Shown: positions 1 to 64,000 of the stretch, piece by piece
How the letters are laid out: the number at the start of each line of letters is the position of its first letter
Numbering within the stretch: position 1 is the stretch's first letter
Source: Nonomuraea terrae
GTDB taxonomy: Bacteria > Actinomycetota > Actinomycetes > Streptosporangiales > Streptosporangiaceae
DNA: 64,000 nt
Assembly (NCBI RefSeq): GCF_004348995.1
Contig: NZ_SMKQ01000005.1
Location: 62,001 to 126,000 of the forward strand
Direction of reading: 5' to 3'
Program-made: the position numbers and the translations under genes
The notes under the pieces: generated by a model
Databases searched by the model: none
Told to the model about the DNA's origin: nothing
Seen by the model: only the letters and a program-made list of their open reading frames with translations

Positions 1-324
1 TGGTGCGGCCCGTGCCGGGCCGAGGCGCCGGTGCTCAAGGAGGTCGCGGCCAAGACGAAGGACGCCGGGGTGCAGTTCCTCGGCGTCGACTTCAAGGACC
101 GCCAGGCCGACGCCAAGGCGTTCGAGCGCAACGAGCAGACCGGCTACCCCCACATCTTCGACCAGCCCGGCAAGGTCGCGCTGGCGTTCCAGGGCACGGT
201 GCCGCCCGCGGCCATCCCGTCCACGCTGGTCATCGACAAGCAGGGCCGCATCGCGGCCAGGGCGCTGGGCGCGGTCAAGTACACCGACCTGTACGACACG
301 GTGACCAAGGTGCGCGATGAGTGA
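1..324 (+). CDS. TlpA/ResA-type thiol-disulfide thioredoxin, 5' truncated by window edge
   Basis: Extracytoplasmic thioredoxin-fold protein that keeps apocytochrome c haem-binding cysteines reduced. The frame is open from base 1 and begins inside the active site: the first residues read WCGPC, the CxxC redox motif. A thioredoxin fold follows, including the cis-proline segment 'AIPSTLVIDKQGRI'. Signal peptide and N-terminus lie outside the window. The stop overlaps the ccdA start (ATGAGTGA), so the two are translationally coupled. CcdA, ResB and CcsA downstream fix its role in System II cytochrome c maturation. Confidence 0.9.
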   Translation, partial: WCGPCRAEAPVLKEVAAKTKDAGVQFLGVDFKDRQADAKAFERNEQTGYPHIFDQPGKVALAFQGTVPPAAIPSTLVIDKQGRIAARALGAVKYTDLYDTVTKVRDE

Positions 325-1039
325 CGTCGTCGCCTCGGGCTCGCTGCTGCTCGCCGTGCCGATCGCGGTGCTGGCCGGGGTGGTGTCGTTCCTGTCGCCG
401 TGCGTGCTGCCGCTGGTGCCGGGCTATCTGTCGTACGTCACCGGCATGAGCGCCGACCCCAAGCGGGGGCGGCTGGTGCTCGGGACGGCGCTGTTCGTGG
501 CCGGGTTCGGGCTGGTGTTCGTGCTCAGCGGGGCGCTGTTCGGCGGCCTCGGCTCGGTCATGCTGGGCAACGCCGACGTCATCACGCGCGTCCTCGGCGT
601 GCTCACCATCCTGCTCGGGCTGGCGTTCCTCGGCGTGCTGCCGGGGCTGATGCGCGACGTGCGCATCCATCGCGTCCCGGCCGCGGGCCTCGCGGGCGCG
701 CCGCTGCTCGGCGTCGTGTTCGGTCTCGGCTGGACGCCCTGCATCGGCCCCACCCTGGCGGTCGTGCTGGCGCTCGGGCTCAACGAGGGCAGCGCCGCAC
801 GGGGCGCCCTCCTGGCCGTCGCGTACGCCCTGGGGCTCGGGCTGCCGTTCGTGGCCGCGGCGCTGGCCTACAGCAGGGCTCTGCGCACCTTCCGCGCCAT
901 CCGCAAGCACTCGCGCCTGATCACCCGCATCGGCGGCGGCATGATGGTGGCCGTCGGCGTGCTGCTGGTGAGCGGGCTCTGGGGAGAGATGATCGCGGCC
1001 ATGCAAGGACTGATCGGCGCCTTCGAGCCGGTGATCTGA
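317..1039 (+). CDS. ccdA: Cytochrome c biogenesis protein CcdA
   Basis: Polytopic membrane protein of 240 aa that passes electrons from cytoplasmic thioredoxin across the membrane to the TlpA/ResA protein encoded just upstream. About six hydrophobic helices are visible, with the family hallmark Cys-Pro segments 'LSPCVLPLVPGYLSYV' (near residue 28) and 'GWTPCIGPTL' (near residue 140), which hold the redox cysteine pair. It overlaps the upstream stop by 8 nt and shares its own stop bases with the ResB start (TGATG). Length is normal for the short DsbD/CcdA family. Confidence 0.93.
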   Translation: MSDVVASGSLLLAVPIAVLAGVVSFLSPCVLPLVPGYLSYVTGMSADPKRGRLVLGTALFVAGFGLVFVLSGALFGGLGSVMLGNADVITRVLGVLTILLGLAFLGVLPGLMRDVRIHRVPAAGLAGAPLLGVVFGLGWTPCIGPTLAVVLALGLNEGSAARGALLAVAYALGLGLPFVAAALAYSRALRTFRAIRKHSRLITRIGGGMMVAVGVLLVSGLWGEMIAAMQGLIGAFEPVI

Positions 1040-2598
1040 TGAGCGTCCAGGAGTTGGCGAAGAAGCAGGCACCCCAGCAGGCGGCGCTCGGCCCGGTGGG
1101 CTGGCTGCGCTGGACCTGGCGCACGCTCACCTCGATGAAGACGGCGCTGATCCTGCTGTTCCTGCTGGCGCTGGGCTCCGTGCCCGGCTCGCTGGTGCCG
1201 CAGCGCGGCGTCGACCCCGACAAGGTCGCCCGGCTCTACGAGCAGAACCCGACGCTGGCCGAGTGGTACGACCGCTTCCAGCTCTTCGAGGTGTTCACCT
1301 CCGTCTGGTTCGCGGCGGTCTACCTGCTGCTGTTCACCTCGCTGATCGGCTGCATCATCCCGCGCACCGCGGTCTACCTGCGCGAGGTGCGCCGCAAGCC
1401 GCCCGCCGCGCCCAAGCGCCTGTCACGCCTGCCCCACTCGGCCTCCTTCGAGGGCGAGCTGAGCGTCGAGGAGGCCGCCCGCCGGCTGCGGAAGATGCGC
1501 TTCCGCGTCGTGACCGGCGACGGCTGGATCTCGGCCGAGAAGGGCTATCTGCGCGAGACCGGCAACCTCGTCTTCCACGTCGCCCTGCTGGGCATCCTGC
1601 TCGCGATCGGCTCCGGCTCCCTCTTCGGCTACCGCGGCAACGTCCTGGTCGTCGAGGGGGACGGTTTCGCCAACACCGTGGCCGCCTACGACCGGTTCAT
1701 GCCGGGCAACCAGGTGTCGGCCGAGTCGCTGGAGCCGTTCTCGTTCACGCTCGACAAGTTCGACGTGGCCTACCAGGTGACCGGCGACAAGCGGGGGCAG
1801 GCGCTCGACTACACCGCCCACCTCAAGGTCAACGACTCGCCGCAGGCGCCCGCCCGCGACTACGCGCTCAAGGTCAACGAGCCGCTGGAGATCAACGGTA
1901 CGCAGACGTACCTCATCGGCAACGGCTACGCGCCCCTCTTCAGGGTCACCGACGGGGAGGGGCAGGTGGCCTTCGAGGGCGCCGTGCCCTGCCTGATCGA
2001 GGAGAAGGCCACGATGACCTCGGGCTGCGTGGTCAAGGTGCCCGACGCGAAGCCGGGGCAGCTGGGGTTCCTGCTGCAGTTCCTGCCCACCAGCGTCCCG
2101 CTGGTCGACGGCCGATACGCCTCTGCCTTCCCCGGGGAGCTCAACCCCGAGGTGCAGGTCCTCGGCGCCTTCACCGGCGACCTCGGCATGCGCTCCGGCG
2201 AGCCGCAGTCGGTCTACACGCTGGCCGAGCCCGAGGACATGAAGAAGCTCAAGCCGCTGCTCATGGGTGACGACGTGCCCAAGCCGCTGGCCGTGGGCCA
2301 GTCGGTGCAGCTGCCCGACGGCCTCGGCAAGCTCGAGTTCACCGGCGTCAAGCAGTGGATCACGCTCCAGACGGCCTACGACCCCGGACGCGTGCCCGCA
2401 CTGGTGTCCGCCGCCGCGGCCGTCGTCGCCATCGCGGCCTCGCTCATGATCCGCCGCCGCAGGGTCTTCGTCCGCGTCGGCGAAGGCAGGGTCGACGTGG
2501 GTGGGCTGACCCGTACGGAGGGCTCCGCGGCGGGCTTCACCGAGGAGTTCGCCGAGATCGTCCAGGTTCTATCAGCAGGAGACAAGGATGTCCGCTGA
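1039..2598 (+). CDS. resB: Cytochrome c biogenesis protein ResB (System II haem ligase subunit)
   Basis: 519 aa. With CcsA it forms the complex that exports haem and ligates it to apocytochrome c. I chose the ATG that overlaps the ccdA stop; the frame is open further upstream but that part is shadow. Hydrophobic segments lie near residues 34-50, 85-110, 172-195 and 455-475, with a large extracytoplasmic domain between the third and fourth, as in ResB/Ccs1. It begins 'MSVQELAKKQAPQQAALGPV'. The last bases overlap the ccsA start, giving a ccdA-resB-ccsA operon. Confidence 0.92.
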   Translation: MSVQELAKKQAPQQAALGPVGWLRWTWRTLTSMKTALILLFLLALGSVPGSLVPQRGVDPDKVARLYEQNPTLAEWYDRFQLFEVFTSVWFAAVYLLLFTSLIGCIIPRTAVYLREVRRKPPAAPKRLSRLPHSASFEGELSVEEAARRLRKMRFRVVTGDGWISAEKGYLRETGNLVFHVALLGILLAIGSGSLFGYRGNVLVVEGDGFANTVAAYDRFMPGNQVSAESLEPFSFTLDKFDVAYQVTGDKRGQALDYTAHLKVNDSPQAPARDYALKVNEPLEINGTQTYLIGNGYAPLFRVTDGEGQVAFEGAVPCLIEEKATMTSGCVVKVPDAKPGQLGFLLQFLPTSVPLVDGRYASAFPGELNPEVQVLGAFTGDLGMRSGEPQSVYTLAEPEDMKKLKPLLMGDDVPKPLAVGQSVQLPDGLGKLEFTGVKQWITLQTAYDPGRVPALVSAAAAVVAIAASLMIRRRRVFVRVGEGRVDVGGLTRTEGSAAGFTEEFAEIVQVLSAGDKDVR

Positions 2599-3544
2599 GC
2601 AACTCGCCGAGGTGAGCGACCTTTTCGTCGTCGCCGCGGTTCTGCTCTACGTCGTCGCCATGGTGGCTTTCGCGATGGACCTGGCCTTCGGTCGCGTCCG
2701 ACCGGGCAAGGCGGTCGCGAAGAGCGCCGCCAGGCAGCCGGTCGCGGTCGGCGCGTCAGGGGCCGACGTGCTTCCGGAGACCGGGAGCACGTCCGTGCCC
2801 GTCGCGCCCGAGCCGCCGCGTCTCGCCGCGGTGGCCGGGACGGCCGGCCTCGTACTGGCCTGGGTCGGCTGGGTCGCCAACCTCGCCGCCATCGTCACCC
2901 GCGGCCTCGCCGTCGGCCGATGGCCGTGGGGCAACATGTACGAGTTCGTGGTCGCGATCTCCTTCGCCGCCGTGACCGCGTTCCTCGCCACCCAGCTCCG
3001 CCACAACGTACGGTTCCTCGGCGGCTTCGTCATGGTGACCGCCGCGCTGGGGCTCGGCCTGGCCTCGAAGATCTTCTACACCGCGGCCGGTCCGGTGGTG
3101 CCGGCGCTCGACTCGTACTGGATCGCCATTCACGTCACCGCCGCGATCGTGGCCAGTGGCCTGCTGACGCTGGCGGGCGTGACCGGCATCCTTTACCTCG
3201 TGCGCGGTGACGGGATGTCGCGCCTGCCGTCACGGGCCGATCTGGAGCGGGTGGCCCACCGGGCGATCGTCTTCGCGTTCCCGCTGTGGACGTTCGCCGT
3301 CATCGCGGGCGCGCTCTGGGCGGACCGGGCGTGGGGGCGTTACTGGGGGTGGGACCCGAAGGAGGTCTGGTCGTTCATCACCTGGGTCGCCTACGCCGCC
3401 TACCTCCACGCGAAGGCGACGGCCGGTTGGAAGGGCCGGGCGGCGACGATCGTGCAGCTCGTGGCGTTCGGTTGCCTGCTGTTCAACCTGATCGGGGTCA
3501 ACATCTTCATCGACGGCCTGCACAGCTACGCCGACGTCGACTGA
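2588..3544 (+). CDS. ccsA: Cytochrome c biogenesis protein CcsA/CcsB (haem-handling subunit)
   Basis: 318-aa polytopic protein of the haem handling family. The tryptophan-rich WWD signature 'WGRYWGWDPKEVWSF' is present near residue 255, along with conserved His residues in flanking helices ('IAIHVTAAIV', 'GLHSYADVD'). It partners ResB to move haem to the outside and attach it to cytochrome c. A low-complexity linker near residues 40-80 separates TM1 from the core. It overlaps resB by 11 nt and is the last gene of the operon. A small minus-strand gene lies tail-to-tail only 15 nt away. Confidence 0.93.
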   Translation: MSAEQLAEVSDLFVVAAVLLYVVAMVAFAMDLAFGRVRPGKAVAKSAARQPVAVGASGADVLPETGSTSVPVAPEPPRLAAVAGTAGLVLAWVGWVANLAAIVTRGLAVGRWPWGNMYEFVVAISFAAVTAFLATQLRHNVRFLGGFVMVTAALGLGLASKIFYTAAGPVVPALDSYWIAIHVTAAIVASGLLTLAGVTGILYLVRGDGMSRLPSRADLERVAHRAIVFAFPLWTFAVIAGALWADRAWGRYWGWDPKEVWSFITWVAYAAYLHAKATAGWKGRAATIVQLVAFGCLLFNLIGVNIFIDGLHSYADVD

Positions 3545-3559
3545 CCCCTGGGGGAGGGG

Positions 3560-3853
3560 TCAGCTCACGTCGTCGCCGCGCATGCGGCGCTCGAGGTCGC
3601 GGAGGAAATCGGGGTCGTCGTCGGGCCCTTTCGGCATGCCCGGGCCAGGGGTGACCGGCCACGCCTGCCGCGGCGCCCGCGGACGGCCGCGGGCCATCCA
3701 CACCATGCCGCCGAGCAGCGGGATCAGAACGACGATGAGAATCCAGAGGGCTTTTGGTACGTTCCGTACCTCGTCTTCGGGTGTCGTCACCACGTCGAAG
3801 AGGGAGAAAAGCCAGAAGGCCAGCAGAGCCAGTCCGATGAGAACACCTGCCAT
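3560..3853 (-). CDS. Small membrane protein with PLDc_N-type N-terminal domain
   Basis: About 97 aa with two hydrophobic helices: 'LIGLALLAFWLFSLFDVV' and 'ALWILIVVLIPLLGGMVW', followed by a positively charged RGRPRAPR segment and an acidic tail. This helix - Asp-rich loop - helix pattern is that of the 'phospholipase D N-terminal' membrane anchor found as stand-alone proteins in actinomycetes. It lacks any catalytic HKD motif, so it is not an enzyme. I chose the start at 3853 because a TACAGT -10 box (3865-3860, minus strand) lies exactly 7 nt upstream, the leaderless spacing used elsewhere here. An upstream in-frame ATG at 3871 is the alternative. Confidence 0.7.
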   Translation of the reverse strand: MAGVLIGLALLAFWLFSLFDVVTTPEDEVRNVPKALWILIVVLIPLLGGMVWMARGRPRAPRQAWPVTPGPGMPKGPDDDPDFLRDLERRMRGDDVS

Positions 3854-3991
3854 GCCCGAACTGTAAGCCATGCACAGGACTGATCGTGCGGTCCGATGTC
3901 CCATTTCGGGTTACTACCGGAAGATCCACGTCGTACGGTGGAAACCCATGCGGCGGTGTCCACGGGGCTCCAGAGGCGTGGAGAGGTGGCG

Positions 3992-4981
3992 ATGGCCTTT
4001 TCTCAGGACAAAGGGCGACATCGGCGCGGTCGTTGGTGGCGGCGTGGATCGTACCTGTTCTCGCGCCGCACCGAGGCGCCCCCCGAGGCCGACCGTTCGT
4101 TCTGGTCCAGCGTCCGTGAGAGGCGCCAGGAGGCGCGCACGGCGGGGCGCGGGCGCGGTGGTCCGGAGCAGCGCCGCCGGCCGCGCGAGAGCGAGCTGAA
4201 CGGCGCCCGTCCCGCGGTAGAACCCCCTGAACGGCGGCGGGTCGGCTGGGACGCTCCCCGCGAGCGCCGCGAGCGGCTGTCCGCGGCCGTGACCGAGCGC
4301 CCCGGCTACACCTGGTACGACTTCGAGCTCGACGACCGGCCGGCGGAAGCCCGGCCGCACCGGCCGGAGGCCCCTTCGCTGGGCGACGGCCTGCGCCACT
4401 GCGGCCGGCTGGAGGAGGTCCTGCACCGGCAGTGGGACGCCCAGCTGGGCCCGCCGCCGCCCGAGGTCGTGCACGCCGTGGAGAGCCTGGCCCGGCTGCC
4501 CGACCGGCTCAAGGACAAGCTGGCCGACGGGCTGGAGGGCATCTACGTCGGCGCGGGCGGCGTCCCCGACCTCGACGACATGGGCTACTTACGCGGCGCG
4601 CCGCTCCCGTCGGGCCGCGCGACCTGGGACATCTGCGCGGGCGCCTACGGCGACCGCAAGATCGTCGTGGGGGACCGGCCCTCACCCACGCCGGACGTGA
4701 TGATGCACGAGGTCGGCCACGCCATCGACGACATCGACGCGGCGCACGGCACGTGGGTCTCGGACTCGCCGGAGTTCGTCCGGCTCTACGAGGCGGCCCT
4801 GCCGCTGCTGGCCTCGTCGTTCCACCGCCAGCGAGGCGGGCTCGGCCGCAAGGAGTTCTTCGCCGACGCCTTCGCCGCCATCGCCTCCCGCCAGCGCCCG
4901 GCCCTCGTGGACATGCTCGGGGGCGACACGCGTATGGCGCTCGACATCATGCTGTTCTTCAACCGGCGCTACGGAATCTAG
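3992..4981 (+). CDS. Zincin-like protein with HExGH motif, unknown substrate
   Basis: 329 aa. The N-terminal third is Arg/Pro/Trp-rich and low complexity, with no signal peptide or membrane segment. The C-terminal half carries 'MMHEVGHAIDD' (HExxH zinc motif, near residue 238) and about 50 residues later 'RKEFFADAFAAIASR', whose Glu could be the third zinc ligand. This arrangement resembles gluzincin and anthrax-lethal-factor-like (ATLF) peptidase domains of actinomycetes. The start is set by GGAGAGG five bases upstream of ATG; the open frame extends further 5' without a better site. It is followed after 10 nt by a small acidic protein. Substrate and cellular role are unknown. Confidence 0.7.
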   Translation: MAFSQDKGRHRRGRWWRRGSYLFSRRTEAPPEADRSFWSSVRERRQEARTAGRGRGGPEQRRRPRESELNGARPAVEPPERRRVGWDAPRERRERLSAAVTERPGYTWYDFELDDRPAEARPHRPEAPSLGDGLRHCGRLEEVLHRQWDAQLGPPPPEVVHAVESLARLPDRLKDKLADGLEGIYVGAGGVPDLDDMGYLRGAPLPSGRATWDICAGAYGDRKIVVGDRPSPTPDVMMHEVGHAIDDIDAAHGTWVSDSPEFVRLYEAALPLLASSFHRQRGGLGRKEFFADAFAAIASRQRPALVDMLGGDTRMALDIMLFFNRRYGI

Positions 4982-4991
4982 GTGATCGGCC

Positions 4992-5234
4992 ATGTACGTC
5001 ATCCGGCTCGCGGACGGGACCCTTCGCGTGCCGCGGAGCCTGACCAGCGAGGACGGGCGTCTGATCGGCAACGCGTACGTGGAGGTCCAGCCCGGCGATC
5101 CCGACTACGAGCAGTGGCTGCCGGAGTCGCTGACCGAGGAGGAGGCGCAGGTGCGCCGCCGGCGCTGGGAGGAGGAGAACGACGAGCTCGAGCGTGAGTT
5201 CCTGGCCTACAAGGCCGAGCAGGAAGACGCCTGA
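4992..5234 (+). CDS. Small acidic protein coupled to the zincin gene
   Basis: 80 aa, beginning 'MYVIRLADGTLRVP' and ending in a Glu/Arg-rich, probably helical segment ('EEEAQVRRRRWEEENDELER'). No domain recognised. It starts 10 nt after the HExGH gene in the same direction, so the two are probably co-expressed; it may be a partner, substrate or inhibitor of that protease-like protein (inference from position only). Confidence 0.55.
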   Translation: MYVIRLADGTLRVPRSLTSEDGRLIGNAYVEVQPGDPDYEQWLPESLTEEEAQVRRRRWEEENDELEREFLAYKAEQEDA

Positions 5235-5430
5235 TCGAGAGGGACCCGGACAGGCGCCAGCCACGGTCGGCGGTTGGCGCCGCCCCGTGCTCCACCGTAC
5301 GGAGGTGTGGTGGCCGGGAAGCACACGAACAGTGGTCCCGCCAGCGGTGATCCTGGGACAGTGGCTGCTCCCGTGCGGCGGGACCGTTGTGCACGGCCCG
5401 CCGACGCGGGATCACCTGCTGGACGGAACG

Positions 5431-5652
5431 TCAGACGCGCGGGGACTCACCTGCAGGCCTGTCGGCCGTGAGAACGTCCTCGCCTCGGAGAAGGGCGTGC
5501 ACTTCCGATTCGCGGAAGCGCCGGTGCCCTCCGGGGGTGCGGATACTGCTGATGCGGCCTGCCGCTGCCCAGCGTGTAACCGTCTTTGGGTCTACCCGGA
5601 AGAGGGCGGCAACCTCTCCTGGGGTCAGCAGACGCTCGCTGCTACTCTCCAC
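5431..5652 (-). CDS. bldC: BldC-type MerR-family DNA-binding protein
   Basis: 73 aa, essentially a single winged helix-turn-helix of the MerR class: 'LLTPGEVAALFRVDPKTVTR' then 'PGGHRRFRESEVHALLRG'. Length, absence of an effector domain and the FRVDPKTVTRWA and RTPGGHRR blocks match BldC, the developmental regulator of Streptomyces that binds direct repeats cooperatively. GTG at 5652 is preferred: on the minus strand it follows a GGGGGAGAG ribosome-binding site. The C-terminal tail after the wing is longer than the core and variable. Developmental function is by family analogy. Confidence 0.85.
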   Translation of the reverse strand: MESSSERLLTPGEVAALFRVDPKTVTRWAAAGRISSIRTPGGHRRFRESEVHALLRGEDVLTADRPAGESPRV

Positions 5653-5908
5653 CAATCTCTCCCCCTCGCATCCCGCTTCCTGCCAGCGGGCGGACAGGTA
5701 ACCAGTGTGTCGAGCGAAGCCTGATTTATCCGTGGTTTTCTACAAAGATCACGGGTTGTTATCAGCTGACTGCCCGATTGTTATATGATAGAGCCTCTTT
5801 GGGGCTCTCGTGGGTGTTTCTTTACGAAACTCCCTAACTGGGAACAGTAGCAGTGCTCGCGTTCGGTGCGAAGAGCGACCTGTGCACGGGTCCGAGTAAC
5901 CTCGACGT
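5653..5908. promoter_or_regulatory. AT-richer intergenic region between bldC-like gene and divergent small gene
   Basis: About 256 bp of clearly lower GC than the coding DNA around it, between two divergent genes. It contains a TATGAT hexamer (5784-5789, + strand), a short stem AGAGCC/GGCTCT just after it, and TAACCT at 5897-5902 placed 7 nt before the GTG of the + strand gene. The bldC-type promoter should also lie here but no clear -35/-10 pair was found. No ORF or RNA gene recognised. Confidence 0.4.
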
Positions 5909-6127
5909 GTGCGTCCCGTTCTCGTTTACACACTGTGCCGGATCGGCCTGTTTGGCGTGACCCTCTTGGTGCTGTTGCTGCTCGGCCTGCATAACCCCTT
6001 CGTGCTGATCATCGCGTCGTTTGTGATCAGCGGGGTGGCGAGCTACGTCCTGCTGTCCAAACAGCGTGACGCTGTGAGCGAACGCATCAGCAGCAAGATC
6101 GACCGACCGAAGCCGCAAAGCGACTAG
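5909..6127 (+). CDS. DUF4229-type two-helix membrane protein
   Basis: 72 aa. Two hydrophobic helices ('LCRIGLFGVTLLVLLLLGL' and 'PFVLIIASFVISGVASYVLL') are followed by a charged cytoplasmic tail 'SKQRDAVSERISSK'. This layout and the SKQRDAVSERI tail match the small actinobacterial DUF4229 family, whose function is unknown. The GTG start lies 7 nt after TAACCT, suggesting a leaderless transcript. Its 3' end overlaps the convergent beta-propeller gene by 4 bp. Confidence 0.75.
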   Translation: MRPVLVYTLCRIGLFGVTLLVLLLLGLHNPFVLIIASFVISGVASYVLLSKQRDAVSERISSKIDRPKPQSD

Positions 6128-7329
6128 GGCAGGGGGAACATGCCAATCCGCGCATGGTACTCCCGTCCCAGCCGCGTGGTGTCGCTACCCACAAGCAGTC
6201 CGCGACTGTGGGTGTAAAACGCCTTCACGCCGATGCCGCGCTCCCGCCCCGGATTCCAACTCAGGGCCTTTCCGGTGCGGGGATGAATCGCCCCGATGCC
6301 CGGCCGCGCCACCGCGCCAGGGCCGGCCGAGTCACGGCCCTTCGGATTGTCCAGCCAGCGCTGGTGGCCGCCGACGTAGACCGCGGCCCCGGTCACGGCG
6401 ACGGAGTAGAGCGAGTCGCCGCCGGTGTGGTTGACCCAGGTCGGCTTGACGGCCGAGCCCTTGGCGTAGGTCTCGAACCTGGCGGTCGTGTCGCACATAC
6501 CGCTCTTGGTGCCGCCTGTGGTGACCACCGCGAAATAACGCCCGTCGGGGGAGAAGTCGATGCCCCGGACGTACGAGGGGAACGCCTCGTCGCACTTGCG
6601 GGCGTACGCGTCGGTCCGCCAGGGGGCGACCTTGGCCGTGTGCCCGCTGACGTCGATGAGCCCGACCTGCGGCCTCGGCTTGCCGTCGAGCGTGGTGAAC
6701 GAGCCGTCCACCGCCAGCCGGTCGCGTGAGAGCGCCATCGCGTAGACCTTCACCCGCGACGACAGCGACTTGCCCGGCGTCACGGTGAACGTCGGGTCGA
6801 GCGCGCCCGTGGCCGCGTCGAGCCTGGCCAGGGCGGTGCGCGGGCTGACGAAGTCGCCGCCGGCGTAGAGCCGGGAGCCCTGCCTGGCCAGCGTCGCGAC
6901 CATGCCGCCGCCGATGCGCGGCGCGAAGCCGGCCACGGTCGCGCCGTCCGTCAGGCGCAGCTGGGCCAGCGCCCGCGGCGCGCGGTGGTTGACGCCCCAG
7001 AAGTCGCCGCCGACGTAGACGGTGCCGCCGTCGCCGGGCTCCAGCGCGTGGACGGTGCCGCCCACGTTGGGCGCGAAGCCCGGCAGGATGCGGCCGGTGT
7101 TCAGGTCGTAGGCGAAGAGGTTGGCCCGCGCGTGGACGGTGCGGCGGGAGGCGTCGCTCACTTCGCTGAACGAGCCGCCGACGACGACGGTGCGGCCGAC
7201 GACGGTGATGGCGTTGACGATGCCGTCGAGCACGTGGGGCGTGTTGTCGACCGGGTTGGCCGCGACGACGCGGGTGTGCGCGACGGGGGCCGAGGCGAGG
7301 AACGCCGCAAGGGCGACACGAGCAAGCAT
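6124..7329 (-). CDS. Secreted beta-propeller protein (delta-60/DUF5122-like repeats)
   Basis: 401 aa with an N-terminal signal peptide ('MLARVALAAFLASAPVAHTR', cleavage probably near AxA around residue 24). The rest consists of repeated units of the type 'VYVGGDF', 'LYAGGDF', 'VVVGGSF', each followed by a turn and 'G.V...F.P..GG', as in delta-60 repeat beta-propellers. No catalytic motif seen. Probably an exported or surface protein of unknown ligand. A TAGAAAT box sits 7-8 nt upstream of the ATG. Its tail overlaps the convergent DUF4229 gene by 4 bp. Confidence 0.75.
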   Translation of the reverse strand: MLARVALAAFLASAPVAHTRVVAANPVDNTPHVLDGIVNAITVVGRTVVVGGSFSEVSDASRRTVHARANLFAYDLNTGRILPGFAPNVGGTVHALEPGDGGTVYVGGDFWGVNHRAPRALAQLRLTDGATVAGFAPRIGGGMVATLARQGSRLYAGGDFVSPRTALARLDAATGALDPTFTVTPGKSLSSRVKVYAMALSRDRLAVDGSFTTLDGKPRPQVGLIDVSGHTAKVAPWRTDAYARKCDEAFPSYVRGIDFSPDGRYFAVVTTGGTKSGMCDTTARFETYAKGSAVKPTWVNHTGGDSLYSVAVTGAAVYVGGHQRWLDNPKGRDSAGPGAVARPGIGAIHPRTGKALSWNPGRERGIGVKAFYTHSRGLLVGSDTTRLGREYHARIGMFPLP

Positions 7330-7432
7330 TCGCCAATTTCTAGCAGACGTTGCGTAGTGTCGTGGCTACTTTCCGTTGATTGTCCTGATAGCAAGGGACG
7401 TGGCCGGGACGCGGCCCCCATAGGCTGTCGGC

Positions 7433-8149
7433 ATGACGCGCGCTCAGTTGGACAAACAGCCGGATGAGGTCGCCGCGATGTTCGATCGCACCGCCCGGCG
7501 CTACGACTTGGTCAATGACGTGATCTCGCTGGGCCAGGTCAGGCTCTGGCGCAAGGCGGTGGCCGCCGCCGTCGACGCGGGGCCCGGCGAGGTCGTCCTC
7601 GACCTGGGGGCCGGCACCGGCACCTCGACCGACGCGTTCACCACGCTGGGCGCGCGGGCGATCGCCTCCGACTTCTCGCTCGGCATGCTCCGCACCGGCG
7701 TGCGCCGCCACGGCGGCAACGCGCTGACCGGTGAGGGCGTGCCCTTCGTCGCGGGCGACGCGCTGCGGCTGCCCTTCGCCGACGAGGCGTTCGACGCGGT
7801 GACGATCTCGGTCGCGCTGCGCAACGTCCACGACACCGCGCAGGCGCTGCGCGAGATGCTGCGGGTGACCAAGCCGGGCGGGCGTCTGGTGATCCTCGAG
7901 TTCTCGCACGTGACGTTCGCGCCGTTCGATCTGGTCTATCGCGAATATCTGATGAAGCTGCTGCCGAAGATGGCCAGGGTGTTCGGATCCAACGACGACT
8001 CCTACGAATACCTGGCCGAGTCGATCAGAGACTGGCCCGACCAGGCGACGCTGGCGCGCACCATCCAGCAGGCCGGTTGGGAACGCGTCGCCTGGCGCAA
8101 CCTCACGATGGGGATCGTCGCGCTGCATCGCGGCTTCAAGCCCGCCTGA
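7433..8149 (+). CDS. menG: Demethylmenaquinone methyltransferase
   Basis: 238 aa; SAM-dependent methylation of demethylmenaquinone, the last step to menaquinone. UbiE/MenG signatures are present: '[17 protein letters not shown]' near residue 24, the SAM loop '[15 protein letters not shown]' near residue 50, 'AGDALRLPF' (motif II) and '[17 protein letters not shown]' (motif III). The ATG lies 7 nt after TAGGCT (7421-7426), consistent with a leaderless mRNA. The next gene in the same direction encodes a MenJ-type reductase, so menaquinone tailoring genes precede the NADH:menaquinone oxidoreductase operon. Confidence 0.93.
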
Positions 8150-8344
8150 GGTTTTCGCGGTTCGGCGACAATCTTCTTTTCCGGCAGGCCGTATTACCGG
8201 GGCGGACATGCCGACGCGCGGAATTTCCCGCCGTGACGGCGAGTCCTCGTCTCTAGTTGAAAAGCCAATCATTTTCCGGATGGCCGTCGCGCTCGGGGAT
8301 AACCGAAAGCGGGCGCGCCCGGCGAAATCAATCGGCGCCGCCGG

Positions 8345-8382
8345 GCCGGGCGGGTCCCCGACGTGAAGCGGACCCGCCCGGC
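8345..8382 (+). terminator. Strong GC hairpin after menG
   Basis: Perfect inverted repeat with 13-bp arms (core CCGGGCGGGTCC / GGACCCGCCCGG, extended by one G-C pair) around a 12-nt loop. There is no T-run, but such U-less hairpins are common between actinobacterial transcription units. It lies about 200 bp after the menG stop and before the Rex-type site, so it probably separates menG from the menJ-nuo transcript. Confidence 0.5.
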
Positions 8383-8539
8383 GCGGCCCGCCGTACGCTC
8401 CGCGGACGCGCCGAACCGAGGCGGCCCGAAAGATGATCATGATGGCCTGGCACAGGCGACACGCCATCCCCTCTGATCACGATCCAGCCCCCCGACTGCC
8501 ACTTTGTACAGCAAAAGCAGTAGACTGCTGGCCGATAAG

Positions 8540-8559
8540 TTTGTGAAGGGGTTCACAAA
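8540..8559. promoter_or_regulatory. Rex (NADH/NAD+ sensor) operator
   Basis: Perfect palindrome TTTGTGAA-N4-TTCACAAA. The Rex consensus in Gram-positive bacteria is TTGTGAA-N4-TTCACAA, and Rex is known to repress the nuo operon and cytochrome bd genes in Streptomyces when NADH/NAD+ is low. The site is 145 bp upstream of the menJ-type gene that leads into nuoA-N. Rex itself is not encoded in this window. Confidence 0.82.
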
Positions 8560-8704
8560 GGAACGAAGGCGCCAAACCCCGAGGCCTTCGGAGCGTGTAG
8601 GGACAGGACAGTCCAGTGACCGTGCCAACAGCCGCCCGCCAGGCGCACGAGCCCGCCGCGAGACAGCGCTGTACAGGCGCACCCATGGTGAAGCGGGCGC
8701 GATC

Positions 8705-9943
8705 ATGAGCGCCGTTGACGCCGACGTCATCGTCGTCGGCGCAGGGCCGGCCGGCTCCGCGAGCGCCTTCTACCTGGCCGCCGCCGGGCTCGACGTCCTG
8801 GTGCTGGAGAAGACCAGGTTCCCCAGGGAGAAGGTCTGCGGCGACGGCCTGACCCCGCGCGCCGTCAAGCAGCTGCTCAACATGGGCGTCGACGTCGACG
8901 CTCCCGGTTGGGTCAGGAACAAGGGCCTGCGCATCGCCGGCGGCGGCATGCGCTTCGAGCTCGACTGGCCGCAGCTCGACCGCTTCCCCGACTTCGGCCT
9001 CGTCCGCACGCGCCAGGACTTCGACCAGATCATGGCCGCCCACGCCGTCAAGAACGGCGCGCGGCTCATGGAGGGCGTCACCGTCACCGGCCCGATCCTC
9101 GACGACCGCAGCGGCCACATCGTGGGCGTCACCACCAAGGACGGCCGCGAGTTCCGCAGCCGCGTGGTCGTCGCCGCCGACGGCAACAGCACCCGCCTGG
9201 CCCTCGGCATGGGCCTGCACAAGCGGGAGGACCGCCCGATGGGCGTGGCCGTGCGCACGTACTTCGACAGCCCGCGCCACGACGACGACTACCTCGAGAT
9301 CTGGCTGGAGCTGTGGGACGCCGACACGCTGCTGCCCGGCTACGGCTGGATCTTCGGCGTCGGTGACGGCACCGCCAACGTGGGTCTCGGGCTGCTCAAC
9401 ACGAGCGAGCAGTTCAAGAACATCGACTACCGCGACCTGCTGCGGCGCTGGTGCCGGTCGATGCCCGAGGAGTGGGGCTTCACCCAGGAGAACATGACGG
9501 GCCCGATCCGCGGCGCCGCGCTCCCGATGGCCTTCAACCGGCAACCCCACTACACGCGCGGCCTGATGCTCGTGGGAGACTCCGGCGGGTCGATCAACCC
9601 GTTCAACGGCGAGGGCATCGCCTACGCCATGGAGACCGGAGAGATCGCCGCCGAGATCATCGCCAAGGCTCTCAAGGGCACCACACCCGCCCAGCGGGAG
9701 CGGATCTTGCGGACCTACCCCCAGGTGCTGAAGGACGCCTACGGCGGATACTTCACCCTCGGCAGGTGGTTCGTCGAGGCGATCGGGAAGCCCGGTGTCA
9801 TGAGCTTCGGCACCAGGCACGGGCTACCCCATCCAAGGCTGATGCGCTTCGCGCTCAAACTCCTTGGTAACCTCACGGACCGGCGAGGCGATGCGTCGGA
9901 CTTGATCATTAACGCACTCTCGAAGGTCGCGCCACCAGCATGA
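8705..9943 (+). CDS. menJ: Geranylgeranyl-reductase-family flavoprotein, probable menaquinone tail reductase
   Basis: 412 aa FAD-dependent reductase. N-terminal dinucleotide fold 'DADVIVVGAGPAGSASAF', the family motif 'FPREKVCGDGLTPRAV' (residues near 40), and the second FAD motif 'LMLVGDSGGSINPFNGEG' near residue 290. Members reduce isoprenoid double bonds; mycobacterial MenJ saturates one unit of the menaquinone side chain. Proximity to menG, the nuo operon and a polyprenyl synthase supports that role here. I place the start at ATG 8705, right before the FAD motif, because the upstream open frame looks non-coding. It probably heads the Rex-controlled nuo transcript, with 64 nt before nuoA. 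Confidence 0.85.
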   Translation: MSAVDADVIVVGAGPAGSASAFYLAAAGLDVLVLEKTRFPREKVCGDGLTPRAVKQLLNMGVDVDAPGWVRNKGLRIAGGGMRFELDWPQLDRFPDFGLVRTRQDFDQIMAAHAVKNGARLMEGVTVTGPILDDRSGHIVGVTTKDGREFRSRVVVAADGNSTRLALGMGLHKREDRPMGVAVRTYFDSPRHDDDYLEIWLELWDADTLLPGYGWIFGVGDGTANVGLGLLNTSEQFKNIDYRDLLRRWCRSMPEEWGFTQENMTGPIRGAALPMAFNRQPHYTRGLMLVGDSGGSINPFNGEGIAYAMETGEIAAEIIAKALKGTTPAQRERILRTYPQVLKDAYGGYFTLGRWFVEAIGKPGVMSFGTRHGLPHPRLMRFALKLLGNLTDRRGDASDLIINALSKVAPPA

Positions 9944-10007
9944 ATCTCAGAACTGACAGATCCGGCTGCGCGCCCGCGCGCGCGGCGACTCCGGAGGAGG
10001 CGTAGCG

Positions 10008-10403
10008 ATGGACCTTTACGTGCCCATCCTGGTGCTCGCCGTTCTCGCGGGGGGCTTCGCGATCTTCTCGGTCGCCATCGCTCCCTTCACCGGTCCCAAG
10101 CGCTGGAACCGCGCCAAGCTCGACGCCTATGAATGCGGCATCGAGCCGACGCCCCAGCCTGTCGGTGGTGGACGGTTCCCGCTCAAATACATGGTCACGG
10201 CGATGCTCTTCATCGTCTTCGACATCGAGATCATCTTCCTCTACCCGTGGGCCGTCTCGTTCGCTCCGCAGACGGACGACCTCGGCCGCGTGCTCTCTTC
10301 GGGCCTCGGATTGTTCGCGCTCGTCGAGATGCTGCTGTTCATCGTCACCGTGCTCGTCGCCTACGCGTACGTGTGGCGCCGCAAGGGTCTGGACTGGGAC
10401 TGA
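10008..10403 (+). CDS. nuoA: NADH-quinone oxidoreductase subunit A
   Basis: 131 aa, three transmembrane helices, with the conserved loop '[11 protein letters not shown]' and acidic residue block '[16 protein letters not shown]'. Membrane subunit at the quinone/proton interface of complex I. Strong ribosome-binding site GGAGGAGG upstream of the ATG. First gene of the nuoA-N operon; nuoB follows after 2 nt. Confidence 0.95.
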
Positions 10404-10405
10404 AA

Positions 10406-10957
10406 ATGGGACTTGAAGAGAAACTCCCCAGCGGGTTCATCCTCAGCACGGTCGAAGCGGCCGCCGGGTGGGCGCGGAAGAACTCCGTGTGGCCGGCCAC
10501 GTTCGGCCTCGCGTGCTGCGCCATCGAGCTGATGGCCACCGGCGGCCCCCACTACGACCTCGCGCGCTTCGGCATGGAGCGCGCTTCGGCGTCTCCCCGT
10601 CAGGCCGACCTGATGATCGTGGCCGGTCGCGTGTCGCAGAAGATGGCGCCGGTGCTGCGTCAGATCTACGACCAGATGGCCGAGCCCAAGTGGGTCATCT
10701 CCATGGGCGTGTGCGCCTCCAGCGGCGGCATGTTCAACAACTACGCCATCGTGCAGGGCGTCGACCACGTCGTCCCGGTCGACATCTACCTGCCCGGCTG
10801 CCCGCCGCGGCCCGAGATGCTGATCGACGCGATCGTGAAGCTGCACGACAAGATCCAGAACATGAAGTTCGGCGCGCACCGCGCCAAGCAGATCGAGGAG
10901 CTCGAGCTGCAGGCGCTGCGCACGCTGCCGCTGATCGACCAGGGGGCCGCGAAGTGA
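10406..10957 (+). CDS. nuoB: NADH-quinone oxidoreductase subunit B
   Basis: 183 aa. Ligates the terminal N2 [4Fe-4S] cluster: the tandem cysteines in '[11 protein letters not shown]', then '[12 protein letters not shown]' and 'LPGCPPRPE' are all present. Start chosen at ATG 10406, 2 nt after the nuoA stop; the upstream open frame is a shadow of nuoA. The C-terminal extension after the core is charged ([12 protein letters not shown]). Its stop overlaps the nuoC GTG (GTGA). Confidence 0.95.
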
Positions 10958-11649
10958 CCTCGCCCGACAACCTCCCCGAGGTCCCGGACGCGCAGGTCCC
11001 CGAGGTGCCGGCGGCGCAGGAGCCGCCGATCGCCCGGCAGGGCATGTTCGGCGCCACGGACTCCGGTGACACCTCCGGCTACGGCGGGCTCGTCGTCCGC
11101 CGCCCGCCGCAGATCTCGACGCCCCGCCCGTACGGGAGCTACTTCGACGAGGTCGTCGACGCCCTGGCGCTCGACGACGCGATCGAGCGCGTGGTCGTCG
11201 ACCGCGGCGAGCTGACCCTGCACGTCAAGCGCGAGCGCCTCGTCGAGGTCAGCCAGAAGATGCGCGACGACCCCGCCCTGCGCTTCGAGCTGTCGCTCGG
11301 CGTCTCCGGGGTGCACTACCCGCACCTGACGGGCGAGGAGCTGCACGCGGTCTACCACCTGTGCTCGATCACCCACAACAGGCGCGTGCGCCTGGAGGTG
11401 AGCTGCCCGGACGCCGACCCGCACATTCCATCGACCGTGGGCGTTTACCCTGGTCACGACTGGCATGAGCGTGAGACGTACGACTTCTTCGGGATCATCT
11501 TCGACGGTCACCCCGCGCTCACCCGGATCATGATGCCGGACGACTGGGAGGGTCACCCCCAGCGGAAGGACTACCCGCTCGGCGGCATCCCGGTCGAATA
11601 CCGCGGCGCCACCATCCCGTCGCCCGACCACAGGAGGAGCTACTCGTGA
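10954..11649 (+). CDS. nuoC: NADH-quinone oxidoreductase subunit C
   Basis: 231 aa, 30-kDa subunit of the peripheral arm. The family signature '[18 protein letters not shown]' lies near residue 170 and '[13 protein letters not shown]' near the C-terminus. GTG start overlaps the nuoB stop by 4 nt. The first ~55 residues are Pro/Glu-rich and probably disordered, a common actinobacterial extension. It is separate from NuoD, not fused. Confidence 0.93.
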
Positions 11650-12971
11650 GCACCGCTTATGACGAGGCCACCGAGGGCAAGGTCTACTCGGTCAACGGCG
11701 CCGACTGGGACCAGGTCGTGGCCGGCGTGCGCGAGACGGAAGAAGAGCGGCTCGTCGTCAACATGGGCCCCCAGCACCCGTCCACGCACGGCGTGCTCCG
11801 GCTGGTGCTGACGCTCGACGGCGAGACGGTGACCGAGGCGCGCGGCGTCATCGGCTACCTGCACACCGGCATCGAGAAGAACATGGAATTCCGGACGTGG
11901 ACGCAGGGCACCACGTTCGTGACCCGCATGGACTATCTCTCGCCGATCTTCAACGAGACCGCCTACAGCATGGGCGTGGAGAAGCTGCTCGGCATCACCG
12001 ACCGCATCCCCGAGCGGGCGCAGGCCATCCGCGTGATGATGATGGAGCTCAACCGCATCTCCTCGCACCTGGTGGCCATGGGCACGTTCGGCATGGAGCT
12101 GGGCGCGACCACGCCGTTCCTGTTCGGCTACCGCGACCGCGAGCTGATCATGGACCTGTTCGAGTACATCACGGGTCTGCGCATGAACCACGCCTACGTC
12201 AGGCCGGGCGGCGTGAGCGTCGACCTGCCCGCGGGCGCGGTCGACAAGGTCGGCGAGTTCCTCAAGGAGATGCCCAAGCGGATCAAGGACATCCGCAAGC
12301 TCCTCGACGCCAACCCGGTCTACGTGCGCCGTACGAAGGACGTGGCCTACCTCGACCTGACCGGCTGCATGGCGCTCGGCGTCACCGGCCCGATCCTGCG
12401 CGCCGCCGGCCTGCCGTGGGACCTGCGCAAGTCGCAGCCCTACTGCGGTTACGAGACCTACGAGTTCGACGTCGCCACCGAGCGCGGCTGCGACGTGTAC
12501 TCGCGCTACCTCGTGCGCATGAAGGAGATGGAGGAGTCCCTCAAGATCATCGAGCAGGCCCTGGACCGGATCGCCGGTCCGCTCAAGGGCGACCCGGTGA
12601 TGATCGAGGACAAGAAGATCGGCTGGCCCGCGCAGCTCGCGCTCGGCCCCGACGGGTTCGGCAACTCGCCCGACCACATCGCCCACATCATGGGCACCTC
12701 GATGGAGGCCCTCATCCACCACTTCAAGCTGGTGACCGAGGGGTTCCGGGTGCCGGCCGGGCAGGCGTACGCCAGCATCGAGTCGCCCAAGGGCGAGCTC
12801 GGCGCCCACGTGGTCAGCGACGGTGGCACCCGCCCCTTCCGCGTGCACTTCCGCGAGCCGTCCTTCTGCAACCTGCAGGCCTTCCCCGCGATGGCGGAGG
12901 GCGGCCAGGTCGCCGACGTGATCGCCGCGGTGGCTTCTATCGACCCCGTCATGGGAGGTGTGGACCGGTGA
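11646..12971 (+). CDS. nuoD: NADH-quinone oxidoreductase subunit D
   Basis: 441 aa, 49-kDa subunit that forms the quinone-binding cavity with NuoB. Conserved blocks include '[16 protein letters not shown]' near residue 40, '[20 protein letters not shown]', and '[16 protein letters not shown]' near the C-terminus. GTG start overlaps the nuoC stop; its own stop overlaps the nuoE GTG. Confidence 0.95.
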
Positions 12972-13624
12972 CTTACTCACCGGAAGTCCGTGAGCGTCTG
13001 GAGCAGGACGCCAAGGAGATCATCGGCCGCTACCCGAAGACGCGGTCCGCCCTGCTGCCGCTGCTCCACCTCGTGCAGTCGGAGGACGGTTACGTCTCCG
13101 ACGACGGGCAGGAGTTCTGCGCCGAGATGCTGGGCCTCAGCAAGGCCGAGGTCACCGGCGTGGCGACCTTCTACACCATGTACAAGCGCAAGCCCGCCGG
13201 TGACTACCACGTCGGGGTGTGCATCAACGCGCTGTGCGCGGTCATGGGCGGCGACCAGATCTGGGAAGAGCTGTCGGAGCACGTCGGCGTCGGCCACGAG
13301 GAGGCGACCGGCGACGGCAAGATCTCGCTGGAGCGCCTCGAGTGCAACGCGGCCTGCGACTTCGCGCCGGTCATGATGGTCAACTGGGAGTTCTTCGACA
13401 ACCAGACCCCCGAGTCGGCCAAGCAGCTCGTCGACGACCTGCGCGCCGGCAAGGAAGTGCGCCCCACGCGCGGCCCGAACGGGCTGTGCACCTTCAAGGA
13501 GGCCTCGCGCGTGCTGGCCGGCCTGCCCGACGAGCGCGCGGGCGAGGGCCCGTCGGCCGCCGGCGCGTCGCTTGAGGGTCTGAAGGTCGCCAAGGCCAAC
13601 GGATGGAAGGCCCCCGAGGCATGA
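12968..13624 (+). CDS. nuoE: NADH-quinone oxidoreductase subunit E
   Basis: 218 aa thioredoxin-like [2Fe-2S] subunit (cluster N1a). The four ligands appear as '[14 protein letters not shown]' (C-x4-C) and '[13 protein letters not shown]' (C-x3-C). The helical N-terminus '[20 protein letters not shown]' is typical. GTG start by overlap with the nuoD stop. It has a C-terminal extension of about 60 residues beyond the cluster domain. The stop overlaps the nuoF ATG. Confidence 0.93.
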
Positions 13625-14910
13625 GCACGACGCTGACACCGGTCCTGACCGCCAACTGGGACCAGCCCGACTCCTTCACCATCGACGCCTACGGCGAGTA
13701 CGCCGCGGCGCGCAAGGCCCTGGGCATGGACCCCGACGCGGTCATCCAGGCCGTGAAGGACTCCGGCCTGCGCGGCCGCGGCGGCGCGGGCTTCCCCACC
13801 GGCATGAAGTGGGGCTTCATCCCGCAGGGCGACGGCAAGCCGCACTATCTGGTCGTCAACGCCGACGAGTCCGAGCCGGGCACCTGCAAGGACATCCCGC
13901 TGATGATGGCCAACCCGCACTCGCTGGTCGAGGGCATCATCATCACGTCGTACGCGATCCGCGCCAACCACGCCTTCATCTACGTGCGCGGCGAGGTGCT
14001 GCACGTCATCCGCCGGCTGCACGCGGCCGTGCGGGAGGCGTACGAGAAGGGGTATCTCGGCAAGGACATCTTCGGCTCCGGCTTCGACCTGGAGCTGGTC
14101 GTGCACAGCGGCGCGGGCGCCTACATCTGCGGCGAGGAGACGGCACTGCTCGACTCGCTCGAGGGCTTCCGTGGTCAACCCCGGCTCAAGCCTCCGTTCC
14201 CGGCCGTGGCGGGCCTGTACGCCTCGCCCACTGTCGTCAACAACGTCGAGTCGATCGCGAGTGTTCCCTCGATCATCGGCAAGGGCGCCGACTGGTTCGC
14301 CGGGATGGGCACCGAGAAGTCCAAGGGCTTCGGCATCTTCTCGCTCAGCGGCCACGTCACCCGCCCCGGCCAGTACGAGGCCCCGCTCGGCATCACGCTG
14401 CGCGAGCTGCTCGACATGGCGGGCGGCATCCGCGAGGGGCACCGGATCAAGTTCTGGACCCCGGGCGGCTCCTCGACGCCGATCTTCACCGACGAGCACC
14501 TCGACGTGCCGCTCGACTTCGAGGCGGTCGGCGCCAAGGGCTCCATGCTCGGCACGCGCGCGCTGCAGATCTTCGACGAGACCACCTGCGTGGTCCGCAC
14601 GGTGCTGCGCTGGACGGAGTTCTACGCCCACGAGTCCTGCGGCAAGTGCACGCCCTGCCGCGAGGGCACGTACTGGCTCAAGCAGGTGCTCAAGCGCCTG
14701 GAGGCCGGTCAGGGCACCGAAGAGGACCTCTCCACGATCACCGACATCGCGGACAACATCCTGGGCCGCTCGTTCTGTGCGCTGGGCGACGGCGCGACGA
14801 GCCCGATCCACTCCTCGGTGAAGTACTTCCGCGAGGAGTACCTCAAGCACTTCGAGATCGGCGGCTGTCCGTTCGACCCGAAGAAGTCCACTCTCTGGGG
14901 TGAGCAGTGA
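13621..14910 (+). CDS. nuoF: NADH-quinone oxidoreductase subunit F
   Basis: 429 aa; binds NADH and FMN and carries [4Fe-4S] cluster N3. Visible are the NADH/FMN glycine motif '[17 protein letters not shown]', the '[15 protein letters not shown]' block, and the cluster ligands '[13 protein letters not shown]' plus a distal Cys in '[11 protein letters not shown]'. ATG 13621 overlaps the nuoE stop by 4 nt and is preferred to an in-frame ATG 18 nt upstream inside nuoE. Confidence 0.95.
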
Positions 14911-17282
14911 CCGTCGTAGAGACCGAAACGAACCTGGTGACCCTGACCATCGACGGGTTCCAGGTCAGTGTCCCCAAGGGCACTCTGATCATCAGGGCCG
15001 CCGAGCTCCTGGGCATCCAGATCCCCAGGTTCTGCGACCACCCGCTGCTCGACCCGGCGGCCAACTGCCGCCAGTGCCTGGTCGACATCCCCGACGCGGG
15101 CAACGGCCGCGGCTTCCCCAAGCCGCAGCCGTCGTGCGCCATCGAGGTCGCCGAGGGCATGGTGGTGCAGACCCAGCTCACGTCCCCGGTGGCCGAGAAG
15201 GCGCAGCGGGCGGCGATGGAGTTCCTGCTGCTGAACCACCCGCTCGACTGCCCGGTCTGCGACAAGGGCGGCGAGTGCCCGCTGCAGAACCAGGCCATGT
15301 CCAACGGCCGCGGCGAGTCCCGGTTCCAGGAGCAGAAGCGCACCTTCCCCAAGCCGCTGCCGCTGTCGACGCAGGTGCTGCTCGACCGCGAGCGCTGCGT
15401 CCAGTGCGCGCGCTGCATCCGCTTCTCCGACCAGATCGCGGGCGACCCGCTCATCGAGTTCTTCGAGCGCGGGGCGAAGGAGCAGGTACGCACGGCCGAC
15501 GGTAAGCCGTTCAACTCCTACTTCTCCGGCAACACGGTGCAGATCTGCCCGGTCGGCGCGCTCACCGGCGCCGCCTACCGCTTCCGCGCCCGCCCGTTCG
15601 ACCTGGTCTCCACGCCGAGCGCGTGCGAGCACTGCGCCTCCGGCTGCAGCATGCGCACCGACCACCGGCGCGGCCGGGTCACCCGCCGCCTGGCGGGCGA
15701 CGACCCGCAGGTGAACGAGGAGTGGAACTGCGACAAGGGCCGCTGGGCGTTCACGTACGCCACGCAGCCCGACCGGCTCAAGCAGCCGCTGGTCCGCAAC
15801 GAGGAGGGCGTGCTCGTGCCCACCTCGTGGCCGGAGGCGCTGATGGTGGCCGCGCAGGGCCTGGCCAACGCCCGCGGCAAGGCCGGCGTGCTGGTCGGCG
15901 GCCGGGTCACGGTCGAGGACGCCTACGCCTACGCCAAGTTCGCCCGCATCGCCCTCGGCACCAACGACGTCGACTTCCGCGCCAGGCCGCACTCCGCCGA
16001 GGAGGCGCAGTTCCTGGCGCACGCGGTGGCCGGCAAGGGCATCGAGATCGGCTACGCCGACCTCGAGAACGCCCCCCACGTGCTGCTCGTCGGGTTCGAG
16101 CCCGAGGAGGAGTCGCCGATCGTCTTCCTGCGCCTGCGCAAGGCGTGGATGAAGAAGGGCCTGAAGGTCACCGCGATCGCGCCGTTCGCCACCCCCGGGC
16201 TGGAGAAGATGGGCGGCACGCTCATCCGCACCGCCCCCGGCGCCGAGGCCGACGCCATCGGCGACCTGGTCGGCACGCTGGCCCCGGGCACGATCGTGCT
16301 CGCCGGCGAGCGACTGGCCACCGTCCCCGGTGCGCTGTCCGCCCTCGTCCGCCTCGCCGCCGCCTCCGAGGCCAGGCTCGCCTGGATCCCGCGCCGGGCC
16401 GGTGAGCGCGGCGCGATCGAGGCCGGCGCGCTGCCCAACCTGCTGCCGATCGGCCGCCCGGTGGACGACGAGACCGCCAGGGCCGAGGTCGCCCGGCTGT
16501 GGAACGTCGCCTCGCTGCCCGCCACGCCGGGCCGCGACACCTCCGCCATCCTGGCCGCCGCCCGCGACGGCGAGATCGACGCGCTGGTCGTGGCCGGCGT
16601 CGACCCGTACGACCTGGCCGACCCGGGCGAGGCGCTCGACGCGCTGGAGCACACGCCGTTCATCGTCAGCCTGGAGATCCGTGCCAGCGCCGTCACCGAC
16701 CGCGCCGACGTGGTGCTGCCCGTGGCCGCCGTGCAGGAGAAGGGCGGCACGTTCGTCAACTGGGAGGGCAGGGGCCGCTCGTTCGAGGCGCCGCTGAAGG
16801 TGCCCGGCCTGCAGTCGGACCTGGCCGTGATCGTCAACCTGGCCGACCGGATGGACGTCCACCTGGCCCTGCCGGACGCCAAGGCGGTCCGGCGCGAGCT
16901 GTCCACCCTGGGCTCCTGGCGCGGCAGCCGCGTCCCGGCGCCGAGCGTGCTGAGCCGCTCGCCGGAGGTGCCGGAGACCGGCCAGGCGCTGCTCGCCACC
17001 TGGCACCAGCTGCTCGACGAGGGCAGGCTGCAGGACGGCGAGCCGTACCTCGCGGGCACCGCCCGCCCCGCCGAAGCGCTGCTCTCCGAGAGCACGGCCG
17101 CCGAGCTCGGCGTCACCGACGGCGACAAGCTCGTCGTCGGCGGCATCGTGACGCTGCCGCTGCGCGTCGCCGACCTGCCCGACCGCGTGGTCTGGGTGCC
17201 GGCGAACTCCGGCGGCTGCTCGGTCACCCGTGACCTGCGCGCGGTGTCCGGCGACATCGTCACCATCGGGAGCGCCTCATGA
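14907..17282 (+). CDS. nuoG: NADH-quinone oxidoreductase subunit G
   Basis: 791 aa iron-sulfur subunit. N-terminal [2Fe-2S] ligands '[18 protein letters not shown]', the His-Cys motif '[19 protein letters not shown]', the '[13 protein letters not shown]' cluster, and a complete C-x2-C-x3-C-x27-C set ('CEHCASGC' to 'NCDKGRW') for the off-pathway N7 cluster. A molybdopterin-oxidoreductase-like domain follows, without catalytic cofactor function in complex I. GTG start overlaps the nuoF stop; the stop overlaps the nuoH ATG. Confidence 0.94.
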
Positions 17283-18580
17283 AACACGTACTCGCGGCCG
17301 ATCCCACCCTCGCCGACTTCGGCAAGGACCCGCTGTGGATCACCATCATCAAGGCCGTGATGCTGTTCGTCTTCCTGATGCTGGGCATCCTGTTCGGCGT
17401 CTGGTACGAGCGCAAGCTGATCTCCTGGATGCAGAACAGGCGCGGCCCGAACAGGGCGGGCAAGTTCGGTCTCCTGCAGTCCGCGGCCGACGGTCTGAAG
17501 ATGGGCCTCAAGGAGGACATCTTCCCGACGACCGTGGACCGGGTGCTCTACCTGCTCGCACCGGTGATCATGGTGGTGCCGGCGTTCCTGGCGTTCTCGA
17601 TCGTGCCGTTCGCGCCGATGGTCAACCTGTTCGGCGTGCAGACGCCGCTGCAGCTGGTCGACCTGCCGGTCGCGGTGCTGTTCATGCTCGCGATGGGCGC
17701 GGTCTCCGTCTACGGCGTGGTGCTGGCCGGCTGGTCGTCGCGCTCGCCGTACGCGCTGCTCGGCGGTCTGCGGTCGGCGGCCCAGGTGGTCTCCTACGAG
17801 ATCGCGATGGGCCTGTCGTTCGTGGCGATCTTCCTGTTCGCCGGGACGTTGTCCACGTCGGAGATCGTGGCCGCGCAGGAGCAGACCTGGTTCGCGGTGC
17901 TGCTGATCCCCTCGTTCCTCATCTACGTGGTGTGCATGTTCGGTGAGGCCGCCCGCATCCCGTTCGACCTGCCCGAGGGTGAGGGCGAGCTGGTCGGCGG
18001 CTTCCAGACCGAGTACTCCTCGTCGCTGAAGTTCGCCCTGATCATGATGGGCGAGTACCTGCACACCTTCACCGCCTCGGGCATCGCCGTGACGCTCTTC
18101 CTGGGCGGCTGGCGGGCGCCGTTCCCGATCTCGTTGTGGGAGGGCGCGAACGTCGGCTGGTGGCCGGTGTTGTGGTTCTTCATCAAGTTCGTGCTGGTCT
18201 TCAGCTTCATCGTGTGGGTGCGGGCCTCGCTGCCGCGCGTGCGCTACGACCAGTTGATGTCGCTGGGCTGGAAGGTGCTGATCCCGGTCAACCTGGCCTG
18301 GATCCTGCTCGTGGCCGCCGTGCGCAACCTCGTGGTCAACGAGGGCGACCGGATGATCGGGCTCGGGCTCGCCGGGGTGATCGTGATCGGCGCGCTGGCC
18401 ATCTGGCTGCGGTTCGACACCGTCAACCAGCGGCGCAAGGAGGCGCAGAAGGCACAGGTGGACGCCGAGTTCGAGGAACTGTCCAACGAGCCGACGGCCG
18501 GCGGATTCCCTGTGCCGCCGCTCGACCTGCCGCACTACCACGGGGTGCAGCACAAGGAGATTCCCAGTGGGACTAACTGA
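17279..18580 (+). CDS. nuoH: NADH-quinone oxidoreductase subunit H
   Basis: 433 aa, about eight transmembrane helices, joining the membrane and peripheral arms. Conserved segments: '[15 protein letters not shown]' near residue 43 and the acidic quinone-site loop '[20 protein letters not shown]' near residue 225. A C-terminal charged extension of roughly 50 residues follows the last helix. Overlaps nuoG by 4 nt and nuoI by 14 nt. Confidence 0.95.
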
Positions 18581-19082
18581 TTGGCTGAACCCCGTCAAGG
18601 GCTTCGGGGTCACCTTCCACACGATGTTCAAGAAGCCCGTCACGGTGAACTACCCGGAGGTCAAGAAGCCGACGGCTCCTCGCTTCCACGGGCGTCACCA
18701 GCTCAACCGCTGGCCTGACGGGCTGGAGAAGTGCGTCGGGTGCGAGCTGTGCGCCTGGGCGTGTCCCGCCGACGCGATCTTCGTCGAGGGCGCGGACAAC
18801 ACCGAGGACGAGCGCTACTCGCCGGGCGAGCGTTACGGGCGCACGTACCAGATCAACTATCTGCGGTGCATCCTGTGCGGGCTCTGCATCGAGGCGTGCC
18901 CGACCCGCGCGCTCACCATGACGAACGAGTACGAACTCGCCGACACCAACCGCGAGAGCCTCATCTACACCAAGGAGATGCTCCTCGCGCCTCTGACGCC
19001 CGGCATGGAGCAGCCGCCGCACCCCATGCGGCTCGGTGAGACGGAAGAGGACTACTACCGGCTGGGGCGGACCAATGGGTGA
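18567..19082 (+). CDS. nuoI: NADH-quinone oxidoreductase subunit I
   Basis: 171 aa with two [4Fe-4S] ferredoxin motifs (N6a/N6b): '[12 protein letters not shown]' near residue 55 and '[12 protein letters not shown]' near residue 100. It links NuoG to the N2 cluster in NuoB. GTG start inside the end of nuoH; the nuoJ start lies within its last codons (8-nt overlap). Confidence 0.95.
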
Positions 19083-19875
19083 GACCATCACGTTCTGGGT
19101 GCTCGCCGTCGTCTCCGTCGGCGCCGCACTCGGCATGGTCTTCAACCGGAAGGCCGTCTACTCCGCGCTGATGCTCGGCACGGTGATGCTCTGCCTGGCG
19201 GTCCTGTACGCGGTGCAGGACGCGCCGTTCCTGGCCGCCGTGCAGATCATCGTGTACACCGGCGCGATCATGATGCTGTTCCTGTTCGTGCTCATGCTCG
19301 TGGGCGTCGACTCGTCCGACTCGTTCGTCGAGACGATCAAGGGTCAGCGCTTCTGGGCGATCCTCGCGGGCCTCGGGTTCGTGGTGCTCATCGTCGTGGC
19401 CATCGGCAACGTGGTCTTCGCGCCGCAGGTCGGGCTGACCACGGTCACGGAACAGGGCGGCGGCTACATCCGCTCGATCGCGACCGAGCTGTTCACCACG
19501 TACGTCTTCGCGTTCGAGATCACCTCGGCGCTGCTGATCACCGCGGCGCTCGGCGCGATGGTGCTGGCGCACCGCGAGCAGCTCACGGACAAGCCGACGC
19601 AGAAGGACCTCTCCCGCGCCCGTTTCCGCGGCGACCACCCGTCGCCGCTGCCGGGGCCCGGCACGTACGCGCGCAACAACGCGGTCGACATGCCCGCGCG
19701 GCTGCCCGACGGCTCGGCCGCCGAGTCCTCGGTCAACCGCTACATCGCGCGCTACGACGTCGAGCACGGCCGGCTGCCCCAGGACCCGGAGCTCGCCGAG
19801 GCCATCCGGCACACGGCCGAGGAGAACGTCCCGCAGACCGAGGCAGAGCAGAGCAGCAATGAGGTGACCAAGTGA
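19075..19875 (+). CDS. nuoJ: NADH-quinone oxidoreductase subunit J
   Basis: 266 aa. Five transmembrane helices occupy residues 1-165, including '[20 protein letters not shown]', the pi-bulge helix region of complex I. A hydrophilic C-terminal tail of about 90 residues follows, longer than in E. coli NuoJ. I start at ATG 19075 ('[10 protein letters not shown]'), overlapping nuoI; an in-frame start 39 nt earlier would add residues read out of nuoI. Stop overlaps the nuoK GTG. Confidence 0.92.
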
Positions 19876-20168
19876 CGACGCACTACCTCATCCTTTCCGG
19901 CCTGCTGTTCGCCATCGGCGCCATGGGCGTGCTGATCCGGCGCAACGCGATCGTGGTGTTCATGTGTGTGGAGCTCATGCTCAACGCCTGCAACCTCGCG
20001 TTCGTCACCTTCTCCAGGCAGGTCGGCAACCTGGAAGGCCAGATCATCGCGTTCTTCGTGATGGTGGTGGCCGCGGCCGAGGTCGTGGTCGGCCTGGCCA
20101 TCATTGTGACGATCTTCCGAACCCGCAGGTCCGCGTCCGTTGACGACGCCAACCTGCTGAAGTACTAA
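19872..20168 (+). CDS. nuoK: NADH-quinone oxidoreductase subunit K
   Basis: 98 aa, three transmembrane helices, homologous to MrpC. Conserved membrane glutamates lie in '[16 protein letters not shown]' and '[15 protein letters not shown]'. GTG start overlapping nuoJ. nuoL starts 10 nt after its stop. Confidence 0.95.
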
Positions 20169-20178
20169 GAGGTGACTG

Positions 20179-22089
20179 GTGGAATCTCAACTCGCTGAGA
20201 TCGTCCAGCACACCGGCGGAGTGATCGGCAACGCCTGGCTGATGATCGCCTTCCCCCTCGTGGGGGCGTTCATCCTGCTGGTGTTCAACCGCTTCACCAA
20301 CCGGTGGGGGCATCTGCTGGGCGTGGCCATGTCCCTCGCCTCGTTCGTGGTGGCGGTGCTGGCGTTCGTCGAGCTGCTCGGGTTCGGGGAGGAGGAGCGC
20401 CGCCGGGCCGTACACCTGTACGAGTTCATCCCCGGCATGGTCGACATGGGGCTGCTCATCGACCCGCTGTCGATCAGCTTCGCGCTGCTGATCACGGGCG
20501 TCGGATCGCTGATCCACATCTACTCGATCGGCTACATGGCCCACGACGAGCACCGGCGCAGGTTCTTCTCCTACCTGAACCTGTTCGTGGCCGCGATGCT
20601 CCTGCTCGTGCTGGCGGACAACTACGTGGGCCTGTTCATCGGCTGGGAGGGCGTCGGCCTGGCGTCGTACCTGCTGATCGGGTTCTGGCAGTTCAAGCCG
20701 TCGGCGGCGACCGCGGCGAAGAAGGCGTTCGTCGTCAACCGCGTCGGTGACTTCGGGCTGCTGGTCGGCATGTTCGTCATCTGGACGACGTTCGGCACCC
20801 TGACCTTCAAGGGCCTCGGCGAGCAGATCGCGCCCGGCACCGAGAACGGCACCATGCTGGCCATCGGCCTGCTGCTGCTCCTCGGCGCCTGCGGTAAGTC
20901 GGCGCAGCTGCCGCTGCAGTCCTGGCTCCTCGACGCCATGGAGGGCCCGACCCCGGTCTCGGCCCTCATCCACGCGGCGACCATGGTCACCGCCGGCGTC
21001 TACCTGGTGGTCCGCTCGGGGGCGTTCTTCTTCCCCGAGGGCTCGGGCGCGGCGCTCGCCGTCGCCATCGTCGGCGCGGCCACGCTGCTCGCCGGTGCGA
21101 TCATCGGTTGCGCGAAGGACGACATCAAGAAGGGCCTGGCCGGCTCGACGATGTCGCAGATCGGCTACATGATGCTCGGCGCGGGCCTCGGCCCGGCGGG
21201 CTACGCCTTCGCGATCGGCCACCTGATCACGCACGGCTTCTTCAAGGCCGACATGTTCCTCGGCGCCGGCTCCGTCATGCACGGCATGAACGACGAAGTC
21301 GACATGCGCAAGTACGGCGCCCTGCGCAAGGTCATGCCGGTCACGTTCGTCACGTTCTTCATCGGCTACCTGGCGATCATCGGGTTCCCGCTGCTGTCCG
21401 GTTACTTCACCAAGGACGGCATCATCGAGACCGCGGTGCACCACCAGCCGATCCTGGGCTGGCTGGCCGTGCTCGGCGCGGGCATCACCGGCTTCTACAT
21501 GTCGCGGATGGTCTTCATGACCTTCTTCGGCGAGAAGCGCTGGGCCGACGACGTTCACCCGCACGAGTCGCCGCTCGTCATGACCGTGCCGCTGATGATC
21601 CTCTCGCTCGGCTCGATCTTCCTGGGCGGTTACCTCATTCTGAGCAACCGGCTCCTGGACTGGCTCACCCCCGCGGTGGGCGCGCCGGCGGTGCGGCCGG
21701 AGTTCCACTTCACCAGCGTGCCCGGCCTCGCGACCCTCGCGCTCGTCGCGGTCGGCGCGATCATCGCCTGGATAAAGTACGGCAGGGTCCCGGTGCCGGC
21801 GGTGCAGCCGCGCGGCTCCTTCCTCACCACTTTCGCCCGGCGCGACCTGTACGGTGACGCGCTCAACGAGTCGCTGTTCATGCGTCCCGGCCAGTGGCTC
21901 ACCCGTCTCGCGGTGTTCTTCGACAACCGCGGCATCGACGGGGTGGTCAACGGACTGGCGGCGGGCATCGGCGGCAGCTCCGGGCGCCTGCGGCGGATCC
22001 AGACGGGCTTCGCCAGAACGTACGCGCTGTCCATCCTGATCGGCGCCGCCCTGCTGACCGGCGCCCTGCTCTTCGTTGGGAACATCTGA
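20179..22089 (+). CDS. nuoL: NADH-quinone oxidoreductase subunit L
   Basis: 636 aa antiporter-like proton-pumping subunit. About 16 hydrophobic segments; family blocks '[20 protein letters not shown]', '[20 protein letters not shown]' and the long C-terminal lateral helix region are present. GTG start ('[12 protein letters not shown]'). Its stop overlaps the nuoM ATG (TGATG). Confidence 0.95.
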
Positions 22090-23645
22090 TGTCACCCTGG
22101 CTTCCGATACTCATGGCGGTGCCCGTGGTGGGCGCCATCGTGGTGGCCCTGCTTCCCAAGGGCAGTGACAAGCTGGCCAAGCAGGTCACCCTGCTGGTCT
22201 CGCTGCTGGTGCTGGTCCTGACGGGTGTCATGGCCGCCGGGTTCGACCCGTCGGGCGACCGCTTCCAGTTCGTCGCCGAGTACAACTGGATCCCGAGCTT
22301 CGGCGTGAAGTTCGGGGTCGGCGTCGACGGTGTCGCGCTCGTGCTCATCGCCCTGTCGGTGGTGCTGGTGCCGCTGGTGGTGCTGGCCTCCTGGCACGAC
22401 GCCGACGGCGTCAAGGCCGCCGACGGCACGCTGATCACGCCGAAGCGGTCGGTGAAGACGTACTTCGCGCTGCTGCTGGTGCTGGAGACGATGATGATCG
22501 GCGTCTTCGCGGCGACCGACATCTTCCTCTTCTACGTCTTCTTCGAAGCCATGCTGATCCCGATGTACTTCATGATCGGGTCGTACGGCGGGGCCCAGCG
22601 GTCGTACGCGGCCGTCAAGTTCCTGCTCTACTCGCTGTTCGGCGGCCTGCTCATGCTGGTCGCGGTCATCGGCCTCTACGTGGTCGCGGGCAAGCAGACG
22701 TTCATGTTCCCCGAGCTCGTCGGCGCCATCCAGGACCCGACGATGCAGAAGTGGCTCTTCGGCGGCTTCTTCATCGCCTTCGCGATCAAGGCGCCGCTCT
22801 GGCCGGTGCACACCTGGCTGCCCGACGCGGCGGCCCAGGCCCCGGCCGGCGCCGCGGTGCTGCTCGTGGGCGTGCTCGACAAGGTCGGCACGTTCGGCAT
22901 GCTGCGCTTCTGCCTGGAGCTCTTCCCCGACGCCGCCAAGGCGTTCACGATGCCGATCGTCGTGCTGGCGGTCATCAGCATCGTCTACGGCGCCATCGTG
23001 GCCATCGGGCAGACCGACATGAAGCGGCTCATCGCCTACACGTCGATCTCGCACTTCGGCTTCATCGTGCTCGGCGTGTTCGCCATGTCGTCCGTCGCGC
23101 AGTCCGGCGCGGCCCTCTACATGGTCAACCACGGCTTCGCCACCGGCGCGCTGTTCCTGGCCGCGGGCTTCCTCATCGCCCGCCGCGGCTCGCCGTACAT
23201 CGGCGACTACGGCGGCGTGCAGAAGGTCGCCCCGGTGCTCGCGGGCTTCTTCCTGATCGCGGGCCTGGCCGGCCTGTCGCTGCCGGGTCTGTCGTCGTTC
23301 GTCAGCGAGTTCATGGTCATGATCGGCACGTACTCGAGCCAGGCGCACGGCTCCGGCGCGCTCACGGCGGCGGCGATCGTGGCCGCGGTGGCCGTCATCC
23401 TCGCGGCCGTCTACATCCTGTGGATGGTCCAGCGGACCATGAACGGGCCGACGGCCGAGCCGGTCAAGGCCTTCAAGGACCTGAGCGCGCGCGAGGTGTG
23501 GGTGCTGGCCCCGCTGGTCGCGCTGATCATCGGCTTCGGCTTCTTCCCCAAGCCGCTGCTCGACGTGATCAACCCGTCAGTGCAACAGACGCTGACCAAC
23601 GTGCAGGTTCCCACCTCCACCATCGCTGAAGGGACAGGTCAGTGA
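22089..23645 (+). CDS. nuoM: NADH-quinone oxidoreductase subunit M
   Basis: 518 aa antiporter-like proton-pumping subunit. Contains 'FFEAMLIPMYFMIGSYGG', 'PLWPVHTWLPDAAAQAPA' and 'RLIAYTSISHFGFIVLG', typical for NuoM/MrpD. ATG 22089 overlaps the nuoL stop; open frame upstream belongs to nuoL's shadow. Stop overlaps the nuoN GTG. Confidence 0.95.
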   Translation: MSPWLPILMAVPVVGAIVVALLPKGSDKLAKQVTLLVSLLVLVLTGVMAAGFDPSGDRFQFVAEYNWIPSFGVKFGVGVDGVALVLIALSVVLVPLVVLASWHDADGVKAADGTLITPKRSVKTYFALLLVLETMMIGVFAATDIFLFYVFFEAMLIPMYFMIGSYGGAQRSYAAVKFLLYSLFGGLLMLVAVIGLYVVAGKQTFMFPELVGAIQDPTMQKWLFGGFFIAFAIKAPLWPVHTWLPDAAAQAPAGAAVLLVGVLDKVGTFGMLRFCLELFPDAAKAFTMPIVVLAVISIVYGAIVAIGQTDMKRLIAYTSISHFGFIVLGVFAMSSVAQSGAALYMVNHGFATGALFLAAGFLIARRGSPYIGDYGGVQKVAPVLAGFFLIAGLAGLSLPGLSSFVSEFMVMIGTYSSQAHGSGALTAAAIVAAVAVILAAVYILWMVQRTMNGPTAEPVKAFKDLSAREVWVLAPLVALIIGFGFFPKPLLDVINPSVQQTLTNVQVPTSTIAEGTGQ

Positions 23646-25234
23646 ACGGGGACTTCCAAGCGCCGACGATCGAGTACGGCACGCTCGCGCCGTTGCTGGT
23701 GGTCTTCGGCGCGGCCATCATCGGCGTGCTGGTCGAGGCGTTCGCGCCGCGTTACCTGCGCAAGCCGATCCACGTGCCGCTCACCCTGCTGAGCCTGGCG
23801 GGCGCGTTCGCGCTGGTCCTCGTGCAGGTGATGGGCGGTCAGGTGTCCACCGCGCCCTCCGCCATGGGCGCACTGGCCGTCGACGGGCCCTCGCTGTTCA
23901 TCTGGGGCGTCATCCTCGTCCTGTCGTTCGTCTGTGTGCTGCTGATCAACGACGAGGGCCACTTCGTGGCCTCCGCCGCGGCCGTGCCCGGCAGCGCCGA
24001 CGAGGAGGAGGCCGAGGCCCACTCGGGCGGGGTCGGCCACACCGAGGTCTACCCGCTGGTCCTGTTCGCCGTGGGCGGCATGCTGCTCTTCCCGGCCTCG
24101 CACGACCTGCTCATGATGTTCGTGGCCCTTGAGGTCATGTCGCTGCCTCTCTACCTGCTGTGCGGCTTGGCCCGCCGGCGTCGCCTGCTGTCGCAGGAGG
24201 CGTCGATGAAGTACTTCCTGCTGGGCGCCTTCTCCTCGGCGTTCTTCCTGTACGGCATCGCCATGGTCTACGGCTTCGCGGGCACCGTCTCGCTGCCGGG
24301 CATCAACCGGGCCATGGCGGCGGGCAACACGCTCGACCCGCTGCTGCTGCTCGGGCTCGCGCTGCTCGGCGTGGGCCTGCTGTTCAAGATCGGCGCGGCG
24401 CCGTTCCAGGCGTGGAAGCCGGACGTCTACCAGGGCGCCCCGACCCCCATCACGGCCCTCATGGCCTCGGGCACCCTCGTCGCGGCCTTCGGGGCCGTTC
24501 TGCGGGTGTTCTGGGTGGGTCTGGGCAACCTTGACTGGAACTGGCGTCCGGTCATCTGGGTCGTGGCCGCGCTCACCATGGTCGCCGGCTCGATCCTGGC
24601 CATCACGCAGACCGAGATCAAGCGCATGCTGGCCTACTCGTCCATCGCGCACGCGGGCTTCCTGCTCGTCGGCGTGATGGCCACGTACGGCTCGGCCGAG
24701 CGCAACGCCGACTCACTCAAGGCGATCCTGTTCTACCTCGCGGTGTACGGTGTCACCACGGTCGGCGCGTTCGCGATCGTCACGCTCGTCCGCGACCCGG
24801 GCGGCGAGGCCGGTCACCTGTCGCGCTGGGCGGGTCTCGGAAAGCGCGCGCCGCTGCTCGCGGGCGTGTTCGCGTTCTTCCTGCTCGCCTTCGCCGGCAT
24901 CCCGCTGACCAGTGGCTTCTTCGGCAAGTACGCCGTGTTCGCGGCCGCTCTCGACAGCGGCACGCAGGCCGGCGACTCGGTGGGTGGCTGGATGGCCGGC
25001 CTGGTCGTCGTGGGCGTGGTGGCCTCCGCGATCGCCGCGTTCTTCTACGTCCGCGTGATCGTGCTGATGTTCTTCAGCGACCCGGCGGCCGACGGCCCGG
25101 CCATCGCGGTCCCCAGTATGGGGACCGTGGCGGTGATCGCGGTTTCGCTGCTGGTTACCGTAGGGGTGGGGCTCTATCCGGAGCCCGTGCTCGGTATCGC
25201 CAACCAGGCAGCTAGCAGCCTGTTCATCAGATAA
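23642..25234 (+). CDS. nuoN: NADH-quinone oxidoreductase subunit N
   Basis: 530 aa, third antiporter-like subunit. Motifs 'LLMMFVALEVMSLPLYLLCG', 'PFQAWKPDVYQGAPTPITA' and 'RMLAYSSIAHAGFLLVG' are present. A loop rich in Glu/Ala (residues near 115-135) is an insertion typical of actinobacterial NuoN. Last gene of the complex I operon; a polyprenyl synthase follows after 11 nt in the same direction and may be co-transcribed. Confidence 0.94.
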   Translation: MNGDFQAPTIEYGTLAPLLVVFGAAIIGVLVEAFAPRYLRKPIHVPLTLLSLAGAFALVLVQVMGGQVSTAPSAMGALAVDGPSLFIWGVILVLSFVCVLLINDEGHFVASAAAVPGSADEEEAEAHSGGVGHTEVYPLVLFAVGGMLLFPASHDLLMMFVALEVMSLPLYLLCGLARRRRLLSQEASMKYFLLGAFSSAFFLYGIAMVYGFAGTVSLPGINRAMAAGNTLDPLLLLGLALLGVGLLFKIGAAPFQAWKPDVYQGAPTPITALMASGTLVAAFGAVLRVFWVGLGNLDWNWRPVIWVVAALTMVAGSILAITQTEIKRMLAYSSIAHAGFLLVGVMATYGSAERNADSLKAILFYLAVYGVTTVGAFAIVTLVRDPGGEAGHLSRWAGLGKRAPLLAGVFAFFLLAFAGIPLTSGFFGKYAVFAAALDSGTQAGDSVGGWMAGLVVVGVVASAIAAFFYVRVIVLMFFSDPAADGPAIAVPSMGTVAVIAVSLLVTVGVGLYPEPVLGIANQAASSLFIR

Positions 25235-25245
25235 GGGGTTCTCGT

Positions 25246-26235
25246 ATGTCCGCGCCTCCCGTGGTTGACCTTCCCATCGAGGACGAGCGGTTGGCGCTGG
25301 ACGTGGCCAACGGGCTGGCCGCGGTCGAGAAGCTCCTGCGCTCGTCGGTGGAGACCGAGGACGCCTTCGTCACGGAGGTGTCCAAGCACCTCATCGAAGC
25401 CGGCGGCAAGCGGTTCCGCACGTTGATGGTGCTGCTGGCGGCGCAGTTCGGAGACCCGTCGGCGCCGGGCGTCGTGCCCGGCGCCGTGGTCATCGAGCTG
25501 ACCCACCTCGGCTCGCTCTACCACGACGACGTCATGGACGAGGCCGAGGTGCGCCGCGGCTCCCCGTCCGCCAACGCCCGGTGGGACAACACCGTGGCGA
25601 TCCTCACGGGCGACTACCTGTTCGCCCAGGCCTCCGACCTCCTCGCCGACCTCGGCCCCGAGCTGATCCGCATCCAGGCGCAGACGTTCTCCCGCCTGGT
25701 TCAGGGGCAGATCCGCGAGACGGTCGGGCCGCGCGAGGGCGAAGACCCCATCGCCCACTACCTGTCCGTGCTCTCCGACAAGACCGGCTCGCTCATCGCC
25801 GCCTCCGGCCGCTTCGGCGCCCTGCTCGCCGGCGCCCCGGCCGACGTGGAGGAGCGCCTCAGCCGCGCGTGCGAGGCGATCGGCGTGGCCTGGCAGCTCG
25901 GCGACGACCTGCTCGACGTCGCCTCCTCCGGCGCCCAGTCCGGCAAGACGCCCGGCACGGACCTGCGGGAGGGCATCAAGACCCTCCCCGTCCTGTACGC
26001 GCTCGCCGCCGGCGACTCGCCGCGCCTGACCGAGCTGCTGTCCGGCCCGGTGCCCGAGGAGCACGTCGAGGAGGCGCTCACCCTGCTGCGCGCCCATTCG
26101 GCGATGGCCAGGGCCCACGCGGAGCTGGACGCCTGGGTCGACCGGGCCCGCACCGACATCTCCGGCCTGCCCGACATCCCGGCCAGGAGCGCTTTTCTCG
26201 CCCTATGTGACTACGTGGTCGAGCGCAGCGGCTGA
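25246..26235 (+). CDS. Long-chain polyprenyl diphosphate synthase
   Basis: 329 aa trans-isoprenyl diphosphate synthase. First Asp-rich motif 'SLYHDDVMDEAEVRRG' (DDxxD, near residue 89) and second 'WQLGDDLLDVASSG' (near residue 218) are intact, with 'GGKRFRTLM' at the substrate site. Small/aliphatic residues before the first motif favour long products such as the menaquinone tail. Position directly after nuoN, with menG and menJ upstream of the operon, supports menaquinone side-chain synthesis. It overlaps the convergent rarD gene tail by 33 bp. Confidence 0.9.
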   Translation: MSAPPVVDLPIEDERLALDVANGLAAVEKLLRSSVETEDAFVTEVSKHLIEAGGKRFRTLMVLLAAQFGDPSAPGVVPGAVVIELTHLGSLYHDDVMDEAEVRRGSPSANARWDNTVAILTGDYLFAQASDLLADLGPELIRIQAQTFSRLVQGQIRETVGPREGEDPIAHYLSVLSDKTGSLIAASGRFGALLAGAPADVEERLSRACEAIGVAWQLGDDLLDVASSGAQSGKTPGTDLREGIKTLPVLYALAAGDSPRLTELLSGPVPEEHVEEALTLLRAHSAMARAHAELDAWVDRARTDISGLPDIPARSAFLALCDYVVERSG

Positions 26236-27126
26236 CCTGCGGTTCCGGGCGGCCGTGCGCGCCGCCCGGAGGCTGTCGTACGTGAAGACGGCCAGGGCCA
26301 GCCAGACGATCGAGAACCCGATCCACCGGCTGGACGGCATGACCTCCTTGAAGACCAGCACGCCCGCCGCGAACTGCAGGACCGGCGCGATGTACTGCAG
26401 CAGCCCCATCGTGCTCAGCGGCACCCGGATGGCGGCGGCGCCGAAGCAGGCCAGCGGCACCGCCGTGATGAGCCCGGCGCCGACCAGCAGCACGGCGTGC
26501 CAGGCGCCCTCCTGGCCGAACGTGCCCGTGCCCGTCCCGTGCAGGAACAGCAGGTAGCCCACGGCGGGCAGGAGCAGCACCAGCGTCTCGACGGCCAGGC
26601 TCTCCGTGGCCTGCACGTTCGCCCGCTTCTTGACCAGGCCGTACAGACCGAAGCTGAACGCCAGCGTCAGCGCCATCCAGGGCAGGCGACCGTAGTCGAC
26701 GGCCAGCACGAGCACCGCGAGAGCCCCGAACCCGACCGCCGCCCACTGCAGCGGACGCAGCCGCTCGCGCAGCAGCACCACCCCGAACAGCACGTTGACC
26801 AGCGGGTTGATGAAGTAACCGAGGGCGCCCTCGACGACGTGGCCGGTGTTGACCGCGTAGATGTAGGTGCCCCAGTTGACGGTGACGATCACGGCGGCCA
26901 GCGTCAGGAGGGCCAGCTTGCGGGGCCGGCGGAGGAGCTCCTTGATCCAGGACCAGTGCCGGCGCACGGCGAGCGCGGCGAGCACCGCGACCAGCGACCA
27001 GGCCACGCGGTGAGCGAGGATCTCGATCGCGCCCGAGGGCTTCAGGAGAGGCCAGTAGAGGGGGAAGAGCCCCCACATCGTGTAGGCGGCGATCCCGTAG
27101 AGCACACCGCGCCGGTGGTCAGGCAT
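26203..27126 (-). CDS. rarD: RarD-type EamA transporter
   Basis: 307 aa, ten hydrophobic helices in the EamA/DMT layout. The start 'MPDHRRGVLYGIAAYTMWGL' and 'NWGTYIYAVNTGHVVEGALG' match the RarD subfamily, whose substrate is uncertain (chloramphenicol sensitivity in Pseudomonas gave the name). Convergent with the polyprenyl synthase and divergent from msrA. This is where gene order stops looking like a conserved complex I neighbourhood. Confidence 0.88.
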   Translation of the reverse strand: MPDHRRGVLYGIAAYTMWGLFPLYWPLLKPSGAIEILAHRVAWSLVAVLAALAVRRHWSWIKELLRRPRKLALLTLAAVIVTVNWGTYIYAVNTGHVVEGALGYFINPLVNVLFGVVLLRERLRPLQWAAVGFGALAVLVLAVDYGRLPWMALTLAFSFGLYGLVKKRANVQATESLAVETLVLLLPAVGYLLFLHGTGTGTFGQEGAWHAVLLVGAGLITAVPLACFGAAAIRVPLSTMGLLQYIAPVLQFAAGVLVFKEVMPSSRWIGFSIVWLALAVFTYDSLRAARTAARNRRSAAALDHVVT

Positions 27127-27248
27127 GTAACCAATCTTCGAGCATTACCACCTTTAAATACAAATTTCGATGCCTGTACGGAAATGTGTAGACACGCTTA
27201 AGTGTTGGTGCGTGTGTAGGCTGGCTGGAGACCTATGGAGGTCGCGCT

Positions 27249-27908
27249 ATGGGCTGGATGTTCGGCAACAAGACGTCGATGGTGCGCCCGGAGGACGCCC
27301 TTCCGGGCCGAGCAGAGCGCATGCCCGTGCCGGCCCGTCACGCGGTCCTCGACGCGCCGCTCGCCCCGCCGTACCCGGAAGGTCTGGAGGTCGCCGACTT
27401 CGGCCTCGGCTGCTTCTGGGGCGCGGAGCGCATTTTCTGGCAGACGCCCGGGGTCGTCACCACGGCCGTCGGCTACCAGGGTGGCTACACGCCCAACCCG
27501 ACGTACGAAGAGGTCTGCAGCGGCCGAACCGGGCACGCCGAGGTCGTCCGGGTGGTCTTCGACCCGGCGAAGGTGTCGTACGAGGAACTGCTGAAGGTCT
27601 TCTGGGAGGGCCACGACCCGACCCAGGGCATGCGCCAGGGCAACGACGTCGGCTCCCAGTACCGCTCGGCGATCTACCACCACTCGCCGGAGCAGCAGAA
27701 GGCCGCGGAGACGTCGCGCGACGCGTACCAGCGCGTCCTGAACAAGGCCGGCTACGGCGAGATCACCACCGAGATCACCTCAGCGGGCCCCTTCTCCTAC
27801 GCCGAGGACTACCACCAGCAATATCTGTACAAAGTGCCCAACGGGTACTGCGGCATCGGTGGAACTGGTGTGGCCTGTCCGGTGGGCCTGACCTTCGGCG
27901 AGGCCTGA
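27249..27908 (+). CDS. msrA: Peptide methionine (S)-S-oxide reductase
   Basis: 219 aa. Reduces methionine-S-sulfoxide in oxidised proteins. The catalytic cysteine is in '[18 protein letters not shown]' (near residue 55), the fold motifs 'VGYQGG' and 'HDPTQ' follow, and resolving cysteines sit in the tail '[15 protein letters not shown]'. GGAGGT lies 7 nt before the ATG. Unusual point: its last 100 bp (27809-27908, including stop) recur at 28824 and 29753, with the AT-ending codons CAA TAT kept in all copies, on either side of toxin-antitoxin genes. The gene itself looks intact. Confidence 0.94.
27809..27908 (+). repeat. msrA 3'-end repeat, copy 1 (inside msrA)
   Basis: Reference copy of a direct repeat covering the last 33 codons of msrA ([12 protein letters not shown]... 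to TGA). Bases 27809-27862 are identical, by eye, to 28824-28877, and a more diverged copy lies at 29753. Repeat starts are 1015 and 929 bp apart. Confidence 0.85.
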
Positions 27909-27950
27909 GCCTAATGTGGGCCCAAGGATCGCGGTTCTGTGCAGAAAGAT

Positions 27951-27965
27951 ATACAGTTCATGTAT
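27951..27965. promoter_or_regulatory. Operator/-10 overlap of the Phd-type antitoxin gene
   Basis: Perfect inverted repeat ATACA-N5-TGTAT running into the start codon at 27964. The hexamer TACAGT (27952-27957) inside it lies 7 nt before the ATG, so this looks like a leaderless promoter whose -10 box is covered by the operator. Phd/YefM antitoxins repress their own promoters through short palindromes of this kind. Confidence 0.6.
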
Positions 27966-28272
27966 GACTGTTCTGCGCGACGCTACTGAGCTGAGCGTCA
28001 CAGAAGCGGCCCATCGAGGGGTGGCCCGCCTGGTGGCTGATGCGGAGCAGGGGACCGACCTGGTGGTCACCCGCAGACATCAGCCGGTGGCGGCCGTGGT
28101 GAGCATTCGTCGACTCAATGAGTTGGAGGAGGCCGCGGCTGATCTGCGTGATCTTGCGCTTGTGCTCGCTCGGTCGGTCACGGACACGGGGGAGCGGGTC
28201 TCGCTCGATGACGTGCTTGCCGCCTTCGGGCAAACTCGCGAGTCGCTGGCCGCCATCCCGGACGATGAGTGA
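27964..28272 (+). CDS. Phd/YefM-family antitoxin
   Basis: 102 aa. The N-terminal half ('MTVLRDATELSVTEAAHRGV' then 'LVVTRRHQPVAAVVSIRRLN') matches the Phd/YefM DNA-binding fold; the C-terminal half is a charged helical region expected to wrap the toxin. It should neutralise the RelE-type toxin encoded 3 nt downstream and repress the operon. ATG 27964 is preferred over an in-frame start 48 nt upstream, because an operator and -10 box sit exactly there. It is the first cassette after msrA. Confidence 0.85.
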   Translation: MTVLRDATELSVTEAAHRGVARLVADAEQGTDLVVTRRHQPVAAVVSIRRLNELEEAAADLRDLALVLARSVTDTGERVSLDDVLAAFGQTRESLAAIPDDE

Positions 28273-28275
28273 GTC

Positions 28276-28794
28276 GTGTCCGACGTCGTCTTTACGGCGC
28301 CGGCGGTCGACGACCTCCGACGCATTGGCCCAGATGCGGTGCCCAAGGTACTCAAGAAGATCCTTCTCCTGCTGGATAATCCTGAGGCCGGTTACCCGCT
28401 CGGTGGGGAACTGACCGGTTTTCGGAAGCTGGTGGTCGGCCGTAACACCTGGCGTGTCGTCTACCGGATCACTGAGGACAAGTCGGTGGAGATCTGCGAG
28501 GTGTGGGCTGTCGGTGAGCGTGCCGACGCGGAAGTCTACGCGGAGGCGACAGCGAGGGTTCGCGAGGCGGGTGCTGCCCGTCCTGAGCTTGTCCAGCTCG
28601 GCCAGGTGATCGAGCGTCTCGGCACGCTAGCCGATCATCTTCGGATTGAGGAAGCACCCCCTAGAGAACCGGTTCCGGATTGGCTGGCGGACCGGTTGAT
28701 CTACACGGTTGGGATGGCCCGCGAGGACGTTGCTGCTCTTGATCTTCAAGAGGCTGTCGACCTGTGGGCGGAGCACCGGTCCAGGCCTCATTAG
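28276..28794 (+). CDS. RelE/ParE-superfamily toxin with long C-terminal extension
   Basis: 172 aa. Residues 1-85 resemble RelE/YafQ-type mRNA interferases: 'VFTAPAVDDLRRIG' helix, 'LTGFRKLVVGRNTWRVVYRI' central strand with basic residues, and 'EICEVWAVGERADAEVY'. Most RelE toxins end near residue 90; here about 80 extra residues follow ('LGQVIERLGTLADHLRIEEA' ... 'LIYTVGMAREDVAALDLQEA'), with no recognised domain. GTG start 3 nt after the antitoxin stop. A copy of the msrA 3' end begins 29 nt after its stop. Confidence 0.78.
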   Translation: MSDVVFTAPAVDDLRRIGPDAVPKVLKKILLLLDNPEAGYPLGGELTGFRKLVVGRNTWRVVYRITEDKSVEICEVWAVGERADAEVYAEATARVREAGAARPELVQLGQVIERLGTLADHLRIEEAPPREPVPDWLADRLIYTVGMAREDVAALDLQEAVDLWAEHRSRPH

Positions 28795-28801
28795 GTCGCA
28801 C

Positions 28802-28923
28802 ATCTATTGCTTGAAGCGAAGCGCTACCACCAGCAATATCTGTACAAAGTGCCCAACGGGTACTGCGGCATCGGTGGCACCGGAGTCTCCTGTCCGGTCG
28901 GTCTGACCTCCGGTGACGCGTAA
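28802..28923 (+). repeat. msrA 3'-end repeat, copy 2 (after the RelE cassette)
   Basis: 100 bp (28824-28923) aligned without gaps to the end of msrA, still encoding [12 protein letters not shown]...[10 protein letters not shown] and a stop (TAA in place of TGA). The first 54 bases are identical to msrA. Upstream, the block ATCTATTGC-N11-CGCTACCACC (28802-28831) is shared with copy 3 at the same spacing but is not in msrA. There is no start codon or upstream msrA sequence, so it cannot make MsrA. Confidence 0.85.
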
Positions 28924-28967
28924 GGCATGCGTAGCGGCCCGTCCTTGTACAGAGCGGGGACCCGGAT

Positions 28968-28988
28968 TTTGCTACTTCGAGTAGTAAA
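28968..28988. promoter_or_regulatory. Operator/-10 overlap of the ribbon-helix-helix antitoxin gene
   Basis: A 21-bp near-perfect palindrome centred on CTACT-TCG-AGTAG with outer TTT/AAA. Its right edge overlaps TAAACT (28985-28990), which lies 7 nt before the ATG at 28997. TTGTAC at 28945-28950 could be a -35 only with a long spacer. Architecture matches the Phd operator of the preceding cassette. Confidence 0.6.
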
Positions 28989-28996
28989 CTGAGCGC

Positions 28997-29308
28997 ATGA
29001 GCATGCCAGAGCGAGACTTCGCCCCGGGAGACGGCCCGGCCGCCAAGGTCAGTGTGTCTCTGAGAACGGGCAACATTCGCGCTGTCCGAGAGCGAGTCGG
29101 GGCCCGCGGATTTTCCGCCTACGTTGATGCCGCTGTGGAGCGTCAGATCGAGCGGGATCTCCTGGAGGAGGCCGTGCAGGCGAACGAGGCCGCCTCTGGG
29201 CCGATCCCGCAGTCCTTGCGTGATGAGGCGGCGGAGTTGTTCCGCCGCGTGAAGTCGGCGCCCGAACTCCAGGAGGAGGACGGATGGCGCGCGCACGAAG
29301 CCGATTGA
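28997..29308 (+). CDS. Ribbon-helix-helix antitoxin (VapB-like role)
   Basis: 103 aa. 'KVSVSLRTGNIRAVRERVGA' forms the expected beta strand and helix of a ribbon-helix-helix domain (near residues 16-50), followed by 'RGFSAYVDAAVERQIERDLL' and a C-terminal charged region likely to bind the toxin. It precedes and overlaps a PIN-domain gene by 25 nt, the standard order of VapBC-type modules. Leaderless start with an operator palindrome over the -10 box. Confidence 0.82.
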   Translation: MSMPERDFAPGDGPAAKVSVSLRTGNIRAVRERVGARGFSAYVDAAVERQIERDLLEEAVQANEAASGPIPQSLRDEAAELFRRVKSAPELQEEDGWRAHEAD

Positions 29309-29700
29309 GCGCGGGCACCGTCGTTCTCGATTGCGAGGGGCTCGTGAAGTGGTGCGAGGCCGACCAGCGAGTGACGGCGTTCGTACGGGAGGCGCAGGAC
29401 AACGATTTTCGGGTTGTGGTCAGCGCCATGACACCGATCGAGACACAAGACGTTCGGGTCAAAAGCGATCGTCTCTGGTGGTATCTGTCCCGGTTGAAGA
29501 TCGAGCCGGTGACCGAGGACATCTCCTCGCGAGCGATCGAGCTTCTTCGAGATGCTCGCCTGCACGGTCACAAGTACGCCATCGATGCTGTGGTCGCGGC
29601 CACCGCACTGCGCTCGGTACGCCCTGCCATCGTCCTGACGTCTGACGAGCACGACATGAGCAAGCTGTGCGGGAAAGCAGTGCAGGTGGTCGCTGTCTAG
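29284..29700 (+). CDS. PIN-domain toxin (VapC-like ribonuclease)
   Basis: 138 aa. Four acidic residues expected for a PIN nuclease are visible: D16 ('VVLDCEGL'), E53 ('AMTPIETQ'), D101 ('[13 protein letters not shown]') and D120 ('LTSDEHDM'). Such proteins cut RNA with Mg2+/Mn2+, often tRNA or rRNA. ATG lies inside the upstream antitoxin gene, implying translational coupling. A third, diverged msrA 3'-end copy starts 53 nt after its stop. Confidence 0.85.
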
Positions 29701-29730
29701 GCTGCTTGCGGGCCGTGCGGGAGTCTCTGA

Positions 29731-29848
29731 ATCTATTGCAGGAGGTGAGCCGCTACCACCAGCAATATCTTTTTAAAGTTCCGAACGGCTACTGCGGCAT
29801 TGGCGGCACTGGCGTGGCCTGCCCGGTCGACCTGACATCCGGCGACGG
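29731..29848 (+). repeat. msrA 3'-end repeat, copy 3 (after the PIN cassette)
   Basis: ATCTATTGC-N11-CGCTACCACC (29731-29760) followed by homology to the msrA tail up to about 29848, encoding [12 protein letters not shown]...[10 protein letters not shown]. About one base in five to six differs from msrA, and the stop codon is lost. The CAG CAA TAT codons are kept. An open frame reads on through it (29667-29942), but this appears to be chance read-through. Confidence 0.8.
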
Positions 29849-29864
29849 TCGTCGCAGGGACGAC

Positions 29865-30416
29865 CTAGAGAAGCCCGCGGTCTCCGGCCCAGCCCGGAAG
29901 CTCAGGTCCTGTGCAGGGAAGGCGCATCCCAGAGGCTCGTAGAGCGTCCACGTGGTTGCAAATCTCGACCAGAGTCATCTTGCCGAGCCTCTGCAGCCGG
30001 GTCAGCAGCCATATGGTGCCGTGGATCTCAAGTCCGTTCGCCCGGCCGACCCTCGTCGCGTCTCGGTCATCCGTGAGTGCGACCAAGCCATGCACCTGAG
30101 CCGCTGCGAAGATACTGGCTTCTCCCTTGTCGTAATCGTCGCTGGTGCCGAGTAGCTGGCTCCATGTGTCGAAGGCGATGAGCTCTTCGACCGAATCCTG
30201 AGGTTGGATTTGCAGCCACTCAAGTTCCGTAAGGCGCCGCAGCAACGGACACTCATCGGAGTGTTTGCCCAGCTCGTCGGCAACGACAAGAGTCGTGGAC
30301 ATCTCCGTGACACTTGCTCCTAGAACATCGAGCCGGTCGGCCTTGGCAAAGTGAAGGAGCACCATGGTGTCGGTCACGAGCGGAGGCAAAGGACCGCCAG
30401 GCTTCGATTCGGTCAC
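29865..30416 (-). CDS. PIN-like nuclease (DUF3368-like), partner of XRE-ImmA protein
   Basis: 183 aa. PIN-fold features: '[17 protein letters not shown]' with D16, 'VVADELGKH' with E48, the '[16 protein letters not shown]' block typical of DUF3368-type PIN proteins, and '[14 protein letters not shown]' with the last acidic pair. GTG start overlaps the stop of the upstream XRE-ImmA gene (GTGA), so the pair is one operon. Likely the toxin of a two-gene module in which the XRE-ImmA protein is regulator or antitoxin (inference). The C-terminus ends next to msrA repeat copy 3. Confidence 0.72.
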
Positions 30417-31507
30417 GGGTGCTCATCCGTCTCAGCTGTCGGAGGCAGATCTGTCTCGCTTTCGAGCTGTCCGTGCATGAGCTCCAGAGCTCGGTGACTA
30501 GTGATCCGACCGTTCTTGTACGCCGTCATCACCGCGTGGGCGAAGATTGGAGATACGCGGATCTCGTCCAAATCCGGCTGAGGTGTCCAGCCCAGGGAAT
30601 CCCTGAACTCCGCGAACGTCGGTGGACAGGTCCGCAGATCCTTCTCTTCGTTCTGGCTTATTGCATTGGCGACTCTTGCCTGCCGCAGCGCGAGACTCCA
30701 GGACGTCCGGTACTCCGCCGCGAGACGAACCAACTCTGCCCTGGTGAGGGCGGTCGATGTCACAGCACGCCGGATCGCCTCAACCGGCAAGAGAAGCTCA
30801 GCGGCGAAGGCGTCTATCACGGCTTCTCGAGCTTCTCGGGAGGTGCCTACTCCCAGGTCGGTGGAGTATTCATCGCCCAGGATAAGGTGCCCGAGTTCAT
30901 GGGCGGCAGTGGTGCGCCGCCGTCCGGGATCACCACTGATGCTGACGACGGCGGCAGCCACATCACCGTCTACCGCCGAGGCACCTTCTCCAGAAAGATC
31001 GGTCACCAGGACGAACTGGCCACACTGTTCACACAGGCCGGCGAGCGATTCGATGGGGGCGAGCCCCAGATTCAGTTCAGCTCTCAGCCACCGGGCTGCA
31101 TCTGCAGCCGTCGCTGGTCCATCGACCTTGCCGTTGTATCGCTTGATGGGGATGAGTTCTAGTGCCCCGAGAGAAACCAGGAGTCGGATCTCCCGAATCC
31201 AGGCCGCGAGAGCCACATCCATGCGATAGGAAACCTGTGCGGCAGGTGACGCCGTGTCCTCGGTCAGAGGCGGGCGGTGGGACATTACGGCTGGAGGCGC
31301 GCTGAGGAAATGACCCATTGGAAGATCGAGCGCCCGGGCCAGTCGGACGAGTTCCAGGGCGTCGAGACGCCTTGTGCCGGCCTCGATCTTACTGACCATG
31401 GTTCTGTCCAGGCCGGTCAGCTCGGCCAGCTGCTCCTGGGAGAGCCGCATGGCTAGCCGGGACTCGCGGACTCGTGCCCCGATGTCGGTCCAATCCAGCG
31501 TGCTCAT
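30413..31507 (-). CDS. XRE helix-turn-helix plus ImmA/IrrE metallopeptidase
   Basis: 364 aa from ATG 31507. Residues ~10-60 are an XRE domain ('ESRLAMRLSQEQLAELTGLD' then 'MVSKIEAGTRRLD'). A linker leads to an ImmA/IrrE zinc peptidase domain: 'TTAAHELGHLILGDE' (HExxH, near residue 202) and 'AVIDAFAAELLLPV'. ImmA/IrrE proteins cleave repressors, as in ICEBs1 induction and the Deinococcus DNA-damage response. The C-terminal ~90 residues are a helical tail. It is cotranscribed with the PIN-like gene. ATG is preceded by an operator with an embedded -10 box. Confidence 0.83.
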   Translation of the reverse strand: MSTLDWTDIGARVRESRLAMRLSQEQLAELTGLDRTMVSKIEAGTRRLDALELVRLARALDLPMGHFLSAPPAVMSHRPPLTEDTASPAAQVSYRMDVALAAWIREIRLLVSLGALELIPIKRYNGKVDGPATAADAARWLRAELNLGLAPIESLAGLCEQCGQFVLVTDLSGEGASAVDGDVAAAVVSISGDPGRRRTTAAHELGHLILGDEYSTDLGVGTSREAREAVIDAFAAELLLPVEAIRRAVTSTALTRAELVRLAAEYRTSWSLALRQARVANAISQNEEKDLRTCPPTFAEFRDSLGWTPQPDLDEIRVSPIFAHAVMTAYKNGRITSHRALELMHGQLESETDLPPTAETDEHP

Positions 31508-31508
31508 G

Positions 31509-31523
31509 GTGCGATAATCGCAC
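31509..31523. promoter_or_regulatory. Operator/-10 overlap of the XRE-ImmA gene
   Basis: Perfect 7-1-7 inverted repeat GTGCGAT-A-ATCGCAC directly before the start codon. Read on the minus strand, GATTAT (31519-31514) ends 7 nt before the ATG, so the -10 box sits at the centre of the palindrome. This suggests a leaderless, autoregulated transcript, as in the two preceding modules. Confidence 0.62.
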
Positions 31524-31593
31524 ACTCGTCGGTGAGGTGACCACCGATGCGCACCTCGAGTGCGGCTTCTTTACCCAAGGCTGCCGCCAAGGT

Positions 31594-31945
31594 GTGCCAT
31601 GGCCAGTCGGTCCGCTGCTCATTACCATCCACTCCGGCGTCCGCGAGCTTGAGGCGGACCTCCGCTACCACGTCACCGGCCACACCGGGGCAGGCCGCGG
31701 CGGCAGCGACGCCAACACCACCGCGGCGCTCGACTCGATCGTGCGCCTGGTCCACGGCGTCGACGACGACACCGCGCGGGACGCCCGTGGCCCCCTCGGC
31801 CGGTGGATCGAGCAAACCCGTCAGGTGCGCGACATCGGCGAGAGCGAGAAGTGGATCCCGATCCACGTGCCACGCGGCCAACTGCCGCCGGAGTGCCTCT
31901 ACCGCGGCACCTACTCGCTGCGCGTCGCCCAAGAGTCCGGCCGCC
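31594..31945 (+). pseudogene. Truncated actinophage/actinomycete hypothetical gene
   Basis: Coding-like + frame ('LLITIHSGVRELEADLRYHV', 'GRGGSDANTTAALDSIVRLV', 'GTYSLRVAQESGR') resembling a hypothetical family of actinomycetes and their phages whose members continue after '..SLRVA..SGR' into a Cys-containing tail. Here the homologous-looking sequence stops abruptly near 31945 and continues as unrelated residues. A GTG at 31594 could be the start. Probably a remnant; the function of the family is not known to me. Confidence 0.5.
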
Positions 31946-32383
31946 ACATCGGTGTCGGCCCGTCGAGCTCCGCGGCGCGCACGGCCAGTTCGCAGGCGAT
32001 CAGCATCAGCTCTGTCAGATCATCTTCGGGAGGATTCGCGGCGATGGCGGCGACGCGGGGATGACGCGCGACCACCTCCCGCAGGTTCTCTCTCAGCGCC
32101 AACGGGGGTCTGACGGCTGGTTCCTTGGCTTCCTCACTCTCGACTCTCAGTACGAGGTGCATTCCCTCTTTCCACGCGTGGTTGATGCGTACGCCGGAGA
32201 TCTGTTCCGCGAGGGCGAACGACGCTGCCAGCCAGTCGTCCCGCCACTGCTCCGGCGTGACGCTGTAGGTCTGCGCCCAGGCCAGGTGTTCCGGCTCGGC
32301 CGCCCGCCGAACACCTGCACAAGGTCATGGATGCCGGCGCCGCGGACCCAGGTAATGGACGCCGGATGATCGAATATGGAGCG
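31911..32383 (-). pseudogene. Frameshifted remnant gene
   Basis: On the minus strand a coding-like stretch reads 'DLVQVFGG', then after a one-base frame change near 32300 'EHLAWAQTYSVTPEQWRDDW', 'GVRINHAWKEGM' and 'LREVVARHPRVAAIAANPP'. An in-frame stop precedes the second segment, and no start codon serves it until an internal ATG at 32162. It meets the + strand remnant head-on near 31945, as if two broken genes were joined. No family assigned. Confidence 0.45.
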
Positions 32384-32388
32384 GCGCC

Positions 32389-32652
32389 GTGGCCTACATC
32401 GAAGTTGAGCTGTTCGGCGGCGCAGGCAGTCAAGCCGCTGTCGTGTGGGAGTCGGGCCGTGTTGTGATGGTTCCGTACATGGTCGAGGACCTTGTCGGGC
32501 CCGCGGATGCCTGGCCGGTCAACGCCGCCTTGGCGAGGCTCGGTGTCCGCTCCGATGGACGGTCCCGCGACCTGTTCGCGGCCGTGGGGCTGGGTTGCCA
32601 TCGGGACACCGACGACTGGGCGATGCACCACGGCGAACATTGCCGGCGTTGA
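32389..32652 (+). CDS. Small hypothetical protein, actinomycete family
   Basis: 87 aa, GTG start, beginning 'MAYIEVELFGGAGSQAAVVW' and containing 'WPVNAALARLGV' and 'AVGLGCHRDTDDW'. Short proteins with this FGG-GSQ-AAVVW / WPINAALR-LGV / GLGRHR-TEDW pattern occur in many actinomycetes, sometimes next to mobile or contact-dependent loci; I know no function. It borders the decayed zone on its left and the M81 peptidase gene on its right. Confidence 0.55.
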   Translation: MAYIEVELFGGAGSQAAVVWESGRVVMVPYMVEDLVGPADAWPVNAALARLGVRSDGRSRDLFAAVGLGCHRDTDDWAMHHGEHCRR

Positions 32653-32792
32653 TCTGTTTCGGAGCGGCACCTGTCCGGCTCGCCGGACTTCTGGTGGGGG
32701 GTGACGTGGTCGGATGATGCGGCGGGTGCCTGCCGGTGCGGCGCTGGTGATGTCGTCCGCACCGGTGGCCTTGGCCGGCCACGGCTGAGAAG

Positions 32793-34250
32793 TCAGAGGA
32801 GTTCGGGTGTCAGGTCTGGGGCCGGCATGTCGGTGTCGAAGGGGAACAGCGGTCGCCGCACGTTGTGGTGCCCGAGGCGTGGCAGGTCCTGGTCGACGCC
32901 TCCGGGGGTGAGGGCCAGTTTCCAGTCGGCGGCCAGGTCGTAGAGTTCGGGCTCCAGGTAGCCGATCTTGACGATCACCAGGTCGGTCTCGGCGGGGTCG
33001 AGGTCCAGCCGGGTGAAGTCGGCGATCTCGTGGTACGGCTTGCGGCGCGAGGTCAGGATGGCGCGCAGCCCGCCCGCCTCGATCACCGCGATGTCGCCTC
33101 CGACCGGGTCGTCGCGCAGCAGCGAGTAGACGGTCCCGGACAACTCGACCGGGCCGGCGGGGCCTGAGTCGATCTTTCCGCCCGCGTGCACGGTCACGGG
33201 CGCGCCCTGGCCCGCGGCGCATGCGACGGCGACCGCGTCCGGATCGACGATGCTCGCGTAGATCCCGCTCACCGCGCCCGAGCGCAGCTCCTCGACCTGG
33301 AGAAGCTTGCCGAGTGTGGCGGACACGTCGCCGGCGCCGCCCGCGGTCGGATTGTCGCCGGAGTCGCTGATCAGGAACGGCTTGGCCCCGGCGATGCCCG
33401 CCGCGACGCATTCCTCCAGCGTGCCGGTGGGGGCGACGAACGCGAAGTCGTCCCTGGCCTGCCAGTACGCCTCCGCCAGCTTGCGTGCCTGCTCGGTGAT
33501 GACCTGCCGGTCGTCGCCGGTGACCACGACGGCGGCGCGGCAGCGGGGCTCGTCCGCCCAGGCGTATCCGACCCAGATCGCGGCGTCGAGCACGCCGGGC
33601 ATCGCCTCCACTTCGGGTACGCGGGCGTAGATGCTCTTGGCCGGCTCGATACGTGTGCTGGTCTTCTCGCCGGGCAGCAGCACCGGCACCTGGATCCATG
33701 CCTTCAGCGGCCGGCCACCGTCGCGCAGCCGGGTGACGAGGTTGCGGGCCGCGCGTTCCCTGGACTCCCACGCGTCCTCGTGCGGCGCCATGCGGTAGCA
33801 GGTGATCAGGTCGACGGCCGTGGCCAGCTCGCGGGAGACGTTGCCGTGCAGGTCCATCGAGGTGGAGATCAGGGTGTCCGGGCCGACCGCCGCCCGCACG
33901 GCCTGCGCGAGCCGGGCCTCGGCATCGGTACGGCCGACGACGCTCATGGCGCCGTGGATGTCGAAGAACAGCCCGTCCAGCGGCCCGGCGGCGGTGGCGC
34001 GGGCCACGATCTCGGCTTCCAGTTCGTCGTACACCTCGGGCTCGACGGCGCCGCCGGGCAGCGACACGGCGTGCAGCAGCGGCAGCCAGGTGACGTCGGC
34101 GGACCACGGCGGCGGCTCCTGGATCCAGGAGTACCGGGCGAGCAGCGCGTCGTCGCGGGTGACCCTGAAGTCGGACAGGCCGGTGCGATGCGGTGAGAAG
34201 GTGCTCGATTCGATGGCGATGCCGGCGATGCCGATGCGCAGTGATGTCAC
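32793..34250 (-). CDS. M81 family metallopeptidase (MlrC-like)
   Basis: 485 aa from GTG 34250 ('VTSLRIGIAGIAIESSTFSP'), which follows AAGGAA. The MlrC signatures are 'FFDIHGAMS', 'SMDLHGNVS', 'YRMAPHEDAWES' and 'ISDSGDNPTAGGAGD', holding His/Asp zinc ligands. MlrC of microcystin degraders cleaves linearised peptides, and relatives act on unusual or D-residue peptides. The longer open frame upstream is shadow of the ROK gene. It sits in a divergent cluster with a ROK repressor and a peptide ABC importer, pointing to uptake and hydrolysis of a particular peptide. Confidence 0.87.
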   Translation of the reverse strand: MTSLRIGIAGIAIESSTFSPHRTGLSDFRVTRDDALLARYSWIQEPPPWSADVTWLPLLHAVSLPGGAVEPEVYDELEAEIVARATAAGPLDGLFFDIHGAMSVVGRTDAEARLAQAVRAAVGPDTLISTSMDLHGNVSRELATAVDLITCYRMAPHEDAWESRERAARNLVTRLRDGGRPLKAWIQVPVLLPGEKTSTRIEPAKSIYARVPEVEAMPGVLDAAIWVGYAWADEPRCRAAVVVTGDDRQVITEQARKLAEAYWQARDDFAFVAPTGTLEECVAAGIAGAKPFLISDSGDNPTAGGAGDVSATLGKLLQVEELRSGAVSGIYASIVDPDAVAVACAAGQGAPVTVHAGGKIDSGPAGPVELSGTVYSLLRDDPVGGDIAVIEAGGLRAILTSRRKPYHEIADFTRLDLDPAETDLVIVKIGYLEPELYDLAADWKLALTPGGVDQDLPRLGHHNVRRPLFPFDTDMPAPDLTPELL

Positions 34251-34276
34251 GGAGATTCCTTGTGTCAGGAGGTGGG

Positions 34277-35377
34277 CTAGGTCAGTGCCTCTTCGGCGAC
34301 GAGCCGGCCGATGCCGAGCAGCCCGGCGTCCGGGCCGGCGGTGCTCACCTCGATGTCGAGTTCCTGCGTGGTGAGGGGAAGGCAGCGCTCGTAGAGGACG
34401 CCGCGGGCCGCGGCCACGAACAGATCGCAGCTGGACAGTGTGCCGCCGAGGATGACCGCCTGAGGATTCAAGAAGTTCACCACCGGGGCCAGGACCTCGC
34501 CGAGATTGCGGCCGGCGAAGCGCACGTTCGTGGTGACGGTCGGATTGCCGTCGAGGGCCAGGCGCACCAGGTCGGTGGTGTTGCGCACGTCGACGCCGTC
34601 CCGCCGTACGGCCGCGACCAGGGCGGCGCCGCTGGCGATGGTCTCCAGGCAGCCGAAGTTGCCGCAGCTGCACGGCTGGTCGCCGCCGGCGGGGACGCGC
34701 AGGTGGCTGATGTCGCCGGCTATCCCGCGCGCGCCGCGGCGCAGCCGGCCGTCGATGACGACCGCCGCGCCGACCCCGGTGCCGGCTTTGACGTAGATGA
34801 AGTCGTGCAGCTCGGGGCCGCGGGCGGCCGCCTCGCCCACCGCCATCAGGTTCGCGTCGTTCTCGACCACGAGGGGCACCCCGAAGCGCCGGGCCAGCCA
34901 GTCGTGTACGGCGAAGCCGCTCCACCCGGGCATCCGGGAGGGGCCGATCACCGTTCTGGTCAGGCTCACCGGTCCGGGGAGACCGATCCCGATGCCGCGT
35001 ATCGGCCGCCCCGCCCCCAGCTCTTCGAAGGCTCCGGCGACCTGTTCCAGGACGGCTTCTGGACCGGTCGCGATGTCGACCTCGATGTCCTGGATCGTGT
35101 GGGGGCGGCCGGATCCGTCGAGGGTGGCGATGCGGCCGTGGTGCCCGCCGAGGTCGGCGCCGAGGATCACCTCCTGGCCACCGCGTACGGACAGCAGGCG
35201 GGGCCGCCGACCGCCGCGGGAGCTGCCTTCGCCTGACTCCTTGAGCAGGCCGGAGTCGAGGAGTTCCTGGACGTGGGCCGAGATTGTCGAGGGGGCCAGC
35301 CCGAGCGCGCGCGACAGTTCGGCCCGGCTCGTGGCCCGGCCGGACGCGACGAGCCCCATGATCTGCGCGGCCGACAT
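34277..35377 (-). CDS. ROK-family transcriptional repressor
   Basis: 366 aa. N-terminal winged helix ('SRAELSRALGLAPSTISAHV') joined to a ROK sugar-kinase-like domain: phosphate loop 'ILGADLGGHHGRIA', 'VENDANLMAVGE', and zinc motif 'CSCGNFGCLE' near residue 240. Such fusions are effector-responsive repressors (NagC/Mlc/XylR type). AAGGAG precedes the ATG. It is divergent from the peptide importer genes across an intergenic region containing a 32-bp inverted repeat, its probable operator. The M81 peptidase gene starts 26 nt after its stop. Confidence 0.88.
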   Translation of the reverse strand: MSAAQIMGLVASGRATSRAELSRALGLAPSTISAHVQELLDSGLLKESGEGSSRGGRRPRLLSVRGGQEVILGADLGGHHGRIATLDGSGRPHTIQDIEVDIATGPEAVLEQVAGAFEELGAGRPIRGIGIGLPGPVSLTRTVIGPSRMPGWSGFAVHDWLARRFGVPLVVENDANLMAVGEAAARGPELHDFIYVKAGTGVGAAVVIDGRLRRGARGIAGDISHLRVPAGGDQPCSCGNFGCLETIASGAALVAAVRRDGVDVRNTTDLVRLALDGNPTVTTNVRFAGRNLGEVLAPVVNFLNPQAVILGGTLSSCDLFVAAARGVLYERCLPLTTQELDIEVSTAGPDAGLLGIGRLVAEEALT

Positions 35378-35686
35378 TCTGGCTCCTTCGCGGTTGCTGA
35401 TCCGGCTGTCGTGGTCCGGCCACGGCGTGGATCAACGAATCGAACTAAGTCTCAACTTACTTCGATTCCGAAGGTTAGGTAAGCAAGTTGGGTTGGACGA
35501 TAGCAAAACGAGATTCTGTCGGTCTACCACAAACCGGACAAACGACAGCACGTGCCCCCAAAGCGACACTGCGTAGTGGAGGGACTTTATTCGGACAAAG
35601 GTTGTTTTTGGGAAAAGTAGCGGAGTATCGTCGCCGCCAACGTCTAGCCGCACGTCGCAGACGATGCACGCCTTCCAGGAGCCCCG
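35378..35686. other. Divergent promoter region between ROK gene and peptide ABC operon
   Basis: 309 bp, AT-rich compared with its flanks. It holds the 32-bp inverted repeat at 35437-35468. No convincing -35/-10 pair for the rightward operon was picked out; the SBP gene has AGGAG 6 nt before its ATG. No ORF supported. Confidence 0.5.
35437..35468. promoter_or_regulatory. Probable ROK operator (14-bp-arm inverted repeat)
   Basis: Arms GAATCGAACTAAGT (35437-35450) and ACTTACTTCGATTC (35455-35468) are reverse complements except for one position, separated by CTCA. It lies 60 bp upstream of the ROK gene start and about 220 bp before the ABC operon, in the only gap between them. Size and symmetry fit a dimeric repressor site. 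Confidence 0.7.
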
Positions 35687-37525
35687 ATGAACAGATCCCT
35701 GCGCCCCTCTCTGAGAGCCGCCCGCCCGCTGGCCGTACTCGGTGTGGCCGCGACGCTCCTGGCGGCCGGATGCTCGTCGGGCGGCTCCGGAACGGCTCCG
35801 GGTGACCCGGCGAACGGGGGCACGCCGCAGCAGGGCGGCTCGGTGACCTTCGCCATGCCGCCGAACGCCACGCCCAACTGGATCTTCCCGATCGCCACCC
35901 CCGGTCACACCCAGGCGTACAACGGCACGATCCGCCAGCAGGTCTTCCTGCCGCTGTACGTCTACGACGGCACCGACACCAGCAAGCCGGACGTCAAAGC
36001 GGGCGCCGCGGAGCTGCCGAAGTACTCCGAGGACGGCAAGTCGGTCACCATCACCATGAAGGACGACCTCACGTGGGCCAACGGTGAGAAGGTCACCGCC
36101 AGGGACGTGGAGTTCTGGTTCAACCTGATCAAGGCGAACAAGGAGAAGTGGGCCACCTACAACGAGGGCCAGTTCCCCGACAACATCGCCAAGTTCACCT
36201 TGGTCGACGACAAGACGTTCACGATGGACCTGACCCAGGCGTACAACCCCGACTGGTTCACCGCGAACCAGCTCACGCGCATGTCGCCGATGCCGCAGAA
36301 GGCATGGGACATCCAGGAGGCGGGCGGCCAGGTCGGTGACTACGACCGCACCCCCGAGGGTGCCAAGAAGGTCTTCGACTACCTGATCGGCGAGGCGGGG
36401 AAGCTGTCGGAGTACGCCACCAACCCGTTGTGGAAGGTGGCCGACGGCCCGTTCACGATCAAGGAGTTCACCACCACGGGGCAGGTCACCCTCGCCAAGA
36501 ACCCGAAGTACACCGGTGAGGACGCGGCGCACCTGGACACCGTCACCCTCAAGCCGTTCACCTCGGCGCAGGCGGAGCTGAACGTGCTGCGCTCGGGCGG
36601 CGTCGACTACGGTTACCTGCCCGCCCTTGCCCTGTCGCAGCAGAAGACCATCGAGAGCATGGGGTACAAGGTCGAGCCGTGGGACGGCTGGGCGATCACC
36701 TACATCCCCTACAACTTCAACAACCCGGAGATGGGCCCGGTCTTCAAACAGCTCTACATCCGGCAGGCGGTGCAGATGTCGGTCGATCAGGACACGATCG
36801 CCCGGGTCATCTGGCACGACCAGGCCACTCCTGGCTACGGCCCGGTGCCGCAGGTCCCGCCGGGCTCCTACCTGGGCGAGAAGCAGAAGACCAACCCGTA
36901 CCTGTTCGACCTCGACAAGGCCAAGGCGCTGCTCACCTCGCACGGCTGGGAGATCCAGAACGGCGTGGCCACCTGTACCCGGCCGGGCGGTGGCGACGAC
37001 CAGTGCGGTGAGGGCGTCGAGCAGGGCACGCAGCTGAAGTTCCAGCTGCTGACCGAGAGCGGCAGCACCGAGACCGACAACACGATGCAGGAGTTGCAGT
37101 CGTCGCTGTCCAAGATCGGTATCGCTCTGTCGATCAAGTCGGAGCCGTTGAACTCGGTGCTCGACCACTCGCCGGTCTGCAAGCCCGAGGAGGCGGCCTG
37201 CTCCTGGCAGCTGTCCTTCTTCGGCACGCAGGGCAGCTGGTACTACCCGGCCTACCCGAGCGGCGAGGACATCTTCGCCGGCGACGCCGGCACCAACCTG
37301 GGCAGCTACAGCGACCCCAAGGCCGACGAGCTGGTCAAGGCGAGCACGAGCAGCACCTCGCCGACGGCCATGCAGGACTACAGCAGCTACCTGGCGGAGA
37401 ACCTCCCGGTGATCTGGATGCCGAACCCCGCCTACCAGGTGTCGGCGATCAAGAAGACGCTGGGTGGCGTGGTCCAGGACCCGATGGCCGGTATGACGCC
37501 GCAGCGCTGGTACCTGGTCAAGTAA
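35687..37525 (+). CDS. Peptide ABC transporter substrate-binding lipoprotein
   Basis: 612 aa, family 5 solute-binding protein (DppA/OppA type). Lipobox 'LLAAGC' puts the lipidated cysteine at residue 29; a Gly/Ser linker follows. Family features 'YVYDGTDTSKPDVKAGAAEL' and 'MKDDLTWANGEKVTARDVEF' are clear. It delivers di/oligopeptides (or similar ligands) to the permeases encoded next. First gene of the operon controlled from the ROK intergenic region. Confidence 0.92.
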   Translation: MNRSLRPSLRAARPLAVLGVAATLLAAGCSSGGSGTAPGDPANGGTPQQGGSVTFAMPPNATPNWIFPIATPGHTQAYNGTIRQQVFLPLYVYDGTDTSKPDVKAGAAELPKYSEDGKSVTITMKDDLTWANGEKVTARDVEFWFNLIKANKEKWATYNEGQFPDNIAKFTLVDDKTFTMDLTQAYNPDWFTANQLTRMSPMPQKAWDIQEAGGQVGDYDRTPEGAKKVFDYLIGEAGKLSEYATNPLWKVADGPFTIKEFTTTGQVTLAKNPKYTGEDAAHLDTVTLKPFTSAQAELNVLRSGGVDYGYLPALALSQQKTIESMGYKVEPWDGWAITYIPYNFNNPEMGPVFKQLYIRQAVQMSVDQDTIARVIWHDQATPGYGPVPQVPPGSYLGEKQKTNPYLFDLDKAKALLTSHGWEIQNGVATCTRPGGGDDQCGEGVEQGTQLKFQLLTESGSTETDNTMQELQSSLSKIGIALSIKSEPLNSVLDHSPVCKPEEAACSWQLSFFGTQGSWYYPAYPSGEDIFAGDAGTNLGSYSDPKADELVKASTSSTSPTAMQDYSSYLAENLPVIWMPNPAYQVSAIKKTLGGVVQDPMAGMTPQRWYLVK

Positions 37526-37591
37526 GCGAGATCCGCCGCTGGGCCGGCCGCGCATCGGCCCAGCGGCCCAACCCTGGTCGGAGGCTCCCTC

Positions 37592-38545
37592 GTGACCCGC
37601 TTCCTGGCAAAGCGGATCGGGCAGGCGCTCGTCGTCGTCGCACTGGTGACGGTGATCGTCTTCCTGCTGCTGCACACGGTCCCCGGTGGGCCCGCGCGCG
37701 GCATCCTCGGTCCGCAGGCCACCGCCGCGGCGATCGCGGCGTTCAACCACGAGCACGGCTTCGATCGCTCCCTGCCGGAGCAGTACTGGATGTACGTCAG
37801 CGGGCTGCTCCACGGCGACCTCGGCGCCTCGTACACGCTGAACCAGTCGGTGAGCTCGCTGATCGAGCAGCGCATCCCCAAGACGCTGGTGCTGACCGGG
37901 CTGTCCACGCTGGTGGCGTTGCTCGTCGCCATCCCGCTCGGGGTGTGGCAGGGGCGGCGGCGCAAGGGCCTGACCGATTACTTCATCACCACGCTGGTGT
38001 TCATCGGGTACGCCACCCCGGTCTTCTTCCTCGCGCTCATCCTCGTGATCGTGTTCGCGGAGAAGATCCCCATCCTGCCCGTGCAGGCGCCGCAGGCGGA
38101 GACACTGGCGGGATTGTTCGCCGACTCGCGCGGGCTGGTCCTGCCGATTCTCGCCGGAGCGATCGCCAGCGTCGCGGTGTTCAGCCGCTACATGCGCTCC
38201 GCCGTGCTGGACAACCTCGCCGAGGACTACGTACGGACCGCGCGGGCCAAGGGAGCCTCAGAACGGCGGGTCGTGTGGTTGCACATCATGCGCAACTCGC
38301 TGACCCCGATCGTCGCGATGCTCGGTTACCAGCTGCCGGTGCTGTTCTCCGGCGCGCTCGTCATCGAGTCCGTCTTCAACTACCCCGGTATGGGGCTGCT
38401 GTTCTGGAACGCCGCGCAGACGTCGGACTATCCGATCCTGCTCGGCGCGGTGCTCGTGATCGCGGTGGCCACCGTCATCGGGTCCCTGATCGCGGACATC
38501 CTCCAGGCGTTCATCGATCCCCGGGTCCGAGGAGCTATCAAGTGA
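37592..38545 (+). CDS. Peptide ABC transporter permease (DppB type)
   Basis: 317 aa, six membrane helices, GTG start. Binding-protein-dependent transport signature 'EDYVRTARAKGASERRVVWL' (EAA loop) near residue 215; N-terminus 'MTRFLAKRIGQALVVVALVT' is typical of DppB. Its stop overlaps the GTG of the second permease. Confidence 0.92.
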   Translation: MTRFLAKRIGQALVVVALVTVIVFLLLHTVPGGPARGILGPQATAAAIAAFNHEHGFDRSLPEQYWMYVSGLLHGDLGASYTLNQSVSSLIEQRIPKTLVLTGLSTLVALLVAIPLGVWQGRRRKGLTDYFITTLVFIGYATPVFFLALILVIVFAEKIPILPVQAPQAETLAGLFADSRGLVLPILAGAIASVAVFSRYMRSAVLDNLAEDYVRTARAKGASERRVVWLHIMRNSLTPIVAMLGYQLPVLFSGALVIESVFNYPGMGLLFWNAAQTSDYPILLGAVLVIAVATVIGSLIADILQAFIDPRVRGAIK

Positions 38546-39441
38546 CCGCTTCAGTGCCGTCGCCCGTCGTCGCGGCGCAGCCCGCCCCGGTGGTGGGACC
38601 GTACCGGCGCATGGTCCGGCTCTTCTTCGCCAACCGGCTCGCCGTGACCGGGCTGGTGCTCCTCGCCCTGCTCCTGCTGTTCTGCTTCGTCGGCCCGCTG
38701 GTGCACCCCACCGACCAGATCCACACCCAGCTCGCCGACGCCAACCTGGCGCCCGGGGTCAAGGGTCATCCGCTCGGCACCGACGACGTCGGACGTGACG
38801 TGCTGGGCCGGCTGATGGTCGGAGGCCAGACCTCGCTGGAGATCGGCATCGCCGCCGGGCTGCTGGCCACCCTGATCGGCACCGTGTGGGGCGCCGTCGC
38901 GGGATACACCGGCGGCTGGCTGGACGCGATCATGATGCGGGTGGTGGACGCGGGCATCGCCATCCCGGCCCTGTTCCTGCTCCTCGTGAGCGCGACGATC
39001 TTCCGGCCGACCGTGACGACGCAGATTCTGATCATCGGGTGCGTCTCGTGGCTGGTGCCGGCCCGGCTCGTGCGCGCCGAGGCGCTGTCGCTGCGCAGCC
39101 GCGACTTCGTGCAGGCGATGATGGCGATGGGCGGCAGCCATCGCCGCGCGGTGTTCCGGCACATCATCCCGAACGCCATCGGCACCGTCGTCGTCAACGC
39201 CACCTTCCAGGTGGCCGACGCGATCCTGCTGGTCGCCTACGTCAGCTTCCTCGGACTCGGCGTGGCCCCGCCCGCGACCGACTGGGGCGCGATGCTGAGC
39301 AACGGCATCTCCTACACCTACGACGGTTACTGGTGGCTGATCTTCCCGGCCGGCATCGCCATCATTCTCGTGGTCTCCGCCTTCAACTGCATCGGCGACG
39401 GCCTGCGCGACTCGTTCGAAGTCCGGCTGCAGGGCCGATGA
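38542..39441 (+). CDS. Peptide ABC transporter permease (DppC type)
   Basis: 299 aa, GTG start overlapping the first permease stop (GTGA). Contains 'GTDDVGRDVLGRLMVGGQTS', diagnostic of DppC/OppC, and the EAA loop 'SRDFVQAMMAMGGSHRRAVF'. Forms the channel with the DppB-type protein. The ATPase gene follows after 10 nt. Confidence 0.92.
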   Translation: MTASVPSPVVAAQPAPVVGPYRRMVRLFFANRLAVTGLVLLALLLLFCFVGPLVHPTDQIHTQLADANLAPGVKGHPLGTDDVGRDVLGRLMVGGQTSLEIGIAAGLLATLIGTVWGAVAGYTGGWLDAIMMRVVDAGIAIPALFLLLVSATIFRPTVTTQILIIGCVSWLVPARLVRAEALSLRSRDFVQAMMAMGGSHRRAVFRHIIPNAIGTVVVNATFQVADAILLVAYVSFLGLGVAPPATDWGAMLSNGISYTYDGYWWLIFPAGIAIILVVSAFNCIGDGLRDSFEVRLQGR

Positions 39442-39451
39442 GGAGGGTTCC

Positions 39452-41098
39452 GTGACAGAATCCCCAGCACTCGCGATCAAGGACCTCCGGGTCACGTTCG
39501 GCGACACCGTACGGGCGGTCGACGGAGTCAGCGTCGAGGTGCGGCCGGGCGAGATCGTCGCCGTGGTGGGCGAGTCCGGGTCCGGCAAGAGCGTCACGTC
39601 GATGTCGACGCTGGGGCTCCTGCCGCCCACCGCCGAGGTGAGCGGGGTGATCCAGGTCGGCGGCGTCGACGTCACCGCCCTGGACGGGGCCGGGCTCCGC
39701 GCGATCCGCGGCGCCGAAGTGGCGATGGTCTTCCAGGAGCCGATGACCGCGCTGAACCCGGCGTTCACGGTGGGGTGGCAGGTCGCCGAGGCGCTGCGCC
39801 TGCACTTCGCCGACATGTCGAAGAAGCGGGCGTACGAGCGGGCGGCCGAACTGCTGGAGATGGTCGGCATCCAGGACGCGAAGCGGCGGCTCGGCCAGTT
39901 CCCGCACGAGCTGTCCGGCGGCCTCCGCCAGCGCGTCATGATCGCGATGGCGATCGCGTGCGAGCCGAAGGTCCTCATCGCCGACGAGGCCACCACCGCG
40001 CTCGACGTCACCGTGCAGGCCGAGATCCTCGACCTGCTGCGTGACCTTCGGGCCGAACTCGGCATGGCGATCCTCGTCATCACCCACAACATGGGCGTCG
40101 TCGCCGACATCGCCGACCGGGTGGTCGTCATGTACCAGGGCAAGGTGGTCGAGCAGGCCACCGTCGAGGACCTGTTCGCCCGGCCCCAGGCCGAATACAC
40201 CAGGAGGTTGCTGACCTCGGTGCCCCGGCTGGAGCGCGGCGCCCACCGCGCCCGCGCCCGGACCGCGCTCCGTGAGCCGGGACAGGCGGCGGCCGGCACA
40301 CCGGCGCTGGCTCTGTCGGACCTCGTCGTGGAGTTCCGCGGCGAGCGCGGGAGCAAGGTCCGGGCGGTCGACGAGGTGTCGCTCACCATCGGCGCCGGCG
40401 AGGTCGTCGGCCTGGTGGGGGAGTCGGGGTCCGGCAAGTCCACGGTGGGCCGGACCGCGATCGGCCTGATCAAGCCCGCCTCCGGCTCGGTGAGGCTGCT
40501 CGGCGAGTCGCTGACCGGGGCCAAGGGGCGCGATCTGCGGCGGCTGCGCCGCCGGTGCAGCATCGTCTTCCAGGATCCGGCGTCATCGCTGGACCCCAGG
40601 ATGACGGTGGGCGACTGCATCGCCGAGCCTCTGATCATCAACAAGATCGGGGACCGGGACGACCGGGTGGCCGCCCTGTTGAAGAGCGTGCGGCTCGACC
40701 CGTCGGTACGGGCCCGTTACCCGCACGAGCTGTCCGGCGGGCAGCGGCAGCGGATCGGCATCGCCCGGGCGATCGCGCTCGACCCGGAGCTGGTCATCGC
40801 CGACGAGCCGACCAGCGCGCTGGACGTCTCGGTGCAGGCGACGGTGCTCGACCTGTTCCTGGAGCTGCAGGACCGGCTCGGTTTCGCCTGCCTGTTCATC
40901 ACCCACGACCTGGCCGTCGTCGGGCTGGTCGCGGACCGGGTGGCGGTGATGAACTCCGGGCGCCTGGTCGAAGAGGGGCCGCGCGAGGAGGTGCTCTTCG
41001 ACCCGCGGGAGGACTACACCCGGCGGCTGGTGGCCTCGGCGCCGGTGCCCGACCCGGCCGCCCAGCGCGAGCGGCGGGCCCAGCGGCTGAGCCTGTGA
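39452..41098 (+). CDS. Fused dual ATP-binding protein of the peptide ABC transporter (DppD-DppF)
   Basis: 548 aa with two complete ABC ATPase domains. First: Walker A 'GESGSGKS' near residue 40, signature 'LSGGLRQRV' near 153, Walker B 'VLIADEATTALD'. Second: 'GESGSGKS' near 324, 'LSGGQRQRI' near 427, 'VIADEPTSALD'. Both end in the oligopeptide-transporter C-terminal segment. Fusion gives a single-chain heterodimer, common in actinomycetes. GTG start, last gene of the operon. Confidence 0.93.
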   Translation: MTESPALAIKDLRVTFGDTVRAVDGVSVEVRPGEIVAVVGESGSGKSVTSMSTLGLLPPTAEVSGVIQVGGVDVTALDGAGLRAIRGAEVAMVFQEPMTALNPAFTVGWQVAEALRLHFADMSKKRAYERAAELLEMVGIQDAKRRLGQFPHELSGGLRQRVMIAMAIACEPKVLIADEATTALDVTVQAEILDLLRDLRAELGMAILVITHNMGVVADIADRVVVMYQGKVVEQATVEDLFARPQAEYTRRLLTSVPRLERGAHRARARTALREPGQAAAGTPALALSDLVVEFRGERGSKVRAVDEVSLTIGAGEVVGLVGESGSGKSTVGRTAIGLIKPASGSVRLLGESLTGAKGRDLRRLRRRCSIVFQDPASSLDPRMTVGDCIAEPLIINKIGDRDDRVAALLKSVRLDPSVRARYPHELSGGQRQRIGIARAIALDPELVIADEPTSALDVSVQATVLDLFLELQDRLGFACLFITHDLAVVGLVADRVAVMNSGRLVEEGPREEVLFDPREDYTRRLVASAPVPDPAAQRERRAQRLSL

Positions 41099-41134
41099 CC
41101 CGGACCTCAAGCAAGGCTTCGCTAGGGTCTGGGC

Positions 41135-42058
41135 ATGATTTCCTACCGTGCCACTGTTCCTGCCGATCTCGACCGTGTGACCGCGTGGGTGGTGAGCGAG
41201 CCCGTCGGCTGGATCCCCGCCGACCGTTATCTCGCGGAGCTGGGCGAGAACATGTACCGGCCGGAATGGACGTGGATCGCCGAGGACGGTGACCGGGTCG
41301 TGGGGCGAGCGCTGTGGTGGGGGCCGGGGAACAGCGCGTACCCGGTCGCCCTCGACTGCCTGGACGTGGATCCCGCGGTGGGCGACCGTACCGCCGTCGC
41401 CGCCGAGCTGATCGGGGCCGCGCTGGCCGGCTTCACGCAGCCGGTGCAGTACGCGATCAAGGTGGCGGGCGGCTGGCGCGAGGATCCGGTCGCGTCGGCG
41501 GCCGTGGAATGGCGGCGCGCGGCGGCACACGCGGCGGGCCTCACCCTGGAGGTGGAGCGGCTGCAGTTCGAGTGGGCGCCGGCCGACGGGGTGCCCTCCG
41601 CGACCGCGGCGCTGCGGTTCGCCGAGGCGTCGGATGAGGCGTTCCTGGCGGTGTTCGGGAGGATCGCCGAGGGCAGCCTGGATGCCCAGACCCGTGCGAA
41701 CCTGGCGGCCAAGGGCGTGGACGCCACCGCGCGTGAAGAGATGGGCTTCTATCTCGGGGCGCCGGGCAAGCGGGAGTGGTGGCGGATCGCCTACACGCCC
41801 GAGGGCGAGGTGGCGGGCATGGCGATCCCCTCGGCGACGCCGTACAACCTGAACGTCGGGTATCTCGGGGTGGTCCCGGAGTTCCGGGGGCGCGGCTACG
41901 TGGACGAGATCCTCGCCGAGATCACCCGTATCCATGCGGCCAACGGAGAGGTGCGCGTGACCGCGACCACCGACATGGGGAACGCGCCGATGGTGGCCGC
42001 GTTCGAGCGCGCCGGCTACCGCAACACGGAGATCCGGATCAACCTCTCGCAGCCCTAG
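41135..42058 (+). CDS. GNAT family N-acetyltransferase
   Basis: 307 aa. The C-terminal third has the acetyl-CoA motif '[20 protein letters not shown]' (R-G-x-G-Y) and '[19 protein letters not shown]'. The N-terminal half is a second, weaker GNAT-like region, so it may be a tandem GNAT. Substrate unknown. ATG lies 7 nt after TAGGGT (41123-41128), suggesting a leaderless transcript separate from the ABC operon. Confidence 0.82.
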
Positions 42059-42120
42059 ATCGTCGTCCAGGGCGCCGAAAATCGGTTTCGGTGCTGGTCG
42101 TGGGACTCTACGGTGGTGGG

Positions 42121-42660
42121 GTGACCCAGGTGATCGTGCTCAACGGTGGTTCGAGTTCGGGGAAGTCGGGGATCGCCCGGTGTCTGCAGGCGGTGCTGCC
42201 GGATCCTTGGCTGAGCCTCAGCGTTGACACGCTGGTCGACGCGATGCCCTTGTCCCTGCGGTCGTCGGATGCCGGGATCGAGTTCGCCGCCGACGGCGAA
42301 GTGATCGTGGGGCCGGAGTTCGCGAAGCTGGACGCGGCGTGGACGGAGGGGGTCGCCGCGATGGCGCGCGCGGGCGCCCGGATCATCGTGGACGACGTCT
42401 TCCTCGGGGGAGCCGGGTCCCAGCAGCGGTGGCAGAAGCGGCTCGACGGGCTGGACGTGCTGTGGGTGGGCGTCAGGTGCGACAGCGCGGTGGCGGCGGC
42501 CCGGGAGGTGGCGCGAGGCGATCGGGTCGCCGGGATGGCCGCGTCGCAGGCGGACGTCGTCCACGAGGACGTGTACTACGACCTGGAGGTGGACACGACG
42601 CGTCGCGAGGCCCTGGACTGCGCCCGCGCCATCGCCGAGCGGGTCACGCGGGCTCAGTGA
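42121..42660 (+). CDS. Chloramphenicol-phosphotransferase-like P-loop kinase
   Basis: 179 aa from GTG 42121. Walker A '[20 protein letters not shown]' at residue 5, then '[13 protein letters not shown]', '[10 protein letters not shown]' and '[20 protein letters not shown]', the block order of CPT proteins that phosphorylate chloramphenicol in Streptomyces venezuelae. Many genomic relatives have no proven drug substrate, so resistance is possible but not shown. The open frame upstream belongs to a shadow. Confidence 0.78.
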
Positions 42661-42775
42661 CGCAGGCGGCTGAGGGCGGCGGCTGACGGGGAGCCGGGAG
42701 AGCCCCTTGGCGGGGGTGGCACTCGCTGTCGGAGTCCGCAGGCTAGACGCGTTCTTCGCGGTGCCGACCGGCCGG

Positions 42776-42797
42776 GTTCACTCGATGGTCAACCCGC
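42776..42797 (+). promoter_or_regulatory. Possible PHO box upstream of phoD
   Basis: Two adjacent 11-nt direct units, GTTCACTCGAT and GGTCAACCCGC, fit the PhoP direct-repeat pattern of Streptomyces (units like GTTCACC/GGTCAYY at 11-nt spacing). The site lies 73 bp before the start of a secreted PhoD phosphatase, the kind of gene PhoP activates under phosphate limitation. Confidence 0.45.
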
Positions 42798-42869
42798 TAC
42801 CACTCTTGCGCTATGTGCCGATGGTCTGCTTTGGGGCGTTCTATCTGTTCTGAGCCGAAGGCTGCCTAA

Positions 42870-44432
42870 ATGACAGACTCTGTGCAAGAGGGTGAGGTTC
42901 GCCGGGCCGCGCCGCACACCCGACGCCGCTTCCTGACCGTCAGCGGCGCCGCGATGGCGCTCGCGTTCGGTACGAACCTCGCCAGCCGGGACACCGCCGA
43001 GGCCGTGGCGGTCAACCTGCGGTCGGACCCGTTCACGCTGGGTGTGGCCTCGGGGGACCCGCTCCCGACGGCGGTGGTGCTCTGGACCCGCCTCGCCCCG
43101 GAGATCTTTGATCCGATGGGCGGAATGCCGGACAAGACCTTCGAGGTCCAGTGGCAGGTGGCGACGGACGAGCGGTTCCGGCATGTCGTACGCGCCGGCT
43201 CGGCGACCGCCCGGCCGGAGTACCGCCACTCGGTGCACGTGGACGCCCGCGGCCTGGAGCCGGGGCGGGAGTACTTCTACCGCTTCCGTTCCGCGAACCA
43301 CCTCAGCCCGACAGGGCGGACGAAGACCGCGCCCGAGCGCCGGGCCTCCGCCCTGCGGTTCGGGATCGCCTCCTGCCAGGCGTACCCGGACGGCTACTAC
43401 ACCGCGTACCGGCACCTGGTCGAGGAGGACCTCGACGTCCTGCTCTTCCTCGGCGACTACCTGTACGAGAACGCCGTGAACACGGTGGCGGGCGACCGGT
43501 TCGACACCTCCGCCAACGTGCCCGACGTCTTCCAGACCTCGCCGGTCACGCTCGACCAGTACCGGCTGTTCTACTCGCTGTACAAGGCCGACCCCGACCT
43601 TCAGGCGGGGCACGCAGCCCTGCCGTGGATCGTCACCTGGGACGACCACGAGGTCGTCGACAACTACGCCGGCGCGGTCAAGGGCGCCATCCCGACCGAG
43701 GACTTCCTCGTGCAGCGCGCCAACGCCTACCGGGCGTACTGGGAGCACATGCCGCTGCGGACGGAGCAGCTGCCGGAAGGACCGGACGCCAAGTTGTACC
43801 GGCGCTTCGACTTCGGCGACCTGATGCAGGTCAGCGTGCTCGACACCCGGCAGTACCGCAACGCCTCGCCGAGCCCCACCATCACCGGCGAGGAGCAGAT
43901 GAACTGGCTGCTCGACGGGCTGGGCGAGTCGCGGGCGCGCTGGAACGTCATCGCCAACCAGGTGATGATGGCCGAGCAGCGCACCACGCTCACCGACCCG
44001 CCCCGGCTCAACGTGGACGCCTGGGACGGCTTCACCGAGGACCGCCGGCGGCTTTTCGACGGCATCGTCGAGCGCGAGGTCGAAGGCGTCTGCGTCGTCA
44101 CCGGCGACACCCACACCAACTACGCCAACGACCTGAGGCAGAACTTCGCCGACGCGAACTCGCGAACGGTCGGCGTCGAGTTCGTCGGCACCTCGATCAG
44201 CAGCGGACGCGACGGGTTCGACACCAGCCCCCAGCTGGACCTCCAGCTGCAGGCCAACCCGAACACCAAGTTCGTCAACGGGCAGCGCGGTTACGTCACC
44301 TTCGAGGTGAACCGGGACCAGATGCGGGCCGACTACCGGGTCCTGCCCTACGTGACCCAGCCCGGGGCTCCCGTCTCGACCCGGACCTCCTTTGTCGTCG
44401 AGCGGGCCGAGCCCAGCCTGAAGGATGTGTGA
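42870..44432 (+). CDS. phoD: Alkaline phosphatase D, Tat-exported
   Basis: 520 aa. Tat signal: 'HTRRRFLTVSGAAMALAFG' (RRxFLxV) near residue 15. PhoD N-terminal domain ('GDPLPTAVVLWTRLAPE') then the metallophosphodiesterase/alkaline phosphatase domain with 'FGIASCQAYPDGYYTAYRHL', 'LFLGDYLYE', 'WDDHEVVDNYAG' and 'VVTGDTHTNY'. It hydrolyses phosphate mono/diesters outside the cell using Fe/Ca. A small discoidin-like protein gene follows 2 nt downstream. Confidence 0.92.
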   Translation: MTDSVQEGEVRRAAPHTRRRFLTVSGAAMALAFGTNLASRDTAEAVAVNLRSDPFTLGVASGDPLPTAVVLWTRLAPEIFDPMGGMPDKTFEVQWQVATDERFRHVVRAGSATARPEYRHSVHVDARGLEPGREYFYRFRSANHLSPTGRTKTAPERRASALRFGIASCQAYPDGYYTAYRHLVEEDLDVLLFLGDYLYENAVNTVAGDRFDTSANVPDVFQTSPVTLDQYRLFYSLYKADPDLQAGHAALPWIVTWDDHEVVDNYAGAVKGAIPTEDFLVQRANAYRAYWEHMPLRTEQLPEGPDAKLYRRFDFGDLMQVSVLDTRQYRNASPSPTITGEEQMNWLLDGLGESRARWNVIANQVMMAEQRTTLTDPPRLNVDAWDGFTEDRRRLFDGIVEREVEGVCVVTGDTHTNYANDLRQNFADANSRTVGVEFVGTSISSGRDGFDTSPQLDLQLQANPNTKFVNGQRGYVTFEVNRDQMRADYRVLPYVTQPGAPVSTRTSFVVERAEPSLKDV

Positions 44433-44434
44433 CG

Positions 44435-45316
44435 ATGACCCATCTCACCTCAGCGCGCCGGACGTGGTACGTGCCGGCGGTCCTCGTGGCGGCGCTGGCC
44501 GTCTTCATGGCGGCCCCGGCGTACGCGAGCGCTCCAGGCCACGGGAAACCGCCGCGAGAACCGGCCGTCCAGGTCTCGATCGGCTCGCCGGAGCTGGACA
44601 TCGCCACCGGCCAGTGCGCCGGCGCCCCGATCACCGTGCAGCTGACCAACCCGGGTGAGCAGGCCGTCTACGCCGACGCCACGCTGTCGGCGCCCGACGA
44701 CCTGGTCCTGCAGCGCACCATGATCTCGACGTACCTGCCGGCGGGTTACACCGCCAAGGTGTCCGTCCCCGTGATGGCGCCGCTGGAGACGGAGCCGGGG
44801 ACCTACCCGGTCAAGGTCTCGGCGGGCCGGTCCACCGCGACCGCGTCGATCGCCGTGACCGCCACGGCTCCCGACCCGAGCGGCAACCTCGCGCGGTCGG
44901 CGTCCAAGGTCTCCGCCTCCAGCGTCCACTCCGGATACCCGCTCTGCGGCGCCGTCGACGGCGACACCGACAGCGAGCACTGGGGCACCACGGGCTGGAA
45001 CGACGGCAACTCCACCATCTGGCCGGACTGGTTCGAGCTGCAGTGGAACCAGCCGCAGACCGTCGGCCGCGTCGCCCTGCACACCCTCAACAGCACGCGC
45101 TACCCGGTCGCCCGCTACGGCCTGAAGGACTGGGACGTCCAGACGCTCGTGGACGGCCAGTGGAAGACCATCGCGTCGGTACGCGGCAACAGCCAGGGAG
45201 TCGTCGACACGACGTTCGAGCCCGTCCAGACGAACGCCCTGCGGGTGCTCCTGCTGGCTGGCAACGGCGCCAACGACTACTCCCGCATCGTCGAACTCCA
45301 GGCGTTCGCCTCCTGA
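44435..45316 (+). CDS. Secreted protein with F5/8 type C (discoidin) domain
   Basis: 293 aa. Signal peptide 'VLVAALAVFMAAPAYASA'. A bacterial NPCBM/alpha-galactosidase-like beta domain ('LTNPGEQAVYADATLSAP') precedes a C-terminal discoidin domain: 'GNLARSASKVSASSVHSGY' start, 'WFELQWNQPQTVGRVAL', 'LKDWDVQTLVDGQWKTIASV', 'RIVELQAF' end. Such domains bind carbohydrates or cell surfaces. It starts 2 nt after the phoD stop, so the two secreted proteins are probably co-expressed. No catalytic domain. Confidence 0.8.
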   Translation: MTHLTSARRTWYVPAVLVAALAVFMAAPAYASAPGHGKPPREPAVQVSIGSPELDIATGQCAGAPITVQLTNPGEQAVYADATLSAPDDLVLQRTMISTYLPAGYTAKVSVPVMAPLETEPGTYPVKVSAGRSTATASIAVTATAPDPSGNLARSASKVSASSVHSGYPLCGAVDGDTDSEHWGTTGWNDGNSTIWPDWFELQWNQPQTVGRVALHTLNSTRYPVARYGLKDWDVQTLVDGQWKTIASVRGNSQGVVDTTFEPVQTNALRVLLLAGNGANDYSRIVELQAFAS

Positions 45317-45332
45317 CGCCTGTTGCGGGGGT

Positions 45333-45397
45333 CCTTTCCTGGAAAGGTCTTCACTCTGTGTAGTGATCACTTACTATCTGTTACCAAGGGGTGGTAA
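45333..45397. promoter_or_regulatory. Cluster of short palindromes before a small secreted protein gene
   Basis: Within the 114-bp gap are CCTTTCC-T-GGAAAGG (45333-45347), AGTGATCACT (45362-45371) and TTACC-N7-GGTAA (45381-45397), each a perfect inverted repeat. The first may terminate the preceding transcript; the latter two may be operator sites. No regulator can be assigned. Confidence 0.35.
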
Positions 45398-45430
45398 AGA
45401 ACGGCCCCTTGATCTCACAGGAGGTTGACC

Positions 45431-45721
45431 ATGCGACGCATCTCCATGATCCTCTGCCCGCTCGCCGCGGCGGCCGTGCTGGCCGTCCCGCAGGCCGCCC
45501 AGGCGGCGGAAGGTGTGCTGATCATCAATGAGGAGTCGTTCGTCGATCCCAGCGGTTGCTATCCGATCAGCGGGGACCCGCTCTACATCACCAACAGGAC
45601 CGACACCCCCGTGTACGTGCACTACGGCGAGAACTGCACGGGCGCCATCGTGACGGTGGTCGGCGCCGGTGAGTCGCAGGCGTCCCAGCACGAGGAGGGC
45701 AAGAGCTTCCGCATCAGGTAG
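45431..45721 (+). CDS. Small secreted protein
   Basis: 96 aa. Signal peptide 'MILCPLAAAAVLAVPQAAQA' cut near AQA|AE, leaving about 70 residues with two cysteines ('SGCYPIS', 'GENCTGA') that could form a disulfide. No family recognised. AGGAGG stands upstream at ideal spacing, so ATG 45431 is preferred over a TTG two codons before. A strong terminator follows. Confidence 0.65.
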   Translation: MRRISMILCPLAAAAVLAVPQAAQAAEGVLIINEESFVDPSGCYPISGDPLYITNRTDTPVYVHYGENCTGAIVTVVGAGESQASQHEEGKSFRIR

Positions 45722-45748
45722 ACCGCCCTGGACCGCACCCCAGGGCGC

Positions 45749-45794
45749 GGCGCCCTCTGCTCCCCTTTCGAGGGGGCGGAGGGCGCCCTTTTTT
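45749..45794 (+). terminator. Rho-independent terminator after the small secreted protein gene
   Basis: GC-rich stem of about 16 bp (GGCGCCCTCTGCTCCCC pairing with 45772-45787), loop TTTCGA region, then a run of six T (45789-45794). The best canonical terminator in the window. Confidence 0.85.
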
Positions 45795-45813
45795 GGCCCG
45801 TTCGTGGGCATTT

Positions 45814-45871
45814 TTGACACTACTGTCAACTTGTGCGAGCCTGTCAAAGATGACAATGGTGTCAAAGATGA
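45814..45871. promoter_or_regulatory. TGTCA/TGACA repeat cluster before the broken SDR gene
   Basis: Contains the palindrome TTGACA-CTAC-TGTCAA (45814-45829), a second palindrome TGTCA-N4-TGACA (45842-45855), and the direct repeat TGTCAAAGATGA (45842-45853 and 45860-45871). TTGACA may also be a -35 box. This is a typical layout for a TetR-type operator, but no such regulator gene is in the window. Confidence 0.5.
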
Positions 45872-45910
45872 TGATGTCTTGGCGCCCCTGTTCCCCTGAA
45901 GGGATCTTCG

Positions 45911-46467
45911 ATGAGCTCTCCTCGCGTCGACCTGCGCGGACGCCGCACCCTCATCACCGGGGCGGGCAGCGGGATCGGCCGTGCCCTCGCCGTGGAACTC
46001 GCCGCCCGTCAGGGCGTGCTGGCCCTGGTCGGCCGGCGTCCCGAGCCACTGGCCGGCACGGACAGGCCGCCGTGGTGGGCGTCGCGTCGATCGCCGCCCA
46101 GGTCGGTCTGCCCTATTACGTCGCGTACGGGGCCGTCAAAGCGGGCGTGGCCCGGTTCGACGACGCGATGCGCCGCGAGCTGAGCGGCAGCGGCGTCCAC
46201 GTCGTCACCGTCTACCCGGGCCCGGTCGACACGCCCATGATGGCCTCCGCCCGCCCGGCGCCGGGTCTCGGCCGCCGTCCCCTCGACGAGGTGGTGGCCG
46301 AGATCGTGGCGGGCATCGAGGCCCTCGAGGCGGCCATCGTCCCGCAACTGCCCGAGGGCCGGGCGATGAGCGACCTCGAAGCGCGCGACCCGCTCGCGGT
46401 CGACGCCTCCATCGCGCCGACCCTCGGCGAGCTGCCGGCCGCCGTGAGCTCCCATCGCCGCATGTGA
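45911..46467 (+). pseudogene. Short-chain dehydrogenase remnant with internal deletion and frameshift
   Basis: The N-terminus reads 'RRTLITGAGSGIGRALAVEL', the SDR cofactor motif TGxxxGIG, in frame up to about 46060. The sequence then jumps, in another frame, to 'VVGVASIAAQVGLPYYVAYG' and 'AVKAGVARFDDAMRR', the catalytic Ser and YxxxK region, and continues to a normal SDR C-terminus ('VTVYPGPVDTPMM'). Roughly 90 residues (the NNAG region) are missing. Not functional as an SDR. Confidence 0.75.
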
Positions 46468-46533
46468 CGTCCCGTGTCCCCAGCAGCCGTCCGGGCGGCG
46501 GCGCCACTCACCCCGAACCCCCGAGGAAGTCCT

Positions 46534-47811
46534 GTGCAGCAGTCAGTCAACGAAGAGCCGCTGGATCGCAGCGAGTCGCCCCCTCGGGCGCCGGCGCCAC
46601 CGGAAACCCGCGCGGCGCGGCACAGGCGCGAGTCGAACGTGTTGATCGCCGTGAGCGTGATCCTGCTGGCGGTGAATCTCCGTCCGGCCCTGGTGGCGGT
46701 CTCCCCTCTGCTCGGCGCCATCCGGGCCGACACCGGCATGTCGGCCACGACGGCGGGGCTGCTGACGACGCTGCCGGTGGTGTGCTTCGGCGTGCTCTCC
46801 CCTTTCGCGCCGCGGATCGGCAACCGGCTGGGCGCGAACGTCGCCCTGCTGCTCGCGATGGTGGTGCTCGTGGCCGGCACGGCGGTGCGGTTGCTGCCCT
46901 CGATGACCGCCCTGCTGCTCGGCAGCGTCGTCATCGGCCTGGCCCTCGCCGTGGCGAACGTGCTGCTGCCCAGCGTCATCAAGCGGGAGTTCCCGTCACG
47001 GGCCGCGCTCATGTCCGGGGTCTACTCGATGTCGATGTTCGGCGGGGCTGCGCTCGCCGCCGGGGTGACGGTGCCCGTCCAGCACGCCGCCGACCTCGGC
47101 TGGCGAACCGCGCTGGGGTTCTGGGGGCTGCTGGGCGTGCTGGGCGTGCTCGTGTGGCTGCCCCAGGTGCCGCGCCGTACCGGCGCCGCGGGTGCGCCGG
47201 CGAGGCCGGCGGACAACCGGCCGGTACGGGGGTTGTGGAAACACCCGGTGGCCTGGGCGGTCGCCGTCTTCTTCACCGGGACGACGCTGATCTTCTACGC
47301 CTCGTCCGCCTGGCTGCCCACCATGCTGACCGACGCCGGCATGCCGAGCGGAACGGCCGGCTGGATGCTCTCGTTCATGAGTCTGGTGGCCATCGCCGGG
47401 GCGTTCTTCACGCCGATCCTGACCGGGCGGAACGTGCCGTCCGGAGTGCTCGTGGTGCTGAGCGTCCTGCTGACCATGGCCGGGTTCGCCGGTGTCCTGG
47501 CGGCTCCGGCGACCGCGACGTACCTGTGGATGGCGTTGCTCGGTCTCGGGCAGGGGGCGATGCTCAGCCTGTCGGTGCTGTTCTTCGTGCTGCGCGCCCC
47601 GGATGCCCGGCACACGGCGCAGCTGTCCAGCATGTCGCAGTGTGCCGGGTACATCCTTGGCTCTGTCGGCCCCTCCGCCGTGGGCGCCGTCCATCAGTGG
47701 ACCGGCGACTGGGCCGTGCCGTTGGTCGTTCTGATCGTGCTGGGAATTCCGATGATCTGGTCGGGGCTGGGCTCGGCCCGCAAGCGCTACGCCTCGTACG
47801 AGATCACCTGA
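46534..47811 (+). CDS. MFS transporter, CynX/NimT type
   Basis: 425 aa, 12 membrane helices. 'VILLAVNLRPALVAVSPLLG' in TM1 is the hallmark of the CynX/NimT (cyanate/2-nitroimidazole) MFS subfamily. The first ~40 residues are charged and cytoplasmic. GTG 46534 is chosen because GAGGAAG lies 4 nt upstream; an in-frame GTG 60 nt earlier lacks one. Substrate unknown. Confidence 0.82.
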   Translation: MQQSVNEEPLDRSESPPRAPAPPETRAARHRRESNVLIAVSVILLAVNLRPALVAVSPLLGAIRADTGMSATTAGLLTTLPVVCFGVLSPFAPRIGNRLGANVALLLAMVVLVAGTAVRLLPSMTALLLGSVVIGLALAVANVLLPSVIKREFPSRAALMSGVYSMSMFGGAALAAGVTVPVQHAADLGWRTALGFWGLLGVLGVLVWLPQVPRRTGAAGAPARPADNRPVRGLWKHPVAWAVAVFFTGTTLIFYASSAWLPTMLTDAGMPSGTAGWMLSFMSLVAIAGAFFTPILTGRNVPSGVLVVLSVLLTMAGFAGVLAAPATATYLWMALLGLGQGAMLSLSVLFFVLRAPDARHTAQLSSMSQCAGYILGSVGPSAVGAVHQWTGDWAVPLVVLIVLGIPMIWSGLGSARKRYASYEIT

Positions 47812-47817
47812 CGGATG

Positions 47818-48057
47818 TCAGCGGGTGACGGTGGTGGTCACCGTGGTGGACTCGCCCGTGGCGGCGGCCAGGGTGGCGGTGAGGGCGTGAGGGCCCTGCG
47901 GCAGGGCTGCCAGTACGTCCGCGCCGAGGGCGAGGGTGAGCATCCCGGTGGCAGGGCGGGAGACCGTCCGCACCGGTGCGCCGTCCACGAGCAGGGTCAG
48001 GGCGCGCAGGTCCTGGCCGCCGAGCTTGACCTTCACGGATCTTCGTGTGTGGTCCAT
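47818..48057 (-). pseudogene. Possible C-terminal fragment of a secreted beta-rich protein
   Basis: About 79 aa in a coding-like frame: 'SVKVKLGGQDLRALTLLVDG', 'LALGADVLAALPQGPHALTA' and a Thr/Val-rich end. It looks like an Ig/fibronectin-like terminal module, without its signal peptide or main domain. It faces the MFS gene tail 6 nt away. The open frame runs further 5' but with unlike composition. Could also be a small cytoplasmic protein; low certainty. The rest of the gap up to 48314 shows nothing else. Confidence 0.35.
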
Positions 48058-48314
48058 CGGCCGGGATGAACCGCCGGATGATCCTTTACCGGCGGAGACG
48101 TCACGCTCGCGGGAACATCTGGCGTCGCGGCGGTGCGGGGAAAGCCCGTCGTCAGGGGCCTGCGTTCCTTCCGGTGGATCGTGCTCACGTATCACGGCGG
48201 GAGCCCGGGCGAGTTCGCCGGGGGTGTCATAACACGACAAATCCCGCTGTGGTTTGATCGACCTGCCGTGTGGGCGGGGGGCCTGCGCGGATTTCGTTCT
48301 CAGGGGGATGTTCA

Positions 48315-49415
48315 ATGATCAAAAGCGTCGTTCGCCGTCTGGCCGTCGTGGCGGTCGCCGGTGCCTTGAGCGCCACCGGCGCGGGGAGCACCGCGCACGC
48401 CGCGACCGCGGGAGAACCCCGCGAGGCCGCGTGCCCGCCCGCGGCCACCGCCATCGGCTTCAGTGACGCGCTCGACAAGACCACGGCCGGCACGACCAAG
48501 GTCGGCGGCCTGTCGGCGCTCGCCTACGACCGGCGCACCCGGGAGTACGTGAGCGTGGAGGACCGCAGCGGCACCGACGCCGCCCGCCTGTTCTTCTTCC
48601 ACGACCCCGCCAAGCCGGAGATCACCCGTACGCTCGCGCTGACCAAGCAGGACGGCACCGCCTACGACGTCGGCAACTTCGACGGCGAGGGCGTGGCCGT
48701 GCTGCCGGACGGCGACTACCTGGTCAGCTCGGAGACCGAGCCGTCGATCATGGTCTTCGACCGTACGGGCAGGCAGCGCGGCTCGCTGGAGGTCCCGGCA
48801 CGCTTCCGGATCGCGCCGAACGGCGAGGGCGCCGACAACGCCGGGCTGGAGGGGCTGAGCGTCTCCCCGGACGGCCGGCACGTGTTCGCCGCGATGGAGG
48901 GCACGCTGAGCGGCGACAAGCCGGCCACCGGCGAAGCCGTCTGGCGGCGCCTGCTGGTCTACCGGGCCGAGCACCACGGCGGCGGCTACGCGCTCACCCG
49001 CCAGATCGGCTACCGCGTCGACCCCGGCAACCGCATCGCCGAGGTCGCCGCCTACGGTGACGGACGGCTCCTCGTCATGGAGGCGGCCTACGACGCGGCC
49101 ATGGGCAACTCCGTCCGGCTGTACGCCGTGCACGGCGCGGACCGGGCCTCCGACGTGAGCGCGGTGCGCGACCTGTCCGCCGCGCCGTCGCGTGCCGTCG
49201 TACGCAAGGAGCTCGTCTCCGACCTGGTGCACTGCCCGTCGCTGGGCGCCACCAGCCCCGAGCCGCAGACCAACCCCCTCATGGACAACTACGAAGGGCT
49301 GCAGGTGGACGTGTCCGACGGCCGGCACCGCGCCCGGCTCCACCTCATCAGTGACGACAACTTCAACACCCTCCAGGTGACGCGGGTGCTGACCCTCACC
49401 GCCCGCCTGCCCTGA
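48315..49415 (+). CDS. Secreted phytase-like (esterase-like) beta-propeller protein
   Basis: 366 aa. Signal peptide 'VRRLAVVAVAGALSATGAGS' with cut near AHA|AT. The body matches the 'esterase-like activity of phytase' family: 'VGGLSALAYDRRTREYVSVE', 'FDGEGVAVLPDGDYLVSSE', 'NAGLEGLSVSPDGRHVFAAM' and the end 'NYEGLQV' ... 'HLISDDNFN'. Members are extracytoplasmic phosphoesterase-like propellers. GGGGGA precedes the ATG at 48315. Substrate unverified; its presence a few kb from PhoD is suggestive of phosphate scavenging. Confidence 0.82.
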   Translation: MIKSVVRRLAVVAVAGALSATGAGSTAHAATAGEPREAACPPAATAIGFSDALDKTTAGTTKVGGLSALAYDRRTREYVSVEDRSGTDAARLFFFHDPAKPEITRTLALTKQDGTAYDVGNFDGEGVAVLPDGDYLVSSETEPSIMVFDRTGRQRGSLEVPARFRIAPNGEGADNAGLEGLSVSPDGRHVFAAMEGTLSGDKPATGEAVWRRLLVYRAEHHGGGYALTRQIGYRVDPGNRIAEVAAYGDGRLLVMEAAYDAAMGNSVRLYAVHGADRASDVSAVRDLSAAPSRAVVRKELVSDLVHCPSLGATSPEPQTNPLMDNYEGLQVDVSDGRHRARLHLISDDNFNTLQVTRVLTLTARLP

Positions 49416-49501
49416 CGGGTGAGGCGCGGGCCCCGTCCGCCACTCGCTCCGCGCCGCATCCCGCCCGGCCTCCGCGCCGGGCCAGGTGATTAGCTGGAGG
49501 T

Positions 49502-50470
49502 GTGGCCGTCACGGTGGCGCTGGCCGGAGACACGATGCTCGGGCGCGGAGTGGCCGAGCGGATCGACGACGCCCCTGACGTGCGGCGGTTCTTCTCCGGT
49601 GACGTACGCGCCCTGGTGGCCGGGGCCGACCTGTTCCTGCTCAACCTCGAGTGCTGCGTCTCCGATCGCGGGAAGCCCTGGCCGGCGCCCGGCAAACCGT
49701 TCTTCTTCCGCGCCCCGCCGCAGGCCGCCGACCTGCTGGCGGAGCTGGGCGTCGGCTGCGTCACGCTGGCCAACAACCACGCCCTCGACTACGGCTACGA
49801 CGCGCTGGCCGACACGTTCGCCCACCTGTCCCGCGCGGGGATCCGGTACGTGGGCGCGGGGGCGTGCGACGCTGCCGCCCGCCGTCCGGCCGTGCTGACC
49901 GCCGGCGGGCTGCGACTCGGGGTCGTCGGCTTCAGCGACCATCCCGCCGACTTCGCGGCCGGCGCCGAACGCCCCGGCATCGCGTACGCGCGGCCGGCCG
50001 GGCGCGGGCTGCCGCCGTGGCTGCAGGCGACGCTCGCCGGGCTGCGCCCACAGACGGACGTGGTGCTGGTGACGCCGCACTGGGGGCCCAACATGGTCGC
50101 CGAGCCCCGCTCCGCGGTGCGGGCCGCGGCCTCCGCGCTGCTGGCGGCGGGCGCCGACCTGGTGGCCGGGCACTCGGCGCACGTCTTCCACGGTGTGGCG
50201 CCACCGATCCTGTACGACCTGGGCGACTTCATCGACGACTACGCCGTGGACCCGTACCTGCGCAACGACCTCGGCCTGCTGTGGCTGGTCACCCTCGACG
50301 TACGCGGCCCGGTCCGCCTGACGGCCTTCCCCCTCAAGCTGGACTACACCTTCACCCGCCTCGCCGACCCCTTCGACCGCCGCTGGATCCGCGACCGCCT
50401 CACCACCGCCTGCGCGGCGATGGGCACCCAGGTCCACGACGAAGGCACCTCCTTCACCATCGACCTGTGA
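49502..50470 (+). CDS. CapA family metallophosphatase-like protein
   Basis: 322 aa, GTG start. 'VALAGDTMLGRG', 'LNLECCVSD', 'VTLANNHALDYGYDAL' and 'VVLVTPHWGPN' are the metal-binding motifs of CapA/PgsA proteins, required for poly-gamma-glutamate capsules in Bacillus but widespread with other roles. No signal peptide or membrane anchor here, unlike CapA of Bacillus, so it may act in the cytoplasm. A TTAGCT hexamer ends 7 nt before the GTG. Confidence 0.83.
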   Translation: MAVTVALAGDTMLGRGVAERIDDAPDVRRFFSGDVRALVAGADLFLLNLECCVSDRGKPWPAPGKPFFFRAPPQAADLLAELGVGCVTLANNHALDYGYDALADTFAHLSRAGIRYVGAGACDAAARRPAVLTAGGLRLGVVGFSDHPADFAAGAERPGIAYARPAGRGLPPWLQATLAGLRPQTDVVLVTPHWGPNMVAEPRSAVRAAASALLAAGADLVAGHSAHVFHGVAPPILYDLGDFIDDYAVDPYLRNDLGLLWLVTLDVRGPVRLTAFPLKLDYTFTRLADPFDRRWIRDRLTTACAAMGTQVHDEGTSFTIDL

Positions 50471-50690
50471 CCGTGGCGGAACTATGGTCATCGCCATGCC
50501 CGAGGTTCTTCCCGTGGGTCCGCCATCTGTCCGCGGACGAACTGCGAGCCTTCACCTGGAGCTCGCCGAGGCGCTGTCGGACACGGCCGAGCTGGACGTC
50601 GACTGCGGTCGTTCGGGCTGATGAGCTTCAGGCGTTGGAGGGTGTTCCAGGCGGGCGGCCTCGACATCGCGCTCGCCGGGCCGCGCCTGA
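50471..50690 (+). pseudogene. Possible remnant of small actinomycete gene(s)
   Basis: Short coding-like pieces in different frames: 'RHLSADELRAF', then 'LELAEALSDTAELDVDC' with a nearby stop, then 'DELQALEG'. The middle piece resembles short antitoxin-like hypothetical proteins of actinomycetes ('..FA.ELAEAL..AAELD.D..'). No intact gene. Low certainty. Confidence 0.3.
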
Positions 50691-51089
50691 TCACTCGCCG
50701 CCTCGAAACCAGCGGCCGGCCGCCGGCAGGAGCAGGCAGACGATCACGATCACCGGGAAGAGCGTGTTGGGCCCGATCAGCCGGGGCCAGGTCAGGTCGC
50801 CGTCGATGGCCTGCAGCAGACGGAGATCACGATGAAGACGGACTCGGTCGTCACGATCGCCCACCGGAGCCTCCTGGTACGGCCGTTCCAGCGGTGCAGG
50901 AACCAGCCGATGAGGCCTGGGGCAGCGGCGGCGTAGACGCCCAGGAGAAGGAGCGGCCGGTCGGACGTCGCGGCGAAGGCTCCGACCATGAAGGCCAGGC
51001 CGACGAGGCCGAACGCGACTTGGAGCGTCATGAGGAATCTCGCCGTTTTCACGGCGGTCGGCATTTGCTCCGGCCCGACGTTGATCATG
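50691..51089 (-). pseudogene. Four-helix membrane protein gene with one frameshift
   Basis: From ATG 51089 the frame reads 'MINVGPEQMPTAVKTARFLM', then helices 'LLLLGVYAAAAPGLIGWFLH' and 'WAIVTTESVFIVISVC'. Near 50818 one base is missing; the neighbouring frame continues sensibly with 'LLQAIDGDLTWPRLIGPNTL', the helix 'FPVIVIVCLLLPAAGRWF' and a stop. Repaired length is about 132 aa. Either a real inactivation or a sequencing error in a small unknown membrane protein. Confidence 0.6.
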
Positions 51090-51230
51090 TCGCCATTGTG
51101 ACGCAAAACCGGGCCTGCGAACCCGGCGTGAACCGGTCGTTTCAGGGAGGCGGACATTCGCGGATGGCCGCCGTCCCAGGTGGACATCGGGATTGGTGCA
51201 ATAGATATTGGAAGGGAGCGGAGGTGTTTC

Positions 51231-51650
51231 ATGGACGTACGTCTTGACCATCTCGTCTGCTGGGTCTCCGACCCGCTCGCTTCCTTGCACTTCTACGAGC
51301 AGGTCATCGGCCTGCCCGGGGTGAGAGCCGACGAGTTTCGCGACGGGAAGGCGCCTTTCCCGAGCGTACGGATCTCGCCCGAGACCATCATCGATCTGAT
51401 GGCCTTCGAGGCGATGCGGGGAGTGGACGAGGGCACGGGAGTGAAGGGCAGCGCCGGGCATCCGGTGAACCATTTCTGCCTGGCGGTGAGCAAGGAGGAG
51501 TTCGACGCGCTGAAGGGCAGGTTGAAACAGCACGACGTCGAGGTCACCGGCGACTCGACGAATTCTTTCGGGGCCCGCGGGATCGCGCCCGAGACCATTT
51601 ACTTTCCGGATCCCGACGGCAACGTCATCGAGGTCCGCTGGTACGAATGA
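51231..51650 (+). CDS. VOC superfamily (glyoxalase-like) protein
   Basis: 139 aa, one vicinal-oxygen-chelate domain: 'RLDHLVCWVSDPLASLHFYE' at the N-terminus with the metal-ligand His, 'HPVNHFCLAVSKEEFDAL', and 'YFPDPDGNVIEVRWYE' at the C-terminus with the metal-ligand Glu. GGAGG lies 6 nt upstream of ATG. Substrate unknown; could be a dioxygenase/isomerase or a drug-binding protein of the bleomycin-resistance type. Confidence 0.83.
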   Translation: MDVRLDHLVCWVSDPLASLHFYEQVIGLPGVRADEFRDGKAPFPSVRISPETIIDLMAFEAMRGVDEGTGVKGSAGHPVNHFCLAVSKEEFDALKGRLKQHDVEVTGDSTNSFGARGIAPETIYFPDPDGNVIEVRWYE

Positions 51651-51683
51651 GAAGTGTCTGCCGCGTCTGGTACACAGGCGGGC

Positions 51684-52055
51684 ATGGGTGTGAGCGTGGA
51701 TGAGTTCCTCGGGCTGCTGGACGAGTTGCCCGAGGTGCGGATGGGTCAGGGCGGCGAGTGGGTCGGCCTGAAGGTGCACGACAAGGGGTTCGGCTACTTG
51801 TGGGAGGCGACTGAGACCGTCGGGCTCAAGGCCACGATCGAGGAGCAGATCGCGCTGGTGTCCGAGCGGCCCGAGGTGTTCGAGGTGCAGTTCACCGCGG
51901 GGCGGTTCGGGTGGGTCGTGGTCCATCTCGACAAGATCGACGCTGACGAGTTGTTCGAGCTGATGGTCGAGGCGTGGTCCTTGACCGCGCCGCAGCAGCT
52001 CGTGGAGGAGTTCGAGGCCACCCACCCGATCGGTCAGAAGGTGCAATCAGGGTAA
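51684..52055 (+). CDS. MmcQ/YjbR-family protein
   Basis: 123 aa. The CyaY-like DNA-binding fold of YjbR is suggested by 'VSVDEFLGLLDELPEVRMGQ', 'WVGLKVHDKGFGYLWEAT', and 'GRFGWVVVHLDKIDADELFE'. Function unknown; the family often neighbours VOC genes, as here. ATG lies 8 nt after TACACA. Confidence 0.72.
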   Translation: MGVSVDEFLGLLDELPEVRMGQGGEWVGLKVHDKGFGYLWEATETVGLKATIEEQIALVSERPEVFEVQFTAGRFGWVVVHLDKIDADELFELMVEAWSLTAPQQLVEEFEATHPIGQKVQSG

Positions 52056-52066
52056 TCTCCGACATT

Positions 52067-52549
52067 GTGCACATCGGGTTGCGTGAGTGGCGTGAGGACG
52101 ACGCGCCTGCCGTCTTACGGGCCTTCCAGTCGCCCGACCTGCGCGACCAGGCGCCGTGGCCGGTCGTCACGCCGCAGGACGCCGTGGGCTGGATCGCCTC
52201 CTGGCACGGAGCCGGCCACGCCTTCGCCGTGACGGCCGACGACCAGGTCGTGGGCAACGTGGCGGTGACCAAGATCGACGGTCACGGCACCGGATGGGTG
52301 TCCTACTGGGTGGTGCCCGAGGCCCGCGGGCGCGGGATCGCCGTGGCGGCGACCCGGCGGCTGGCGCGGTGGGCGTTCGACGAGCGTGGGCTCTTCCGGC
52401 TGGAGCTGGCGCACCGTACGAACAATCCGGCGTCGTGCCGGGTGGCTACGCTGGCCGGGTTCCGGTCCGAGGGCATCGAGCGCGGCAAACTCTGCTACGG
52501 AGGCGTGCGCTACGACGTCGAACGCCACGCCCGTCTCGCCACCGACTGA
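52067..52549 (+). CDS. GNAT acetyltransferase, RimJ/RimL type
   Basis: 160 aa from GTG 52067, 12 nt after the MmcQ stop. 'LREWREDDAPAVLRAFQSPD' N-terminus, acetyl-CoA loop 'VVPEARGRGIAVAATRRLAR', and 'RLELAHRTNNPASCRVATLA' then 'GFRSEGIERG' are characteristic of ribosomal-protein/aminoacyl acetyltransferases of the RimJ/L group. Substrate unknown. Confidence 0.83.
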   Translation: MHIGLREWREDDAPAVLRAFQSPDLRDQAPWPVVTPQDAVGWIASWHGAGHAFAVTADDQVVGNVAVTKIDGHGTGWVSYWVVPEARGRGIAVAATRRLARWAFDERGLFRLELAHRTNNPASCRVATLAGFRSEGIERGKLCYGGVRYDVERHARLATD

Positions 52550-52598
52550 CCGGCCGAGCGGGTGGTCAGGCAGTAGGCCGCTGAATTACCCTTTTCGG

Positions 52599-52976
52599 GT
52601 GGACGGCGAGAGTCTGGCCGCGGTCGGGTTGCTGGAAGCCCTGAGCCGGGCGTCGGAGATTCTCGCGGAGTTACGTCATCCCTTCGTGAGAAGCGAGCAC
52701 TTTTCGTATTTCCTCCCGTCCGGAGGCGCCCGCGTAGGGGCCGCGTTCATCCTGCCCGACGGTCGTGAGGTGCGCTTCGAGGTCTCGATCGTGGCGGCGG
52801 GCGACGCCTTCCACGTCGAGGGCGGCATCACCGCCGAGGACGAGACCCTGCTGGAGCTGCCGCGCAGGACCGTGAAGGACATCCGCGACGGCGTGGCCGT
52901 GCTGGACGACTACGTGGCGGAGGTGACGGCGCCGGCCGGGCAGGTGCTCGACCGGCTGCTGGAGGAGATTGTCTGA
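52599..52976 (+). CDS. Hypothetical protein
   Basis: 125 aa, GTG start placed 7 nt after TACCCT (52587-52592). Begins 'VDGESLAAVGLLEALSRASE'; the centre is an alternating beta pattern ('VGAAFILPDGREVRFEVSIV'), and the end is helical. No family recognised. The end of the gene overlaps the first half of an operator pair for the next gene. Confidence 0.55.
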   Translation: MDGESLAAVGLLEALSRASEILAELRHPFVRSEHFSYFLPSGGARVGAAFILPDGREVRFEVSIVAAGDAFHVEGGITAEDETLLELPRRTVKDIRDGVAVLDDYVAEVTAPAGQVLDRLLEEIV

Positions 52977-53021
52977 CAGCCACACAGTCAATTGGACTCT
53001 TGGTGTCTGGTTGTCAGACAA
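52969..53021. promoter_or_regulatory. Paired GntR/FadR-type operators before the EamA exporter gene
   Basis: TTGTCAGACAA at 53011-53021 fits the FadR/FCD-type consensus TNGTNNNACNA exactly, and TTGTCTGACAG at 52969-52979 fits all but the last base. Together they form 11-bp inverted arms 33 bp apart; TGTCTGG lies between them. The right site touches the exporter's start codon. The GntR regulator is encoded downstream of the exporter. Confidence 0.7.
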
Positions 53022-53926
53022 TGGATGGCATGAACAAGGGACCGCTCGCCGTGGTCGGCGCCGCCGTGCTCTGGGGTACGGCGGGAACCGCCGGCCTGCT
53101 CGTCTCCGCCGACTCCGTCGCCCTGGCCGCCGCCCGGCTGGTCATCGGCGGAGCGGCGCTCGCCGTCGTGGCGTGGACCGCCGCGCGGCGGTCCACGAAG
53201 GTGATCACACCGGGCCTGCTGCTGGGCGCGGTCGCCGTCGCGGCCTACCAGCTCTGCTTCTTCGCCGCCGTCAGCCGTACGGGGGTCGCCGTCGGCACCG
53301 TCGTCGCCATCGGCAGCGGACCGGTGTTCACGGGGTTGCTCTCCTGGGTCCTGCACGGCCGGCGACCGAGCGGGCGGTGGGCCCTGGCCACCACGGCGGC
53401 CGTCTGCGGCTGCGCGGCGCTCATCGTCGGCGGCGGGACGCAGACCGGCGCGCAGGTGGTGTCCGGGACGCTGTTCGCCCTGCTGGGCGGGCTGCTCTAC
53501 GCCTTCTACGCCGTCATGGCGGCCGGCGCGATCGGCCGGGGAGCAGAGTCGAACGCCGTGATGGGCGTGATGTTCGGCGGCGCCGCGCTGATCATGCTGC
53601 CGGTCCTGGCGCTGCACGGCGCCGCCTGGCTGACGGAGCCGCGCGCGCTGCTTGCCGTCCTCTACCTGGGCCTCGGCACCACGGCGCTGTCCTACCTCCT
53701 GTACGGTCTCGGCCTGCGCACCACCCCCGTGGCCACGGCCGCCACGCTCGCCCTGGCCGAGCCGGCCGTCGCCGCGCTGCTCGGCCTGGTCGTGCTCGGC
53801 GAGCGGCTGGCCCCGATGTCGCTCGCCGGTCTCGTCCTGCTCGCCCTGGCTCTCGTCGCGGTCGCCGTACCGGAAAAGCAGGAAGGGAAAGCCGTGCCGG
53901 AAAGGGAGCTAGAGTCACGGGCGTGA
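53021..53926 (+). CDS. EamA/DMT family exporter
   Basis: 301 aa (ATG 53021; a second in-frame ATG at 53030 is equally possible). Ten hydrophobic helices in two EamA repeats: 'LAVVGAAVLWGTAGTAGLLV' and 'LYLGLGTTALSYLLYGLGLR', ending 'TPVATAATLALAEPAVAALL'. Likely exports a small metabolite. Its stop overlaps the GntR gene (GTGA), and paired FadR-type sites cover its promoter, so it is probably the regulator's target. Confidence 0.83.
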   Translation: MDGMNKGPLAVVGAAVLWGTAGTAGLLVSADSVALAAARLVIGGAALAVVAWTAARRSTKVITPGLLLGAVAVAAYQLCFFAAVSRTGVAVGTVVAIGSGPVFTGLLSWVLHGRRPSGRWALATTAAVCGCAALIVGGGTQTGAQVVSGTLFALLGGLLYAFYAVMAAGAIGRGAESNAVMGVMFGGAALIMLPVLALHGAAWLTEPRALLAVLYLGLGTTALSYLLYGLGLRTTPVATAATLALAEPAVAALLGLVVLGERLAPMSLAGLVLLALALVAVAVPEKQEGKAVPERELESRA

Positions 53927-54555
53927 CGTTGCCCCTCAGACCTGTCTCCACCGTCGGCGCGCTGGCCGACGCCCTGCGCAGCAGGGTGCTGTCCGGGGAG
54001 ATCGCGCCCGGCACCGCGCTGCCCGAGCAGGAGATCGCCGCCTCCTACGGCGTGGCCAGGCCGACCGTCAGGGAGGCGCTCGCCACGCTGGTGCACGAAG
54101 GGCTGCTCAGGCGCGAGCGCAACCGCAGCGCGTACGTCCCCGAGGTGACGCTCGCGGACCTCGACGATCTCATGTACGTCCGCCGCCCCCTCGAAGACCT
54201 CATGGCGCAGGCCATGGCCGGGCACGACGTGCCGCAGGCCGAGGCCGCGCTGCGGCGCATGGCCGCCCTGCCGGTCGACGCGCCGTGGTCGGAGACCGTG
54301 GCCGAGCACATGGCGCTGCACGAGGCGCTGGTCCAGGCGGTCGGCAGCCCCCGCCTGGAGCGCCTCTACGGCGTGCTGGCCGCCGAGACCAGGCTCGGCC
54401 TCGTACGGCTGCGCGAGGTCTACGGCGACCGCGACGTCCTCGTCCGCGAACACCGCGAGCTGCTCGACGCGATCGCGAACGGCCCGCGCGACGCGGCGCG
54501 GGCGGCCGTGGCCGAACACCTGAGCCATTCCTGGGGCGAACAACGCGACGGATGA
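53923..54555 (+). CDS. GntR-family regulator with FCD effector domain
   Basis: 210 aa. GTG start overlapping the exporter stop. N-terminal winged helix 'EQEIAASYGVARPTVREALA' then 'LVHEGLLRRERNRSAYV'; C-terminal FCD domain with His residues that usually bind metal ('AEHMALHEAL', 'VREHRELLDAI', 'AVAEHLSHSW'). Family members sense carboxylates or metabolites. It probably represses its own operon through the sites at 52969-53021. Confidence 0.87.
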   Translation: MTLPLRPVSTVGALADALRSRVLSGEIAPGTALPEQEIAASYGVARPTVREALATLVHEGLLRRERNRSAYVPEVTLADLDDLMYVRRPLEDLMAQAMAGHDVPQAEAALRRMAALPVDAPWSETVAEHMALHEALVQAVGSPRLERLYGVLAAETRLGLVRLREVYGDRDVLVREHRELLDAIANGPRDAARAAVAEHLSHSWGEQRDG

Positions 54556-54632
54556 GACGGTTGGGGCGGGCCTGAGCACCATTGAGCGGTAACCCTTGCG
54601 GTACCGCCCCGGAAGTCGCAAGAATCGCGGCC

Positions 54633-54983
54633 ATGCACGGCAATCCGATGCCGGACTCCTACGTGTACGTCACGGAAGAGGGCGTCACCCGTCACTACGC
54701 GGACGGCAGCGTCGAGGCTCTCGCCTGGGAGGACGTGGTGGAGGTCCGTGTCGTCACCGAAGCCGGGGCAGACGTCCACTACATCCTTCTCGACCGCGAC
54801 GGCGAAGGCTGCGTCGTGCCGCGTTCGGCCACGGACGCGACATTCCTCGCAAGGTTGCGCTACCTGCCGGATTTCGACCTGGAACGGCTGAACGTGGCCG
54901 CCGATTCGGTGCACGACGGCGTCGTGGTCGTCTGGCGCAGCCCCGACCCGCCGTCCGCGCTGCCGGACCTCGAGTATGACTGA
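54633..54983 (+). CDS. Hypothetical protein
   Basis: 116 aa starting 'MHGNPMPDSYVYVTEEGVTR'. The middle ('EALAWEDVVEVRVVTEAGAD', 'HYILLDRDGEGCVVPRSATD') resembles small beta-rich PH-like or immunity-type domains but I cannot name a family. Possible promoter TTGCGG-N18-AAGAAT (54596-54625). A second in-frame ATG lies 15 nt later. Confidence 0.55.
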   Translation: MHGNPMPDSYVYVTEEGVTRHYADGSVEALAWEDVVEVRVVTEAGADVHYILLDRDGEGCVVPRSATDATFLARLRYLPDFDLERLNVAADSVHDGVVVVWRSPDPPSALPDLEYD

Positions 54984-55028
54984 CCGGCCGGAGAGCGCCA
55001 GGGGCAGCAAAGCGGCAGAGACCCCTGT

Positions 55029-55286
55029 GTGGTGAAATTTCTGACCATGGTGCTTGATGTGGAACGTCCGGAGCCGGGGCATCGACCCGTCATCGGCGCC
55101 GCCTGCCGGATCACCGGCAGCGAGATCGAGGACTCGATCGTCCCTCCCAGGGAGTCCATCGCCGGCGTCGGCCGCATCGCGCCGTCGCTGATCGGCCACG
55201 ACGTCGAGCTCCCCTCCGCTCCCCGCACGCCCAGAGCCCACCGACTCGTGCTGGGCGATCACAGCAAGGTGCAGATCAGCTCATGA
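55029..55286 (+). pseudogene. C-terminal remnant of glucose-1-phosphate thymidylyltransferase (long RmlA type)
   Basis: 85 aa. 'RPVIGAACRITGSEIEDSIV', 'GVGRIAPSLIGHDVEL' and the end 'RAHRLVLGDHSKVQI' match the left-handed beta-helix tail of long RmlA/StrD proteins. The nucleotidyltransferase domain (about 250 residues with the GxGTRLxPxT loop) is absent upstream, so it cannot make dTDP-glucose. Its stop overlaps the rmlB ATG, the usual coupling of an intact rmlA-rmlB pair, pointing to a deletion that removed the 5' end of rmlA. Confidence 0.75.
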
Positions 55287-56209
55287 AACGGATCCTGGTT
55301 ACCGGGGGCGCGGGATTCATCGGCTCCCACTTCGTCCGCGGCCTGGGCGGCGCGCACGTCACCGTCCTCGACAAGCTCACGTACGCGGGCAACCGGGCCA
55401 ACCTCGACGGGGTGCCGCACGACTTCGTGCACGGCGACATCTGCGACGCGGGGCTGCTGGCCGAGGTCGTCCCCGGGCACGACGTCGTGGTCAACTTCGC
55501 CGCCGAGTCCCACGTCGACCGCTCGATCGCGGAGGCGGCGGCGTTCATGCGCACCAACGCGCTCGGCACCCAGACCCTGCTGCAGGCGTGCCTGGACGCC
55601 GGCGTGCCGAAGGTGGTGCAGGTCTCGACCGACGAGGTGTACGGCTCGATCGACGTCGGCTCGTGGGACGAGTGCGCGCCGGTGCTCCCGCGTTCGCCGT
55701 ACGCGGCCTCGAAGGCGTCCGGCGACCTCGTCGCCCGCGCGTACGCCACCACGTACGGGCTGGACGTCTCGATCACCCGGTGCGGCAACAACTACGGCCC
55801 CCGGCAGTACCCGGAGAAGATCATCCCGCTGTTCGTCACGAACCTGCTGCGCGGCCGGAAGGTGCCGCTGTACGGCGACGGCGGAAACGTGCGCGACTGG
55901 GTCCACGTCGAGGACCACTGCGCCGGCATCCGTCTGGTCGCCGAGAAAGGCGAGCCCGGCGAGGTCTACCACATCGGAGGCACCACCGAGCTGACCAACC
56001 GGGACCTCACCGCCCGCCTGCTGGCCGCCTGCGGCCGGGACTGGGACCTGGTCGAGCACGTCGAGGACCGCAAGGGCCACGACCGCAGGTACTCGCTGGA
56101 CGACTCCAAGCTGCGGGCCCTCGGATACGGGCCGAAGATCCCGTTCGAGCGGGGGCTGGCGGACACCGTCCGCTGGTACGCCGAGCACCGCGACTGGTGG
56201 GAGCGCTGA
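55283..56209 (+). CDS. rmlB: dTDP-glucose 4,6-dehydratase
   Basis: 308 aa. Converts dTDP-glucose to dTDP-4-keto-6-deoxyglucose for deoxysugars. NAD motif 'ILVTGGAGFIGSHFVRGL', 'AAESHVDRSI', catalytic 'STDEVYG', 'YAASKASGD' (YxxxK) and 'CGNNYGPRQYPEKIIPLF' are intact. Length is slightly below typical (~320-330) but both ends look complete. No other deoxysugar gene is nearby except the rmlA fragment, so it would rely on another rmlA copy. Confidence 0.9.
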   Translation: MKRILVTGGAGFIGSHFVRGLGGAHVTVLDKLTYAGNRANLDGVPHDFVHGDICDAGLLAEVVPGHDVVVNFAAESHVDRSIAEAAAFMRTNALGTQTLLQACLDAGVPKVVQVSTDEVYGSIDVGSWDECAPVLPRSPYAASKASGDLVARAYATTYGLDVSITRCGNNYGPRQYPEKIIPLFVTNLLRGRKVPLYGDGGNVRDWVHVEDHCAGIRLVAEKGEPGEVYHIGGTTELTNRDLTARLLAACGRDWDLVEHVEDRKGHDRRYSLDDSKLRALGYGPKIPFERGLADTVRWYAEHRDWWER

Positions 56210-56218
56210 CACGCGAAA

Positions 56219-56245
56219 GGGGCCCGCTCCACCGGAGCAGGCCCC
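56219..56245. terminator. Bidirectional-type hairpin between convergent rmlB and korB
   Basis: Stem GGGGCC/GGCCCC extended by GCTC/GAGC around ACCG, in the 51-bp gap between convergent genes; one mismatch and no T-run on the + strand. Suits termination in both directions. Confidence 0.6.
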
Positions 56246-56260
56246 TCACGTGGCGTACGT

Positions 56261-57334
56261 CTAGCCGATGCGCCAGGTGTCGCCGCCCATCAGCAGCTCG
56301 CTGAGGTCACCGGGCCCCTGCTGGGCCACGGCGTCGTCCAGCTGCTCGGCCATGAGCGTGTCGTACGACGGCCGGTCGACGCTGCGGAAGATGCCGATCG
56401 GCACGTGCTCGAACGCCGGCTCGTCCAGCCTGCTGAGCGCGAACGCCACCGACGGGTCGGGGTTGTGGGCGTCGTGCACGAGGATCTGGTCGGCGCTCAC
56501 GCTGTCGCGGGCCGCGACCTCGATGCCGCCGTTGGCCGCGCGGACCACCGCCTTGGTGGCGCTCACGATCGGCTGGCCGTGCTCCAGCCGCAGCGTGATG
56601 TCGTCGCGGACGTCGGGGTCCTTCAGCTGCTCGAAGGCGTTGTCGTTGAAGATGTTGCAGTTCTGGTAGATCTCGACCAGCGACGTGCCGCGGTGGGCGG
56701 TCGCCTCGCGCAGCACCGACTGCAGGTGCTTGCGATCGGAGTCGAGGGTGCGGGCCACGAACGACGCCTCGGCGCCGATCGCCAGCGAGATCGGGTTGAA
56801 CGGCTTGTCCAGCGACCCCATCGGCGTGGACTTGGTGATCTTGCCGATCTCGGAGGTGGGGGAGTACTGGCCCTTCGTCAGGCCGTAGATCCTGTTGTTG
56901 AACAGCAGGATGTTCAGGTTGACGTTGCGGCGCAGCGCGTGGATCAGGTGGTTGCCGCCGATCGACAGCGCGTCGCCGTCACCCGTGATCACCCACACAC
57001 TCAGGTCCGGCCGCGAGGCCGCGAGCCCGGTGGCGATCGCCGGCGCCCGCCCGTGGATGGAGTGCATGCCGTACGTGTTGAGGTAGTACGGGAACCGCGA
57101 CGAGCAGCCGATGCCCGACACGAACACGATGTTCTCGCGCCTGAGGCCCAGCTCCGGCAGGAAGCTCTGCACCGCGGCCAGGATCGCGTAGTCACCGCAA
57201 CCCGGGCACCAGCGCACCTCCTGGTCGGACTTGAAGTCCTTCAGGCCCTGCTTGACGTCGGTCTTGGGGATGAGCGCGAGGCCCTTCCCGTTGACGGAAG
57301 TTTTGCCGGAGGCGAACAATGGTTCACTGGTCAC
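56261..57334 (-). CDS. korB: 2-oxoacid:ferredoxin oxidoreductase, beta subunit
   Basis: 357 aa, GTG start. Thiamine-diphosphate and [4Fe-4S] subunit: 'VRWCPGCGDYAILAAV', 'SGIGCSSRFPYYL', 'GRAPAIATGLA', and the TPP motif 'WVITGDGDALSIGGNHLIHA' with 'NNRIYGLTKGQ'. It pairs with the alpha subunit upstream (11-nt overlap) to oxidise 2-oxoglutarate (or pyruvate) with ferredoxin. In mycobacteria the KorAB pair supports growth with reduced dependence on 2-oxoglutarate dehydrogenase. Confidence 0.92.
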   Translation of the reverse strand: MTSEPLFASGKTSVNGKGLALIPKTDVKQGLKDFKSDQEVRWCPGCGDYAILAAVQSFLPELGLRRENIVFVSGIGCSSRFPYYLNTYGMHSIHGRAPAIATGLAASRPDLSVWVITGDGDALSIGGNHLIHALRRNVNLNILLFNNRIYGLTKGQYSPTSEIGKITKSTPMGSLDKPFNPISLAIGAEASFVARTLDSDRKHLQSVLREATAHRGTSLVEIYQNCNIFNDNAFEQLKDPDVRDDITLRLEHGQPIVSATKAVVRAANGGIEVAARDSVSADQILVHDAHNPDPSVAFALSRLDEPAFEHVPIGIFRSVDRPSYDTLMAEQLDDAVAQQGPGDLSELLMGGDTWRIG

Positions 57335-59171
57335 TGTCGATCACGTCCTGGATGACTCCGGCCAGCTCCTCGGCCTTGAACGGGAGCCCGCGCACACGGT
57401 TGTAGCTGATCACGTCGACGAGGTACCGCGCCCGCAGCAGCAGGGCGAGCTGGCCGAGGTTGATCTCGGGCAGCAGCACCTTGTCGTAGCGCTTGAGCAC
57501 GTCGCCGGTGTTGGCGGGCAGCGGGTTGAGGTGGCGCAGGTGGGCCTGGGCGACCTTGCCGCCGCCGTTCCTGATGCGCCGCACGGCCGCGGCGATCGGG
57601 CCGTACGTCGAGCCCCAGCCGATCACCAGCACCTTCGCGTCGCCGTCGGGGTCGTCGACCTCCAGCGCGGGCACGTCGATGCCGGCGATCTTGGCGGCAC
57701 GCGTGCGGACCATCAGGTCGTGGTTGTTCGGGTCGTAGGAGATGTTGCCCGTGCCGTCGGCCTTCTCGATGCCGCCGATGCGGTGTTCGAGCCCCGCGGT
57801 GCCGGGGATGGCCCACGGGCGGGCGAGGGTCTCGCTGTCACGCTTGTACGGCAGGAACGCGCCGTCCTCGCCGTTCGGCTCGGTGGTGAACTCCTGTGAG
57901 ATGTCGGGCAGTTCGGAGACCTCGGGCAGCCGCCACGGCTCGGAGCCGTTGGCGAGGTAGCCGTCGGACAGCAGCATGACCGGCGTGCGGTACTTGACCG
58001 CGATGCGGGCGGCCTCGATGGCCGCGTCGAAGCAGTCGCTCGGCGACATCGGCGCCACGATCGGCACCGGCGACTCGCCGTTGCGGCCGAACATGGCCAT
58101 CAGCAGGTCGGTCTGCTCGGTCTTGGTCGGCATGCCGGTGCTCGGCCCGGCCCGCTGCACGTCCACGATGATCAGCGGCAGCTCGGTGGTGACCGCGAGG
58201 CCGACCGTCTCCGCCTTCAGCGCCACGCCGGGCCCCGACGTGGTGGTGACGCCCAGCGCCCCGCCGAACGCGGCCCCGAGCGCCGCGCCGACGCCCGCGA
58301 TCTCGTCCTCCGCCTGGAAGGTGCGCACGCCGAACTGCTTGTGCCGCGACAGCTCGTGCAGGATGTCGCTGGCCGGGGTGATCGGGTACGAGCCCAGGAA
58401 CAGCGGCAGCTTCGCCTGCACGCCGGCCGCGATCAGGCCGTAGGCGAGGGCCTGGTTGCCGGAGATGTTGCGGTAGACGCCCGGCGCCAGCCGGGCCGGC
58501 TTGACCTCGTACGAGACCGAGAAGGACTCGGTGGTCTCGCCGTAGTTCCAGCCCGCCTGGAAGGCCGCGATGTTGGCCTTGGCGATGTCGGGCTTCTTGG
58601 CGAACTTCTGCTCGAGGAACTTGATGGTGTGCTCGGTCGGCCGGTGGTAGAGCCACGACAGCAGGCCGAGGGCGAACATGTTCTTCGACCGTTCGGCGTC
58701 CTTCTTGGACAGGTCGAAGTCCTCAAGGGCCTTGACGGTGAGGGAGGTCAGGGCCACCGCGTGCACCCGCCACTCGCGCAGCGAGTCGTCCTCCAGCGGG
58801 TTGGTCGCGTAGCCGACCTTCTGCAGGTTGCGCTTGGTGAACTCGTCGATGTTCGCGATGATGTCGGCGCCCCGCGGCAGGTCGGGCAGGTTGGCCTTGA
58901 GCGCCGCCGGGTTCATGGCTACGAGCACGTTCGGCGCGTCGCCGGGGGTGAGGATGTCGTGGTCGGCGAAGTGGAGCTGGAAGCTCGACACGCCGGGAAG
59001 GGTGCCTGCGGGGGCGCGGATCTCGGCGGGAAAGTTGGGCAACGTCGACAGGTCGTTGCCGAACTCCGCCGTGCCCGCCGTGAAGCGGTCGCCGGTGAGC
59101 TGCATGCCGTCGCCGGAGTCACCGGCGAACCTGATGATCACGCGGTCGAGTTGCTGGACCTGCTTTGTCAC
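57324..59171 (-). CDS. korA: 2-oxoacid:ferredoxin oxidoreductase, fused gamma-alpha subunit
   Basis: 615 aa. N-terminal gamma domain ('VIIRFAGDSGDGMQLTGDRF') to about residue 190, then the alpha/PFOR domain: 'GSYPITPASDILHELSRHK', 'FQAEDEIAGVGAALGAAFGG', 'TTSGPGVALKAETVGLA', 'QRAGPSTGMPTKTEQTDLL'. Two-subunit organisation is typical of aerobic actinobacterial KorAB. First gene of the pair. In Streptomyces the homologous pair also lies near the second nuo cluster. Confidence 0.92.
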   Translation of the reverse strand: MTKQVQQLDRVIIRFAGDSGDGMQLTGDRFTAGTAEFGNDLSTLPNFPAEIRAPAGTLPGVSSFQLHFADHDILTPGDAPNVLVAMNPAALKANLPDLPRGADIIANIDEFTKRNLQKVGYATNPLEDDSLREWRVHAVALTSLTVKALEDFDLSKKDAERSKNMFALGLLSWLYHRPTEHTIKFLEQKFAKKPDIAKANIAAFQAGWNYGETTESFSVSYEVKPARLAPGVYRNISGNQALAYGLIAAGVQAKLPLFLGSYPITPASDILHELSRHKQFGVRTFQAEDEIAGVGAALGAAFGGALGVTTTSGPGVALKAETVGLAVTTELPLIIVDVQRAGPSTGMPTKTEQTDLLMAMFGRNGESPVPIVAPMSPSDCFDAAIEAARIAVKYRTPVMLLSDGYLANGSEPWRLPEVSELPDISQEFTTEPNGEDGAFLPYKRDSETLARPWAIPGTAGLEHRIGGIEKADGTGNISYDPNNHDLMVRTRAAKIAGIDVPALEVDDPDGDAKVLVIGWGSTYGPIAAAVRRIRNGGGKVAQAHLRHLNPLPANTGDVLKRYDKVLLPEINLGQLALLLRARYLVDVISYNRVRGLPFKAEELAGVIQDVIDSDQ

Positions 59172-59424
59172 AGATCAGACCTCCTCGACGCGCCACTGCG
59201 CGGTTGCCGTAGGCGCGTTCTCTTTGTCCATGCTAGATCCTCGGAAGGTCACGCGTTTGCATGCCGCGCTCGGCGGGTAAACGCGGTCGGAGTCAGTCAG
59301 GCTGAGGCGGGAGAACGACGACACAGCCCAGACGCAAGCCTGCAGAGGTCGACATGCAGGCGGGCGAACAGGACGGTTCGGGTCACGAGCGCCAACTATA
59401 CGTCCCCCCCACACGTGTGTTACG

Positions 59425-60897
59425 TCAGGGGTTGCTTACCGGAAGCTCGCTCCCTGACCGGTACAGGCGGCCGGCTTGCATCCCTGTAACGCCGTACAAC
59501 TCTGGAACGGTCACGAAGGTGTAACCCTTCCCGCGCAGCCGTTTGAGGATGTCCGGAACCGCGTCTACGGATTCCCGATGGATGTCGTGCATGAGAATGA
59601 TCGCACCTGGATGGGCTCCACGCACGGCTCGGTCCGCTATGTCGCCCGGATCGCCCCCGCTTTCGTCCTTCGTGTCCACGTCTCCGGTGACCAGGGACAG
59701 CCCCATCCGGGTCGCGACGGAGACCAGCGCCGGGCTCACGCTCCCGTACGGCGGGCGCAGCAGCCGCGGGGTCTGCCCCAAGGCCGCCGACACCGCGGCG
59801 TCGTTGAGCCGGAGCGATTCGGCGATCTTGCTGCTGGTCTGCTTCGACAGGTCCCTGTGCGACCAGCTGTGGCCGCCGACGAGATGGCCCTCCTCGCTCA
59901 TGCGATGCAGGAGCGCGGGCTGCGCGACGGCGTTCGCGCCCAGCACGAAGAACGTGGCCCGCGCCTTCTGCCTGTCCAGGACGTCGAGCAGCCTGCCGGT
60001 GTACATGCCAGGCCCGTCCTCGAACGTCAGCGCCACGCACTTGGCGACCGAGCAGTCCACGCTGCCGGCCCGGCTGCTGACGGCGTCGGGGTCGGCGGGG
60101 GGGACCATCCGCGGCGTCTCGTACGGCGTGACCCTCTGAGCGGCCTCCCGTACGGCCGTCTGGGCCCGGCGCCCGAGGTCCGACAGCAGCGGTGCGGCCT
60201 GATCCCGCGGCACCGCCACGGCCAGGCGGCCGAGTGAGCAGGGCCCGATCTGGCAGTCGTCGAACTCGACGACGAGGTCGCCGGAGCGGTTGAAGGCCAT
60301 CGAGTCGAACACGTCGTCGTTCGCCGTCACGCTCTCCTGCTCGACCTGGGAGCCGCGCTCGTCCAGCTGCTCCCTGACCACGGCCGTGAGCTTTTCGAGC
60401 GCGCGTTCACCGGCGAGCAGGCCGGTGGAGCCGACGGTCTCGCCGGTGCGCGGGTCGAACCAGAACGTCCGCATGGAGTTGCCCCAGTCGGCGCCCACGT
60501 ACTCGCCGGTGCGCAGCCGTACCCCGATGGCCTGGGAGGAGACGGTGGGGAGCTGCCAGTCGACGTTCAGCTCGACCCGGGGGTAGGTGGCCCGGCCCTC
60601 GGTACGCTGGTTGAAGTTCGCCAGCTGCCGCTCGGCCTGGACGCGCAGGGCCTTGTTGAGCGCCGGGGCGGCGGCGATGACGGGATAGTTGACGTGCGCG
60701 TAGCGGTTGCCGGGGGAGTCGCCCTCGGTCAGCGTTCCGACGGACAGGCCGGCGACGGTCGCGGGATCGACGAAGTCGATCATCGTCGGCTCTGCCGGGA
60801 CCATGACGTGCTTGCCTGGTGAGGCGGCGGCCAGGCCGCAGCCGGAGGCCGAGAGCGCCAGCAGAGCGATTCCGGAGAAGAATCGCGCTTTATGCAT
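59425..60897 (-). CDS. Lipoprotein polysaccharide deacetylase (NodB domain) with TFEDGP variant
   Basis: 490 aa. Signal 'ARFFSGIALLALSASGCGLA' gives a lipobox (LSASGC, Cys 20). Residues ~60-270 are an RsiV/PdaC-like extracytoplasmic domain; residues ~285-480 are a NodB deacetylase: 'VALTFEDGPG' (motif 1, normally TFDDGP), 'GGHSWSHRDL' (metal His pair), 'LLRPPYGS' and 'ILMHDIHRES'. The change of the first Asp, the usual catalytic base, to Glu is unusual and may alter activity. Likely acts on peptidoglycan or another cell-envelope glycan. Confidence 0.85.
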   Translation of the reverse strand: MHKARFFSGIALLALSASGCGLAAASPGKHVMVPAEPTMIDFVDPATVAGLSVGTLTEGDSPGNRYAHVNYPVIAAAPALNKALRVQAERQLANFNQRTEGRATYPRVELNVDWQLPTVSSQAIGVRLRTGEYVGADWGNSMRTFWFDPRTGETVGSTGLLAGERALEKLTAVVREQLDERGSQVEQESVTANDDVFDSMAFNRSGDLVVEFDDCQIGPCSLGRLAVAVPRDQAAPLLSDLGRRAQTAVREAAQRVTPYETPRMVPPADPDAVSSRAGSVDCSVAKCVALTFEDGPGMYTGRLLDVLDRQKARATFFVLGANAVAQPALLHRMSEEGHLVGGHSWSHRDLSKQTSSKIAESLRLNDAAVSAALGQTPRLLRPPYGSVSPALVSVATRMGLSLVTGDVDTKDESGGDPGDIADRAVRGAHPGAIILMHDIHRESVDAVPDILKRLRGKGYTFVTVPELYGVTGMQAGRLYRSGSELPVSNP

Positions 60898-61006
60898 GCA
60901 TGTCAGAGTATGGGGCTGATGTTCCTATTTACCTCTGTTTTGGAGGATGGGACCCGAGCCTTTGACCGGGCTGGGTACGAGGCCGTGTCGGAGTTACGAT
61001 CGCCTC

Positions 61007-61378
61007 ATGGACGGCTACTTCGGGTCGTACGCGCTCGTCGCCGCGCTGCTCGCGCTGGGCGTCGCCATCGTGGCCGGGGCCCTGCTGGCCAACCGCCTCC
61101 TGCGCCCGTCCCGGCCCACGCCCGAGAAGCTGACGACGTACGAGTGCGGGGTCGATCCCGTGGGCGAGGGGTGGGCCCAGTCGCAGGTGCGCTACTACGT
61201 CTTCACTTACCTGTACGTCGTCTTCGCCGTCGACGCCGTCTTCCTCTTCCCGTGGGCCACCGTGTTCGACGCCCCCGGCTACGGGATGACCACCCTGGTC
61301 GAGATGTTCGTCTTCCTCGGCTTCATCGCCCTCGGCATCATCTACGCCTGGCGCAAACGTGTCCTCAGCTGGACCTAG
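61007..61378 (+). CDS. nuoA2: NADH-quinone oxidoreductase subunit A, second copy
   Basis: 123 aa. 'KLTTYECGVDPVGEGWAQSQ' and 'YVVFAVDAVFLFPWATV' match NuoA but differ clearly from the copy at 10 kb. ATG lies exactly 7 nt after TACGAT (60995-61000), so the transcript may be leaderless. Streptomyces has a second, partial nuo cluster lacking the NADH-input subunits; this is probably its equivalent. Here two unrelated genes separate it from nuoB2. Confidence 0.9.
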   Translation: MDGYFGSYALVAALLALGVAIVAGALLANRLLRPSRPTPEKLTTYECGVDPVGEGWAQSQVRYYVFTYLYVVFAVDAVFLFPWATVFDAPGYGMTTLVEMFVFLGFIALGIIYAWRKRVLSWT

Positions 61379-62138
61379 CGGCGACTGGTCGCCCGTCACA
61401 ACGGGCGAGTCCGGAGCCGCCGTCTTCCGCGGCTCGGACGCCTATGCCAAGTGTGTGCCGGCTTCCGGGGTTGCCGATCTGGAGGACGAGCGCGACCGGG
61501 TCGCCTGGCTGGCGGAGCACGGTGTGCCGGGGCCTCGGGTGCTCGACTGGCACTCCGGTGACGCGGGCGCCTGCCTGGTGACCAGCGCCGTCTGCGGCGT
61601 GCCCGCCGACCAGGTGTCCGCCGCGGACCTGCGGATCGCCTGGCCACACATCGCGGACGCGGTCCGGCGGCTGCACGAGCTGCCTGTGGAAGATTGCCCG
61701 TTCCGCCGGGACGTGGACACCATGGTCGCCGTGGCGCACGACGTCGTGGCCCGTGGCGCGGTGAACCCGGCGTTCCTCCCCGTCGATCAGCAGCACACGC
61801 CGGCCTCGGAACTGCTGGCCCGGCTCGTCCCGCAGGTCGCTCGGCGACGCGGCCAAGAGGCCCTCGACCTGGTCGTCTGCCATGGGGACCTGTGCCTGCC
61901 CAACATCATCCTCGATCCGCGGACCTTCGACGTGTCAGGCTTCGTCGACCTGGGCCGCCTCGGGTCGGCCGACCGGTACGCCGACCTGGCCCTGCTGGTC
62001 GCCAACGCACGGGAGACCTGGGAGGACGAGCAGCGGGCGCGTTCCGCGGACCGGGCGTTCGGCGAGAGGTACGGCGTCACCCTTGATCGTGACCGCCTGC
62101 GCTTCTACCTCCATCTCGACCCGCTCACCTGGGGCTGA
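61359..62138 (+). CDS. Aminoglycoside phosphotransferase-like kinase, APH(3') type
   Basis: 259 aa; GTG start inside the end of nuoA2 (20-nt overlap). Kinase features: 'AAVFRGSDAYAKCV', 'AWLAEHGVPGPRVLDW', catalytic 'VVCHGDLCLPNIILD' near residue 174 and metal motif 'GFVDLGRLGSADRYADLALL'. 'HELPVEDCPFRRD' resembles APH(3')/APH(3'') resistance enzymes. A drug-modifying role is possible but not established; many chromosomal relatives phosphorylate unknown metabolites. Confidence 0.82.
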   Translation: MSSAGPSGDWSPVTTGESGAAVFRGSDAYAKCVPASGVADLEDERDRVAWLAEHGVPGPRVLDWHSGDAGACLVTSAVCGVPADQVSAADLRIAWPHIADAVRRLHELPVEDCPFRRDVDTMVAVAHDVVARGAVNPAFLPVDQQHTPASELLARLVPQVARRRGQEALDLVVCHGDLCLPNIILDPRTFDVSGFVDLGRLGSADRYADLALLVANARETWEDEQRARSADRAFGERYGVTLDRDRLRFYLHLDPLTWG

Positions 62139-62188
62139 CCGCTGCGTCGTTACCCGGGTGCGCCCGCGTTCTGGCATCTTGCCGTGCT

Positions 62189-63031
62189 GTGACCGCCTGC
62201 CCCCAGTGCGACCAGCCGCTCAAGAGCGAGCCCCCGTATGCCGGCTGGTGCCCATCATGCGACTGGAACGTCGTCCGCGCCCCCTCGACCGGGAAGACGC
62301 GCTTCGCCCGATTACAGACCAAACTCGCCTCCTTCATGACGTACGGCCGGCGGCGGCGCCGCGTGGTCGAGATCGGCTACCCGTTGTGGCTCGTCCTCAC
62401 CCCGCAGGAACGCGTCGCGCTGCTCGCCCACGAGATGGCCCACTCCAGCAACGGCGACGGCCGGCACGGGCTGGTCGTCGGCAGCGCCCTGCACTCGCTC
62501 GGCGTGCTGCGCGACGTGACCAGGTTCGACTGGCAGGAGGGGGACGGCGTGAGCCGCCTGGTCGCCGAGACTTTCCTGGCCGTCCTCGGCCTCATGGAGC
62601 TGCTGCTGTACCGCTCGGCGCAGCGGGCCGAGTACCGCGCCGACGAGCTGGCGGCCAGGGCGGCGGGCACGACGGCCACGATCTCGCTCCTGGACGCGCT
62701 GATCACGAGGGCGGAGTCGGTCCACGACTTCCTCGACGCCAGCGTGGTCGCCACCAGGACCGACGACCTGTGGACGGCGATCCGCTCGTACGTCGAGAGC
62801 CTGCCCGAGTCCGAACGCGAACGCCTCCGCCGCGCCGCCCGCCTGGAGGAGTTGCGGGTGGACCGTACGCACCCGCCCACGTACCTGCGGATGTCCCGCC
62901 TGGCCGCGCTCCCGTACGAGGAGGGCCGCGTCCGCGCGCCGGGCGGTGCGAGCGGAACGGAGCTGGCCTCGCCTGCCGCGCGCGTGGCCGAAGCCATCAG
63001 AGAGGACGCCCAATCGGCCCTCTACCGCTGA
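62189..63031 (+). CDS. M48-like metallopeptidase with N-terminal zinc ribbon
   Basis: 280 aa, GTG start. Zinc ribbon 'CPQCDQPL' / 'WCPSCDW' at residues 4-30. Then '[20 protein letters not shown]' (HExxH, near residue 81) and '[14 protein letters not shown]' (third ligand Glu, near residue 149), as in M48/HtpX peptidases. Compared with usual M48 proteins the region before HExxH is short and one hydrophobic helix remains ('[20 protein letters not shown]'), so part of the membrane domain may be missing. It lies between nuoA2-aph and nuoB2. Confidence 0.75.
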
Positions 63032-63125
63032 CGGCCCGCCCCCGCAGGGCCAAATGTCCGTAGTCGTAACCCCCGTCCCGGGAAGATTCCTTTGCCTGAC
63101 CTGGGATCCGCGCAAGAATGGTCAC

Positions 63126-63641
63126 ATGGCAGCAACGGATCTCCCGACACCCACCGTCGGCCCGGTCTCCAAGCTGGCGCCCAAGCCGATGCGCTTCGTG
63201 CTCAACTGGGGCCGCCGCTATTCGCTGTGGGTGTTCAACTTCGGGCTGGCCTGCTGCGCCATCGAGTTCATCGCGGCCTCGGCCAGCCGCCATGACTTCA
63301 TCCGCTTCGGCGTGATCCCGTTCGCGAACGGCCCCCGGCAGGCCGACCTCATGATCGTCTCCGGCACCGTCACCGACAAGATGGCTCCGGCCGTCAAGCG
63401 CCTCTACGAGCAGATGCCCGACCCCAAGTACGTGATCTCGTTCGGCGCCTGCTCCAACACCGGGGGCCCCTACTGGGACTCCTACTGCGTCACCAACGGC
63501 GTCGACCAGATCATCCCGGTCGACGTCTACGTCCCCGGCTGCCCACCCCGTCCGGAGGCCCTCCTGTACGGCATCACGAAACTCCAGGAGAAGATCGCGG
63601 CCGAGAACCTCGGCGACCGCTACGGCGCGGAGCGCGCGTGA
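63126..63641 (+). CDS. nuoB2: NADH-quinone oxidoreductase subunit B, second copy
   Basis: 171 aa. N2-cluster ligands present: '[14 protein letters not shown]', '[15 protein letters not shown]', '[14 protein letters not shown]'. ATG 63126 follows TTGCCT-N16-AAGAAT (63092-63119) with 7 nt to the start, so it has its own probable promoter despite belonging to the nuo2 cluster. Its stop overlaps the nuoC2 GTG. Confidence 0.92.
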
Positions 63642-64000
63642 ACGGCCTCGCGGAGCGGTTCGGCGACCGCGCCCGCGTCTCCGAGTCGTACGGCGACACC
63701 ACGGTCGACGTGGCCCCCGCCGACTGGATCGAGCTGCTGACGTACGTCCGCGACGACCTCGGATACGCCTTCTTCGACTGGCTGACCGGCGTCGACGAGC
63801 CGCCCGAGTCGTTCGAGGTCGTGGCGCACGTCTACAACCCGGTGGCCGGCCGGCGGCTGCTCCTGCGCACTCGCGTGCCGCACGACGACCCGCACCTGCC
63901 GAGCGCCGTCGCCGTCTACCGCGGCGCGAACTGGCACGAGCGCGAGACGTACGAGATGTTCGGTGTGATCTTCGATGGGCACCCCCACCTGGTGCCCCTG
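63638..64000 (+). CDS. nuoC2: NADH-quinone oxidoreductase subunit C, second copy, cut by window end
   Basis: At least 121 aa; GTG start overlapping nuoB2. '[14 protein letters not shown]'-type N-terminal block appears as '[20 protein letters not shown]', and the family signature '[19 protein letters not shown]' is reached just before the window ends. It lacks the long disordered N-terminus of the first NuoC. The rest lies outside. Confidence 0.9.

Follow-up and report, generated by a model that had tools for sequence, protein, structure and literature searches.

We found that a 20-bp site in the 64-kb window (the whole stretch of DNA that was analysed) is very probably an operator for the regulator Rex. 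In the reading that we favour, to which we give a probability of about 87%, this operator belongs to the promoter heading an operon that comprises a geranylgeranyl-reductase-family gene (GGR), nuoA to nuoN and a polyprenyl synthase gene; repression by Rex would be relieved by NADH, and nuo would be the conserved target. What we observed directly comprises the site itself, a rex gene and further Rex-type sites in the genome, the deep conservation of the site and of a −10 element, and the way in which the presence of the site depends on both rex and the 5′ end of nuo. A Rex operator had been proposed here by a sequence-only reading of the window, and the proposal was supported: the genome has a single rex gene and a consistent set of Rex-type sites, and relatives that lack rex have lost the site.

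Read on the + strand of the window sequence, the 20-mer at 8540–8559 is an exact TTTGTGAAGGGGTTCACAAA (Table 1). Its 18-bp core agrees at 14 of 14 scored positions with TTGTGAAN4TTCACAA, the form of the ROP consensus TTGTGAANNNNTTCACAA that we used for scoring. The sequence-only reading had called the site a perfect palindrome matching the Rex consensus; the two 8-bp arms are indeed perfect and the consensus match is complete, but the GGGG spacer is not self-complementary and breaks the palindrome. Within the 64 kb the 20-mer was unique with three mismatches allowed, no match of any kind arose in 100 dinucleotide shuffles, and the second-best place on the + strand for the core scored 11/14. 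Across the 9.69-Mb genome the exact core occurs twice, against ~0.001 occurrences expected from the base composition of the window, and five further places with one or two mismatches bring the total to seven; the reversed pattern, searched as a control in the same genome, gave one place at two mismatches or fewer. An alignment of 30 loci from the genus (own included, drawn from 39 genomes) revealed that the 14/14 core, including its GGGG centre, is identical in all 30, and that the stretch running from CTGCCACT through TAGACT to the operator is largely invariant, whereas the DNA farther upstream is not. Four of the 18 named Nonomuraea loci (L173–L176) have a different spacer with both arms intact.

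The genome that carries the site also encodes Rex. Its one rex gene starts ~19 kb upstream of the operator (NF003992, 383.5 bits against a cut-off of 226), and the product is similar in sequence to solved Rex structures. Rex-type sites with zero to two mismatches precede rex-hemA, an NDH-2-like gene, a WhiB gene, serA and an atpI-like gene (Table 1). To our knowledge serA is not an established Rex target. For the seventh place in the genome (L006), probably noise, no target gene is apparent, and cydA was not found downstream of any of the seven.

The association between operator and rex was examined in a sample of 118 genomes searched for the pattern, the GGR protein, nuoA, rex and the polyprenyl synthase, of which 112, the present one included, could be scored. 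Those left out were G032 (partial GGR, with a 12/14 site in L139), G067 (contig ending in GGR), G029 (no nuoA or GGR match) and G081, G091 and G101 (no nuoA match). An operator was called at 12/14 or better, a level that mononucleotide-shuffled upstream regions reached in 0.03% of cases and that none of 81 reversed upstream regions reached (best 10). Where GGR adjoins nuoA and rex is present, the operator lies 38–279 bp ahead of GGR in 63 of 65 genomes from 21 families, two of the 63 carrying an additional site ahead of nuoA; one of the misses is a true absence (G069) and in the other the upstream DNA lies outside the data (G004). Two genomes with this gene order had no detectable rex, one with the operator (G059) and one without it (G006). 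Where nuoA has no GGR match at E 1e-90, the operator was found in 15 of 18 genomes with rex and in 0 of 13 without; in these 15 it stands ~50–220 bp upstream of nuoA, too close for a GGR gene to fit in between. Of the genomes with GGR and without nuoA in the stretch covered, G060 and G083 have the operator, and G002 and G111 (both with rex) and G019 (without rex) do not. Altogether the operator is present in 89 of 96 genomes with rex and in one of 16 without, G043 being scored among the latter because its rex match falls below the cut-off. The seven genomes with rex that lack the operator are G069, G004, G002, G111 and three nuoA-led genomes of family f4, a family without the operator whether rex is there or not; the converse exception is G059 (94% complete, 380 contigs), in which no hidden rex was found with the full Rex protein as query. 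The association gave a Fisher p of 1e-12 on 109 of the 112 rows (89, 5, 1 and 14), with the three misses G002, G111 and G019 omitted and with related genomes treated as independent. Counted by family, 27 contain at least one genome having both rex and operator, with spacers that vary among them, and f7, f19 and f21 have neither.

We next considered what the operator travels with when the gene order changes. In the nine f16 genomes, GGR lies apart from nuoA by 1.7–6.7 kb, and there the operator was always ahead of nuoA (9/9) and never ahead of GGR (0/9); seven of these nine operators carry the letters footprinted in Streptomyces avermitilis, TTGTGACCTGCTTCACAT, so f16 matches Streptomyces. The named loci, taken from the best 80 of 566 relatives, fall into the same two arrangements. 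In all 48 loci of Nonomuraea or Streptosporangium type in this set, which we take to belong to those two genera and their kin, a 14/14 site precedes GGR. None of the 32 loci of Streptomyces type in it (one filed as Streptosporangium nondiastaticum) has a site there, the best match being 7–9 of 14, and all 19 of those that contain nuoA have a 12/14 site 85–165 bp ahead of nuoA. In G002 (L087) and G111 (L084) the polyprenyl synthase match follows the GGR match at distances of ~205 and ~25 bp, with no operator present. Taken together, the Streptomyces-type placement and the operator-less G002 and G111 argue that the operator stays with the start of nuo. From these comparisons, the conserved target of Rex is nuo, and GGR is included by position, coming under Rex as the first gene of the operon. 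The sequence-only reading had the site controlling menJ and the whole of nuo; it does head the string from GGR to the polyprenyl synthase here, but it remains with nuo alone where GGR is apart.

Several details of these loci are of separate interest. In L087 and L084, GGR and the polyprenyl synthase adjoin each other without nuo, as if forming a pair of their own. In L016 an opposite-strand open reading frame, NlpC/P60-like by eye, lies between GGR and nuoA, making a shared transcript unlikely there. Four loci of family f1 (L039, L040, L036 and L033, genera g3 and g6) have an extra 11–12/14 site 68–94 bp ahead of nuoA besides the 14/14 site before GGR. In relatives such as G033 and G084 the second site ahead of nuoA scores 12/14, so a nuoA promoter may exist there.

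The operator appears to sit in or beside a promoter. A predicted −10 element, TAGACT, is present upstream (Table 1), with each of its six columns at least 97% conserved in the 30 genus loci; it was assigned by this conservation, a strict sigma-70 scan of 8140–10060 having found no promoter. Its counterpart is widespread: the motif TANNNT occurs 13–24 bases upstream of the operator core at 83 of 92 sites, made up of 64 of the 66 that precede GGR and 19 of the 26 that precede nuoA, compared with a mean of 5.9 and a maximum of 12 in shuffles and with counts of 0–5 in other windows of equal size. The site thus combines a conserved predicted −10 element upstream with the respiratory genes nuo downstream. 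Transcription would be expected to start at ~8532–8534, and we infer that the operator occupies ~ +7 to +27 relative to that start, a position from which bound Rex would stop the polymerase during initiation or immediately afterwards. At a low NADH/NAD+ ratio, Rex would sit on the site directly 3′ of the −10 element and RNA polymerase would be blocked; when NADH accumulates, Rex would be released, and complex I would be made along with two prenyl-chain enzymes, a reductase and a synthase, that probably serve menaquinone. Binding, repression and the NADH response are attributed to Rex here from the position and company of the site. A search of 7300–10100 against Rfam, up to E 1, returned no riboswitch or other known RNA, and an unusual RNA fold in the leader or the GGR-nuoA gap was considered and rejected, since none of the folds stood out clearly from shuffled sequence (z −0.95, −0.46 and +1.15).

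Table 1. Features of the predicted Rex-controlled operon in the window, and further Rex-type sites of the same genome
Feature	Position	Strand	Remarks
Possible −35 element, CTGCCA	8496..8501	+	Weak assignment; 19-bp spacer; conserved in genus; 4/6 letters of TTGACA
Predicted −10 element, TAGACT	8521..8526	+	Six conserved columns in 30 genus loci
Rex operator (predicted)	8540..8559		TTTGTGAA-GGGG-TTCACAAA, exact match
Possible 30-codon leader open reading frame	8616..8708	+	GTG start; TGA overlaps GGR ATG (ATGA)
GGR-family FAD oxidoreductase, 412 aa (menJ of the sequence-only reading)	8705..9943	+	ATG start; profile matches
GGR-nuoA gap, 64 bp	9944..10007	+	No recognisable promoter or terminator
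nuoA-nuoN, 14 genes	10008..25234	+	Gaps −14 to +10 bp; nuoK, L, M and N assigned solely from Pfam domain and gene order
Long-chain polyprenyl diphosphate synthase family protein	25246..26235	+	11 bp after nuoN; PF00348
rex-hemA site	L005		One mismatch; hemA recognised by eye
NDH-2-like gene site	L001		Pyr_redox_2
WhiB gene site	L003		
serA site	L004, 1501-1518		13/14; phosphoglycerate dehydrogenase, NAD-linked enzyme
atpI-like (ATP-synthase-associated) gene site	L007		Followed by an ATP synthase a-subunit-like protein, by eye

Downstream of the site, the gene order is as the sequence-only reading described it: a GGR-family reductase (taken there to act on quinone tails), nuoA-N and a polyprenyl synthase. 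These genes lie on the same strand and are closely spaced, and no terminator was found on the + strand between 8140 and 10060. That reading had also named a separate nuoA promoter as what would count against it; none is recognisable in the GGR-nuoA gap, where TANNNT is found in 0 of the 30 genus loci and the best operator match in the present genome is 8/14. We infer that GGR, nuoA-N and the polyprenyl synthase form one transcript; a promoter inside the GGR coding sequence may also be compatible with the analysis of the gap. The best model for the synthase, NF042417, gave 370 bits, below its cut-off of 600. Nuo-to-synthase distances were recorded for 111 genomes out of the 113 in which nuoA was matched: the synthase gene lies 14.9–17.2 kb downstream of nuoA on the same strand in 77 of the 111, 21–36 kb downstream in eight (all f16) and elsewhere in five (all f4), while the remaining 21, with the two genes on different contigs, allow no judgement.

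Three further observations concern the surroundings of the operon. GTG 8616, which opens the possible leader reading frame, corresponds to an in-frame GGR start near the conserved N-terminus in 19 of the 30 genus loci; in the others it is in frame through an insert (2/30), gives an ATGA overlap after 25–30 codons (7/30) or gives a longer overlap (2/30), and in the present genome an insert puts it out of frame with GGR. It is probable from this distribution that GTG 8616 was the ancestral GGR start and survives as a leader open reading frame overlapping the new ATG, probably by way of one insertion followed by frame changes. A demethylmenaquinone methyltransferase gene at 7433–8149 (NF001241, 362.9 bits) ends 390 bp upstream of the operator and has the same orientation as nuo, which places genes of quinone type on both flanks of nuo. 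The window also contains a second nuoA-like gene at ~61076; the idea of a second Rex-controlled nuo copy was rejected, as the best match upstream of it is only 7/14.

The first gene of the string had been named menJ, and the name was not borne out. MenJ is the menaquinone-9 beta-reductase of mycobacteria. The protein scored 264.5 bits with TIGR02032 (geranylgeranyl reductase family, cut-off 158.8) and 258.3 bits with the MenJ equivalog NF045655, far short of the cut-off of 700, while Pfam GGR_cat gave 25 bits, just below its cut-off of 27. It shares a flavoprotein superfamily with mycobacterial MenJ and is the only match above 37 bits in the genome, so that no better MenJ candidate was found elsewhere in it. 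Its best named match is the counterpart in Nonomuraea thailandensis (92% identity), and of the proteins with solved structures a digeranylgeranylglycerophospholipid reductase (3oz2) matches it best in sequence. Usage of the name differs, since excerpts of a study of Geodermatophilales apply MenJ to GGR-family genes on the basis of BLAST matches (PMC9686282). A GGR from Streptomyces coelicolor, possibly the orthologue, reduced GGPP in vitro, as reported in excerpts of PMC6309074. Reduction of the menaquinone tail is the likeliest role for the enzyme, and we regard it as reasonably probable.

Three other explanations of the site were weighed. The Crp consensus is TGTGA-N6-TCACA, and the letters at 8542–8557 fit it exactly; genes for Crp-type HTH proteins are present in the genome, and the cAMP receptor protein might therefore control the operon. 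The distribution of the site speaks for Rex instead. Genes of the Crp-type HTH family, which is broader than Crp itself, occur in 11 of 11 genomes looked at, nine of them with no rex found, and eight of those nine have no operator at nuo; the operator thus follows rex and not crp, and in the present genome rex-hemA is itself preceded by such a site, with one mismatch. Some support for Crp comes from family f4 (mycobacterial type), in which the nuoA upstream regions contain CTGTGNNNTAGCTCACAT in three of eight cases and a looser variant in two of eight. We judge control by Crp very unlikely here. In f4 itself, L089, L090, L093, L094 and L096 have CTGTGNNNTAGCTCACAT or the variant where others have the Rex operator; of the three genomes with CTGTGNNNTAGCTCACAT, two have rex and one does not. 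The motif presumably resembles a Crp/GlxR site, and the pattern is suggestive of a change of regulator at nuo in that family. A chance match, or some other function, for instance as an RNA hairpin where the transcript begins, is next to negligible: the arms could form an 8-bp RNA hairpin, but ~0.001 exact cores are expected per genome, the operator accompanies rex in 27 families with changing spacers, and the fold of 8533–8625 is not clearly better than shuffles (z −0.95).

It might also be that Rex acts on GGR alone and that nuoA has its own promoter, which would set the prenyl-reductase gene and complex I apart. The 64-bp gap between the two genes is compatible with this, as is a 12/14 match that lies 68 bp upstream of nuoA in two relatives of the same family. 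On the other side stand the lack of TANNNT and of a good operator match in the gap, the finding that the operator goes with nuoA when GGR and nuoA are apart, and the lack of an operator in G002 and G111, in which the polyprenyl synthase comes straight after GGR and nuo does not intervene. Such a division is distinctly unlikely, and a Rex operator heading the whole operon remains our preferred reading.

If that reading is right, prenyl-chain enzymes would be likely Rex-controlled genes outside Streptomyces, the genus in which the actinomycete Rex targets in the literature that we found were worked out. In 27 families of the sample, the nuo transcription unit, with or without a GGR gene, has the operator at its 5′ end. 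Because the operator stays with nuo and 15 of the 16 genomes that lack rex do not have it, it provides a usable natural test of Rex control. At somewhat less than even odds, we suggest that in many actinomycete families Rex governs an electron-entry module of reductase, nuoA-N and synthase from one promoter, so that the NADH/NAD+ ratio sets the level of complex I together with the length and saturation of its menaquinone, that this arrangement is the older one, and that the Streptomyces arrangement is derived from it by the reductase splitting off from Rex control.

Rex control of nuo is already known from S. avermitilis. According to excerpts of PMC5355995, Rex binds the nuoA1-N1 promoter in that species (gel shift, footprint and ChIP), nuoA1-N1 expression rises in a rex deletion, NADH weakens the binding of Rex to target promoters, and the ROP consensus is TTGTGAANNNNTTCACAA; the nuoA1-N1 ROP and the present site therefore share consensus, target operon (nuoA-N) and regulator. 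The same excerpts list Rex operators ahead of rex-hemA, cydA1, ndh2, wblE and atpI, and counterparts occur here before the rex-hemA, NDH-2-like, WhiB and atpI-like genes, with none for cydA among the seven places. As to position, the S. avermitilis cydA1 footprint (−3 to +25) resembles the placement deduced here, whereas the nuoA1 footprint (−42 to −16, over the −35 region) differs from a placement 3′ of the −10 element (PMC5355995, excerpts). Either one of the two placements is wrong or the lineages differ. In Actinomyces oris, excerpts of PMC5478893 report Tn5 insertions side by side in a GGR gene (1755107) and nuoA (1754944), and assign insertions in GGR, nuoA, nuoJ and nuoG to one coaggregation class. 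GGR adjoins nuoA there as it does here; the main text of that paper does not contain the word rex, and polarity on nuo could be a cause of the GGR phenotype. We found no paper that places GGR under Rex, an earlier prediction in the key older Rex or MenJ papers being possible; PMC5765111, which came up for Rex with geranylgeranyl reductase, does not bear on the question. What may be novel is the boundary of the operon, with one Rex promoter ahead of GGR, nuoA-N and the polyprenyl synthase in many families. In the Streptomyces type the operator stands directly ahead of nuoA, matches at 12/14 and leaves GGR apart; here it stands one gene farther upstream, matches at 14/14 and includes GGR. The site extends a known kind of control: it is an ordinary but well-supported predicted Rex operator, with an operon boundary unlike that of the genus in which this control has been studied.
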